A stretch of 38,121 nucleotides of DNA. It comes from Solirubrobacteraceae bacterium (GTDB lineage: Bacteria > Actinomycetota > Thermoleophilia > Solirubrobacterales > Solirubrobacteraceae). The stretch covers positions 1-38,121 of the forward strand of contig JADGPN010000008.1 in NCBI GenBank assembly GCA_017882465.1, in the 5' to 3' direction. The translations under genes and the position numbers were made by a program. This document shows positions 1-38,121 of this stretch, in pieces. Every line of letters starts with the position of its first letter. The first letter of the stretch is position 1. Below the pieces are notes generated by a model. That model was given only the letters and a program-made list of their open reading frames with translations, was not told the DNA's origin and searched no databases.

Positions 1-25
1 CTGCGGCGTGCATCTCACGTTCCAC
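1..25 (-). CDS. 5' end of an unidentified minus-strand gene, cut by the window edge
   Basis: A perfect Shine-Dalgarno sequence, AGGAGGT on the minus strand (complement of 34-40), lies 8 bases upstream of a GTG at 25-23. The open frame runs off the window, giving only MEREMHAA. An in-frame ATG at 13-11 is an alternative start, but its spacing from the ribosome site is too long. Nothing can be said about function from eight residues. The gene lies 135 bp downstream of the patatin-like gene on the same strand, so it may have its own promoter in 41-159; that stretch shows no other gene. Confidence 0.4.
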
Positions 26-159
26 GTCGGCGCACCTCCTGAGCGCGGACACGAGGGAAGTCGCGCCGAGACGCGGGCGGGCGCAAAGACCGTGACCGGC
101 CCACGCTTCATCCGAGATGGACGAGAAGCGTCGCCGGGGTGGTTTGCGTCAGCTGCGGG

Positions 160-1260
160 CTACGCGGCCTGAAGGTCCGCCCAACGGTCCCGGGCCGCGG
201 CCTGGAAATCGGGCCACGTCGACGGCGGTCCGGCGGGCCGGCGGACCAGCCGCGGATCGCCGGCAGGGAGTTCGGCGAGGCGGGCGCCGGTCGCCGATCC
301 GCGTAGGTGCTCTGTCACGGTGCGCACAGCGGTCTCGATGACCTCATGCCGCCGCCGGCTGCTCATCAGGTTGCCGCCCATCACGTCCAGATCCTGCACC
401 GTGGGCTGAATCAGCACGACCTCGATGCCGGCCGCCCGCAGGCGCTTGGCCTCTGAGCCGAGACGCCGGCCGGCGGCCTGGCGCATCCGGAACGCGAGAC
501 GCTGGCCGGCAGTGCGCGGCGAGCCCGCGTGCAGCGAGGACATCGGGTTGAGCGCCAGCACGAGGTCGGCGGGCTCGTCGCGCAGCACATCGAGATTCGA
601 TGTCGAGTAGACGCCGCCATCGACGTACGGGCGGCCTTCGATCTCGACCGCGCGGTAGAAGCCGGGGATCGCGCACGACGCTGCCACCGCGTCGGGCAAC
701 TGCGCCGGCGGCGAGCCGGCGCGGCCCAAAGCGACTCGGCGCCCGGTGGTGTAGTCGACGGCCATCGCCCAGTAGTTGGGATGCGGCGCCCAGTGCTCGG
801 CGCACGCGCCGCGGACGATGTCCTTGAGCGGCTCGGTCGAGACGAGCCCCCGTGGCAGCCAGCCCGAGATGACCGCCGCCGGCGAGTAGCGGTACGGCCG
901 GGCCAGTGACGCCGCGGCGAGCCGCCACGATCCTGGGCCCAGGGCGAATCCACTGCGGTCAAGCCGGAACGTCGCGCCCGCCGAGCGGTCGGCCTCGGAG
1001 GCCGCCCCGCCGCGGGCGTCGCTCAGCCCGTCAAGCTCCTCTCCGGCGGAGTGGGCGACCATGAACCAGGGTGGCACCCCGCAGGCCACGAGCGCACCGA
1101 TCATCGATCCTGCGGATGTCCCGACGATGTGGTCCGCTCGGCCCGGATCCCAGCCGGTCTCGGACGCGATCGCGTGCAGCGCACCCGTGAGCCAGGCACC
1201 GCCGAGGACGCCCCCGGCGCCCAGCACCAAGCCCACACGCGGGCGCTCGTCGCGGCTCAT
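160..1260 (-). CDS. Patatin-like phospholipase family protein
   Basis: The 366-residue product has the patatin fold signatures. A glycine-rich oxyanion loop (GAGGVLGG, residues 14-21) is followed by the nucleophile elbow G-T-S-A-G with Ser49. The dyad aspartate is Asp214 in the motif VDGG. Patatin-like proteins use this Ser-Asp dyad to hydrolyse acyl esters of phospholipids or neutral lipids. No signal peptide is visible, so it is probably cytoplasmic or membrane-associated. Compared with minimal bacterial patatins (about 300 residues) it has an extra segment at about 75-120 and an extended C-terminus. It is followed on the same strand by the truncated gene at the window edge and preceded by the phosphatase gene, also on the minus strand, with 95 bp between. 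The substrate cannot be told from sequence. Confidence 0.9.
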   Translation of the reverse strand: MSRDERPRVGLVLGAGGVLGGAWLTGALHAIASETGWDPGRADHIVGTSAGSMIGALVACGVPPWFMVAHSAGEELDGLSDARGGAASEADRSAGATFRLDRSGFALGPGSWRLAAASLARPYRYSPAAVISGWLPRGLVSTEPLKDIVRGACAEHWAPHPNYWAMAVDYTTGRRVALGRAGSPPAQLPDAVAASCAIPGFYRAVEIEGRPYVDGGVYSTSNLDVLRDEPADLVLALNPMSSLHAGSPRTAGQRLAFRMRQAAGRRLGSEAKRLRAAGIEVVLIQPTVQDLDVMGGNLMSSRRRHEVIETAVRTVTEHLRGSATGARLAELPAGDPRLVRRPAGPPSTWPDFQAAARDRWADLQAA

Positions 1261-1355
1261 GCGCGGAAACTCAGGGGAGACATGTCCCCCTTAGCTTATG
1301 GTGCGCGCCGCACGCCATCGCAGGAGGCCCTTGGCCGCCCGTGACTGAGCGTGGG

Positions 1356-3554
1356 TCACCAGCCGTCAGCGGGCGGCCGTGGTTCCGATGCCGCCCGCAG
1401 CGCGAGCAGGGCAATGTCATCGTGAGGATCGTCCCCGGCCTCGCTGACCGCCAGCGCCTCGAGGTGCGCAAGCAGCGCGTCGAGATCGTCCATGGGGCAG
1501 GAGCGCAGCCGGTCGCGCAGCTGCGCGTCGGTCCACCCGGGTGGGGCGACTTCGGTCAAACCATCCGTGTACAGCAGCAGAACATCGCCCGGTTCGAGCT
1601 CGATGCGGGTCTCCACCAGTTCGGGACGTTCCACGAATCCGAGCATCGTCCCGTGCCGTCCGACGCCGCTCGCCTCACCGCCGGCCCGCAGCAGCAGCGG
1701 CGCTGGATGGCCGGCCAGGCAGACACTGAGCTCCGTGGCGCCCGATGCTGTGGGACGGATGCTCACCAGCGCCACGGTGCAGAAGCTGGCCTCCTGGGCA
1801 AGCATCGCTCGGTTGAGCTCTTCCAGGAGCTCGGCTGCGGACCCCGGGCGCAGAGCCGCCGCGCGTAGCGTGTAACGGATCAGAGCGGTTGTCGCGGCCG
1901 CCTCGGCCCCCTTGCCGACGACATCGCCGATCACCAGCAGCCATTCACCGGCCGATCGCAGGTAGACGTCGTAGAAGTCCCCGCCGACCTCATTGAGCTC
2001 ACCGGCCGGCCGGTACCGAGCCGCAAGATCCAGGCCGGGGATCTTCGGGAGAGACCGGGGCAGCAGGCCTGCCTGGAGAGTCTGGGCGATTCGACTCTGC
2101 TCGGTGTACAGCCGCGCGTTGTCGATGCTCACCGCGGCTCGGCGAGCGAGCTCTTCCGCCAGCTGGACGTCCTGTCCGTCGAAGCCAAACGCCGTGACGC
2201 TGAGCAGACTGATCGCACCCAATGTGCGTCCGCGCGCGATCAGGGGCACGCTGACCGAGGACCCCAGTCCCAGCTCACGCAGGATCTGATGTGATCGGGG
2301 ATCCCGCAGGGACTCGACGAGCAGCTCGTCGGTGAACTCCTGCACCACCTGCGTGATGCCGGTGCGCATCACGGCCGCGGCTCCTGCCGGTGCGTCAGCA
2401 GGCAGCGCCTCGCGCTCGATCAGCTCCTGAGCCAGCGCATCCTTCGCCGCGTCGGAATGAGCCACGGCCAGCCGGTACATCCGACCGCGCTCATCGAACA
2501 TGCTGATCGAGCACCAGTCAGCGACGTCGGGCACGGCGAGACGCGCGACGCGCTGAAGCGTCTGCCGGTAATCCAGCGAAGAATCGAGCACCTCACCGGC
2601 GTGCGCCAGGAACGTCGCTCGCGCCTCAGCGCGTTTGCGAGCGGTGACGCCCTGAACCACGCAGCTGACGCCTAGGACACGCTGATCCAGCTTGACCGGT
2701 GTGCAGGAGACAAGCCAATGACGACCCCGGCCCGGATGCGTCGCGGTGGTGGCGACCAGCTCCGCGTCCACAACGGGCTGCCCGTCGTCGAGCACTCGCC
2801 GGCACAGCGTTGCCAGCTCCTCGCCCAGGGGTCCCAACACCTCGACCAGGGTCCGTCCGATGTGCCCAGGGGCGGACATGCCGCCGGACGCCGCGAGCCG
2901 CTCGCTGACCCGCCTGAAGCGGAGGTCGGTATCCACAAACGCCAGCCCGACGGCAACGGTCGCGTACAACGTGTCCAGCAGGACGAGTGAACGCTTGACC
3001 TCCTCTTCGTCACGCAAACGAGAGAGCACACGCGCGCAGCCCGCGGCGAACTCCTGCGCAGCCGCGAGGTCCGCGTCACCGTAGTGGCGGCGCATGGAAA
3101 CGAAGGAGACGACTCCCCGCGGCTGCCGGTCCTCGTGCACCGGGACCACGATCGAGGATTTCAGCCCGAGCTCGCCGAGCAGCTTCGTCTCCCGTGGGCT
3201 CAGCCGGACCGACGAGTCCTGCGTAATGTCGGGGTAGAGCAGCGGCTCTCCGCTCGGTAGCGCGGCCAGCACGTCGCCGTTCTCGCCGCTCTCACCGCGA
3301 TAGCGGCGACGGATCTCCAGGATCAGCGTCTCCTTGCGCGCGTCGGGATACCCGCTGTGTACCGCGGTTAGTTCGCCGTTGGCCCCGTAGTAGTCAACCA
3401 CGCACCAGTCGGCAAAATCGGGGACGGCCTGCCGGAGCGCAACCACCAGCGCCCCCTCAGAACTGACACCGGCCTCGAACAGGTCAGCCGCGCGATCCGC
3501 AAGCGAATCGCGGTCGCCTGAGTGCGCGTGGTGATACGCATCGAAAGTGGCCAT
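1356..3554 (-). CDS. GAF-PAS-GAF sensor with C-terminal PP2C (SpoIIE/RsbU-type) serine phosphatase
   Basis: The 732-residue protein has four regions: GAF (about 20-190), PAS (about 190-310), a second GAF (about 320-485) and a SpoIIE-type PP2C phosphatase (about 500-720). The phosphatase keeps its metal-binding motifs: GGDFYDVY, GDVVGKG, LYTDGLTE and the terminal DDPHDDIALL. Such enzymes dephosphorylate anti-anti-sigma factors (RsbV/SpoIIAA type) in partner-switching pathways, so this one probably links a small-molecule or redox signal to a sigma factor. No STAS or anti-sigma kinase gene lies beside it. The two GAF domains share the pattern VPDxADWC near their start, which suggests internal duplication. 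The ATG is preceded by GGGGAGG with 7-8 bases of spacing, supporting the start. No membrane segments are seen, so it is cytoplasmic. Confidence 0.92.
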   Translation of the reverse strand: MATFDAYHHAHSGDRDSLADRAADLFEAGVSSEGALVVALRQAVPDFADWCVVDYYGANGELTAVHSGYPDARKETLILEIRRRYRGESGENGDVLAALPSGEPLLYPDITQDSSVRLSPRETKLLGELGLKSSIVVPVHEDRQPRGVVSFVSMRRHYGDADLAAAQEFAAGCARVLSRLRDEEEVKRSLVLLDTLYATVAVGLAFVDTDLRFRRVSERLAASGGMSAPGHIGRTLVEVLGPLGEELATLCRRVLDDGQPVVDAELVATTATHPGRGRHWLVSCTPVKLDQRVLGVSCVVQGVTARKRAEARATFLAHAGEVLDSSLDYRQTLQRVARLAVPDVADWCSISMFDERGRMYRLAVAHSDAAKDALAQELIEREALPADAPAGAAAVMRTGITQVVQEFTDELLVESLRDPRSHQILRELGLGSSVSVPLIARGRTLGAISLLSVTAFGFDGQDVQLAEELARRAAVSIDNARLYTEQSRIAQTLQAGLLPRSLPKIPGLDLAARYRPAGELNEVGGDFYDVYLRSAGEWLLVIGDVVGKGAEAAATTALIRYTLRAAALRPGSAAELLEELNRAMLAQEASFCTVALVSIRPTASGATELSVCLAGHPAPLLLRAGGEASGVGRHGTMLGFVERPELVETRIELEPGDVLLLYTDGLTEVAPPGWTDAQLRDRLRSCPMDDLDALLAHLEALAVSEAGDDPHDDIALLALRAASEPRPPADGW

Positions 3555-3673
3555 CGCTGCAACCTCCCCGGCCGCAACGGGGCCGGCGATGCGTATTCAT
3601 GGCCAACCCTGTGCGCCATCGCCAACCATAACGCCCACGCGCGGCCTCGCGAACAGAAGGCGCAGCTCCTCGC

Positions 3674-4279
3674 CTACGCGGCCGTTCGGGCCGCCGCCAG
3701 CGCGCGCGCCCACCACAGCAGATCGGTGACGGCGGTCTCGAGGCGCTGGTCCAGAGGCGCGAACAGCTCGAGATCGAACGCGTCCCCCGCCTGCATTACC
3801 GGCCGCATGACGTCGGGCAGGACATGCACCGCGTGGCGAAGCGGCGCCATCTCGAGCTCGACGGCGACGAGCCGGAGCTGCTCGATCGCCCTGGCCCCGC
3901 CCACGTTGCCGTAGCCGACGAACGCGACTGGTTTGCGGTTGAACTCGGGGAAGGCGTGGTCGAGCGCGTTCTTGAGCAGCGCCGGGTAGCCGTGGTTGTA
4001 CTCCGCCGTGATGATCAGATAGCCATCGGCCTCGTCGATCTTCTCGGCCCAGCGCGCGGCCTCGGCCGGGTAGTCGCGCCGCCCGTAGGCGGGTGGCACC
4101 GGCTGGTCGTAGAAGGAGAGCGGATAATCGCGCAGATCGACGACCTCCAGGTCGAGGTCCTCGCGCTCGGCGATTCGGTCGGTCACCCACTCGGCCGCCT
4201 TCTCGCTGAAGCGGCCCTCCCTCCCGGTCCCGATGATGAGCTGGATCCGAGGCTTGTCCCGAGTGATGACGGCGCTCAT
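3674..4279 (-). CDS. NAD(P)H-dependent FMN reductase (flavodoxin-like fold)
   Basis: The 201-residue protein fits the NADPH-dependent FMN reductase family. The N-terminal FMN phosphate loop is IGTGREGRFSEK (about 16-27), and the flavin-binding signature AEYNHGYPALLKNALDH lies mid-protein (about 93-109). These enzymes reduce quinones, azo dyes or other electrophiles using NAD(P)H and bound FMN. The start codon overlaps the stop of the YceI-like gene upstream as ATGA, so the two are translationally coupled and probably share a job in redox or quinone metabolism under the divergent MarR regulator. The C-terminus (LLWWARALAAARTAA) is helical. It could equally be annotated as an NAD(P)H-quinone or chromate reductase; the substrate is not resolved. 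Confidence 0.92.
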   Translation of the reverse strand: MSAVITRDKPRIQLIIGTGREGRFSEKAAEWVTDRIAEREDLDLEVVDLRDYPLSFYDQPVPPAYGRRDYPAEAARWAEKIDEADGYLIITAEYNHGYPALLKNALDHAFPEFNRKPVAFVGYGNVGGARAIEQLRLVAVELEMAPLRHAVHVLPDVMRPVMQAGDAFDLELFAPLDQRLETAVTDLLWWARALAAARTAA

Positions 4280-4821
4280 CGTCCCGCAGCGTCCTGGCGC
4301 ATGAGCCGCCCGCGCACGATCAGCTTGCTCGGGGCTCGCAGGATGCCCATGGGGCTCCAGGTCATACCGAGCTTGCGGTGGTCGGCCTCGGTGACGGCCT
4401 CGAGCTCGACCTCACCGTCCTCAGTGGGGCGCAGCGCCGCAGTCAGGTCCAGCGGGATGCGCTTGCCGGCTGCATGCAGCTGCCCGCTCATCCGGAGCGT
4501 GTCGCCGTCGAGCGTGGCGCTGTCGGAGACGAAGCGCACCTCCGGGTGGTGCTCGACGTCGAAGAAGTCCGCCGAGCGCAGGTGCTGGTCGCGCTTGGTC
4601 ATCTTGGTGTCGAGGCTGTCGGCATCGATAGTCAGCTCCACCGCGGGATCGGCGGAGAGATCGAGGCTGCCCTGGTAACGGCTGAAATGGCCCTTGACGG
4701 TCATCGCCCCGTAGAAGTGGCGGACGTGGAACTCGATGCTGGAGCGCGCCGGGTCGAGCCGCCACCGGCCGGTGACGGTCCGGGCGGCTGCGCCGGTGGC
4801 CGTGGTGATCGTTGATGTCGT
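4276..4821 (-). CDS. YceI-like domain protein, start codon uncertain (possible ACG)
   Basis: The product matches the YceI-like lipocalin-type fold. It has the opening WRLDPARSSIEFHVRH, a middle VELTIDADSLDT and HLRSADFFDVEHHPEV, and a late LGMTWS segment. YceI proteins bind isoprenoid-type lipids such as polyprenyl quinones. The start is the problem. A Shine-Dalgarno sequence (GAAAGGA, complement of 4831-4837) sits 9 bases before an in-frame ACG at 4821-4819, giving (M)TSTITTATG, which looks like a normal family N-terminus. No ATG, GTG or TTG lies between there and the core domain. The nearest upstream standard codon is a GTG at 4902-4900, inside the divergent control region. The gene ends in a 4-bp overlap with the FMN reductase gene. 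No signal peptide is evident, so it is probably cytoplasmic. Confidence 0.85.
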   Translation of the reverse strand, partial: TTSTITTATGAAARTVTGRWRLDPARSSIEFHVRHFYGAMTVKGHFSRYQGSLDLSADPAVELTIDADSLDTKMTKRDQHLRSADFFDVEHHPEVRFVSDSATLDGDTLRMSGQLHAAGKRIPLDLTAALRPTEDGEVELEAVTEADHRKLGMTWSPMGILRAPSKLIVRGRLMRQDAAGR

Positions 4822-4854
4822 CGGGGCTGGTCCTTTCGTAAGAATCGGTGGGCC

Positions 4855-4903
4855 ACAACAATATAGCGATATCCACGATTGTCCCGATATAGTGTTCCCC
4901 ACG
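4855..4903. promoter_or_regulatory. Shared control region between the YceI-like and MarR genes, candidate MarR operator
   Basis: This AT-rich island in a GC-rich region lies between the divergent genes. It contains ACAAT (4858-4862) and ATTGT (4878-4882) as an inverted repeat. The hexamer CGATAT occurs twice, 18 bp apart (4867-4872 and 4885-4890), and ATAT-N4-ATAT lies at 4861-4872. MarR regulators typically bind such AT-rich dyads and repress both themselves and the divergent gene. The assignment to this MarR is inference from position. Confidence 0.5.
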
Positions 4904-5419
4904 ATGCTAACCCCGCCCCCGACACCGCTTGCCACGCCCCCAGGGGTTCTGGATGAGCGGGTGTCCAGCGCCGGGCTGCTGCTGGCGATGCTCGGCCGCC
5001 AGGCGATGCGCCAGCTGCGTGCCGTGCACATCGAGCACGGCCTCTCCCCGCGACAGTTCCAGCTCCTGGGACTTCTTCACGACCGGGGCGCGATGACCCA
5101 GCGCGAGCTCGGGTCGGTGATGGACGTGGACCCCAGCATTCTCGTCACCCTGCTCAACCCCCTGGAGACCCGTGGCTACGTCTCCCGGCAGCGTGACCCC
5201 AGCGACCGCCGGCGTCACATCGTCAATCTCAGCTCTGACGGCGCCGAGCACCTGACCCAGGCGGCCCGCGCGCAATCCGAGGCCGAGGACGCGTTCTTCG
5301 CCGGCCTGGACGGCGACCAGCGTGATCAGCTGCGGACGCTCCTCCTCATCCTCCGTAACACCCTCGACGGACCGGTGACCGAGGACTGCGCCGGGACGCC
5401 GGGCCCACCGGGCGAGTGA
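4904..5419 (+). CDS. MarR family transcriptional regulator
   Basis: The 171-residue protein has the MarR winged helix-turn-helix. LSPRQFQLLGLLHDRG leads into the helix-turn-helix (MTQRELGSVMDVDPSILVTL) and a wing with the typical DPSDRRRH turn. The start at 4904 gives a normal length; longer readings extend back through the YceI-like gene and are not credible. The only cysteine lies near the C-terminus (about residue 163), so it is not an OhrR-type regulator with an N-terminal redox cysteine. It is divergent from the YceI/FMN reductase pair and probably controls it in response to a phenolic or quinone ligand. No strong ribosome site precedes the ATG. The last codons lie in a 26-bp tandem duplication (5401-5452). 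Confidence 0.9.
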   Translation: MLTPPPTPLATPPGVLDERVSSAGLLLAMLGRQAMRQLRAVHIEHGLSPRQFQLLGLLHDRGAMTQRELGSVMDVDPSILVTLLNPLETRGYVSRQRDPSDRRRHIVNLSSDGAEHLTQAARAQSEAEDAFFAGLDGDQRDQLRTLLLILRNTLDGPVTEDCAGTPGPPGE

Positions 5420-5452
5420 GTCAGTCGGGCCCACGGGGCGAGTGAGTCAGTG
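5401..5452. repeat. Tandem duplication of 26 bp across the MarR stop codon
   Basis: Two adjacent 26-bp units (5401-5426 and 5427-5452) agree at 24 of 26 positions. The first contains the last codons and the TGA stop of the MarR gene. The second lies just after it and repeats the stop. It looks like a replication-slippage duplication. The remaining 180 bp up to the LysR gene show no gene. Confidence 0.85.
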
Positions 5453-5613
5453 GGGACGGCAGGCGTCACGCGCGGAGCGTACGGGTCGCTAACTGAGAGC
5501 GCCCCGGACCGGCGGTATATGAGGCCGGACTCGGGACGCGCTCGAGGGAGGAGAGGTACTGCTCGATCATCCTGTCCGTTCTTGCTTTAGAAGTCCAAGA
5601 CGTGTAGTCGCTT

Positions 5614-5640
5614 AGATCCATAGGCTTAGCTTATGGATCT
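5614..5640. promoter_or_regulatory. 27-bp palindrome over the LysR start codon, candidate autoregulatory site
   Basis: AGATCCATA (5614-5622) and TATGGATCT (5632-5640) are perfect 9-bp inverted arms. The 9-bp centre is also nearly symmetrical, so 12 of 13 base pairs of the whole dyad match. The ATG of the LysR gene (5633-5635) lies in the right arm. There is no Shine-Dalgarno sequence before it, which suggests a leaderless or very short-leader transcript. LysR proteins bind T-N11-A type dyads, and binding here would block their own expression. The role is inferred from position and symmetry. Confidence 0.6.
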
Positions 5641-6529
5641 TCGTCAGCTGCGCTACCTCGTCGCGCTCGCCGAGGAGCGGCACTTCACCCGGGCCGCCGA
5701 GCGCGAGCACATCGCCCAGCCTGCCCTGTCGCAGCAGATCCGCCGGCTGGAGCAGGAGCTCGGGATCGCGCTGGTGGAGCGCACCACGCGGCGCGTGACG
5801 ATCACCGACGCGGGAGAGCTGCTGGTGGCGCGGGCGCGCCGGGTGCTGGCCGAGGTCGATGGGGCCCTGGCCGAGCTCGATGCTCTGCGCGGCGTGCAGA
5901 CGGGGCGCGTGACGATCGGTGCCATGCACACGATGGGCCCGATCGACGTGTCGCTGGCGCTCGCCCGCTTTCACGACCGTCACCCCGACGTCGAGCTCAC
6001 CGTCCGCGAGCAATCCAGCGAGGAGCTGGCCGAGATGCTCCGGGTCGACGAGCTGGACCTCGCGTTCCTCTCGGTCACCGAGCGCATCGAGAGCCACGGG
6101 CTGGGACTTCGCCAGCTGGTCTCCGAGGAGCTGGTCGCGGTCCTCCCCCGAGCCCACCGTCTCGCCGAGCACCGCCAGGTGCGCATGGCGGAGCTGGCCG
6201 ACGACGAGTTCATCAGCTACCGGCAGGGCGCGAGGCTGCGCGAGCTGCTCGTCGGCGCCGGCCGCCACGCCGGCTACGAACCCCAGGTGAAGCTCGAATC
6301 GAACGAGAGCCAGCGCATCCGTCGGCTCGTGGCCCGCGGGCTTGGCGTCGCCATCCTGCCCCGCTCGGACGCCGACGCGCCGGGCGCCGACGTCGCGGTC
6401 GTGACCCTGATCGACCCCTCGCTGAGCCGCGACATCACGCTCGCCTGGCGTGAGGGGCGGCGCCAAACCCCCGCGGGCGCCGAGTTCCTCGAGCTCGCGC
6501 TGGCCACGTTCGCCGAGGGGAGCGGCTAG
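5633..6529 (+). CDS. LysR family transcriptional regulator
   Basis: The 298-residue protein is full length for the family. The N-terminal winged helix-turn-helix (about 1-60: MDLRQLRYLVALAEERHFTR, then AQPALSQQIRRLE) is followed by a linker helix and a periplasmic-binding-protein-like effector domain (about 90-290). The effector domain has the usual GRVTIGAMHTMG opening and a GLGVAILPRS segment near 245-255. LysR regulators activate or repress in response to a small ligand and usually control a neighbouring gene. Here no gene is divergent from it. The nearest downstream gene is the FAD oxidase on the same strand, 141 bp away, which is the best candidate target besides itself. The start is fixed by the family N-terminus. 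Confidence 0.93.
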   Translation: MDLRQLRYLVALAEERHFTRAAEREHIAQPALSQQIRRLEQELGIALVERTTRRVTITDAGELLVARARRVLAEVDGALAELDALRGVQTGRVTIGAMHTMGPIDVSLALARFHDRHPDVELTVREQSSEELAEMLRVDELDLAFLSVTERIESHGLGLRQLVSEELVAVLPRAHRLAEHRQVRMAELADDEFISYRQGARLRELLVGAGRHAGYEPQVKLESNESQRIRRLVARGLGVAILPRSDADAPGADVAVVTLIDPSLSRDITLAWREGRRQTPAGAEFLELALATFAEGSG

Positions 6530-6670
6530 TGGTCGCCCCCCGATCGGTGGCCGGCTCAGCGGTACCCGGCGGCTGAGGCTCGCGGCCGCCCCAGAGGCTC
6601 GCGCCGCGCGAGAGGCCGCCAGCGCCGACACTCCGCTCCGGGCGCCGAGTCATTACCGTGGCGCTCAGCG

Positions 6671-8287
6671 ATGGCGCTTGCCCGGGCAACCGATCCGTAT
6701 TCGGACCCGTCCTGGTCAGGCTGGGGCGATCCGGCGAACGTGCCCGAGCTGCCCGAGGAAGTCCTGAGCCTGCTCGGTCACGCCCTCGGCGTTAGCCGGC
6801 CCGGCCGCCGCCCGGGGCCGATCTCGGCGGTCACGCTGCCGGCCAGCCGCCTGCCGGCCCCCGTCAGGACGATGCTCGAGACCGCGATCGGCGTCGCCAA
6901 TGTCGTCGACCGCGACGAGGCCCGGGTGCGTCACACCCGCGGCAAGTCGACGCCCGACCTGCTGCGCGTGCGCGCGGGCGACTTCGGTGCCGCGCCCGAC
7001 CTGGTCGTGCTGCCCGGATCCCACCAGCAGGTGCTCGAGGCGCTCCGGATCTGCAGCCAGCACCGAATCGCAGTGGTGCCGTTCGGGGGCGGGACGTCGG
7101 TCGTGGGCGGCCTGCAGCCGCGGTCTGAGCCGTTTGCCGGCGTCATCGCGCTCGATCCGCGACGGCTCAACGGCCTGCTCGGGCTCGACGAGGTGTCGCA
7201 GGTCGCCACGCTGGAGGTCGGCCTGCGCGGGCCCCAGGCCGAGTCGCTCTTGGGCTCGCGCGGCTTCACCACCGGCCACTACCCGCAGTCCTTCGAATAC
7301 GCGACGATCGGAGGCTACGCGGCCACGCGCTCGAGCGGTCAGGCCTCGGCGGGCTACGGCCGCTTCGACGACCTCGTCGTGGGCCTGCGGGTAGCGACGC
7401 CGGTGGGCGAGCTGTCGATTGGCGGCCGAGCGCCCAAGTCGGCCGCCGGCCCCGATCTGCGGCAGCTGATCCTCGGATCCGAGGGGACCCTGGGCGTGAT
7501 CACCGCTGTCAGCCTGCAGATCCGGCCGCTGCCCGAGACGCGGGTGTACGAGGGCTGGCGCTTCGATTCGTTCGCCACCGGCGCGTCCGCACTGCGCACA
7601 CTCGCGCAGGATGGGCGTCGGCCCACCGTGCTGCGGTGCTCCGACGAAGCCGAGACGGCGCTGAACCTGGCGCGCCCGGCGGAGATCGGTGCCGAGGGAG
7701 CCGGCGGGGGGTGCCTGGCCATCGTCGGCTGGGAGGGCTCGGCGGAGGACGTCGACATGCGCGGCCGGGGCGCCACCCGGATGCTCGAGGCCCTGGGCCG
7801 CGGCCCGGAGCCCGAAGCGGGCGAGAGCTGGGCGCGGGACCGCTATCGCGGGCCGTATCTCCGGGACGCACTGCTCGACGCCGGAGCACTGGTCGAGACG
7901 CTGGAGACGGTCACCTTCTGGTCCTTGCTTCCGGCCCTCTACGCCGCGGTGTCGGGGGCGCTCCGCGACTCGCTCATCGCGCAGGGCACCCCGCCGGTGA
8001 TCCTATGCCACATCTCGCACGTGTATGCCTCGGGCGCCTCGCGTTACTTCACCGTCGGCTGCGCTCAGCTGAAGGACCCGGTCGAGCAGTGGCGCCGGGC
8101 CAAGGCCGCCGCCTCGGACGCGATCCTCGCGGCCGGCGGCTCGATCACCCACCATCACGGCGTCGGCCGGGACCACCGCGATTGGTACGAGCGCGAGCTC
8201 GGCCCGACCGCCGTCGAGGCCCTGCGGGCGGTCAAGACGGAGCTCGATCCGGCCGGGGTTCTCAATCCCGGGATCCTCATTCCCTGA
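6671..8287 (+). CDS. FAD-binding oxidase, alkyldihydroxyacetonephosphate synthase-like
   Basis: The 538-residue protein belongs to the vanillyl-alcohol oxidase/PCMH FAD superfamily, in the AGPS-like branch. It has an N-terminal segment (about 1-110), the FAD-binding domain (VVPFGGGTSVVGG at about 137-149; GSEGTLGVITAVSLQIRP at about 269-286) and a C-terminal cap. The cap contains SITHHHGVGRDH, matching the HHH active-site motif of alkylglycerone-phosphate synthase. AGPS swaps the acyl chain of acyl-dihydroxyacetone phosphate for a fatty alcohol in ether-lipid synthesis; bacterial relatives may instead oxidise hydroxy acids, so the reaction is not certain. The ATG at 6671 lacks a clear ribosome site. 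The M29 aminopeptidase gene follows closely and may be cotranscribed. Confidence 0.85.
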   Translation: MALARATDPYSDPSWSGWGDPANVPELPEEVLSLLGHALGVSRPGRRPGPISAVTLPASRLPAPVRTMLETAIGVANVVDRDEARVRHTRGKSTPDLLRVRAGDFGAAPDLVVLPGSHQQVLEALRICSQHRIAVVPFGGGTSVVGGLQPRSEPFAGVIALDPRRLNGLLGLDEVSQVATLEVGLRGPQAESLLGSRGFTTGHYPQSFEYATIGGYAATRSSGQASAGYGRFDDLVVGLRVATPVGELSIGGRAPKSAAGPDLRQLILGSEGTLGVITAVSLQIRPLPETRVYEGWRFDSFATGASALRTLAQDGRRPTVLRCSDEAETALNLARPAEIGAEGAGGGCLAIVGWEGSAEDVDMRGRGATRMLEALGRGPEPEAGESWARDRYRGPYLRDALLDAGALVETLETVTFWSLLPALYAAVSGALRDSLIAQGTPPVILCHISHVYASGASRYFTVGCAQLKDPVEQWRRAKAAASDAILAAGGSITHHHGVGRDHRDWYERELGPTAVEALRAVKTELDPAGVLNPGILIP

Positions 8288-8353
8288 ACCGCGTACGTGG
8301 TCGCGTACCCCGAGCGCGGGGCGGTCGCGCTCCGCCTGAGTAGAGTGGCCGGT

Positions 8354-9547
8354 GTGGACACGGTCAGGGCACTGGCGGAGCTGATCGTCCGCTTCGGCGC
8401 CAACGTGCAGCCGGGGCAGATCGTGGCACTCTCCTCCGAGCCGGGCAAGGAGCCGCTGACCCGGGCGGTGGCCGAGGTGGCCTACGAGCAGGGCGCGAAG
8501 TTCGTCGACCTGTCAGTGTTCGACGTGCACGTCAAGCACGCTCGCGCGCTGCACGCCGCGGAGGACACGCTCGACTTTGTGCCGCCGTGGTACGGCGAGC
8601 GCGTGCTGGCGTTGGGCGAGCATCGCTGCGCCCGGATCGCGCTCTCCGGTCCCGTCGCCCCGAACATCATGAGCGACGTCGACCCGGTTCGCCTCGGCAA
8701 GGACATGCTGCCCGCGCTGCGGGAGAGCATCCCGGTCCTCAACGCGCGCACCACCAACTGGACCATCTCCCCCTGCCCCACCCCGGATTGGGCCGAGCTC
8801 GTTCATCCCCACCTCGATCCGGATGCCGCGCTCGAGCGCCTGTGGTCACAGATCGCCCACATCTGCAGGCTCGATGAGAGCGATCCGATCGCTGCCTGGA
8901 CGGCCCGGATCGACAAGCTGGTCTCGACCTCACAGAAGCTCGACGGACTCCAGCTCGACGCGCTCCGGTTCGAAGGCCCGGGCACCGATCTGACGATCGG
9001 GCTGCTTCCGGCCAGCCGCTGGCGCTGCGGGCGCTTCGAGACGGCGGGCGGCATCGTCCACGCGCCCAACATCCCCACCGAGGAGGTGTTCACCAGCCCC
9101 GATCCCGAGCGCGTCGACGGCGTGGTCCGGGCCACCAAGCCCCTGTTCACCTCGGGCGCCAAGATCACCGGCATCCGGGTGCGGTTCGAGGCCGGCCGCG
9201 CGGTCGACGTCGAGGCCGATGAGGGCGGCGGCACGCTGCGGGCCCTGTGCGAGCGGGACCCCGGGGCGGCCCGGCTGGGCGAGGTGGCACTGGTCGACCG
9301 AGAAGGCCGGATTGGCCCGCTCGAGACCGTCTTCTACGACACGCTGCTCGACGAGAATGCCGCCAGCCACATCGCGCTGGGCCAGGGCTTCGAGTTCGCC
9401 ATCGCCGAGGAGCCCGAGCGCGAGCGCGTGAATCGCTCAGAGATCCACGTTGACTTCATGATCGGGTCGGGCGAGGTGGCGGTCACCGGGACGACCCGGG
9501 ACGGAACCGAGGTGCCGCTCCTGCGCGACGGTACGTGGCAGATCTGA
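8354..9547 (+). CDS. M29 family metallo-aminopeptidase
   Basis: The protein has the M29 (thermophilic aminopeptidase T/AmpS) features. The N-terminus resembles LAELIVRFGANVQPGQ. NIPTEEVFTSPD sits mid-protein, DENAASHIALGQG follows, and EIHVDFMIGS lies near the end; the Glu, His and Asp of these motifs are the family's co-catalytic metal ligands. M29 enzymes cleave N-terminal residues from peptides in the cytoplasm. I chose the GTG at 8354 because family members start a few residues before the LAELLV-type helix. A GTG at 8345 or 8297 in the same frame would add 3 or 19 residues. From 8354 the length is 397 residues. It lies 66 bp after the FAD oxidase gene and just before tRNA-Ser. Confidence 0.88.
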   Translation: MDTVRALAELIVRFGANVQPGQIVALSSEPGKEPLTRAVAEVAYEQGAKFVDLSVFDVHVKHARALHAAEDTLDFVPPWYGERVLALGEHRCARIALSGPVAPNIMSDVDPVRLGKDMLPALRESIPVLNARTTNWTISPCPTPDWAELVHPHLDPDAALERLWSQIAHICRLDESDPIAAWTARIDKLVSTSQKLDGLQLDALRFEGPGTDLTIGLLPASRWRCGRFETAGGIVHAPNIPTEEVFTSPDPERVDGVVRATKPLFTSGAKITGIRVRFEAGRAVDVEADEGGGTLRALCERDPGAARLGEVALVDREGRIGPLETVFYDTLLDENAASHIALGQGFEFAIAEEPERERVNRSEIHVDFMIGSGEVAVTGTTRDGTEVPLLRDGTWQI

Positions 9548-9585
9548 TCGCAGCACACATCGGTACGCTTCGCGGACTCCACCCA

Positions 9586-9675
9586 GGAGAGGTGCCGGAG
9601 CGGTTGAACGGGCGCGACTGGAAATCGCGTAACGGGGGTTAACCTCGTTCGGGGGTTCGAATCCCCCCCTCTCCG
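9586..9675 (+). tRNA. tRNA-Ser (anticodon GGA)
   Basis: The acceptor stem GGAGAGG (9586-9592) pairs with CCTCTCC (9668-9674), with discriminator G at 9675. The anticodon stem CGCGA/TCGCG (9613-9617 and 9625-9629) encloses the loop CTGGAAA, giving anticodon GGA at 9620-9622, which reads UCC and UCU. A long variable arm (about 9630-9650), typical of serine tRNAs, and a T arm GGGGG-TTCGAAT-CCCCC follow. The 90-nt gene does not encode the 3' CCA, so it must be added by enzyme. Confidence 0.97.
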
Positions 9676-9731
9676 TTCGTTCTTCCAAGAGATCGACCGC
9701 GCACACACTCGTGCAGCCTGAGCCGGGCGAG

Positions 9732-9763
9732 GGGCCCCGCCCTCTGAGTCGAGGACGGGGCCC
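9732..9763. terminator. Strong hairpin between tRNA-Ser and the convergent minus-strand gene
   Basis: Arms at 9732-9744 (GGGCCCCGCCCTC) and 9751-9763 (GAGGACGGGGCCC) pair at 12 of 13 positions around a 6-base loop. The remaining pair is a G-U type. It lies between convergent transcription units and could serve both strands. There is no T-tract, so intrinsic termination in the classical sense is not assured. Confidence 0.7.
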
Positions 9764-9780
9764 TGGACGCGCCCCCAGGT

Positions 9781-10614
9781 TCAGTGGCTCGGGTGCCCGC
9801 GCCTGCGGTTGCGGGTCTTGAACGTAACGGTCTGGGTTGACACCGTCACGGTCCGCCGGTTGCCAAGTGCCTCGGTCACCCGGAGCTTGACCTCCAGCAC
9901 GTTTCGCGTCGCGAGCAGCTTCCTACCCGTGCGGTTCAGCGAGATCCGCACGGTCTTATTCTTGCCCGCGCTCAGCGCCACGCTAGCCGTGCCAACGACC
10001 ACGACCTTGTGCTTCCTGCGTCCGCTGTCGCGGGTCCTGCGTCCGCTGTCGCGGGCTGTGACCGCGATCAGCTTGTGGCCTTTGAACGTCTCGGTCACGC
10101 TCATGCTCAGAGCGAGCGTGCACTTGGCACCCGCAGCTCCGGCGCACGCTATGCGCACGCTCGCGTTCGTCCCTGAGACCTTCGCATGCCCGACCTTCGT
10201 GGTACCGGGTGCCAGCGGGCTTGTCGTCAGCGTCTGGTCGCCGCCGACGAGCTTCCCGAAGTCGCTCGCGGCCACGGCCCGGTAGTGGATCGTGGTCCCG
10301 GCGGGGAGGCCCGCGAGCTGCGCCGTGAACGGTGTCGCGACATTGGTCGGCGCGAGCTTCTGCGCCGCCGTGCTCTGCCCGTAGGCGGTCGTCGTGCCGT
10401 ACTCGAACGAAGCGTTCACTGAGGCACCCTGCGGATTCACCGTCCCGCTCAGCGTCGCCGCCAAGGTGGTGATCCCACTCGCCGCGCCCGTCACCGGAGC
10501 ATCCTGCTGGTAGGCGTCGGCGAACAGTGCGCGCGGGCTCGTCCCATTCGCAAACAGGAAGAACGGCGTCCCGACGGCCCCGCCCTGGCATGCCGCTCCG
10601 TCGGCGTTGAACGG
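9781..10614 (-). pseudogene. C-terminal part of the secreted repeat protein, detached by a frameshift
   Basis: This frame continues the 10491-12215 gene after one missing base. It opens directly after an in-frame TAG (10617-10615) and reads PFNADGAACQGGAVG, then a Fn3-like segment (LSGTVNPQGASVNASFEYG, then TTIHYRAVAASDFG). Such segments are common in secreted actinobacterial proteins. The end is basic and beta-rich (VALSAGKNKTVRISLNRTG), resembling the C-terminal tails of these proteins. It includes a 7-residue tandem repeat, RDSGRRT twice, from a perfect 21-bp duplication. No ribosome site or start belongs to this part; the first in-frame start is at 10494. Joined to the upstream part with one base restored, the full product would be 811 residues. 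Confidence 0.7.
10014..10055. repeat. Perfect 21-bp tandem repeat encoding RDSGRRT
   Basis: Two identical 21-bp units (10014-10034 and 10035-10055) lie inside the C-terminal coding part of the secreted protein and keep its reading frame. They add seven basic residues to an exposed-looking linker. Confidence 0.9.
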
Positions 10615-12215
10615 CTAGCGATGCGCGATGACGAGATCGGCTCGCGGACGTCGGCCTGGGCGGTCGGCGTCAGCGGCACGTTGCTCTCGTCGAGCACGAA
10701 CGTCGGATTCGCCGGATTGACGAAGTGACCGGCAAAGGCCATCACGACGCCGCCGCCAATGTCCTCACGCCATGATACGTATGGCGTGTTGCCCGAGAAC
10801 GTGATGTCCGGACGAGTCGAGTCGTTGGCTCCGGTCGAGATCGGGGCGCCGTTGTTGACCAGCTGGAAATGAGCGCTCGCCCCGGTGCCCACCAGCCGCG
10901 AGACGAACACCTGCTTCACGCCGCCGAGATCCTCGTCCCACACGACCCACGGGACTGTTGGATTTGCCGGGTTCATCGCGCCGGCTGCAACGCGCGGGTC
11001 CTCCGCGTCCTTGAGCGGGTTCTTGTTGAGGCAGCACTGCTCCTCGTTCGCGGCCGATGCGGCGCAGTTTCCGAACCCATTCGTTCCGGTCATGTCGAGC
11101 GTCCCGCTCAGCTGGCTGCCGACCGACACCCAATGGAAGCCGCCGTTGGCGCCGACGCCATCGCTGATCCCCTTGGCCGCGAACAACATCTCGTTGCTCT
11201 GCAGCCCCGAGATCGCGCTCGGGCCCTTCTCGTACCAGACGACCCACGGCACGCTGTCCTGGTTGCCGGTGAACGCGATGTCAGGCTCGATCCCGTCGCG
11301 GGTGGGATCGATGTTCAGGCTCGGGTCCGCGGCGCCGCTGCCGACTCGCGGGATCCCGGTCTGCTGCCAGCAGAAGCCGCCGATCGCCGGGACGTGCCCG
11401 GTCGCGTCGGGCACACCAGCAGGCTTGACGGTGTCGCAGTTGGCGCTTGCCGGGCCAATCGGTCGCTCGACGAAGATCTGGTCCTTGCCGCTGACGGGCA
11501 GATTGGTCGTCTCCTGCCAGGTGACCCAGGGTCCGGGCTTCGTGGGGTCGACCGCCGAGCCACCCGCCACGGATGGATTCTCGGCGCCCTGATCGGTGTG
11601 GATGTTGAGTGACGGGACCCGCCCGCCGCCGCCGGTACCGCGGCTCTGGCCACCGAAGATCCACTTGCCCTGATTAGCGTCGCCCGTGTTGTCGAAGCGG
11701 CTGGCGAACACGTTGTGGTTGCCAAAGCCCGTACCACTCGTGTTCTCGTACCAGGTCGCCCACGGAACCGTCCGTCCGGCTCCCGCGAAATCGATTGCGG
11801 GCGCTTCGCCAGCTTGGCCTTGATCGAAGTTCAGCGACCCCTTGAATGTGGGGCTGGCGCTCGACCTACCGCCCACCGTCCCGATGCCACGGGTAGTCCA
11901 CGCGCCGCCCGCGAAAGAACGCGAGAAGATCTGGTCCTGCGGCGGCGGCGATCCGTTCCTCTCCTGCTGGCGGAAGACTGCCCACGGGACGGCCGGCTTG
12001 CCGGCCGTGAGCGCGCCCCCAACAACGTCTGAGTTCGTCGGATCGTCTCCGTTCACGCTGATCGTCTTGTCGATCCCAGCTGCGAGATCGTCATTCACCT
12101 GTCCGCCGGGCGGGAGTGCCTGAAGCGCCGCCGCCGAGCTGGCGGTCGCGAGTGCGATCACCGACCCTGCGAGGGCGATCCGTGCCCGCCGAGATTTGTG
12201 CATTTGCATTCCCAT
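10491..12215 (-). CDS. Secreted repeat protein, likely beta-propeller, frameshifted near its 3' end
   Basis: A signal peptide is clear: basic start (MHKSRRAR), a hydrophobic stretch and an Ala-rich cleavage site near residues 28-31. The body carries about six copies, spaced at variable intervals, of a strand motif of the form VPWxxWxE (AVPWAVFRQQ, TVPWATWYENT, GPWVTWQETT, SVPWVVWYEK, TVPWVVWDED, TPYVSWRED). These suggest propeller blades of an extracellular protein. The genuine frame appears to end at about residue 534 (10614). The last 40 residues are Arg/Ser-rich noise caused by the loss of one C in the run at 10613-10614. The ribosome site AAGGAG sits 5 bases before the ATG. The ECF sigma and anti-sigma genes lie directly upstream on the same strand, so it may be their target. 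Ligand and role are unknown. Confidence 0.75.
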   Translation of the reverse strand: MGMQMHKSRRARIALAGSVIALATASSAAALQALPPGGQVNDDLAAGIDKTISVNGDDPTNSDVVGGALTAGKPAVPWAVFRQQERNGSPPPQDQIFSRSFAGGAWTTRGIGTVGGRSSASPTFKGSLNFDQGQAGEAPAIDFAGAGRTVPWATWYENTSGTGFGNHNVFASRFDNTGDANQGKWIFGGQSRGTGGGGRVPSLNIHTDQGAENPSVAGGSAVDPTKPGPWVTWQETTNLPVSGKDQIFVERPIGPASANCDTVKPAGVPDATGHVPAIGGFCWQQTGIPRVGSGAADPSLNIDPTRDGIEPDIAFTGNQDSVPWVVWYEKGPSAISGLQSNEMLFAAKGISDGVGANGGFHWVSVGSQLSGTLDMTGTNGFGNCAASAANEEQCCLNKNPLKDAEDPRVAAGAMNPANPTVPWVVWDEDLGGVKQVFVSRLVGTGASAHFQLVNNGAPISTGANDSTRPDITFSGNTPYVSWREDIGGGVVMAFAGHFVNPANPTFVLDESNVPLTPTAQADVREPISSSRIASRSTPTERHARAGPSGRRSSCLRMGRARAHCSPTPTSRMLR

Positions 12216-12351
12216 CAGATCTCCTTCGCTCGAGTTTCGTTCTCGAACGGATTACGGGCACCGCCTCAGACGGTTCGCGCCGGTTTGTGGCGACCACGCG
12301 CGGCGCATGGCGCACCGAGCGGCCGGGAACAAGCTCAGCGCCCAAGGGCTC

Positions 12352-13056
12352 TCAGTGCGCGGCGCGAATCGTCCCGACCAGCACGCGTCTGCCGGAGGAG
12401 GCCGGATCGCCGTTGGCCTGCTGCTGGGTGACGGTGAGGGTGCGGAACTGCGTTACCGGGACCCCAGACCACAGGGTCACGTGCTCGGCGTCGTTGAACG
12501 TACCGACCGGTACCAGAATCCCGGCGGCGTTCTTCAGCCACGCCTGGTAGTAGCGGCCGTTCGCACGGTGCGGCAGGCCCGTCGCCGCGAGCTCGATCCG
12601 CCAGCCGGAGGTCGTCTTCGTCAGCGTCGCCGAGCCGTGCGCGGCAGGCGCAAGCGGCGTGCCCGAGACGACCATGGCGAATCGCAGCGGCGTGGCTGAC
12701 TTGTTGCCAACGGCGAGCGCAACGATGACCGCTGCGACGGTCGCTGCCGCGAACGCGCCGAGCGCGAACGCGGGGCGACCGAAGCGGGAGCGAAGCGAAG
12801 GTGCCCTGCGGCGCGCGGGTCGAGTCCTCGCCTCGTCTGAGACCGCCGGTGCGGCAGCGCCGCCTGGCTGGTTTCGCGCTTCCTCAACGATCGCGTTGAC
12901 CACGCTATCTTCGAGCGCGGTGTCGGGCTCCTCCCAGGTGGCCGGCGTCTCCAGCAGCATGCGCAGCTCATCGAGCTCGGCGCGCTCATGCGGAGTGAGC
13001 GATCCGACAGCCTCACCCGACAGATACGCAATCCGGTCGCTATCGCTGGTGCTCAC
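12352..13056 (-). CDS. Anti-sigma factor, RskA-like
   Basis: The 234-residue protein has an N-terminal cytoplasmic helical region (about 1-65: DRIAYLSGEAVGSLTPHERA) that would hold the sigma factor. A Pro/Arg-rich linker and one membrane helix (about 95-117) follow. The extracytoplasmic C-terminal RskA domain (about 120-234) contains SGWRIELAATGLP and GRYYQAWLKNAAG. Unlike zinc-type anti-sigma factors it has no cysteines, so the HxxxCxxC motif is missing, as in RskA. It lies 46 bp downstream of the ECF sigma gene on the same strand, the usual arrangement of a sigma/anti-sigma pair. Release of the sigma factor would need regulated proteolysis of this membrane protein. The inducing signal is unknown. 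Confidence 0.9.
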   Translation of the reverse strand: MSTSDSDRIAYLSGEAVGSLTPHERAELDELRMLLETPATWEEPDTALEDSVVNAIVEEARNQPGGAAAPAVSDEARTRPARRRAPSLRSRFGRPAFALGAFAAATVAAVIVALAVGNKSATPLRFAMVVSGTPLAPAAHGSATLTKTTSGWRIELAATGLPHRANGRYYQAWLKNAAGILVPVGTFNDAEHVTLWSGVPVTQFRTLTVTQQQANGDPASSGRRVLVGTIRAAH

Positions 13057-13102
13057 TGATACGCCTCTTTCCGTTCCATACGGTAGACCACTGCGTCTCG
13101 GT

Positions 13103-13642
13103 TCATTCCCGTAAGTGCCCGAGCAGCGCCGCCAGGCGCTTGTGGGCCCTGAACGACCTCGATTTCACCGTCCCCACCGCCACTCCGAGCCGCTCCGCGA
13201 TGTCCACGTGCGTCATCCCGTCGAAGTGCTTCAGCCGGATGACCTCCTGCTCGTCAGCCGGCAGCCGCGCCACCGCCCGGCGAACCTCCCAGACGTCGGA
13301 GATCGCCTCCGCCGATTCCGGGCTGGAGATCAGCGACGGCTCGCTCGACGGGACCGAGTCCAGCGGGTCTGCGGCGCGAAGCGCCTCGCGGCGATAGAGG
13401 TCAATCGCGACCCGGCGGGCGATCGCGGCCAGCCAGGGCCCGAGCTCCCGCCGATCGTCAAAGCTCTGCGCAGCGCGCCACGCTTTCAGGAACGCCTGCT
13501 GGGTCGCTTCCTCCGCCAGCCCCCGCTCGCCCAGAACCTTGTACGCGACCGCGTACACGAGCCCCCCGTAAGAGCGATAGATCGAGCGCACGGCGTCGGG
13601 ATCGCCGTGACAAAAACGTCTGCGCAGCTCCCCTTCGAGCAC
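13103..13642 (-). CDS. ECF-type RNA polymerase sigma factor
   Basis: The 179-residue protein has the two ECF domains. Region 2 (about 15-85) includes YGGLVYAVAYKVLGE, AEEATQQAFLKAW and LAAIARRVAIDLYRRE. Region 4 (about 120-175) includes LPADEQEVIRLKHFDGMTH and the helix-turn-helix ERLGVAVGTVKSRSFRAHKR. Pairing with an RskA-like anti-sigma factor resembles the SigK/RskA class. The start is a GTG at 13642, which gives normal length. It leads a probable operon sigma, anti-sigma, secreted protein. Its own promoter probably lies in the 93 bp between it and the TetR gene; I did not find a convincing ECF motif there. Confidence 0.93.
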   Translation of the reverse strand: MLEGELRRRFCHGDPDAVRSIYRSYGGLVYAVAYKVLGERGLAEEATQQAFLKAWRAAQSFDDRRELGPWLAAIARRVAIDLYRREALRAADPLDSVPSSEPSLISSPESAEAISDVWEVRRAVARLPADEQEVIRLKHFDGMTHVDIAERLGVAVGTVKSRSFRAHKRLAALLGHLRE

Positions 13643-13735
13643 CGCGCGGACGCTACCAGCGCCTCCACGGCGGGATCAGACTCTCGTCGCCTTCTTCAAC
13701 AAGAGCCGCTGGAGCTGCCCAGCCGTTCAGCAACG

Positions 13736-14443
13736 TCAGAGCTCGAAGGAAGTCTCACCAAGCCCGCTCCCCTCGTCGCCGAGCAGGCGCGCCAGTCCCG
13801 GGTAGACCAGCTCCATCAGCCAGTCGGCGAGCGTCTCGGCCGGCACGCCCGGGTTGACTCGCCACCAGTGAGCGAGCCATTCGAAGGCGCCGTTGACCGC
13901 GTGCACGGCCGCCTCGAGCCGCCTCGCGTCGAGCTGCCGGCCCTGCCGCTCGGCGCGGTCGCGCAGGAGCGCGATCACCATCGCGTTCTGGCGCGCCCTG
14001 ATGTCGTTCAGGTGCGTTGTGTGCGGCGCGCCCCCCTCGTCGGCATACAGCATCGCCCACGCCGCCCGGTGGCCGTCGATGAAGTGGAAGAAGGCCACCG
14101 CGCCGGCGCGGAAGGTGGCCATCGGGTCGTGCTCGGAGGCAGTAGCCGCCGCGACGCACGCCGCCAACTCGTCGGCGGCGCGCTCGATCAGCCGGCGGTG
14201 GAGGCCCTCCTTGCTCTCGAACAGCTCGTAGATCAGGGGCTTGGAGACGCCGGCGCGGCGGGCCAGCTCATCCATCGAGGCGCCTGTATATCCGCGCTCG
14301 GAGAACAGCTCCTCGGCCAGGCCCAGGATCTGGCGCTCGCGCACCGGCCGCGGGACGCGCCCGTGGCGGTATCTCCCGACCTCGTCGAGCCCTCCGGTCC
14401 CGCCGAGGCGGCTCGTCTCGAGTCCTGAGTCAGACGCGCTCAT
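13736..14443 (-). CDS. TetR family transcriptional regulator
   Basis: The 235-residue protein has a 30-residue Gly/Arg-rich lead, then the TetR helix-turn-helix (about 35-80: RQILGLAEELFSERGYTGAS, then ELARRAGVSKPLIYELFESK). An all-helical ligand domain follows, with FHFIDGHRAAWAMLYADEG and an end at LARLLGDEG. TetR proteins repress until a ligand binds. It is divergent from the flavin monooxygenase gene, with a palindromic site between, so it most likely represses that gene and itself. The ligand would plausibly be the monooxygenase substrate (a ketone, steroid or other lipophilic compound), which is inference. Confidence 0.92.
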   Translation of the reverse strand: MSASDSGLETSRLGGTGGLDEVGRYRHGRVPRPVRERQILGLAEELFSERGYTGASMDELARRAGVSKPLIYELFESKEGLHRRLIERAADELAACVAAATASEHDPMATFRAGAVAFFHFIDGHRAAWAMLYADEGGAPHTTHLNDIRARQNAMVIALLRDRAERQGRQLDARRLEAAVHAVNGAFEWLAHWWRVNPGVPAETLADWLMELVYPGLARLLGDEGSGLGETSFEL

Positions 14444-14497
14444 ACGCGGAGTCTAGGAGGCGACGCGGGGTGTGATGGAACGCACACATGGACAGCT

Positions 14498-14515
14498 TAC
14501 CCTTGGTAGGTTACC
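14498..14515. promoter_or_regulatory. Candidate TetR operator between the TetR and monooxygenase genes
   Basis: TACC (14498-14501), GGTA (14505-14508) and TACC (14512-14515) alternate with a 7-bp period. They form two overlapping dyads, TACC-CTT-GGTA and GGTA-GGT-TACC. The site lies in the 106-bp divergent intergenic region, 35 bp before the monooxygenase ATG. Assignment to this TetR protein is by position. Confidence 0.6.
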
Positions 14516-14549
14516 TTTAGTCAGTCAACACCGCCGAGGGGAGAAGAGC

Positions 14550-16121
14550 ATGAGCACGACCACCGTCCGAGTTCCGCCCGGAGAACGCGCGATCGATGAC
14601 CACGCCGTCCCCGGCGTGAGCGACGGCGACGGCGACGGCGGTGTCTGGCGCGTCCGTGTGGCGATCGTGGGCACCGGCTTCTCCGGCCTCGGCATGGCCA
14701 TTCGCCTCCAGCAGGCGGGCATCGAGGACTACGTGGTGCTCGAGCGGGCCGACGACGTCGGCGGTACCTGGCGCGACAACACGTATCCGGGCGCGGCCTG
14801 CGATGTCCCGTCGCACCTGTACTCGTTCTCGTTCGCACCTAACCCGAACTGGACGCGAACGTTCTCCCGTCAGGCCGAGATCGAGACCTACCTGCGCGAG
14901 TGCGCCGAGCGCCACAGGGTGAGCAGCCACGTGCTCTATGGCCACGAGGTGACCGATGCGCGGTGGGTCGAGGACGAGCGGCGCTGGCACGTGAGCACGA
15001 GCCGCGGCCGGGTCGTGGCCGAGGTGCTCGTCGCGGGGATGGGGCCGCTCACCGAGCCGTCGATCCCACCGCTGCCCGGTCTCGATCGCTTCCAGGGCAC
15101 GGTGTTCCATTCGGCCCGCTGGGATCACCAGCACGACCTCGCGGGCGAGCGCGTGGCGGTGATCGGAACGGGCGCCTCGGCGATCCAGCTGGTCCCGCAG
15201 ATCCAGCCGCTGGTCGGCGAACTGCAGCTCTACCAGCGCACCGCGCCGTGGATCGTGCCTCGCAGCGACCGGCCGATCACGGCCGCCGAGCGCCTGCTCT
15301 ACCGCCACCTTCCGCTCGCCCAGCGCGCGGTGCGCTCCGGCATCTACTGGTGGCTGGAGTTGCGAGCGCTGGGGATGACCCGGCACCCGCGCCTGATGAA
15401 GGTCGCCGAACTGGCCGCCAAGCTGCACCTGCGGCGTCAGGTCGCCGATCCCGAGCTCCGAGCCAAGCTGACGCCCAGCTACACGATCGGCTGCAAGCGC
15501 GTCCTGATCTCGAACGACTACCACCCCGCGCTCACGCGCGAGAACGCCAACGTGATCACGGAGTCGATCGACGAGGTCCGTGACCATTCGATCGTCACCG
15601 CGGACGGAATCGAGCACGAGGTGGACACGATCATCTTCGGCACCGGCTTCCACGTCACCGACGCGCCGTACGCGAAGCTGGTCCGGGGCGCGGACGGCCG
15701 CACGCTCGAAGAGACCTGGAACGGCTCGATGGAGGCCTATCTGGGCACCACCGTGGCCGGCTTCCCGAACCTGTTCATCATGATCGGCCCCAACACCGGG
15801 CTCGGCCACACGTCGATGACGATCATGATCGAGGCCCACCTCGAGTACGTGCTCGACGCCCTGCGCACCATGGACGAGGCCGGGCTGGCCACCGTGGACG
15901 TCCGGCCGGAGGTCCAGGCCTCCTACAACGACGAGGTCCAGTCGGCGATGCGCCACACCGTCTGGAACCGCGGCGGCTGCGCGAGCTGGTACGTCGATGC
16001 CAACGGGCGGAACTCCACGCTGTGGCCGTCGTTCACGTTCCGCTTCCGGGAGCGGACCCGCCGCTTCCGGCTCGAGGACTACAGCGTGCGCAGCAGGGTG
16101 GCGGCGCCGGCGGCGGACTGA
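14550..16121 (+). CDS. Flavin-containing (Baeyer-Villiger type) monooxygenase
   Basis: The 523-residue protein has two Rossmann motifs: FAD-binding VAIVGTGFSGLGMAIRLQQ at about 36-54 and NADPH-binding RVAVIGTGASAIQLVP at about 203-218. Between them lies FQGTVFHSARWD, which fits the type I Baeyer-Villiger fingerprint FxGxxxHxxxW[P/D]. GGTWRDNTYPGAACDVPSH is the usual second FAD segment. Such enzymes insert oxygen next to a carbonyl, or oxygenate N or S, using NADPH and O2. The start at 14550 is chosen because GAGGGGAGAAG precedes it at proper spacing; an upstream in-frame ATG at 14472 lies before the operator and has no ribosome site. The TetR gene is divergent. Confidence 0.93.
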   Translation: MSTTTVRVPPGERAIDDHAVPGVSDGDGDGGVWRVRVAIVGTGFSGLGMAIRLQQAGIEDYVVLERADDVGGTWRDNTYPGAACDVPSHLYSFSFAPNPNWTRTFSRQAEIETYLRECAERHRVSSHVLYGHEVTDARWVEDERRWHVSTSRGRVVAEVLVAGMGPLTEPSIPPLPGLDRFQGTVFHSARWDHQHDLAGERVAVIGTGASAIQLVPQIQPLVGELQLYQRTAPWIVPRSDRPITAAERLLYRHLPLAQRAVRSGIYWWLELRALGMTRHPRLMKVAELAAKLHLRRQVADPELRAKLTPSYTIGCKRVLISNDYHPALTRENANVITESIDEVRDHSIVTADGIEHEVDTIIFGTGFHVTDAPYAKLVRGADGRTLEETWNGSMEAYLGTTVAGFPNLFIMIGPNTGLGHTSMTIMIEAHLEYVLDALRTMDEAGLATVDVRPEVQASYNDEVQSAMRHTVWNRGGCASWYVDANGRNSTLWPSFTFRFRERTRRFRLEDYSVRSRVAAPAAD

Positions 16122-16139
16122 GTCCCGTCCAGACGGCGC

Positions 16140-16493
16140 TCAGGGATCCTGCGGGCCGCGGGCCAATCCGAACGGGCTGCCCTCGGAGTCCCGGCAGATC
16201 GCGAAGGACTCGCCAGGGTGGATCACCGATCCGCCCAATGCCGTGACCTGCTCGAGGGCGGCGCCGAGGTCGGCGACCGCGAAATAGGGAAGCGAGACCG
16301 TGTCACCCGGCCCGCGCCCGCGCTCATGGATCCCCAGCGCCGGCCCCGCGCCGTGGGTCTGCCACCCGCGACCCTCGGCCGGCCCGCGGTCGTCGAGGCC
16401 CACGCCGAGCAGTCCCGACCAGAAGCTGCGTGCCCGCTCGGGATCGTCAGCCGGGAACTCGATCAGGGACAGGTGATGGGGCATCGGGTCCAC
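16140..16493 (-). CDS. VOC family protein (glyoxalase/bleomycin-resistance fold)
   Basis: The 117-residue protein is a single VOC domain made of two beta-alpha-beta-beta-beta modules. It opens with HHLSLIEFPADDPERARSFW. The second module contains YFAVADLGAALEQVTALGG, and it ends with ICRDSEGSPFGLARG, the typical final strand. Possible metal ligands include His in the first strand and Glu in the last (RDSEGSPF). The family covers glyoxalases, extradiol dioxygenases and antibiotic-binding proteins; the present one cannot be assigned further. It converges on the monooxygenase (18-bp gap) and diverges from the PLP decarboxylase with 54 bp between. A second ATG three codons on is possible. Confidence 0.87.
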   Translation of the reverse strand: MDPMPHHLSLIEFPADDPERARSFWSGLLGVGLDDRGPAEGRGWQTHGAGPALGIHERGRGPGDTVSLPYFAVADLGAALEQVTALGGSVIHPGESFAICRDSEGSPFGLARGPQDP

Positions 16494-16547
16494 GATAACG
16501 CGCCCGGGGCCCGCGGTCGGCTTGCGCCGGGATCTATTGTCACGTCA

Positions 16548-17879
16548 ATGGAAACCGACGACGTGGTCGATCGCGCCCAGCAGCTCGCCCGCGAGTACAT
16601 CTCGGGACTCGCCCGGCGGCCGGTCGGCGGCGCCGACGCACCGGGACTGCGCCGGCCGCTGACCGATGAGGGTCTCGACCCGATCGAGGTCCTCGAAGAC
16701 CTGGCGGCCGACGCCGACCCGGGCCTGGTCGCATCGGCCGGCCCGCGGTATTTCGGGTTCGTGGTCGGAGGCTCGCTCCCGGTGGCGACCGGAGCAGACT
16801 GGCTGGTCTCCGCCTGGGACCAGATGTCGGGGATGTACAGCTCATCTCCCGCCGTGGCGATCGCCGAGGAGGTGACCGCGGCCTGGATGCTCGAACTGCT
16901 CGGCCTGCCCGCGCTCGCCAGCTCGGGCTTCACCACCGGTGCCCAGATGGCGAACTTCACCTGCCTGGCCGCGGCGCGCGGCGCGCTGCTGGGCGCGTTG
17001 GGATGGGATGTCGAGGATCGCGGGCTGTTCGGCGCGCCCGAGATCGACGTGCTGGTGGGCGACGAGGTCCACGTGACGGTGCTGGTCGCGCTGCGCCTCC
17101 TCGGCCTGGGTGAGGCGCGAGTCACCCGCGTCCCGGTCGACGCCAACGGAGCGATGGATCCGGGTGCCCTACGCGAGGCGCTCCCCCCCGGCGGGCGCCC
17201 GTTGCTCGTGTGCGCGCAGGCGGGCAACGTCAACACGGGTGCGTGTGACCCGCTGGAGCCGATCGCCGAGATCGTGGCCGAGCGCGGGGGCTGGCTCCAC
17301 CTCGATGGCGCCTTCGGCCTGTGGGCCGCAGCCTCGCCCCGATTCGCCCACCTCGTGGCCGGTCGCGAGCGGGCCAACTCGTGGGCGCTCGATGCCCACA
17401 AGTGGCTCAACGTGCCCTACGACTGCGCGCTGGCGGTCGTCGGTGACCCCGAGGCCCACCGGCGAGCGATGACGCTGAGCGCCGCGTACCTGCAGGGCAG
17501 TGGGACGCGCGAGCCGGCGCAGTTCGTCCCCGAGGCCTCCCGGCGCGCTCGGGCTATCCCCGCGTACGCCGCGATCAGGTCGCTGGGCCGGCGCGGGGTT
17601 GCGGATCTGGTCGAGCGCTGCTGCGACCACGCCGCGATGATGAGCGCGCTGCTGAGCGAGGGCGGTCTGGAGCTGCTGGGCGACCTCGTGCTGAATCAGG
17701 TGCTCGTCGCCGCGGATCCCGGGCACGTCGCGCGCGTGCAGGCCGAGGGAACGTGCTGGCTCGGAGGCACGGTGTGGAGGGGCCGCGATGCGCTGCGCGT
17801 GTCGTTTTCGAACTGGTCCACCACCGAGGCGGACGTGCGGCGCTCGGCCCGCGCGATCCTCGAAGCGGCTCCCGGCTAG
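16548..17879 (+). CDS. PLP-dependent amino acid decarboxylase (group II, aspartate/tyrosine type)
   Basis: The 443-residue protein has the group II decarboxylase layout. A helical N-terminus leads to PRYFGFVVGGSLPVATGADW (about 66-85), then SGFTTGAQMANFTCLAAARG (the cofactor phosphate segment), HLDGAFGLWA (the aspartate that pairs with the pyridine ring) and DAHKWLNVPYDC, with Lys285 as the Schiff-base lysine. Members decarboxylate amino acids such as glutamate, tyrosine, tryptophan or DOPA; some act as aldehyde synthases. The substrate is not resolved. The start at 16548 fits family length; the frame is open further upstream but there runs through the VOC gene on the other strand. Its TAG stop overlaps the stop of the minus-strand gene at 17876. 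Confidence 0.88.
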   Translation: METDDVVDRAQQLAREYISGLARRPVGGADAPGLRRPLTDEGLDPIEVLEDLAADADPGLVASAGPRYFGFVVGGSLPVATGADWLVSAWDQMSGMYSSSPAVAIAEEVTAAWMLELLGLPALASSGFTTGAQMANFTCLAAARGALLGALGWDVEDRGLFGAPEIDVLVGDEVHVTVLVALRLLGLGEARVTRVPVDANGAMDPGALREALPPGGRPLLVCAQAGNVNTGACDPLEPIAEIVAERGGWLHLDGAFGLWAAASPRFAHLVAGRERANSWALDAHKWLNVPYDCALAVVGDPEAHRRAMTLSAAYLQGSGTREPAQFVPEASRRARAIPAYAAIRSLGRRGVADLVERCCDHAAMMSALLSEGGLELLGDLVLNQVLVAADPGHVARVQAEGTCWLGGTVWRGRDALRVSFSNWSTTEADVRRSARAILEAAPG

Positions 17880-18394
17880 GCGATTGCTGCGCTGGGCCCG
17901 TCGGGTCCAGGGGTGGGAATCGCGGTCTCACCGGAGGCCGCGGGCCGCGAGCCGGTGACCGGGATCCGGGCCACGGCGGGCGGGCGCGCAGGCGGGCGGG
18001 CGGGAGCCTCGAGGCGCTCGAGACCCTCGAGGCCCGAGAGCCTGAGCTCGAGCACCTGCAGGCGATCGCGCAGGAAGCCGCGCTCGTCCGCATGCTCGGG
18101 CGTGTCGGCAAGCCCGTCGATGCGCTCGAGGTCGCTGGCGATCAGTGCCCGGACGCCGTCGGCCAGACGCTGCCGGGCGGCTTCGATCCGCACGGCGTCA
18201 CCGGCCTCGACGGCCTCGCCCAGCTTCACGTCGGCGAGCAGCAGAGAATGCGGGAAACGGGGCGGCGGCCCCGCGCCCAGCACCTCGCCGTCGTTGGCGA
18301 GCCTGGGCAGGCTGGGTCCAAACGGTGACGCCTGCCTGCGGCTTGAGCGGAATGAGGACCCCACGGGATGTCTATCGGCGCGAGGCGCCCACAT
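17876..18394 (-). CDS. Hypothetical helical protein
   Basis: I do not recognise this protein. The core (SLLLADVKLGEAVEAGDA, then DGVRALIASDLERIDGLAD and FLRDRLQVLELRLSGLEGL) is strongly helical and Leu/Glu/Arg-rich, with a probable coiled coil near the end. The tail is Pro/Ala-rich and disordered. Codon third positions in the core are almost all G or C on this strand, which supports real coding. The first 40 residues look less coding, so the start is uncertain: ATG at 18394, ATG at 18436 or an internal GTG are all possible. Its stop overlaps the stop of the decarboxylase, tail to tail. Divergent position relative to the ATP-grasp cluster hints at, but does not prove, a shared control region. 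Confidence 0.5.
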   Translation of the reverse strand: MWAPRADRHPVGSSFRSSRRQASPFGPSLPRLANDGEVLGAGPPPRFPHSLLLADVKLGEAVEAGDAVRIEAARQRLADGVRALIASDLERIDGLADTPEHADERGFLRDRLQVLELRLSGLEGLERLEAPARPPARPPAVARIPVTGSRPAASGETAIPTPGPDGPSAAIA

Positions 18395-18436
18395 GTTTAG
18401 GTCCCGGATACGTGCTGCCGATGATCTGACCAGCAC

Positions 18437-18665
18437 GGGCGCGAATCGGCACCCGCCCGGCGACTCGAGTCTCGTCCAAGTTCCCTGGCCCTCCCTGATG
18501 CAGCTTTCCTGGCTTTCCCTGATCCAGCCGTTGACATGGCGCGGCGGGATTCATGAAACAAAGCGCGGATGCTAGCGGCACGATCACAACAAATGCACAC
18601 GTGTTCGGCCGCCCGGCGCTCGCGCCGTCTCGGCGTGACGCCATACTTCACGACGTGACGGACCG
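18437..18665. promoter_or_regulatory. Repeat-rich control region upstream of the ATP-grasp cluster
   Basis: No gene is seen here. The region contains an imperfect 24-bp tandem repeat (18484-18507 and 18508-18531, 19 of 24 identical) that runs directly into a consensus -35 hexamer TTGACA (18531-18536). A clear -10 is not evident. Further on are ACACGTGT (18597-18604), GGCGTGACGCC (18632-18642) and TCACGACGTGA (18648-18658). CGTGACG occurs twice 20 bp apart (18634-18640 and 18654-18660), two helical turns, just before the ATG of the ATP-grasp gene. These look like binding sites of a dimeric regulator, but none is identified. Confidence 0.45.
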
Positions 18666-21230
18666 ATGACCACGACCGTCCCGACGCCGTCGTACCGGCC
18701 ACTGGAGGGCTCCTACGACGAGATGCTCGACGAGGCTGGCCGGCCTCGAGAGCATTGGGCCCACCTGAGCGGTGCCCTGACCGAGCTGGGGCTCGAGGAG
18801 CTGATCCGCCGCCGTCAGGAGGCGGCGCGGCTGATCGATCAGGACGGCGTCGTCTACAACGCCTATGAGGGCTCTTCGCGGCCCGGCCGGCGCTGGCTGC
18901 TCGATCCCGTGCCGACGGTCGTCTCCAGCCGCGATTGGGAGGCCCTCGAGACCGGTTTGATCGAGCGCGCGGAACTGCTCAACCTGGTGCTGGAGGATCT
19001 CTACGGGGAGCGCGAGCTGCTGCGCCGAGGGCTGCTGCCGCCGGAGATCGTGCTCGGCCATCCGGGGCTTCTGCGCCAGTGCGATCAGATCCGGCTGCCG
19101 GGCCCACAGCAGCTGTTCAGCTACGCGGCCGACATCGGCCGCGACCCGGACGGGCAGCCGGTCGTGCTCTCCGATCGCGCCCAGGCGCCGTCGGGGTTCG
19201 GCTACGCGCTGGAGGCCAGGGCGGTGATCAGCCGTGTGTTCCCGACCCTGTATCGCGATGCCCAGGTGCACCGGCTGGCCCCGTTCTTCCGCTCGCTGCG
19301 CGTGGCCCTGCAGAGAGTGGCGCCGGCCGGGATCGAGGACCCGCGGGTCGTCGTCCTCACTCCCGGGCCATGGAACGAGACCGCCTTCGAGCACGCGTTC
19401 CTGGCCTCCACGCTGGGCTACCCGCTGGTTGAGGGCGCGGATCTGACCGTGCGCGGAGGGGCGGTGTGGATGCGGTCCCTCGGCCGGCTCGAGCCGGTCC
19501 ATGTCGTCCTCCGGCGCGTCGACGCGTCGTTCTGCGACCCGCTCGAGCTGAGGCCCTACTCCCAGCTCGGCGTTCCGGGACTCGTCGAGGCGACTCGCCG
19601 GGGCTCGGTCTCGGTCGTGAACACGCTGGGGGCCAGCGTGCTCGAGAACCCGGCGCTGATGGCGTTCCTGCCGCGGTTGTGCAAGCACCTGCTCGGGGGG
19701 CCGCTGCGGCTGCCCAGCGTCCCAACCTGGTGGTGTGGCGAGGTGCAGGCGCGGCGGCAGGTGCTGGCCAATCTCGCCGGCCTGGTGCTGCGCCCGGTGT
19801 CACGTGAGGCCGCTGCCACGGCGGTATTCGGCGCCGAGCTGAGCCAGAGGGAGCTCGACGATCTGCGGCGGCGCATCGAGTCGAGCCCTTCGGCCTGGGT
19901 CGGCCAGGCGCCGATCTCGCTCGCCTGCGCGCCGACGCTCACCGACGCGGGGCTGGAGCCCCGCCGGAGCGTGCTGCGCGCGTTCGCCGTGCCCCGGGGC
20001 GACTCCTACGCTGTGATGCCCGGAGGTCTCACGAGGGTGGCGGACGGCGGCAACAAGCGCATCTCGAGCCAGTCCGGCGCGATCAGCAAGGACACCTGGG
20101 TGCTCGCCTCCGAGCCTGAGCGCCTGACCGGATTCTGGCTCGAGTCGGGGCCGGCAGTGGAGGGCATCGACCCGATGACGTCGATCCCGTCGCGGGCCGC
20201 CGAGAACATGTGGTGGCTCGGCCGCTACGCCGAGCGTGCGGAGGCGATCACGCGCCTGGTGCGGGTGGTCTACGAGCGGCGCAGCGATTTCCAGGGCAGC
20301 GACAACGCCCCCGGGATCGAGGCGCTGAGAGCGCTGCTGGTGGCGCTGACCCGCACCACCGCCGCGTATCCGGGCTTCGTCGGCCAGGACGCCGAGGAGC
20401 GCCTGAGCTCACCCGGTCGCGAGCTGCTCGATCTCGTCGTCGACGACCAGCGCTCCGGCGGGCTGGCCCATTGCGTGCGGGCGCTGCTCGGGTGCGCCTA
20501 CGCTGTGCGCGACCAGCTCTCGAGCGACACATGGCTCGTCGTCGGTTCCCTGGACCGCGAGATCCTGGAGCTCCGCGGACCCGTGCACGACCCCCAGGCG
20601 GTGGTCCAGGAGCGCCTGCAGCGCGTGATGCAGAGCCTGCTCGCGCTGGGCGGCCTCGGCAGCGAGAGCATGGTCCGTGACCTCGGCTGGCGGTTCATGG
20701 ACGCCGGTCGCCGGATCGAACGCGCTCTACAACTGCTCGCGCTGCTGCGCGCAACGGTGACCGAGGCAGGCGGCACGGCCACCGACAGCCTGCTGTTCGA
20801 ATCGGTGCTCAAGGCGACCGAGAGCATAATCACCTACCGTCGCCGCTACCGCTCGCATGCGCAGCTCGAGACGATGCTCGATCTGCTGCTGCTCGATGAG
20901 GGCAACCCGCGGTCGCTGGCCTACGGGCTCGCCCGGCTCAGCGCTGACCTCGACTCGATCCCGGCCCATTCCGAGCGCCGGATGCGCGAGGAGCAGCAGC
21001 TGCTGCTGCGTGCCACCACGGCCCTGCGCCTGGCCGACACGGGCGCACTCGTGTCCCACGACGCCCGCGGCGCTCGGCCGGGGCTCGAGGCCTTCTTCGA
21101 CGAGCTGCACGAGCAGCTGAGCCGGACGGCGGACGCCGTCGACAGGACTCATTTCGCTCACCTCTTGCCGCAGTGGTCGCTGGTCGGAGCAGCCGGCTCC
21201 GGGTCCTCGCACGGAGGCATCGCGCGGTGA
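18666..21230 (+). CDS. Circularly permuted ATP-grasp / alpha-E fusion protein
   Basis: The 854-residue protein joins two domains that are separate genes in many bacteria. The N-terminal part (about 10-490) is a circularly permuted type-2 ATP-grasp (DUF404/DUF407). It contains GSYDEMLDEAG, DLYGERELLRRGLLPPE, YSQLGVPGLVEA and SVVNTLGASVLENPALMAFL, the last being the family's nucleotide/metal segment. The C-terminal part (about 505-835) is an alpha-E (DUF403) helical domain starting SRAAENMWWLGRYAERAEA. ATP-grasp enzymes join a carboxylate to an amine; this branch is predicted from gene context to make peptide or amide conjugates, with alpha-E as a partner domain. The substrate is unknown. The transglutaminase-like gene follows after 13 bp, so an operon is likely. 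Confidence 0.92.
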   Translation: MTTTVPTPSYRPLEGSYDEMLDEAGRPREHWAHLSGALTELGLEELIRRRQEAARLIDQDGVVYNAYEGSSRPGRRWLLDPVPTVVSSRDWEALETGLIERAELLNLVLEDLYGERELLRRGLLPPEIVLGHPGLLRQCDQIRLPGPQQLFSYAADIGRDPDGQPVVLSDRAQAPSGFGYALEARAVISRVFPTLYRDAQVHRLAPFFRSLRVALQRVAPAGIEDPRVVVLTPGPWNETAFEHAFLASTLGYPLVEGADLTVRGGAVWMRSLGRLEPVHVVLRRVDASFCDPLELRPYSQLGVPGLVEATRRGSVSVVNTLGASVLENPALMAFLPRLCKHLLGGPLRLPSVPTWWCGEVQARRQVLANLAGLVLRPVSREAAATAVFGAELSQRELDDLRRRIESSPSAWVGQAPISLACAPTLTDAGLEPRRSVLRAFAVPRGDSYAVMPGGLTRVADGGNKRISSQSGAISKDTWVLASEPERLTGFWLESGPAVEGIDPMTSIPSRAAENMWWLGRYAERAEAITRLVRVVYERRSDFQGSDNAPGIEALRALLVALTRTTAAYPGFVGQDAEERLSSPGRELLDLVVDDQRSGGLAHCVRALLGCAYAVRDQLSSDTWLVVGSLDREILELRGPVHDPQAVVQERLQRVMQSLLALGGLGSESMVRDLGWRFMDAGRRIERALQLLALLRATVTEAGGTATDSLLFESVLKATESIITYRRRYRSHAQLETMLDLLLLDEGNPRSLAYGLARLSADLDSIPAHSERRMREEQQLLLRATTALRLADTGALVSHDARGARPGLEAFFDELHEQLSRTADAVDRTHFAHLLPQWSLVGAAGSGSSHGGIAR

Positions 21231-21243
21231 GGCGCGAGACGCG

Positions 21244-22134
21244 ATGAGCACGACCTACCGCGTCACCCACCGCACCGAGTACCGGTACGAGTCCGATGTC
21301 TCCGACAGCTACGCGCAGCTGCATCTGCTGCCCCGCGACGGCGACGGACAGCACTGCCTGACCGCCGAGGTCGCCGTGGAGCCGGCGCCGGGGGACTACC
21401 GGGAGCGCGCCGACTACTTCGGCAACCGCGTCGGCTACCTCGCCATCCACGAGCCGCACCGCAGGCTGAGCGTGACCGCAACCAGCTTGGTCGAGACCGG
21501 AGATCGCGCCGCCCCGGTGACCCTGTTCGGAGGGCGTCCGTGGGAGGACGCGCGTGATGCCGTGCGCGACCCGGCCCTGCCCGCGCGGCTCGACGCGGTG
21601 CAGTTCGCGCTCGACTCGGCCCTCGTCGCCGGCTCGCCCGCCTACGCGGGCTACGCGCTCCGATCCTTCACGCCGCGGCGGAGCCTGCTCGAGGCGGTCA
21701 CCGACCTCTGCTCCCGGATCCACCACGACTTCGACTACCGGCCCGGCTCGACCTCCGTCACCACGCCACTGGAGGAGGTGTTCGCCAATCGCCGGGGCGT
21801 ATGCCAGGACTTCGCCCACTTCGGGATCGCCTGCCTGCGTTCGATCGGGCTGCCGGCCAGGTATGTCAGCGGGTACCTGGAGACCGATCCGCCGCCGGGC
21901 CGGCCGAAGCTGATCGGGGCGGACGGCTCGCACGCGTGGTTCTCGATCCTGGCCGGCGAGGCGGGATGGGTGGACGTCGATCCGACCAACGATCAACTGG
22001 CCGGTGGCCGGTACGTCGTGACGGCCTACGGCCGCGACTACGGGGACGTGGCACCGCTGAGCGGAGTGATCTACACCGAGGGCAGGACGGAGAGCCTGCA
22101 GGTGAGGGTCGACGTCGTCGCCGTCCCCGGTTAG
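21244..22134 (+). CDS. Transglutaminase-like cysteine protease family protein
   Basis: The 296-residue protein has the N-terminal beta-rich domain of bacterial transglutaminase-like proteins (about 1-100: YRVTHRTEYRYESDVSDSY, LHLLPRD, YFGNRVGYLAIHEPH). A papain-like core follows with the full catalytic triad: Cys187 (RGVCQDFAH), His230 (GSHAWFSI) and Asp246 (VDVDPTND). Bacterial members are usually predicted to be peptidases or amidases rather than crosslinkers. In the ATP-grasp/alpha-E context it is the likely enzyme that removes or transfers the conjugate. There is no signal peptide, so it should act in the cytoplasm. It lies 13 bp after the ATP-grasp gene and 29 bp before the metallopeptidase. 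Confidence 0.93.
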   Translation: MSTTYRVTHRTEYRYESDVSDSYAQLHLLPRDGDGQHCLTAEVAVEPAPGDYRERADYFGNRVGYLAIHEPHRRLSVTATSLVETGDRAAPVTLFGGRPWEDARDAVRDPALPARLDAVQFALDSALVAGSPAYAGYALRSFTPRRSLLEAVTDLCSRIHHDFDYRPGSTSVTTPLEEVFANRRGVCQDFAHFGIACLRSIGLPARYVSGYLETDPPPGRPKLIGADGSHAWFSILAGEAGWVDVDPTNDQLAGGRYVVTAYGRDYGDVAPLSGVIYTEGRTESLQVRVDVVAVPG

Positions 22135-22163
22135 CCGCAGACCGATCGAGGTATCAATCCCGG

Positions 22164-23183
22164 ATGCGCGCGTTCACCTGCAACAACTGCGGCCAGCTGG
22201 TCTTCTTCGAGAACAGCCTCTGCCTGCGCTGCTCGACCGAGCTCGGGTTCGTCCCATCGCAGCTCGACATCCTCGCGCTCGACCACCACGGCCCGGCTCA
22301 GGTGCGCCGCTGCGCCAACGCGGTCGTGGCGGGCTGCAACTGGATGCTCGAGCCGGGCGAGACGGGGCCTCTGTGCCGCAGTTGCCGCCTGACCCGGAGC
22401 CGCCCCGCCGACGAGGACCCCGACGGACTGGCCGCCTTTGCCAAGGCCGAGGCGGCCAAACGGCGCCTTCTGTTCGGGCTCATGGATCTGGGGCTCCCGG
22501 TGGAGTCCGGCGGGCTGCAGTTCGACCTGCTGCCGAGCCGGACGGCCCCGGTCGTGACCGGCCACGCCGACGGCCTGATCACGATCGATCTGGCCGAGTC
22601 CGACGACGCACGGCGCGAGCAGCGCCGGGCGGAGCTGGGTGAGCCCTACCGCACGATGCTGGGCCACTTCCGGCATGAGGTCGGGCACTACTACTGGCCG
22701 ATCCTGATCGAGCGAACGGGAGAGCTCGAGCGCTGGCGCCGGCTGTTCGGCGACGAACGCGCCGATTATGACCAGGCGCTGCAGCGTCACTACGAGCGGG
22801 GGCCGACGGCCGACTGGAGCGACCGGCACGTGAGCGCCTACGCGACCATGCATCCCTGGGAGGACTGGGCCGAGACGTTCGCGCACTACCTCCACATTCG
22901 CGACACCCTGCAGACGGCGGCGGCCTTCGGGCTGTTCGTGACCGGCCCGCGGGAGACGGGCGACGCCTCGTTGATGGCGGCGCCGGCCGAGGACACGGGC
23001 GAGGGATCGTTTCGGGCCGTGATCGGCGACTGGCTCCCGCTCACCTACGCGCTCAACGCGGTCAACCGCAGCCTGGGTCGCGACGACCTGTACCCCTTTG
23101 CGCTGGCGCCCGCCGTGATCGACAAGCTCTCGTTCGTCCACGACCGGGTGCGAGCCGGCCGGCTCGTCGCGGGCGGAGGATGA
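22164..23183 (+). CDS. Zinc-ribbon putative zinc-binding metallopeptidase
   Basis: The 339-residue protein begins with a zinc ribbon: Cys6 and Cys9 (CNNC), Cys20 and Cys23 (CLRC). A second Cys set follows (RRCANAVVAGC, then CRSC at about 72-75). The catalytic segment FRHEVGHYYW places His171, Glu172 and His175 as an HExxH motif, with a downstream Glu/His-rich stretch (HPWEDWAETFAHYLH) supplying a third ligand. This matches the putative zinc-binding metallopeptidase family. No signal peptide is seen. It is last in the tight ATP-grasp, transglutaminase, peptidase series, which suggests it matures or degrades the product of that pathway. The start at 22164 has only a distant GAGG upstream, so translation may depend on the preceding gene. 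Confidence 0.9.
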   Translation: MRAFTCNNCGQLVFFENSLCLRCSTELGFVPSQLDILALDHHGPAQVRRCANAVVAGCNWMLEPGETGPLCRSCRLTRSRPADEDPDGLAAFAKAEAAKRRLLFGLMDLGLPVESGGLQFDLLPSRTAPVVTGHADGLITIDLAESDDARREQRRAELGEPYRTMLGHFRHEVGHYYWPILIERTGELERWRRLFGDERADYDQALQRHYERGPTADWSDRHVSAYATMHPWEDWAETFAHYLHIRDTLQTAAAFGLFVTGPRETGDASLMAAPAEDTGEGSFRAVIGDWLPLTYALNAVNRSLGRDDLYPFALAPAVIDKLSFVHDRVRAGRLVAGGG

Positions 23184-23306
23184 CGAGCGGTTCCACAGGA
23201 CGGCGTACGCGCGGTCCGCTGATGCGCCTCTATGTATACAAAGCTGGCGAGCGCGGCACTTGTCCACCATCCAAGTAGCTTTTACATCTATCTTTCCAAG
23301 GCTGCC

Positions 23307-23861
23307 ATGAGAAACGAACCGCAAGCTCGGCCCCAGCTGCGCCTCGTCGCAGAGCCGCTCGACCGGCCCCAAGACCGGGCGTGGTTCTGCGGACACTGCG
23401 CGGCGCCGGCACCCGAGCCGACGGCGCCCACGGCCCGGGTGTGCCCCGGGTGCGGTTTCGGCGTCCTGCTCGCGGCACGCGTGGACGTCGTGCCCGGCCG
23501 GTGCGACGCGTACATGGTGATCGACTCCTCGCTGCTCGTTCAGGTGCTCTCGCGCGGCGCCGAGAACCTGCTCGCGGTGCCCGAGGAACTCGCCATCAAT
23601 CGGTCCTTCGCCGAGCTGCTCGCCCCGGCGGATGCCGAAGCCAAGGGCAGCGGCCAGCTGGCCAGCGCGATTGCCGCCGCGGCCGCGGACGACGAGGTCA
23701 GCTTCCACGTGCTGGTACGGCCCTGGAACGTGTTCGGCGTCCGGATGCGCGCGAAGGTTGCGCCGTGCGGGCCGCCCCGCGCCGCTCTGATCGTGCTCGA
23801 GCCGGCGAACGCCCTGCGGGCTGTGCCCGACGCCCGGGGCCCGCAGCGCGACAAGCGCTGA
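23307..23861 (+). CDS. PAS-like domain protein with N-terminal zinc ribbon
   Basis: The 184-residue protein starts with a short basic lead and a zinc ribbon (WFCGHC, then VCPGCGFGVLL; two CxxC pairs). A PAS-like domain follows (about 70-175), with MVIDSSLLVQVLSRGAENLL, SFAELLAPADAEAKG and a final strand AALIVLEPAN. I recognise the pattern as one found in Thermoleophilia-type actinobacteria, but its function is unknown; it may sense a ligand or redox state and bind a partner through the ribbon. The start at 23307 follows CCAAGG with 6-bp spacing. An in-frame ATG at 23232 would add 25 residues of non-family sequence. The upstream stretch 23231-23306 is AT-rich compared with the region and probably holds the promoter. 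Confidence 0.72.
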   Translation: MRNEPQARPQLRLVAEPLDRPQDRAWFCGHCAAPAPEPTAPTARVCPGCGFGVLLAARVDVVPGRCDAYMVIDSSLLVQVLSRGAENLLAVPEELAINRSFAELLAPADAEAKGSGQLASAIAAAAADDEVSFHVLVRPWNVFGVRMRAKVAPCGPPRAALIVLEPANALRAVPDARGPQRDKR

Positions 23862-23953
23862 AACATCCGTCCAGGCTCGACTAGGACGCTCCTGCACGGG
23901 GTAGGCATCTGGCGACGCGAATCGATCGTCGATCGCGCTGCCAAGGAGGCCAA

Positions 23954-24130
23954 ATGGTTGCAATCATCATCCTGCTGTTGATCGTGGCGCTGTTCGGCGG
24001 TCTGGGATTCGCCGCCCACTTCCTGTGGTTCGTGCTGATCGCCGCACTCGTCCTGTGGGTGATCGGCTTCTTTGTCGGGGGTGTCGATGCCGGCGTCGGC
24101 GGTCGTCGTCGCTGGTACGGACGCTGGTAG
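23954..24130 (+). CDS. Small hydrophobic membrane protein (58 residues)
   Basis: This short gene has a strong ribosome site (AAGGAGG, 23943-23949) 4 bases before its ATG. The product is two hydrophobic stretches (MVAIIILLLIVALFGGLGFA and FLWFVLIAALVLWVIGFFVG) followed by a basic, aromatic tail GGRRRWYGRW. It resembles small hydrophobic proteins that are widespread in actinobacteria and of unknown function, sometimes linked to stress. It lies alone between the PAS protein and the serS terminator region. Confidence 0.85.
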   Translation: MVAIIILLLIVALFGGLGFAAHFLWFVLIAALVLWVIGFFVGGVDAGVGGRRRWYGRW

Positions 24131-24166
24131 ACGCCGCGTCACGGGTCTGGTGAGCGGCCAGGCATC

Positions 24167-24190
24167 GGGTCGCCCCGCGCGGGGCGACCC
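24167..24190. terminator. Perfect hairpin between the small membrane protein gene and serS
   Basis: GGGTCGCCCC (24167-24176) and GGGGCGACCC (24181-24190) form a perfect 10-bp stem around GCGC. It sits directly beside the serS stop codon (24193-24191, minus strand) and 37 bp after the small gene's stop, so it can act on both convergent units. No T-tract follows on either side. Confidence 0.75.
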
Positions 24191-25465
24191 TCAGCCGGTG
24201 GCGGCCAGCTGTGGCGGCGCGCCGGCGCGGACCAGCGCCTCGGGCAGCCGCACGCTGCCGTCGTCGCGCTGTCCGTTCTCGAGCAGGGCGATGATCGTCC
24301 GGCCCACCGCGACCGCGGTCCCATTCAGCGTGTACAGGTGGGCCGGCTTGCCGTCCGCGCCGCGATAGCGGATGTCCAGGCGCCGGGACTGGTAATCGGT
24401 GGTGTTCGAACACGAGGTCAGCTCGCGGAAGCGAGCCTGTCCCGGCAGCCACGCCTCGAGGTCGTACTTCATGGCCGCCGAGGCCCCCAGGTCGCCGACC
24501 GCAATCCCGACCACGCGGTACGGGATCTCGAGCTCTTGCAGGATCGACTCCTCGATCGCCAGCAGCCGCTCGTGCTCGCCGGCAGCGTCCTCAGGGGCGA
24601 CGAAGCTGAACATCTCGACCTTGTCGAACTGATGCACGCGGAAGATGCCGCGGGTGTCCTTGCCCGCCGCCCCGGCCTCGCGACGGAAGCAGCTCGAGAA
24701 GCCGGCGTAGCGGCGCGGCAACTCGTTCCCGGCGAGGATCTCCTCGCGATGCAGGGAGGCGAGCGCGACCTCGGAGGTGCCCACCAGGTACAGATCGTCA
24801 TCGGGTAGGTAGTAGATCTGCTGCTCGGTATCGGGAAGGAAGCCGGTGCCGTACAGGGCATGCTCACGGACGAGCACCGGCGGGATCACGGGCTCGAACC
24901 CCTCGCCGCGCAGCTTCTCGAGCGCGTAACGGACGAGGGCGAGCTCCAGCATCACGAGGTCACCGCGCAGGAATGCGAATCGCGATCCGGACATGCGGGC
25001 AGCGCGCTCGATGTCGATCCGCGGGCCCGCGAGCTCGAGGTGATCGCGGCCGGTCCTCCCCGACTCGCCGACCTCACGCAGCACTGTGTCCTCATCAGGA
25101 GCGTCCGCGGCCGGGAGGTTGGGCAGCGAGGCGAGCTCGGCGTCGAGCTGGGCGCGCACCGAGGCCTCCTGGTCGCTCAGCTCGCGTCCCCTCGCCGCCA
25201 GGGCGGCGAGTTGCTCGCGCTCCTCCGGGGTGGGAGCCCCCTTGCGCCCCCGGCTAGCGCGGTTCTGCTCGGCCCGCAGCTCCTCGAGCTCGGCGGTGAG
25301 TGCGCGCCAGCTCTCGTCCAGAGCCAGCACCCGGTCGACCTGATCCGCCACGTCGGACCCCCTGCGCGCCAGCGCGGCGCGCACGGCAGCCGGGTCGCGA
25401 CGGATCAGCTTGATATCGAGAACAGGCGCCCTCGCTGGTGTTGAGAGTTGGAAGTCCGGTGGCAC
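24191..25465 (-). CDS. serS: Serine--tRNA ligase
   Basis: Class II seryl-tRNA synthetase charges tRNA-Ser with serine in the cytoplasm. The 424-residue protein has the N-terminal tRNA-binding coiled coil (about 40-115), then GTSEVALASLHREE and motif 2 (GFSSCFRREAG, with KDTRGIFRVHQFDKVEMFSF). The serine and ATP site (ELTSCSNTTDYQSRRLDIRY) and motif 3 (LNGTAVAVGRTIIALLENGQ) follow. The start is odd. Family members begin at MLDIKLIR, but here the codon before LDIKLIR is GTT (Val15), so the nearest standard start is the GTG at 25465, giving 14 extra residues. No ribosome site precedes that GTG, and its last base lies in a long-range inverted repeat. A GAGGG lies just before the GTT. Confidence 0.95.
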   Translation of the reverse strand: MPPDFQLSTPARAPVLDIKLIRRDPAAVRAALARRGSDVADQVDRVLALDESWRALTAELEELRAEQNRASRGRKGAPTPEEREQLAALAARGRELSDQEASVRAQLDAELASLPNLPAADAPDEDTVLREVGESGRTGRDHLELAGPRIDIERAARMSGSRFAFLRGDLVMLELALVRYALEKLRGEGFEPVIPPVLVREHALYGTGFLPDTEQQIYYLPDDDLYLVGTSEVALASLHREEILAGNELPRRYAGFSSCFRREAGAAGKDTRGIFRVHQFDKVEMFSFVAPEDAAGEHERLLAIEESILQELEIPYRVVGIAVGDLGASAAMKYDLEAWLPGQARFRELTSCSNTTDYQSRRLDIRYRGADGKPAHLYTLNGTAVAVGRTIIALLENGQRDDGSVRLPEALVRAGAPPQLAATG

Positions 25466-25563
25466 AGAGAGGGGTCACCGAGCGCGGCCGAAACAGGCGA
25501 GGCAGGATGCCGAGCCGGCCGCAAGCTCGAGCACTCGAATGCCGACGGACTTCCGACTCCCGA
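25441..25563. repeat. Long-range inverted repeat over the serS start
   Basis: The arms 25441-25463 and 25541-25563 are inverted copies matching at 18 of 23 positions, with an uninterrupted core GGAAGTCCG / CGGACTTCC. They are separated by 77 bp. On the serS transcript the 3' arm covers the start codon and the first codons, so the structure could mask the start. No T-box signature is seen. Confidence 0.55.
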
Positions 25564-25565
25564 CA

Positions 25566-26132
25566 CTAGCGATGCTTGGGCTTCGCGGACTTGCGGTGGG
25601 CCGCCGCGCCGATGGCCGCGGCCGTGACGGCCGGGGTGGGCGGGGAACCGGTGGACGCGGCGGTGCTCGCCGTGGCGTGGGCGAGCGCTACGGCGGCCGG
25701 CAACGTGCCGATCGGCTGTGCGATGCAGGGGGTGACGCCAGGCTGCTTCGGCGCCTGGCGCCCGGCGTACTTGGCGACGAACTGCGCCACCGCGATCGCA
25801 TCCTGGCCCACGACGATGTTCTGGGGCATGATCGCGCCGGAGAAGCCGCCGTTCTGGATCGCGTACAGCACACGGTCGATCGGGCGCTCGCAACGCTGGT
25901 CGAAACTCGGCCCGTTCGTGATCTCACGCGTGCGGGCGTTGGACGCGGACCCGTGTGTGCCGGCATAGGAGAGCGTGTGGCAGCCTGCGCATCGCTGGGA
26001 GAAGAGCACCGCACCCGAGTGCGTCGGATCCGAGGACGGGACGCTGATCTTCTCGGTTCCACAGGCGGCAGCGAGCGCCGCGACTGCGATCGTGGCACCC
26101 GATAGGAGGAGAACCCTGATCGGCCGGTTCAT
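25566..26132 (-). CDS. Cytochrome c lipoprotein
   Basis: The 188-residue protein begins with a lipoprotein signal (MNRPIRVLLLSGATIAVAAL, then lipobox LAAAC, Cys about 24), so it should be anchored outside the membrane. One heme site, CAGCH (in FSQRCAGCHTLSYAG), lies about 25 residues into the mature part. Met in SGAIMPQNIVV is the probable sixth ligand. The fold is class I cytochrome c, about 90 residues, followed by an Ala/Thr/Pro-rich low-complexity tail ending in basic residues. It would carry electrons at the membrane surface. It is divergent from the cupredoxin-like lipoprotein with only 34 bp between, so the two are probably co-regulated. An upstream ATG at 26147 would add five residues. 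Confidence 0.88.
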   Translation of the reverse strand: MNRPIRVLLLSGATIAVAALAAACGTEKISVPSSDPTHSGAVLFSQRCAGCHTLSYAGTHGSASNARTREITNGPSFDQRCERPIDRVLYAIQNGGFSGAIMPQNIVVGQDAIAVAQFVAKYAGRQAPKQPGVTPCIAQPIGTLPAAVALAHATASTAASTGSPPTPAVTAAAIGAAAHRKSAKPKHR

Positions 26133-26166
26133 GCGGGCGGAGATCATACGGAAGAATCGATGCTCG

Positions 26167-26541
26167 ATGTCTGACACGCGTCTCTCCACGCTCCGGCTCG
26201 CCGCTGCGGCGGCCATGCTCGCGTGCGTGGCCGCCTGCGGCCACACCGCGGCGGTGGGCCCACACCGTGCTCTGCGCGTGTCCCTCAGCGAGTACCGGAT
26301 CAACCCCCAGAACGTCCACGCACCGGCGGGATTGCTGAACATCATCGTCCACAACTACGGGCGGCGCACCCACAACCTGGTGCTCACGCTGGACGGTCAG
26401 GCCGAGATCTCGACCAAGCCGCTGTGGCCCGGGACGTCGGAGCAGGTCGTGGTCGTGCTCTCCCCCGGCACCTACGAGATGGCCTCGACGATCCTCGACG
26501 ACGAGGCGCTGGGTCAGTCCGGAACGCTCGTGGTCAGGTGA
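26167..26541 (+). CDS. Cupredoxin-like lipoprotein
   Basis: The 124-residue protein has a lipoprotein signal (LRLAAAAAMLACVAAC, lipidated Cys about 24) and a beta-sandwich resembling cupredoxins: VSLSEYRINPQNVHAPAG, LNIIVHNYGRRTHNLVL, LSPGTYEM and GTLVVR. Typical type 1 copper sites need Cys, two His and Met. Here the mature part has His in the THNL segment but no cysteine in the late loop, so copper binding is doubtful. It may be a copper-free relative or a copper chaperone type. It is divergent from the cytochrome c gene, which supports a role at the outer face of the membrane in respiration. Confidence 0.8.
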   Translation: MSDTRLSTLRLAAAAAMLACVAACGHTAAVGPHRALRVSLSEYRINPQNVHAPAGLLNIIVHNYGRRTHNLVLTLDGQAEISTKPLWPGTSEQVVVVLSPGTYEMASTILDDEALGQSGTLVVR

Positions 26542-26745
26542 AGGCGAGGCAGGATCCGGCGCCTGGGCGGCGAACTGACTGGTCCATCCCGGCGCCGGCC
26601 ATGAGCGACGTTCGCCCGCACCTTCAGTGACGCGATCGTCCTTCCCACGGCGGCAACCAAGGAGGCCGGCGCCGGGGTCTCCTGATCATTGGTCGCGCCG
26701 GCGGCGGTCCGAGGCCCAGGGCGGTGCGCCGGTATAACGGGGTCG

Positions 26746-27228
26746 ATGGGCGCCCACCCCGATCCGGAGCTGTTCCGTGACGTGTTCGGCCATTTCGCCA
26801 CCGGCGTGGCCGTGATCACGAGCGCCGGGCCGTCGGGCGCCGGCGGGATGACGGCGAACGCGATCTGCTCACTGTCGCTCGACCCGCTGCTCGCTCTGGT
26901 GTGCTTCGAGAACCGCGCCCGGACGCTCCCGATCGTGCGTGACGCGGGTCGATTCGGGATCAACGTGCTGAGCGCCGCGCAGGAGCGCCTGGCCGGAGTC
27001 TTCGCCTCCAAGCTGCCGGAGTCCGAGAAGCTCGAGGGCGTCGCGCACCGCATCGAGCAGGACGTTCCGATCATCGAGGGCTCGATCGCCTGGGCGGCCT
27101 GCGAGCTCCGCGAGCTGATTCCCGGCGGCGACCACACGATCGGGATCGGCAAGGTCGTAGCGCTGGGACTGGGCGGAGGCGAACCGCTGCTCTGGTACCG
27201 GGGGCAGTATCGGGCGCTGCCGGGTTAG
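26746..27228 (+). CDS. Flavin reductase family protein
   Basis: The 160-residue protein has the FMN-binding split-barrel fold of flavin reductases: LFRDVFGHFATGVAVITSAG, GGMTANAICSLSLDPLLALV, FGINVLSAAQERLAGVFAS and a final DHTIGIGKVVALG, then LLWYRGQYR. Such enzymes supply reduced flavin to partner monooxygenases using NAD(P)H. No partner oxygenase lies beside it; the monooxygenase at 14550 carries its own NADPH motif and would not need it. The start at 26746 fits the family. The 204 bp before it show no gene or clear signal. Confidence 0.9.
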   Translation: MGAHPDPELFRDVFGHFATGVAVITSAGPSGAGGMTANAICSLSLDPLLALVCFENRARTLPIVRDAGRFGINVLSAAQERLAGVFASKLPESEKLEGVAHRIEQDVPIIEGSIAWAACELRELIPGGDHTIGIGKVVALGLGGGEPLLWYRGQYRALPG

Positions 27229-27233
27229 CGTCG

Positions 27234-27674
27234 CTACGACGTGCCGGCCGCCCGCGCCAGCAGGACCACGATGACCAGCGCCGCGAGCGTCATCACGCCG
27301 GTCTCGCGCTGAACGATCGCGGCCACGACCCCGCGCTGCTCGTCCTCCGGCAGCTCACCCACCTCGGCCGCCGATTCGAAGCCGCGAGCGTCGAGGATCG
27401 TCTCGGCCGAGGAGATCCGCAGCTGCTCGCCGATGAACGAGACCGCGAGCGGGAGCAGTCCGTACACCACGTGGAGGCTGGGGGGCTTGTTCCCGAGCAG
27501 CACGAGCACAGCGCCGAGCGCTGCCTGGACCACGAGGCTGGCCTGCGCGACCCTGAGCAGGCGCCAGAACCAGAGGTGGGCCGAGGACCGCCACCAGCAC
27601 CAGGCGCCGAACAGGCAGGCAGCGGTGTTGAGCGTGATCGTGAGCACGCCGAAGGCGATATGGACGTCCTTCAC
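27234..27674 (-). CDS. Conserved membrane protein of unknown function
   Basis: I cannot name this 146-residue protein. It has about four membrane helices (about 5-27, 37-60, 66-84 and 125-143). A soluble acidic loop between the third and fourth (DARGFESAAEVGELPEDEQR) separates them. The order and the short conserved-looking N-terminus (MKDVHIAFGVLTITLNTAAC) suggest a small integral membrane protein. It is divergent from the nuo operon with 96 bp between and converges on the flavin reductase gene (5-bp gap). Shared control with nuo is possible. Confidence 0.7.
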   Translation of the reverse strand: MKDVHIAFGVLTITLNTAACLFGAWCWWRSSAHLWFWRLLRVAQASLVVQAALGAVLVLLGNKPPSLHVVYGLLPLAVSFIGEQLRISSAETILDARGFESAAEVGELPEDEQRGVVAAIVQRETGVMTLAALVIVVLLARAAGTS

Positions 27675-27720
27675 GGCCTACCGCCGGGACGATTTGGGAG
27701 ATAGCCGCATTCCGCACTAA

Positions 27721-27761
27721 GTAACACCTTGTTACAAGCTCCTTTGCCACGGTGATATAAC
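27721..27761 (+). promoter_or_regulatory. Probable nuo promoter with an overlapping dyad
   Basis: A perfect dyad GTAACA-CCT-TGTTAC (27721-27735) overlaps a -35-like TTACAA (27732-27737). An 18-bp spacer leads to TATAAC (27756-27761). Transcription would start close to the nuoA GTG at 27771, giving a leaderless message; no Shine-Dalgarno sequence precedes that codon. The dyad would let a regulator block the -35. All of this is read from sequence only. Confidence 0.55.
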
Positions 27762-27770
27762 CGCACGGCT

Positions 27771-28130
27771 GTGCTTCGAACCTACCTGCCCGCGATCGTA
27801 TTCCTCGTACTCGGAGGGCTGGTCGGACTTCTGTTCGCGGTCCTCAACCTGCTGGTCGGGGTGCGCGGCCGCCCGAATCGCTCCAAGACGTCCCCCTACG
27901 AGTGCGGGCTGCCATCGGAGATCCAGCGCGGGTTCCGCTTCGGGATCAGCTTCTACCTGATCGCGATGCTGTTCATCCTGTTCGACATCGAGGTCATCTT
28001 CCTCTACCCGATCGCCGTGCAGCTGCGCGCCTTCGGCACATTCGCGATGACCGAGACGATCGTGTTCATCGTGTTGCTCGCGATCGCGTTCCTGTATGTG
28101 TGGCGCCGAGGTGCGCTGGAATGGAAGTGA
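27771..28130 (+). CDS. nuoA: NADH-quinone oxidoreductase subunit A
   Basis: The 119-residue membrane subunit of complex I has three helices (about 7-29, 62-84 and 90-112). The loop has the family motif SPYECG and the second helix begins with [10 protein letters not shown]. NuoA joins the membrane arm to the quinone site near NuoB, NuoD and NuoH. The start is a GTG at 27771 close to the predicted transcription start, so it is probably translated from a leaderless message. It is first in the nuo operon; nuoB begins inside its last codons. Confidence 0.96.
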
Positions 28131-28789
28131 CACGCGAGCCGCTGCCCGGCGCCGGTGACTTCCGCGCCCGCCAGCTCCTGTCCCGCGACATGCTTCGCGG
28201 CGACCTCGAGGGCGAGGCGCTCGACCGCTACGTGGAGGAGCGCGTGATGACGACGACGCTCGACAAGGCGGTCGCCTGGGCGCGCGGGAACTCGTTCTAC
28301 CCGATGACGTTCGGACTTGCCTGCTGCGCGATCGAGATGATGTCGATCGTCGGGGCCCGCATGGACATCGCTCGGTTCGGCTTCGAGGCCTTCCGCGCCT
28401 CGCCGCGCCAGGCCGACCTGCTGATCCTCTCCGGCCGCGTGTCGATCAAGATGGCGCCGGTCATCCGCCGCATCTACGACCAGATGCTGGAGCCGAAGTG
28501 GGCGATCTCGATGGGCGCGTGCTGCTCGTCGATGGGCGTGTTCAACAACTACGCGCTGGTGCCGTCGGACAAGTTCATGCCCGTTGACGTCCATGTGCCG
28601 GGCTGCCCTCCGCGGCCCGAGGCGCTCGCGCACGGAATCCTCCGGCTGCGCGAGAAGGTGCTGGGCACCGAGAAGCAGGGCTGGCGCGAGCGCTACGACG
28701 CCGTCGGCACGGAGGAAGTGCTCACGAGCGGGGACACGGACGGGGTGCAGATCAACGTGTTCCAGCCGGGAGACACCGCCGGTGCCTGA
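28121..28789 (+). CDS. nuoB: NADH-quinone oxidoreductase subunit B
   Basis: The 222-residue peripheral subunit binds iron-sulfur cluster N2, the last electron carrier before quinone. The cysteines are in [21 protein letters not shown] and [11 protein letters not shown]. The N-terminal 45 residues (to [14 protein letters not shown]) are longer than in E. coli, and a C-terminal tail ([16 protein letters not shown]) extends past the core. The start at 28121 overlaps nuoA by 10 bp; a GTG at 28127 would give a 4-bp overlap and is also possible. Its stop overlaps nuoC by 8 bp. Confidence 0.96.
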
Positions 28790-29291
28790 CGCCACCGGGC
28801 TCGAGCTGACGGCACAGGAGCTCCGCGACGCCGATGCGGAGTCGATCCTTGGCACCGTCTTCCACCGCGGGCAGGCGACCCTGCTCGTCAATCCGAGCAG
28901 CGTCCACGGCGTGCTCGAGCGCCTGCAGTCCAAGGGCTACTCGTTCCTAGCCAGCCTGCACGGGTGCGATTACTACCCCGAGGAGCCGCGCCTGGGCGTG
29001 CTCTACGAGCTGCTCGACATGGACAGCGTCGACCGGATCACGGTCAAGGCCCGCGTTCACACCGACGCGCCGCGGCTCGCCTCGGTCGTCGACATGTTCC
29101 CCGGCGCCGACTTCCCCGAGCGCGAGGTGTTCGACATGTTCGGCGTCGTGTTCGACGGCCACCCGGACATGCGCCGGATCCTGATGCCCGAGGACTACGA
29201 GGGCCATCCTCAGCGCCGCGACTTCCCGATTGGCGGCGAGCCGGTGCTGTTCACCTACAACGAAGAGCGGTCCTACGGGAAGTGGCAATGA
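28782..29291 (+). CDS. nuoC: NADH-quinone oxidoreductase subunit C
   Basis: The 169-residue subunit of the complex I hydrophilic arm carries the NuoC signature [14 protein letters not shown], then [20 protein letters not shown]. It binds NuoD and helps form the quinone module; unlike in E. coli it is not fused to NuoD. The start is the GTG at 28782, inside the end of nuoB, since the frame before it lies within nuoB. Its TGA overlaps the nuoD ATG as ATGA. Confidence 0.94.
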
Positions 29292-30547
29292 CCAGCGGAT
29301 CGACCACAGGCTCCCCCTCCCCCGAGGACTATCGCAAGCGCGAGGAGTCGATCACGATCTCCTCCGAGCCGGTGGGCGAGACGCACGAGCTGCTGACGCT
29401 CAACATCGGGCCCCATCACCCCGCCACCCACGGTGTGCTGCGCCTGATCACCACGCTCGAGGGCGAGATCGTGCGCGACGTCCAGCCGATCATCGGCTAT
29501 GTCCACACCGGGATCGAGAAGACGGCCGAGGACAAGGCCTATTGGAAAGTGATCCCGGTCGTCGAGCGGATGGATTACCTCGGCTACTACTTCAACTCGA
29601 TGGCGTTCTGCGGCGCCGTCGAGACGCTGCTCGCTCTCGAGGTGCCGCCGCGCGCCCAGTATCTGCGCGTGATCCACCTCGAGCTCAACCGGATCATGTC
29701 CCATCTCGTGTGGCTCGGCACGAGCGCGCTCGACCTGGGCGCGATCTCGATGTTCTGGTACTGCTTCCGCGAGCGCGAGAAGATCCTCGACCTGTTCGAG
29801 ATGTCCTCGGGCCAGCGGATGCACACCCGCTACTTCCAGGTCGGCGGGGTGATGGAGGACATCCCGCGCGGGTTCGAGCCCAAGCTGCGCGCGTTCATCA
29901 AGGACATGCCGACGCGCGCCGACCAGTACGCGGACCTGCTGGAGAAGAACGAGATCGTCCTGCAGCGGCTTCGCGGCACCTGCCCGCTGGACCAGGAGAC
30001 GCTGCTGAAGCTGAGCGTCACGGGCCCGCTGCTGCGAGCCGCCGGGCACCCGTGGGACCTGCGCAAGGCGGCGCCGTATTCGAGCTATGACCACTTCAGC
30101 TTCCGGATCCCGGTCGGTACGGTGGGCGACAACTACGATCGCTACCGCGTCCGTCACGCCGAGATCTACGAGTCGGTGAAGATCATCGAGCAGGCGCTCG
30201 ACGGTCTCCCCGAGGGCCCGCACATCACCGACGACCGCAAGGTCGCGCTGCCCCCGCGACACGAGCTGGCGACCTCGATGGAGGCGTTGATCCACCACTT
30301 CAAGCTCGTGACCGAGGGCTTCCGGGTTCCCCCCGGCGAGGTCTATTACCCGATCGAGGGGCCGCGCGGCGAGCTCGGCTGCTTCGTGCGCTCCGACGGC
30401 TCGGCCAAGCCCGCCCGCGTGCACATGCGCGACCCCAGCTTCGTGAACCTGCAGGCCGCGGCGCCGATGGTCAAGGACTCCTACATCGCCGACCTGATTG
30501 CCACCCTGGCGATGATGGATCCGGTGCTCGGGGGCATCGACCGATGA
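29288..30547 (+). CDS. nuoD: NADH-quinone oxidoreductase subunit D
   Basis: The 419-residue 49-kDa-type subunit forms the quinone site with NuoB. It has GPHHPATHGVLRLIT near the start, then GYVHTGIEKTAEDK, ERMDYLGYYFNSM and the C-terminal GELGCFVRSDG. A 30-residue Ser/Thr-rich lead precedes the core. Related to NiFe-hydrogenase large subunits, it lacks the metal cysteines, as expected. It overlaps nuoC and nuoE by 4 bp each. Confidence 0.96.
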   Translation: MTSGSTTGSPSPEDYRKREESITISSEPVGETHELLTLNIGPHHPATHGVLRLITTLEGEIVRDVQPIIGYVHTGIEKTAEDKAYWKVIPVVERMDYLGYYFNSMAFCGAVETLLALEVPPRAQYLRVIHLELNRIMSHLVWLGTSALDLGAISMFWYCFREREKILDLFEMSSGQRMHTRYFQVGGVMEDIPRGFEPKLRAFIKDMPTRADQYADLLEKNEIVLQRLRGTCPLDQETLLKLSVTGPLLRAAGHPWDLRKAAPYSSYDHFSFRIPVGTVGDNYDRYRVRHAEIYESVKIIEQALDGLPEGPHITDDRKVALPPRHELATSMEALIHHFKLVTEGFRVPPGEVYYPIEGPRGELGCFVRSDGSAKPARVHMRDPSFVNLQAAAPMVKDSYIADLIATLAMMDPVLGGIDR

Positions 30548-31170
30548 GCGGCTACGACGTGCCCCGCTTCGGGCACGGCTCGCGGGTCCCGGGCTGGGAC
30601 CAGGCCGCGGATCTGACCAAGGATCCAGCCGTGATCCCGGACTCCGCAACGACCCTCGTGCCCGAGACGCTCCGGGCCGGGATCGAGGCCGCGATGGCAA
30701 AGTACCCCGAGCGCCGCTCGGCTGCCATCCCGGCGCTCCATCTCGCGCAGGAGCTGCACGGTTGGTGCTCCCCGGAGGCGATCGAGCAGGTGGCCTGCGT
30801 GATGCGATTGACTCCGGCCTATCTGATCTCGGTGGCGACCTTCTACGACATGCTCGAGACCCGTCCCAAGCCGCGCAACGACGTCTTCGTGTGCACCAAC
30901 ATCTCCTGCTCGCTGCTCGGCGCCGATGAGTTCTACGAGGCCATGGTGGCCGCCGCCGCCGAGGACCCTGACGTCGGGGTACGCTCGTTCGAGTGCCTGG
31001 GCGCCTGCGACATCGCGCCGATGGCGTCGGTCAACGGCGAGTACGTCGGGCCGCTCGAGACCGAGGACGCCGCGCAGATCATCGAAGACCTGCGGGCCGG
31101 CGGACCGGTCCTCGAAGCCAAGCAGCTGCGCTTCCGCCGCTCCGTGGACCCAGGGGCGGTCGGGCCATGA
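30544..31170 (+). CDS. nuoE: NADH-quinone oxidoreductase subunit E
   Basis: The 208-residue 24-kDa-type subunit has a thioredoxin-like fold holding [2Fe-2S] cluster N1a. Its four cysteines lie in FVCTNISCSLLG (C-x4-C) and CLGACDIAPM (C-x3-C). The helical N-terminal half includes AIPALHLAQELHGWCSPEAI. It forms the NADH module with NuoF. A roughly 40-residue N-terminal lead is longer than usual. ATGA overlaps join it to nuoD and nuoF. Confidence 0.95.
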   Translation: MSGYDVPRFGHGSRVPGWDQAADLTKDPAVIPDSATTLVPETLRAGIEAAMAKYPERRSAAIPALHLAQELHGWCSPEAIEQVACVMRLTPAYLISVATFYDMLETRPKPRNDVFVCTNISCSLLGADEFYEAMVAAAAEDPDVGVRSFECLGACDIAPMASVNGEYVGPLETEDAAQIIEDLRAGGPVLEAKQLRFRRSVDPGAVGP

Positions 31171-32495
31171 GCATTCACATCCTGTTCGAGGGCATCGACG
31201 AGCCCGGGCTCAACCGGCTCGAGGTGTATCAGCGCCGCGGCGGCTACCAGGCCCTGCGCACGGCGCTGGCGATGTCGCGCGAGGATGTGCTCGGAGAGCT
31301 GCTCACCTCGGAGATCAGGGGCCGCGGCGGAGCCGGGTTCCAGATGGGCAAGAAGATCTCCTTCCTGCCCCGCGGTGATATGGACAAGTACCTGGTCTGC
31401 AACGCTGACGAATCCGAGCCGGGCACGTTCAAGGACCGGGAGCTGATGCAGAAGAGCCCGCACATGCTGATCGAGGGGATCGTGATCGCCTCCTATGCGG
31501 CCGGAATCGGCCGCTCCTTCATCTACATCCGCGGCGAGTACGACTACCAGGCGGACATCCTCGAGGCGGCGATCGCGGAGGCCTACGAGGCCGGATACCT
31601 GGGCGAGCAGATCCTCGGCTCGGACCACAGCCTCTCGCTGGTGCTGCACCGCGGCGCGGGCGCATACATCTGCGGCGAGGAGACGGGGCTGCTCGACTCG
31701 CTGGAGGGCAAGCGCGGGAACCCGCGGCTGAAGCCCCCGTTCCCCGCCATCCAGGGTCTCTACCAGGGCCCGACGCTGATCAACAACGTGGAGACGCTCT
31801 CCACCGTCCCGCACATCATCCGGATGGGCGCAGCCCAGTACGCGGAGATCGGCACCCAGACCTCGACCGGCACCAAGCTGGTGTCGATCTCGGGCGACGT
31901 GCAGCGGCCCGGCAACTACGAGATCGCGCTCGGCATCCCCAGCCGGGAGATCATCTACGGGCTGGCCGGCGGCCCGGCCGACGGCCGCGAGGTGAAGCTG
32001 TGGTTCCCCGGCGGCTCGAGCGCGCCGGTCCTGACCAAGGACGACCTCGACGTACCCTACGACTTCGACTCGCTGGCCAAGGCGGGGACGATGCTCGGCT
32101 CCGGCGCGATCATCGTGGTCGACGACTCTCATCGCGTGCTCGACGTCGCCTACAAGCTGGCCAAGTTCTACGCCCACGAGTCGTGCGGCAAGTGCGTCCC
32201 CTGCCGCGAGGGCACCAACTGGACCGTGAAGATGCTGCAGCGCATCGAAGCGGGTGAGGCGACGCCGATGGACCTTGACATCATGGCCTCCGTCCAGGAT
32301 GAGATCATCGGCAACTGCCTGTGCGTGCTCGGCGATGCGATGGCGATGCCCGTCGGCTCGATCATCAAGAAGTTCCGCGCCGAGCTCGAGGAGCACATCG
32401 AGGCAGCCAGGGAGAGGGCGGGAATCGGGTCGCTTGAGAACGTGATTCCGGTCGGCGTGGCCGATGCGCACGCCGGACCCCTCCCGGTGCATTGA
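31167..32495 (+). CDS. nuoF: NADH-quinone oxidoreductase subunit F (NADH-binding)
   Basis: The 442-residue subunit oxidises NADH with FMN and passes electrons to cluster N3. RGRGGAGFQMGKK binds the nucleotide, CNADESEPGTFKDRE follows, and GAGAYICGEETGLLDSLEG is the FMN segment. Cluster N3 is held by ESCGKCVPCREG and the later Cys in GNCLCVLGD. The start at 31167 overlaps nuoE by 4 bp; its TGA overlaps the nuoG start by one base. Confidence 0.96.
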   Translation: MSIHILFEGIDEPGLNRLEVYQRRGGYQALRTALAMSREDVLGELLTSEIRGRGGAGFQMGKKISFLPRGDMDKYLVCNADESEPGTFKDRELMQKSPHMLIEGIVIASYAAGIGRSFIYIRGEYDYQADILEAAIAEAYEAGYLGEQILGSDHSLSLVLHRGAGAYICGEETGLLDSLEGKRGNPRLKPPFPAIQGLYQGPTLINNVETLSTVPHIIRMGAAQYAEIGTQTSTGTKLVSISGDVQRPGNYEIALGIPSREIIYGLAGGPADGREVKLWFPGGSSAPVLTKDDLDVPYDFDSLAKAGTMLGSGAIIVVDDSHRVLDVAYKLAKFYAHESCGKCVPCREGTNWTVKMLQRIEAGEATPMDLDIMASVQDEIIGNCLCVLGDAMAMPVGSIIKKFRAELEEHIEAARERAGIGSLENVIPVGVADAHAGPLPVH

Positions 32496-34993
32496 TGCCA
32501 CGGCCCGAGCAGAAAGAGATCCAGTTCACGATCGACGGCCGCGAGGTCCGGGCGATCGAGGGCGCGATGCTGGTCGACGCCGCCAAGCACGGCGACGTCG
32601 AGATCCCCTTCTTCTGTTACGAGCCCAAGCTGGGCAACCCCGTCGGGGCCTGTCGCATGTGCCTGGTCGAGATCGAGGGGATCCCCAAGCTCCAGACCTC
32701 GTGCTCGACGCCGGTCAAGGACGGCATGGTCGTGCACACGCAGACCGACCGCGTGCACGCGGCGCAGAACGCGGTGGTCGAGTTCCTGCTCGTCAACCAC
32801 CCGCTCGACTGCCCGGTGTGCGACAAGGGCGGTGAGTGCCCGCTGCAGGACATCACCTTCGGCTGGGGGCGCGGTCGCTCGCGGTTCATCGAGCCGAAGC
32901 GGCACTTCGTCAAGCCGCTGTCGCTCTCGCCGCTGGTGGCGATCGACCGCGAGCGCTGCATCCTCTGCTACCGCTGCGTGCGCTTCTCCCAGGAGGTGGC
33001 CGAGGACTACCAGCTCATCTTCGCCGAGCGCGGCGCGCACACGTACGTGTCCACATTCGACGGCCATCCGTACGTGGCCCCGTTCAGCGGCAACATCATC
33101 GAGCTGTGCCCGGTCGGCGCGCTGACGTCGAAGCCCTATCGGTTCCGGGCGCGGCCATGGGACATCGAGGGCGCGGGCGGCATCTGCACCCTCTGCCCGT
33201 CGCAGTGCAATGTGCAGTTCACCGTGCGCGACGAGACGGTCATGCGCGTGCTGGCCCGCGAGAACGACGAGGTCGACGACGGCTGGCTGTGCGACAAGGG
33301 CCGCTTCGCGTACCAGTCGATCCACGTCGACGAGCGCATCGCCGCGCCGCTGGTGCGCGACGGCGGCGAGCTGCGTGAGGTGTCGTGGGAGCGGGCGCTC
33401 TCGGTGGCGGCCGGACTCGCGCGCCACCGCGGGCGCGTCGGGGCGCTCGTGGGCGGACAGGCGACGAACGAGGAGGGGTTCCTGCTGCAGAGCCTGATGC
33501 GCCAGGGCCTCGAGTCGCCCGACATCGACTCGCGCGGCCGCGCCTCGGTTCCGCTCGAGCTCGGCCGCGCGCTGGCGGCACCGTCGCTGCAGGCAGCCGT
33601 CCCGGATCTCGAATTCGCCCACACGGTGCTCGTGCTCGGCTGCGAGCCGCTCGACGACGCGCCGATCCTCGACCTGCGGATCCGCAAGGGCGTGCGCCGG
33701 CGGGGCGTGAACCTGGCCATCGCCAGCGCCCGCCCGAGCGCGCTGGACGCCAACGCCAAGCTGTCGCTGCGCTACCCGCCCGGGACCGAGGCGGCGTTCC
33801 TGGCCGAGCTCGCGGCAGCGCTGGCCGGTCCGCCGAGCTCCGGCGACATCAGCGCGCTGGCCAAGCTGCTGCTCGAGGGCGGCGAGGACGTGGTCATACT
33901 GTGGGGCGAGCGGGTGGCCGCCGACGCACTGCCGACGCTGCTGCGGATCGCCGAACGCCTGGGCCTGAGCGGCCGCGCCGGGGCGGGCCTGCTCGAGGTC
34001 CCGTCCGGGGCCAACGGACGCGGCCTCCGTGAGGCAGGCGTGCTTCCGGGCGTCGGCCCCGGCTACGCGCCGGCGCCGGCAGGCCGCAGCGCGGCCCAGA
34101 TCGCCGCGGCCGCGGCCGACGGAAGGCTGACGGCCCTGTACCTGTTCCAGACCGACCCGGTGCGCGAGCTTCCCGACCGCGCGCTGTGGGAGGCGGCGCT
34201 GCATCGCGCCGCGCTGGTGGTCGCGCACGCGTCCGTCCTGACCGAGGGCATCCGGGAGCACGCCGCGGTCGTGTTCCCAGCCGAGTCGCACGCCGAGAAG
34301 GAGGGGACCGTCGTCCACCCCGACGGGCGCCTCCAGCGCCTACGCGGCGCGATCGGCCATCCGAACCAGGTCCGCGCCGGCTGGTCGGTGCTGGCCGAGA
34401 TCTCGGCCCGGGTCGGGCATGACCAGGGTGTCCTCACCAGCCCGATGGCCTGGGAGCAGCTCGTCGCGGCGGTTCCGTTCTATGCGGGACTGACCCTGCA
34501 GGAGATCGGCGGGCGCGGCGTGCGCTGGCCTGACCGGGCCCAGGCGGCGCAGATGCCCGCCGGCTCGGCGCCCAGCGCCCCGGCGCCCCCCGGCGGCTCC
34601 GCGTCGAGCGCTCCGGTCGCCGGCGCGCCGGCCAATGGCGGGCTGCGGCTGGGGTCCTATCGACCGATCTGGGCCTCGCCCGAGGTGGAGATCTCGCCGG
34701 CGCTCAAGTTCACGATCTGCCGCCAGCACGTCGAGCTCTCCCCGCAGGACGCGGCGCGGCTCGGGATCGACCACGGCGAGGCGGTGGAGGTTTCACAGCT
34801 GGATGGCTCGAGCGCCGCGTATTCGGGCGAGGCCGGAAGCCAAGCGCGCGGCAAGCTCGAGGGGACGCGGGTGCACGGCACCGCGGCGGTGCGCTCCGGC
34901 GTCCCGCAGGGCACGGCGTTCCTCGCCGACGGGATCGCGCAGGACTCCGCGAACGAGCTCACCGAGGCCGTGGTGGAGGTGCGCAAGCCGTGA
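32495..34993 (+). CDS. nuoG: NADH-quinone oxidoreductase subunit G
   Basis: The 832-residue iron-sulfur subunit begins with a ferredoxin domain (N1b: Cys41, Cys53, Cys56, Cys70). HPLDCPVCDKGGEC follows for N5, and CILCYRC with a distant ELCPVGAL for N4. The segment CTLCPSQC plus a Cys 27 residues later matches the C-x2-C-x3-C-x27-C pattern of the off-path N7 cluster. The molybdopterin-oxidoreductase-like domain fills about 220-690. A Pro/Ala/Ser-rich linker (about 685-710) separates it from a terminal domain that resembles the dinucleotide-binding fold. The start is ATG 32495 at TGATG; a TTG at 32492 is less likely. The stop overlaps nuoH. Confidence 0.95.
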   Translation: MPRPEQKEIQFTIDGREVRAIEGAMLVDAAKHGDVEIPFFCYEPKLGNPVGACRMCLVEIEGIPKLQTSCSTPVKDGMVVHTQTDRVHAAQNAVVEFLLVNHPLDCPVCDKGGECPLQDITFGWGRGRSRFIEPKRHFVKPLSLSPLVAIDRERCILCYRCVRFSQEVAEDYQLIFAERGAHTYVSTFDGHPYVAPFSGNIIELCPVGALTSKPYRFRARPWDIEGAGGICTLCPSQCNVQFTVRDETVMRVLARENDEVDDGWLCDKGRFAYQSIHVDERIAAPLVRDGGELREVSWERALSVAAGLARHRGRVGALVGGQATNEEGFLLQSLMRQGLESPDIDSRGRASVPLELGRALAAPSLQAAVPDLEFAHTVLVLGCEPLDDAPILDLRIRKGVRRRGVNLAIASARPSALDANAKLSLRYPPGTEAAFLAELAAALAGPPSSGDISALAKLLLEGGEDVVILWGERVAADALPTLLRIAERLGLSGRAGAGLLEVPSGANGRGLREAGVLPGVGPGYAPAPAGRSAAQIAAAAADGRLTALYLFQTDPVRELPDRALWEAALHRAALVVAHASVLTEGIREHAAVVFPAESHAEKEGTVVHPDGRLQRLRGAIGHPNQVRAGWSVLAEISARVGHDQGVLTSPMAWEQLVAAVPFYAGLTLQEIGGRGVRWPDRAQAAQMPAGSAPSAPAPPGGSASSAPVAGAPANGGLRLGSYRPIWASPEVEISPALKFTICRQHVELSPQDAARLGIDHGEAVEVSQLDGSSAAYSGEAGSQARGKLEGTRVHGTAAVRSGVPQGTAFLADGIAQDSANELTEAVVEVRKP

Positions 34994-36009
34994 CGCCCTT
35001 CGGCATCGTCGGCTACTACGAGCTGTGGTGGGTCGCGATCCTCAAGGCGCTGGTGATCTTCGGACTCGCGTTCGCGATCCTGCCCCTGCTGACGGTCTAT
35101 GAGCGCAAGCTGCTCGGCCGCTTCCAGGGCCGCTACGGCCCCAACCGCGTCGGCCCCTACGGCCTGATGCAGCCGCTGGCCGAGATCCTCAAATTCGCCA
35201 CCAAGGAGGGGTTCCGGCCGACGACCTCGGTCGCCTACATGTTCCGGCTCGCGCCGGTGATCGCGATCCTGACCGCGGTCGGGGCGCTGGCGCTGATCCC
35301 GTTCGGCGACGTGCAGCACATCTTCGGCGAGCGGGTGGGGCTGTACGGCATCGACGTGTCGGTCGGCCCCCTGTACGTGTTCGCGCTGGCCGGGATCTCG
35401 TTCTACGGGATCATGCTCGGCGGCTGGGCGTCCGGCTCCAAGTACTCGTTCCTCGGGGCGATGCGCGGCGCCGCGCAGCTGATCTCCTATGAGGTATCGC
35501 AGGGACTGGCGCTGGTCGGCGTGGTGATGACGGCCGGGACGCTGTCCCTCACCGGGATCGTCCACGCGCAGCTCGGCATGTGGTACATCGTGCCGCAGTT
35601 CGTCGGCTTCCTCGTCTTCCTGGCGGCGTCCTTCGCCGAGACCAACCGCGCGCCGTTCGATCTCGTCGAGGCCGACGCCGAGCTGGTCGCCGGGTACTTC
35701 ACCGAGTACGGGGGCACCCCGTTCGTGGCCTATCTGTTCGCCGAGTACATGAACATGATGGTCGTCTCCGGAATCGCGGTGACGATGTTCCTCGGCGGGT
35801 GGCTGCTGCCGTTCGGGATCCATCCGCCCGGGTGGGTCGACCCGATCGTGGTGTTCGCGAAGATGATGATCTTCATCACCTTTTTCATCTGGATCCGGGC
35901 GACCCTGCCCCGGCTCCGCTACGACCAGCTGATGTCGTTCGGGTGGAAGGTGCTGCTTCCGCTGGCAACCCTCAACGTGCTGGTAACAGCGATCCTGGTG
36001 GTGTCATGA
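34990..36009 (+). CDS. nuoH: NADH-quinone oxidoreductase subunit H
   Basis: The 339-residue membrane subunit has about eight helices and forms the quinone entry at the junction with the hydrophilic arm. Conserved loops are [31 protein letters not shown] and [20 protein letters not shown] with the following GYFTEYGG. The start is GTG at 34990, overlapping the nuoG stop (GTGA); the stop overlaps nuoI as ATGA. Confidence 0.96.
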
Positions 36010-36539
36010 GCTACAACCCCGGCGAAGACGTGATCGAAGTCGTCCGCGGGCCCGCCCCGGGAGCGGCGGCCGGCGCGTACCGCGCGTTCGGCGAGACGCT
36101 GCGGGGTCTGAAGACCACGTTCGCGCGGATCGTCGAAGGGCCGACCACGATTCAGTACCCGGAGGAGAAGACGCCCGTCTATCCCCGCTTCCGCGGCCGC
36201 CACAAGCTCCACCGCTTTGAGGACACGGGCCTTGAGAAGTGCGTCGGCTGCTCGCTCTGTGCCGCGGCGTGCCCGGCTGACTGCATCCGCGTGGTGGCGG
36301 CCGAGAACACCCCGGTGAACCGCGTGTCCGCCGGCGAGCGCTACGCCGCCGTGTACGAGATCAACCTGAGCCGCTGCATCTTCTGCGGCTACTGCGAGGT
36401 CGCGTGCCCGTTCGATGCCATCACCATGGGCCACGACTACGAGATGTCGGACTACACCCGCTCCGATCTCATCTTCACCAAGGAGATGCTGCTGGCCGAG
36501 CCGATCGAGCGTACGCCGCTGCGGTCCGAGGGAGAGTAG
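36006..36539 (+). CDS. nuoI: NADH-quinone oxidoreductase subunit I
   Basis: The 177-residue subunit carries two [4Fe-4S] clusters (N6a and N6b) in paired ferredoxin motifs, [15 protein letters not shown] and [15 protein letters not shown]. The helical N-terminal half ([20 protein letters not shown]) lies along the membrane. It passes electrons from NuoG to NuoB. It overlaps nuoH by 4 bp; nuoJ starts 7 bp after its stop. Confidence 0.96.
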
Positions 36540-36546
36540 GCCGCTC

Positions 36547-37143
36547 ATGGCTCCCGTGTTCTTCTTCCTCGCCGCGCTCGGAGCGCTGTCGGGAGCGATC
36601 GGCGTCGTCATGCTCCGTAATCCGTTCTACAGCGTGCTGGCGCTGGTCTTTCACCTGATCTCGCTGGCGGCCCTGTTCCTGCTGCTACGAGCGGAGTTCG
36701 TGGCCGCCGCCCAAGTGATCGTCTACGCCGGAGCGGTGATGGTCCTGTACGTGTTCGTGGTCGCCTACGTCGGTAGTGGCGAAGAGCTGACCAGCGGCGG
36801 CGGGCTGCGCGTCCTCGGGCCGGTGTTCGCGCTCGTGCTGGCGATCGAGTTGTGCATCGCCATGCTCGGCTCGGCGCTGAAGGGCATCTCGGGCAAGGGC
36901 GCACCGTACATCCCCGGATTCGGGTCGCCGCGCCACATCGGCACCCTCTTCCTGACCAAGTACCTGTTCCCGTTCGAGGTCGCATCGCTGCTGTTGCTGG
37001 TCGCCGCCATTGGGGCGGTCGTGCTCGCGCGGCGCCGCCGCGGCCTCGAGGCCGACCCCGAGTACCAGGCCAGGCTCCACAAGCCGGTCTCGCACCTGGC
37101 CGGATCGATGGCCGAGAGCGTCGGCGCCCGGAGGGATCGATAA
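36547..37143 (+). CDS. nuoJ: NADH-quinone oxidoreductase subunit J
   Basis: The 198-residue membrane subunit has five helices. The first two contain GVVMLRNPFYSVLALVFHL, and the third holds VIVYAGAVMVLYVFVV, the family's bulged helix that couples quinone reduction to proton pumping. A loop of about 50 residues precedes the last helix (LLLLVAAIGAVVLARRRR), followed by a polar tail. The start at 36547 fits the family. It is followed by the only large gap in the operon. Confidence 0.95.
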   Translation: MAPVFFFLAALGALSGAIGVVMLRNPFYSVLALVFHLISLAALFLLLRAEFVAAAQVIVYAGAVMVLYVFVVAYVGSGEELTSGGGLRVLGPVFALVLAIELCIAMLGSALKGISGKGAPYIPGFGSPRHIGTLFLTKYLFPFEVASLLLLVAAIGAVVLARRRRGLEADPEYQARLHKPVSHLAGSMAESVGARRDR

Positions 37144-37309
37144 CCGTGGTCGGCCGCGGAAATACGGTCGCACCGAGAGGGTCGACTGGTGGATGGCGGG
37201 CGAGGACGCAGGAGCCGACGCGCAGCAGCGCTGCGCGAGGCGACGAGGACGTGGCCCGCCGGCGCCAGGCGGCGCTCGAATGCGAGCGGATTGACGGGGG
37301 CGGCCACTA
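37144..37309 (+). other. 166-bp gap between nuoJ and nuoK with a possible small coding frame
   Basis: This is the only gap of any size in an operon whose other junctions overlap or nearly touch. A frame from GTG 37146 would give 54 residues and ends in TAA at 37308-37310, overlapping the nuoK ATG by one base (TAATG). Its codon use is less clean than that of the nuo genes. A second frame (through VDWWMAGEDAGADAQQR) looks as coding-like in its first half, so a frameshifted remnant is also possible. No product is recognised. Confidence 0.3.
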
Positions 37310-37609
37310 ATGGCGATCGGCTGGTACCTGGTCGTCTCGGCGCTGATCTTCGTGATCGGCGCGGCCGGCGTGCTCACCCGCCGCAACCCGCTGGTGATCC
37401 TGCTCTGCCTCGAGCTGATGCTGAACGCCGCCAACCTGGCGCTGGTCGCCTTCGCCCGGCTGCACGGCCGCGAGGACGGGCAGATCTTTGCGCTGATCGT
37501 GTTGGTCGTGGCCGCCTGCGAGGTGACGGTGGGCCTTGGGCTGATCGTCGCGATGTACCGCCGCGGGCTCCCGATCGACGTCGACGAGCTCAACGAGCTC
37601 AACGGTTAG
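37310..37609 (+). CDS. nuoK: NADH-quinone oxidoreductase subunit K
   Basis: The 99-residue three-helix membrane subunit contributes to the proton path. It has VLTRRNPLVILLCLELMLNA with the conserved helix-2 glutamate, and VLVVAACEVTVGLGLIVAMY with the helix-3 glutamate. The tail ends YRRGLPIDVDELNELNG. Its ATG overlaps the TAA of the small frame upstream, and nuoL begins directly after its TAG with no gap. Confidence 0.96.
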   Translation: MAIGWYLVVSALIFVIGAAGVLTRRNPLVILLCLELMLNAANLALVAFARLHGREDGQIFALIVLVVAACEVTVGLGLIVAMYRRGLPIDVDELNELNG

Positions 37610-38121
37610 ATGAGCACCACGACCCTGGCCTGGATCGTCTTGCTGTGCCCGCTCGTCGGGACGATCGTGATCGGCGCCGGCTTCAAGGTGCTCAAGGGAT
37701 CCGCCGCGGGCGTGATCGGGACCGCCGCCATCGGGCTCTCGTTCGCGTTCGCAATCGCGACGCTGATTTCGCTCCTCGGCCACGACCCACAGCACCGCGA
37801 GCTCACTTCCTCGGTGTGGGATTACGCCCGCACGCTGAACATCGACGCGCGGATGAACATCCTCGTCGACCCTCTGTCGGTGTTCATGCTCCTGGTCGTC
37901 ACCGGCGTGTCGACGCTGATCCACCTCTACTCGGTCGCGTACATGGAGTCCGATCGCGGCTACACGCGCTTCTTCGCGTATCTCAACTTCTTCGTCTTCT
38001 CGATGCTGCTGCTCGTGCTGGCGGGGAACTTCGTGCTGCTGATCGCCGGGTGGGCGTTCGTCGGCGCCGCCTCCTACATGCTGATCTCGTTCTGGTACCG
38101 GCGCACGACCGCGACCCGGGC
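37610..38121 (+). CDS. nuoL: NADH-quinone oxidoreductase subunit L, 5' part (cut by the window end)
   Basis: The first 170 residues of the antiporter-like proton-pumping subunit are present; the full protein would be about 620. Recognisable parts are NILVDPLSVFMLLVVTGVST and HLYSVAYM, then RFFAYLNFFVFSMLLLVLAG, followed by the fifth helix. In that helix the family motif GWExVG reads GWAFVGAASY, so the conserved Glu (E144 in E. coli) is Ala149. The usual Asp in the preceding LVLADN motif is also replaced (LVLAGN). The start codon directly follows the nuoK stop. Confidence 0.95.
   Translation, partial: MSTTTLAWIVLLCPLVGTIVIGAGFKVLKGSAAGVIGTAAIGLSFAFAIATLISLLGHDPQHRELTSSVWDYARTLNIDARMNILVDPLSVFMLLVVTGVSTLIHLYSVAYMESDRGYTRFFAYLNFFVFSMLLLVLAGNFVLLIAGWAFVGAASYMLISFWYRRTTATR

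Follow-up and report, generated by a model that had tools for sequence, protein, structure and literature searches.

Does a compact cluster of genes for an ATP-grasp protein, a transglutaminase-like protein and a metallopeptidase make and remove an amide product by itself, or is it part of a larger system? This question is raised by a 38,121-nucleotide stretch of DNA from a Solirubrobacteraceae bacterium, called the window here, in which the original prediction had seen a complete make-and-remove pathway in three adjoining genes. Passages in several papers (PMC5666114, PMC6376114, PMC3597751) trace systems of circularly permuted (CP) ATP-grasp, alpha-E and transglutaminase proteins back to Iyer et al. 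2009. No report on the substrate of this system was found in the literature, though its genes span many bacterial phyla.

The three genes are separated by gaps of 13 bp and 29 bp, and exactly these three frames were chosen by a coding-potential caller; coordinates, order and gaps had all been given correctly (Table 1). The first product carries PF14403 (CP_ATPgrasp_2, E 3e-144) and PF04168 (Alpha-E, E 2e-72) in one protein, which confirms the proposed fusion. Within its alpha-E domain, R520, R524 and G681 are invariant and E523, E685 and R725 are conserved in more than 90% of 68 sequences. Its database name is 'circularly permuted type 2 ATP-grasp protein', a name inviting ligase assays. The second product matches PF08379 and PF01841 (Bact_transglu_N and Transglut_core), and its triad C187/H230/D246, already described as intact, is invariant in 13 aligned homologues. 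The third product matches PF10005 (zinc ribbon) and, over the full length of the profile, PF15887 (Peptidase_Mx, E 4e-98). As expected for the predicted HExxH peptidase, the 12 Mx homologues compared all keep H171-E172-x-x-H175, together with E233, E237 and eight zinc-ribbon-type cysteines. Its AF2 model (pLDDT 80.5) gave only weak matches in a fold search (best Foldseek E 0.12), with gluzincin-type entries among them. A sequence search yielded no solved relative, and no functional study of this family, annotated as 'putative zinc-binding metallo-peptidase', was found in the literature. Reading the N-termini of the three proteins by eye revealed no obvious signal peptide, in line with the original prediction.

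Table 1. Features of the cluster and its surroundings (positions refer to the window).
Feature	Position	Strand	Basis
Accessory segment of about 13.9 kb holding the cluster	9548..23438		Closest relative lacks it at the syntenic site
Fused CP pseudo-ATP-grasp (aa 83-459) and Alpha-E (aa 508-830), 854 aa	18666..21230	+	Pfam, AF2, residue alignment
S169-D170-R171 in place of the metal-binding E-x-N of catalytic homologues	19170..19178	+	96 fused vs 29 split sequences
E327-N328-P329 in place of D-D-K (K, first ATP-phosphate lysine)	19644..19652	+	96 fused vs 29 split sequences
Degraded Gly-rich loop VLRPVSREAAAT; split copy of the same genome has VVKPTSESGGKG	19785..19820	+	Alignments
Alpha-E domain with intact ER motifs: WLGRYAERAE (517-526), second GRRIER (681-686), DxxNPR (744-749)	20187..21155	+	Pfam, alignments
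Small cytoplasmic transglutaminase-like protein, 296 aa, triad C187-H230-D246	21244..22134	+	Pfam, homologue alignment
Zinc-ribbon (8 Cys) and Peptidase_Mx metallopeptidase, 339 aa, HExxH at 171-175	22164..23183	+	Pfam, alignment, AF2

For the fused protein, AF2 returned a model with a pLDDT of 90.2 and a predicted fold of the glutathione synthetase/glutathionylspermidine synthetase type. The model matched 3n6x (Z 44.9), the human enzyme 2hgs (Z 24.2), the yeast enzyme with AMP-PNP and two Mg (1m0w; Z 23.3), 2ioa (Z 20.6) and E. coli Gss (Z about 20.5). The Alpha-E fold also matched helices of cytochrome bd and of receptors at Z about 9-11, a level expected of any helical bundle, and these matches were disregarded. 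The earlier description of the ATP-grasp as ligase-type thus holds for the fold but not for the catalytic residues, which are lost.

This loss became visible when the window protein was aligned with the solved structure 3n6x and with an intact split paralogue encoded on another contig (C706) of the same genome. Where the paralogue has LEDN, ADDK, VVKP..SGGKG, RHVDLRPF and NSSQGGGSKDTW, the window protein has LSDR, LENP, VLRP..AAAT, RRSVLRAF and SSQSGAISKDTW; its second lysine is replaced by Arg, and the Gly-rich loop by REAAAT. Glutathione synthetases have acidic Mg ligands, phosphate lysines (K305 and K364 in the human enzyme) and a conserved G-loop (PMC2845819), and the lost positions match their Mg ligands and phosphate lysines by motif and fold, without residue-level superposition.

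The comparison was extended to 96 fused and 29 split sequences. The fused set comprises 80 loci from a scan of genome contigs (including Actinomycetota, Pseudomonadota, Acidobacteriota, Bacteroidota, Planctomycetes, Verrucomicrobia, Chloroflexota and Binatota), plus plasmid-borne and same-family members; it includes the window, and a few genomes occur twice as near-identical records. The metal-ligand Glu is retained in two of the 96 fused proteins and the metal-ligand Asn in one (Arg in 90), while the first ATP lysine of DDK and the Asp of HVDLR are retained in none; each of these four residues is present in all 29 split proteins. One scan pattern contained DR, which might have biased the search toward the pseudo-motif. 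Since 41 of the 96 fused sequences lack this pattern and are equally degraded, the residue loss is not a search artefact. Judged from these alignments, the fused subfamily as a whole has lost the ATP site, and the nucleotide-binding residues whose presence had been suggested as a check of the original prediction are missing from the window protein as well as from its fused homologues.

The fold, as well as a family and operon context fitting a predicted peptide-conjugation system, would still agree with an active amidoligase and hence with three genes forming a self-contained make-and-remove pathway. We consider this very improbable, because the Mg ligands, the first ATP lysine and the Gly-rich loop are gone from the window protein and from essentially all fused proteins but kept in every split protein, and because DUF2126, found in related operons as described below, is absent genome-wide.

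The substitutions themselves are informative. Among 110 columns conserved in the split proteins, 53 are also conserved in the fused ones, 13 were swapped to a new conserved residue, N175 to R171 (Asn to Arg) and D331 to E327 (Asp to Glu) among them, and 15 lose constraint. At the sequence level, such conserved swaps point to a stable pseudo-ATP-grasp and, together with the intact alpha-E domain, lead us to argue for a working, non-catalytic protein. Fused proteins may bind nucleotides weakly or in an unusual manner, since the metal-site Asp survives in 88 of the 96 and the second lysine in 68 (Arg in the window). Conserved replacement residues in place of random decay would also suit an enzyme of altered chemistry, in which the fused domain uses another activated donor, or performs hydrolysis or transfer, in a remodelled site (R171, E327, conserved RRxD...DP and KDTW). 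The continued conservation of likely acceptor-side residues (R283, R284, D286, D291, P292, R438, R457, K475 and D476) speaks for this reading too. We nevertheless regard it as unlikely, as to our knowledge no catalytic ATP-grasp lacks a metal site, and as the fused proteins of loci L156-L159 seem to be missing the whole G-loop stretch, which is hard to reconcile with catalysis there. The literature searched yielded no biochemistry on any fused member and no work on the putative equivalents in M. tuberculosis, and a full-text search, with Iyer et al. 2009 itself outside its reach, gave no mention of an inactive state of the fused version.

Which partners accompany the fused protein was analysed by gene neighbourhood and by co-occurrence. 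According to by-eye counts over the 80 loci, some flanks of which end at contig ends, a small transglutaminase adjoins the fused gene almost always, a TGase-DUF2126 gene lies upstream in about 57, the split ATP-grasp/alpha-E pair is found in the flank of about 22, and Mx in that of five (L092, L125, L126, L128 and L135). Among 296 genomes of the window's phylum, classified by score, identity and frame length instead of gene-by-gene inspection, 16 bear a fused copy, about 46 a split copy, 11 DUF2126 and 17 Mx. A split copy is present in all 16 fused-bearing genomes (Fisher 9e-15), DUF2126 occurs only alongside a fused copy (11/11; p 1e-16) and 13 of the 17 Mx genomes carry a fused copy (p 8e-17), with p-values that ignore kinship. 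In nine genomes, Mx lies at most about 10 kb from a fused or DUF2126 gene. As Mx also occurs alone in many genomes, its tie to the system is a statistical one. Membership of the cluster in the CP-ATP-grasp/alpha-E/transglutaminase systems, as had been proposed, is borne out by the nearly constant pairing of fused ATP-grasp and small transglutaminase and by the co-occurrence of Mx.

Two further components usual in such systems, the amidoligase DUF2126 and the Ntn-hydrolase peptidase Anbu, are missing. No PF09899 match to DUF2126 was obtained at the locus or elsewhere in the window genome, and a tblastn search for a remnant upstream of the fused gene with eight DUF2126 proteins hit nothing but the transglutaminase of the window itself, through domain homology. 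Fused copies without DUF2126 are also present in G129, which belongs to the window's genus, and in G402, G441, G300 and G330. With regard to Anbu, the window genome contains no PF00227 match; moreover, no proteasome-fold protein was found in this genome and five relatives, and therefore no Anbu. Both DUF2126 and Anbu are absent from the window genome and from G129. Within the window cluster, neither an active CP-ATP-grasp nor a DUF2126 ligase is predicted from the residues. The intact split CP-ATP-grasp on C706 belongs to a separate cluster, which also encodes an alpha-E protein and a transglutaminase and runs on into contig C699, the join of the two contigs being inferred from synteny with G129. 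With an ATP-grasp devoid of nucleotide and metal residues and these parts absent or encoded elsewhere, the notion of a complete pathway had to be abandoned.

A lineage that lost DUF2126 might retain the trio as a non-functional remnant of a larger operon, since the window genome and G129 lack the DUF2126 gene that precedes the fused gene in most related loci, and since no other genus member searched carries the fused gene. Such a relic appears improbable to us: all three frames are intact, the active sites are conserved in two of the products, the trio shares 52-66% identity with its G129 orthologues, and the same DUF2126-less trio is carried by G402, a near-complete genome.

We therefore favour, as fairly likely, an accessory variant of the CP-ATP-grasp/alpha-E/transglutaminase amide system that lacks DUF2126 and Anbu and in which the local fused "ligase" works alongside the split enzyme as a scaffold or receptor without catalysis of its own. 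The fused protein is probably the non-catalytic partner of the separate intact ligase in the same genome; as the split copy is not adjacent to the window cluster, their cooperation rests on co-occurrence. The split CP-ATP-grasp would activate a carboxylate with ATP and form an amide, and for a split ATP-grasp from an Anbu operon the release of Pi from ATP has been described (PMC6376114). The pseudo-ATP-grasp, keeping the fold, likely acceptor-side residues and alpha-E but presumably without the usual ATP-Mg binding, would dock via alpha-E and either bind and present the substrate or regulate the complex. The transglutaminase-like Cys enzyme could act on the same amide by transfer or hydrolysis, and Peptidase_Mx might replace Anbu in trimming the product or a protein carrier; removal of the product by this peptidase is a guess. 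If the fused protein is a pseudoenzyme, there would be a reason for negative ligase assays with it; the protein to assay would then be the split enzyme or DUF2126, in the presence of the fused protein as a subunit. A smaller set of parts is suggested by the DUF2126-less genomes (window, G129 and G402, the first two also without Anbu). For the fused proteins of many phyla, we propose tentatively, with slightly less than even expectation, an ancient neofunctionalised pseudo-ligase serving as a receptor or an allosteric subunit. Its ATP-Mg site would have given way to a conserved Arg (formerly the metal-ligand Asn) and Glu (formerly Asp of DDK), and substrate selection by the split ATP-grasp, and by DUF2126 in genomes that have it, would depend on this protein.

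The cluster differs from each of the known arrangements. It has in common with the CP-ATP-grasp/alpha-E/transglutaminase/Anbu operon, a predicted amide/peptide system of Y. bercovieri and others (PMC6376114, PMC5666114), a gene cluster that combines a homologous ATP-grasp fold with alpha-E and transglutaminase-like domains; in contrast, its ATP-grasp is fused to alpha-E and has lost the ATP site, and a zinc metallopeptidase is found instead of Anbu or any other proteasome-fold protein in the genome. The DUF2126 operon (TGase-DUF2126, fused CP-ATP-grasp-alpha-E and small TGase; for example Granulicella L065, Azospirillum L066) carries orthologues of both the fused protein and the small transglutaminase, arranged in the same order as here; the window and its genome differ by lacking the TGase-DUF2126 protein of about 1,100 aa, and the cluster by its additional Peptidase_Mx. 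Split CP-ATP-grasps (3n6x and the copy on C706) have the same fold and 34-38% identity to the fused protein, but possess intact E-x-N, DDK, G-loop and HVDLR motifs and no alpha-E fusion.

Finally, the genomic setting indicates how the cluster is distributed among relatives. In the closest relative (G165, locus L169), just 526 bp lie between the genes orthologous to window genes 8297-9547 and 23439-23861, and therefore about 13.9 kb including the cluster are absent there; G165 also has no CP-ATP-grasp match. A search of eight genus members located the fused gene in the window genome and in G129 only. Among named organisms, the closest relatives of the window fused protein come from Actinomycetota. 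The protein shares 67% identity with its counterpart in G119, from another genus, versus 56% with that of G129, and the tree does not resolve these proteins. On these sequence comparisons, transfer and differential loss are both possible histories of the cluster. Contamination was considered and rejected: the NuoG encoded on the contig is closest to that of genus members and is the sole full-length copy in the genome, and the flanks are syntenic with G165, so that the contig belongs to this genome.

A stretch of ~13.9 kb that includes the cluster (window 9548-23438) is absent from the syntenic position (L169 2465-2991) in the closest relative, genome G165, and represents an accessory segment. 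Further genes lying within it are listed in the table. Downstream of the cluster, an ORF at window 23308-23861 encodes a protein with an apparently zinc-ribbon N-terminus, and its G165 orthologue adjoins the empty site. A full-length match to NuoG, used earlier as a marker for contig origin, was not found in the complete-looking, single-contig genome of the same-genus member G129, unlike in other genus members, where NuoG is present.

Additional features of the accessory segment and loci of the third CP-ATP-grasp type
Feature	Position	Remark
Sigma factor-like gene call	window 13103-13591	within accessory segment; resemblance judged by eye
TetR-type regulator-like gene call	window 13736-14443	within accessory segment; resemblance judged by eye
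Flavin monooxygenase-like protein	window 14550-16121	within accessory segment
PLP-dependent decarboxylase	window 16548-17879	within accessory segment
Third-type CP-ATP-grasp	L005 (G000:C146) 2809-3618	
Third-type CP-ATP-grasp	L055 6921-8345	
Third-type CP-ATP-grasp	L056 7034-8404	

At three loci (L005, L055, L056), a third type of CP-ATP-grasp is encoded, which is unfused to alpha-E and retains the LEDN metal-binding motif as well as, wherever the sequence is complete, the DDK motif and the G-loop. A family c28 gene is common to two of these loci, adjoining the CP-ATP-grasp gene in L056 and lying nearby in L005. At loci L156-L159, split ATP-grasp and alpha-E are directly followed by a fused protein, from which the G-loop-bearing stretch has apparently been deleted; these fused proteins represent the pseudo-domain in its most extreme form. 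Peptidase_Mx is also found on plasmids (L070, L071, L073, L074), where it stands alone; the genes around it include those for Hsp20, a glycogen debranching enzyme, cold-shock proteins and general stress proteins.

What the first reader, a model, noticed from the sequence alone, without database searches (positions are those of the whole stretch)
22164..23183. Zinc-ribbon metallopeptidase in the slot often filled by a proteasome-like peptidase
Related ATP-grasp/alpha-E/transglutaminase clusters in other bacteria often include Anbu, a proteasome-like peptidase. No Anbu is present here; instead an HExxH peptidase with two cysteine sets ends the operon. If it plays the same role, a different catalytic type has replaced the peptidase while keeping the pathway.
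Basis: partly seen in the sequence, partly recalled or inferred. Interest (0 to 1): 0.55.

Follow-up and report, generated by a model that had tools for sequence, protein, structure and literature searches.

The report
Zinc peptidase of a peptide-ligase operon
The gene is an ordinary member of a widespread, unstudied family of zinc-dependent peptidases that, in the genomes sampled, is found almost only in bacteria carrying a certain peptide-ligase gene cluster; it does not look like a stand-in for the proteasome-like peptidase Anbu, because the two accompany different branches of that cluster and can occur in the same genome.

Summary
22164-23183 (+) encodes 339 aa: a double zinc ribbon plus Peptidase_Mx (HExxH), the last gene after an ATP-grasp-alpha-E fusion and a transglutaminase. 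No Anbu was found in the window (Anbu profile) or the genome (PF00227).

The replacement idea is not supported. In an ATP-grasp tree of 95 domains, one branch (SH-aLRT 100) parts two lineages. The fused lineage B (the window's) has Mx near 23 of 32 rows and Anbu near none. The other, lineage A, has Anbu near 11 of 63. The genome also carries a lineage A cluster without Anbu, as do relatives that lack Mx. Twelve of 50 Mx genomes also have Anbu; in two Caballeronia, Anbu sits beside A and Mx beside B.

The link to the pathway is supported. Alpha-E is present in 23 of 23 Mx genomes of Actinomycetota (62 of 296 overall), 33 of 34 of Pseudomonadota (115 of 199 overall) and 50 of 50 named genomes, although the genes are adjacent in only about half of the loci. 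The model (pLDDT 91) resembles gluzincin peptidases; E233 is the likely third zinc ligand.

It is a new member of a known family. That it hydrolyses the ligase product is inference.

The parts
18666..21230 (+). ATP-grasp (CP_ATPgrasp_1/2) fused to Alpha-E, 854 aa: lineage B ligase
   Evidence: Pfam CP_ATPgrasp_2 481 bits, Alpha-E 245 bits; in the fused clade of the ATP-grasp tree, sister to a Solirubrobacteraceae MAG
21244..22134 (+). transglutaminase-like protein, 296 aa (Bact_transglu_N + Transglut_core)
   Evidence: Pfam; apparent Cys-His-Asp residues read by eye from the translation (inference)
22164..23183 (+). Peptidase_Mx zinc metallopeptidase with N-terminal double zinc ribbon, 339 aa
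   Evidence: Pfam, 64-row alignment, AlphaFold2 model pLDDT 90.8, pTM 0.90
22173..22412 (+). double zinc ribbon (aa 4-83), Cys pairs C6/C9, C20/C23, C50/C58, C71/C74
   Evidence: PF10005 77 bits; eight Cys invariant in 64 rows
22674..22688 (+). HExxH zinc-binding motif, H171-H175
22860..22874 (+). E233-D-W-A-E237, proposed third zinc ligand (E233) and second-shell acid (E237)
   Evidence: both invariant in 64 rows, in the helix 231-254; ligand role inferred by the gluzincin pattern (recalled), not measured

Best explanation
The gene encodes a gluzincin-type zinc metallopeptidase of the Peptidase_Mx family with a double zinc ribbon in front, probably cytosolic (judged from the N-terminus; no predictor was run). 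It is an accessory of the alpha-E/circularly permuted ATP-grasp peptide-ligase system, most often of the fused lineage B, and not a substitute for Anbu. Most likely mechanism: the ligase with alpha-E makes a peptide or isopeptide product, on a small molecule or a protein; the transglutaminase-like protein and Mx then process or hydrolyse it, the zinc ribbon helping to hold the substrate or a partner. Shown here: family, motif, fold class, gene order, genome-level co-occurrence with alpha-E, and the separation of the Mx-linked and Anbu-linked lineages. Inferred: that it is active, that E233 is the third ligand, that its substrate is the ligase product, and that it has no Anbu-like role.
For: Family and architecture: both Pfam domains over cut-off, and both found in 64 of 64 aligned sequences. 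Fold: confident model whose best PDB matches are zincins (clan MA, recalled): 4l7a, a putative zinc-binding metallopeptidase, Foldseek E 5.5e-3; and the catalytic domain of anthrax lethal factor, Z 9.6, rmsd 4.0, 178 aligned, with Pro-Pro endopeptidases at Z 7.9 and below. Genome link: alpha-E in 23 of 23 Mx genomes against 62 of 296 overall in Actinomycetota (Fisher p 5e-18); in 33 of 34 against 115 of 199 in Pseudomonadota (p 4e-8); in 50 of 50 named genomes. Lineage: of 133 ATP-grasp/alpha-E pairs, fused with Mx 49, fused with Anbu 0, separate with Anbu 11; tree split; 23 genomes with a fused ligase and 23 with Mx, 18 shared, of 296. The order fused ligase-transglutaminase-Mx recurs on one strand in 28 of 106 loci, in Actinomycetota and one Bacteroidota (Ferruginibacter) MAG. 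Precedent for a peptidase that trims what an ATP-grasp ligase adds: RimB and RimK (PMC12239564, passages read).
Against: Mx is not strictly tied to lineage B. Five Actinomycetota genomes have Mx and, among the clusters fetched, only lineage A ones, and in G300, G306 and G308 the only alpha-E found lies in an A cluster with Anbu beside it. Six of 133 pairs are separate-gene with Mx near; in L080 and L144 no fused cluster is near. Five genomes have a fused ligase without Mx. G431 has Mx and no alpha-E. ATP-grasp/alpha-E linkage is absent in about half of loci. Pairs and genomes are not independent (many mycobacteria), and the Fisher values ignore descent. The tree is a quick one without bootstrap. 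The fold matches are moderate: no Foldseek match at E 0.001 or better, and Z under 8 can be a common arrangement (note). No activity was tested.
Confidence: 0.72

Rival explanations
1. Non-homologous replacement: Mx took over the job of Anbu in the same pathway after Anbu was lost.
For: No Anbu found in the genome with PF00227; Mx occupies the end of the cluster; none of 63 fused pairs has Anbu within 5 kb. At the level of the two old lineages, different peptidases could fill a like role.
Against: Different ligase lineages; coexistence of Anbu and Mx in 12 of 50 genomes; the genome's lineage A cluster and those of relatives lack Anbu whether or not Mx is present; most separate-gene clusters gathered have neither peptidase near (53 of 70 pairs).
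Confidence: 0.12
2. Independent housekeeping or stress peptidase that shares regulation with the ligase cluster (for example nitrogen limitation) but does not act on its product.
For: No ATP-grasp or alpha-E within 10 kb in about half of loci, with varied neighbours. Clusters of this kind respond to nitrogen supply or need NtrC: PP_2685/PP_2688 of P. putida (PMC8050072, passage read) and I35_5080-83 of B. cenocepacia (PMC5491218, passages read); neither passage names an Mx gene.
Against: Nearly every sampled Mx genome has alpha-E, even where the genes are unlinked; linkage is scattered over the Mx tree, 11 changes, at least 5 forced by well-supported branches, as expected of repeated coupling, though gains and losses cannot be told apart.
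Confidence: 0.2
3. Chance neighbour of a mobile or scattered gene.
For: Absent from the other sampled members of the window's family, order and class, so its distribution is patchy.
Against: The same order in 28 of 106 loci; co-occurrence with alpha-E far above the base rate; the window's ligase and Mx have the same nearest row by path, L070 (support of the pair 99 and 81).
Confidence: 0.04

Closest known systems
Peptidase_Mx (Pfam PF15887), NCBI 'putative zinc-binding metallopeptidase'
   Same: Full-length match, HExxH, zinc ribbon in front as in 64 of 64 aligned sequences
   Different: Nothing found beyond ordinary sequence divergence (about 60% identity to the nearest rows)
Anbu operon (ATP-grasp, alpha-E, transglutaminase, Anbu; Iyer 2009 as cited in PMC5666114 and PMC6376114)
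   Same: Same three partner families
   Different: Here the ATP-grasp and alpha-E are fused and belong to another lineage, no Anbu was found, and Mx is present
Gluzincins of the lethal-factor/Pro-Pro endopeptidase type and Peptidase_Mx1 (4l7a)
   Same: Catalytic domain fold by structure comparison; 9 of 64 sequences also match Peptidase_Mx1 weakly. That 4l7a belongs to Mx1 is recalled
   Different: Low sequence identity (10-20% in the aligned parts) and a double zinc ribbon in front; no toxin or secretion feature seen

Membership tests
Peptidase_Mx (PF15887) | Full-length profile match over the curated cut-off | tested here: met
   328 bits against 27, positions 3-235 of 236
Peptidase_Mx (PF15887) | HExxH motif conserved | tested here: met
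   H171 E172 H175 invariant in 64 rows
Gluzincin (clan MA) zincin | Zincin fold | tested here: met
   Z 9.6 over 178 residues to a zincin catalytic domain, 4l7a E 5.5e-3, and the rows listed by VIA-align are zinc metallopeptidases; moderate strength, no Foldseek E of 0.001 or better
Gluzincin (clan MA) zincin | Third zinc ligand is a Glu in the following helix | tested here: inconclusive
   E233 and E237 invariant, in helix 231-254; no coordinates were available to measure distances
Gluzincin (clan MA) zincin | Zinc-dependent peptidase activity | not testable with these tools
   needs an assay
Anbu operon | CP ATP-grasp, alpha-E and transglutaminase together | tested here: met
Anbu operon | Anbu peptidase in or beside the cluster | tested here: not met
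   no Anbu profile hit in the window or in the fetched stretches around the second cluster; no PF00227 hit in the genome
Anbu operon | Four separate genes, ATP-grasp and alpha-E apart (as in PMC6376114) | tested here: not met
   window pair is fused and falls in the fused clade

The most novel reading that the evidence does not exclude
Bacteria run two old, paralogous alpha-E/ATP-grasp peptide-ligase systems side by side, each with its own hydrolase of unrelated fold: the Ntn-hydrolase Anbu for the separate-gene lineage A and the gluzincin Mx for the fused lineage B. Peptidase_Mx would then be the dedicated trimming or deconjugating enzyme of system B, and its near-exclusive occurrence in alpha-E genomes gives a function to a whole uncharacterised family.
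Probability: 0.3. Interest if true: 0.6.

Novelty: new member of a known kind. Interest (0 to 1): 0.36.

Why it matters
The alpha-E/ATP-grasp cluster is common (alpha-E in 62 of 296 Actinomycetota and 115 of 199 Pseudomonadota genomes sampled) and its product is, as far as I know, undetermined. If it comes in two lineages with different peptidases, results on Anbu should not be carried over to clusters like this one, mycobacterial ones included. It also gives an uncharacterised metallopeptidase family a testable partner.

Tried and rejected
Replacement of Anbu by Mx: rejected on lineage, coexistence and the Anbu-free lineage A clusters of relatives. Chance neighbour: rejected on co-occurrence. 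A shared theme in the neighbours of unlinked Mx (carbohydrate reserve or stress genes, suggested by three plasmid records): 20 neighbouring ORFs of 12 loci (11 unlinked, one with only a transglutaminase) gave none; 6 had no Pfam match, TPP enzymes recur in L126 and L146 and histidine kinases in L092 and L100, and only L121 has a transglutaminase-DUF2126 protein there. Solved structure by sequence: four chance-level matches only, E 0.44-0.65. NCBIfam: no match for the four proteins. Possible Anbu in the window's own family (PF00227 hits of G097 and G240): no match to the Anbu query or profile; a weak hit in G075 of the same class was not fetched. PF00227 on Pseudomonadota: 14 of 34 Mx genomes have a second match, which could be Anbu; not examined. 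From memory only: that M. tuberculosis carries this set (Rv2567-Rv2569c); paper searches gave nothing useful. Iyer 2009 is not held, so whether it already names this metallopeptidase could not be checked; the listings of searches of the held library showed no paper that plainly couples Peptidase_Mx with the cluster. Third-ligand distances could not be measured: no coordinates are given out.

Full report
What is there. The 339-aa protein has a double zinc ribbon (aa 4-83) and a Peptidase_Mx domain (aa 90-327, E 4e-98). It follows, on the same strand and with gaps of 13 and 29 bp, an 854-aa ATP-grasp-alpha-E fusion and a 296-aa transglutaminase-like protein. NCBI annotation calls such proteins 'putative zinc-binding metallopeptidase'. 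In 64 aligned sequences the eight ribbon cysteines, H171, E172, H175, Y226, E233, D234, E237 and H241 are invariant, and both Pfam domains are found in 64 of 64.

Fold and active site. AlphaFold2 gave pLDDT 90.8 and pTM 0.90. The best solved matches are zinc metallopeptidases: 4l7a, Foldseek E 5.5e-3, with no match at E 0.001 or better, and by VIA-align the catalytic domain of anthrax lethal factor (Z 9.6, rmsd 4.0, 178 aligned), then Pro-Pro endopeptidases (Z 7.9 and below) and 4l7a (Z 7.6). These are moderate values. HExxH lies in helix 165-181 and E233/E237 in helix 231-254. By the gluzincin pattern ExxA(D/E) (recalled), E233 would be the third ligand and E237 second shell; Y226, seven residues before E233, could be the tyrosine that assists catalysis in that group (spacing recalled). 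No distance was measured.

The own genome. G000 (5.5 Mb, 757 contigs, 95% complete) has one Mx, three alpha-E matches and no PF00227 match. Two of the alpha-E matches are the ends of what looks like one gene cut by contig ends (their translations overlap). It lies in a second cluster with separate ATP-grasp, alpha-E and transglutaminase genes, without Anbu or Mx in the fetched stretches.

Two lineages. In 133 ATP-grasp/alpha-E pairs from the loci gathered (not independent; some loci count more than once; many loci were fetched because of Mx or Anbu), 49 fused pairs have Mx within 8 kb, 14 fused have neither, 11 separate pairs have Anbu within 5 kb, 6 separate have Mx, 53 separate have neither, and no fused pair has Anbu. 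The ATP-grasp tree used 95 of these pairs; 28 loci, mostly near-duplicates from mycobacteria and Caballeronia, and domains under 380 aa were left out. It is a quick IQ-TREE search with SH-aLRT only. One branch (100) parts 32 rows, all fused (23 Mx, 9 neither), from 63 rows: 61 separate and 2 fused (11 Anbu, 5 Mx, 47 neither). The window lies in the first, beside a Solirubrobacteraceae MAG; the genome's second cluster lies in the other, with four relatives of its own family and order. Of the five separate rows with Mx, three (L036, L059, L129) also have a fused cluster near; L080 and L144 have none.

Anbu and Mx together. Of 50 named Mx genomes (chosen by me from the 80 loci), PF00227 gave Anbu-like matches in 12, and all 12 matched, by sequence, an Anbu that lies beside alpha-E in another genome. 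In 8 of them Anbu lies beside a separate-gene ATP-grasp/alpha-E cluster. In Caballeronia udeis (L125, L190) and Caballeronia RYN_561 (L132, L189) the same genome has Anbu beside A and Mx beside B. In Actinomycetota, G169 has both, with Anbu beside A. In the window's own family and order, lineage A clusters (L197, L211, L212; L252 is cut off by the contig end) lack Anbu and these genomes lack Mx. So loss of Anbu and presence of Mx are not coupled.

Co-occurrence with alpha-E. Actinomycetota sample of 296 genomes: Mx over cut-off in 23, alpha-E in 62, and all 23 Mx genomes have it. Four more genomes have only sub-threshold Mx matches and were not counted; one of these (G188) has alpha-E, three do not. 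Pseudomonadota sample of 199: Mx in 34, two of them (G519, G530) only broken pieces; alpha-E in 115; 33 of the 34 have it, both broken ones included; the exception is G431. Named genomes: 50 of 50, 41 of them (counted by eye) with an alpha-E in a frame of 810 aa or more, as a fusion would give. G313 is in both of the last two sets. Fused clusters and Mx: 23 genomes each, 18 shared, of 296 (one weak alpha-E locus, G127, was not fetched). Fisher p values are 5e-18, 4e-8 and 4e-20; they ignore descent and overstate the case.

Linkage. ATP-grasp or alpha-E within 10 kb of Mx: 38 of 80 named loci (3 more with only a transglutaminase-type protein; 39 without, 11 of these within 5 kb of a contig end), 11 of 26 Actinomycetota loci (1 and 14, 4 of these near a contig end), 1 of 6 plasmid loci (1 and 4). 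The 80 are the best of at least 540 relatives, so they lean towards the window's kin. The exact order on one strand is found in 28 of 106. On the Mx tree (88 rows) the linked label needs 11 changes. So coupling is frequent and scattered, but not obligatory.

How it may work. Earlier authors read the Anbu operon as a peptide-synthesis or tagging system with Anbu as its peptidase (PMC5666114 and PMC6376114, passages read); [quoted passage not shown] Related clusters respond to nitrogen supply (PMC8050072, PMC5491218, passages read). In the RimK/RimB pair a peptidase trims what an ATP-grasp ligase adds (PMC12239564, passages read), which is a precedent, not a test. Several fused clusters have a second transglutaminase-type protein about 2-3 kb before the ligase (for example L047, L048, L055, L086, L091); in L070 it carries DUF2126, a putative amidoligase, and in L121 such a protein lies beside Mx. 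The window has only one transglutaminase-type hit. The most economical reading is that Mx hydrolyses or trims the product of system B; this step is inference.

Verdict. The protein is an ordinary member of a known family in a known kind of cluster. The replacement idea is not supported. What deserves attention is the separation of two ligase lineages with different peptidases, and the near-exclusive occurrence of Peptidase_Mx in alpha-E genomes.

Noticed in passing
L005 (G000:C699:9000-16062) 5376-7062 and L006 (G000:C706:1-8000) 3-2004: The genome has a second, separate-gene ATP-grasp/alpha-E/transglutaminase cluster split over two contig ends, without Anbu or Mx in the fetched stretches.
   Followed up: yes
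window 16218-18666: No transglutaminase-DUF2126 amidoligase was seen upstream of the ligase, although the nearest relative L070 has one; a PLP-dependent decarboxylase (PF00282) lies there instead. Whether DUF2126 is elsewhere in the genome was not searched.
   Followed up: partly
window 23232-23861: A 209-aa ORF just after the peptidase shows another CxxC...CxxC zinc-finger-like start and has no Pfam match.
   Followed up: no
G431 (Pseudomonadota sample): The only sampled genome with a strong Mx match and no alpha-E match.
   Followed up: no
L201 (G169:C34:24000-37000) 6098-6763: An Anbu beside an alpha-E cluster in Actinomycetota that the PF00227 search did not list; PF00227 surveys can undercount Anbu.
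   Followed up: partly
L254, L255, L256, L258: Actinomycetota loci of the window's own class with a partial alpha-E match (about 200 aa) and no ATP-grasp or transglutaminase hit nearby.
   Followed up: no
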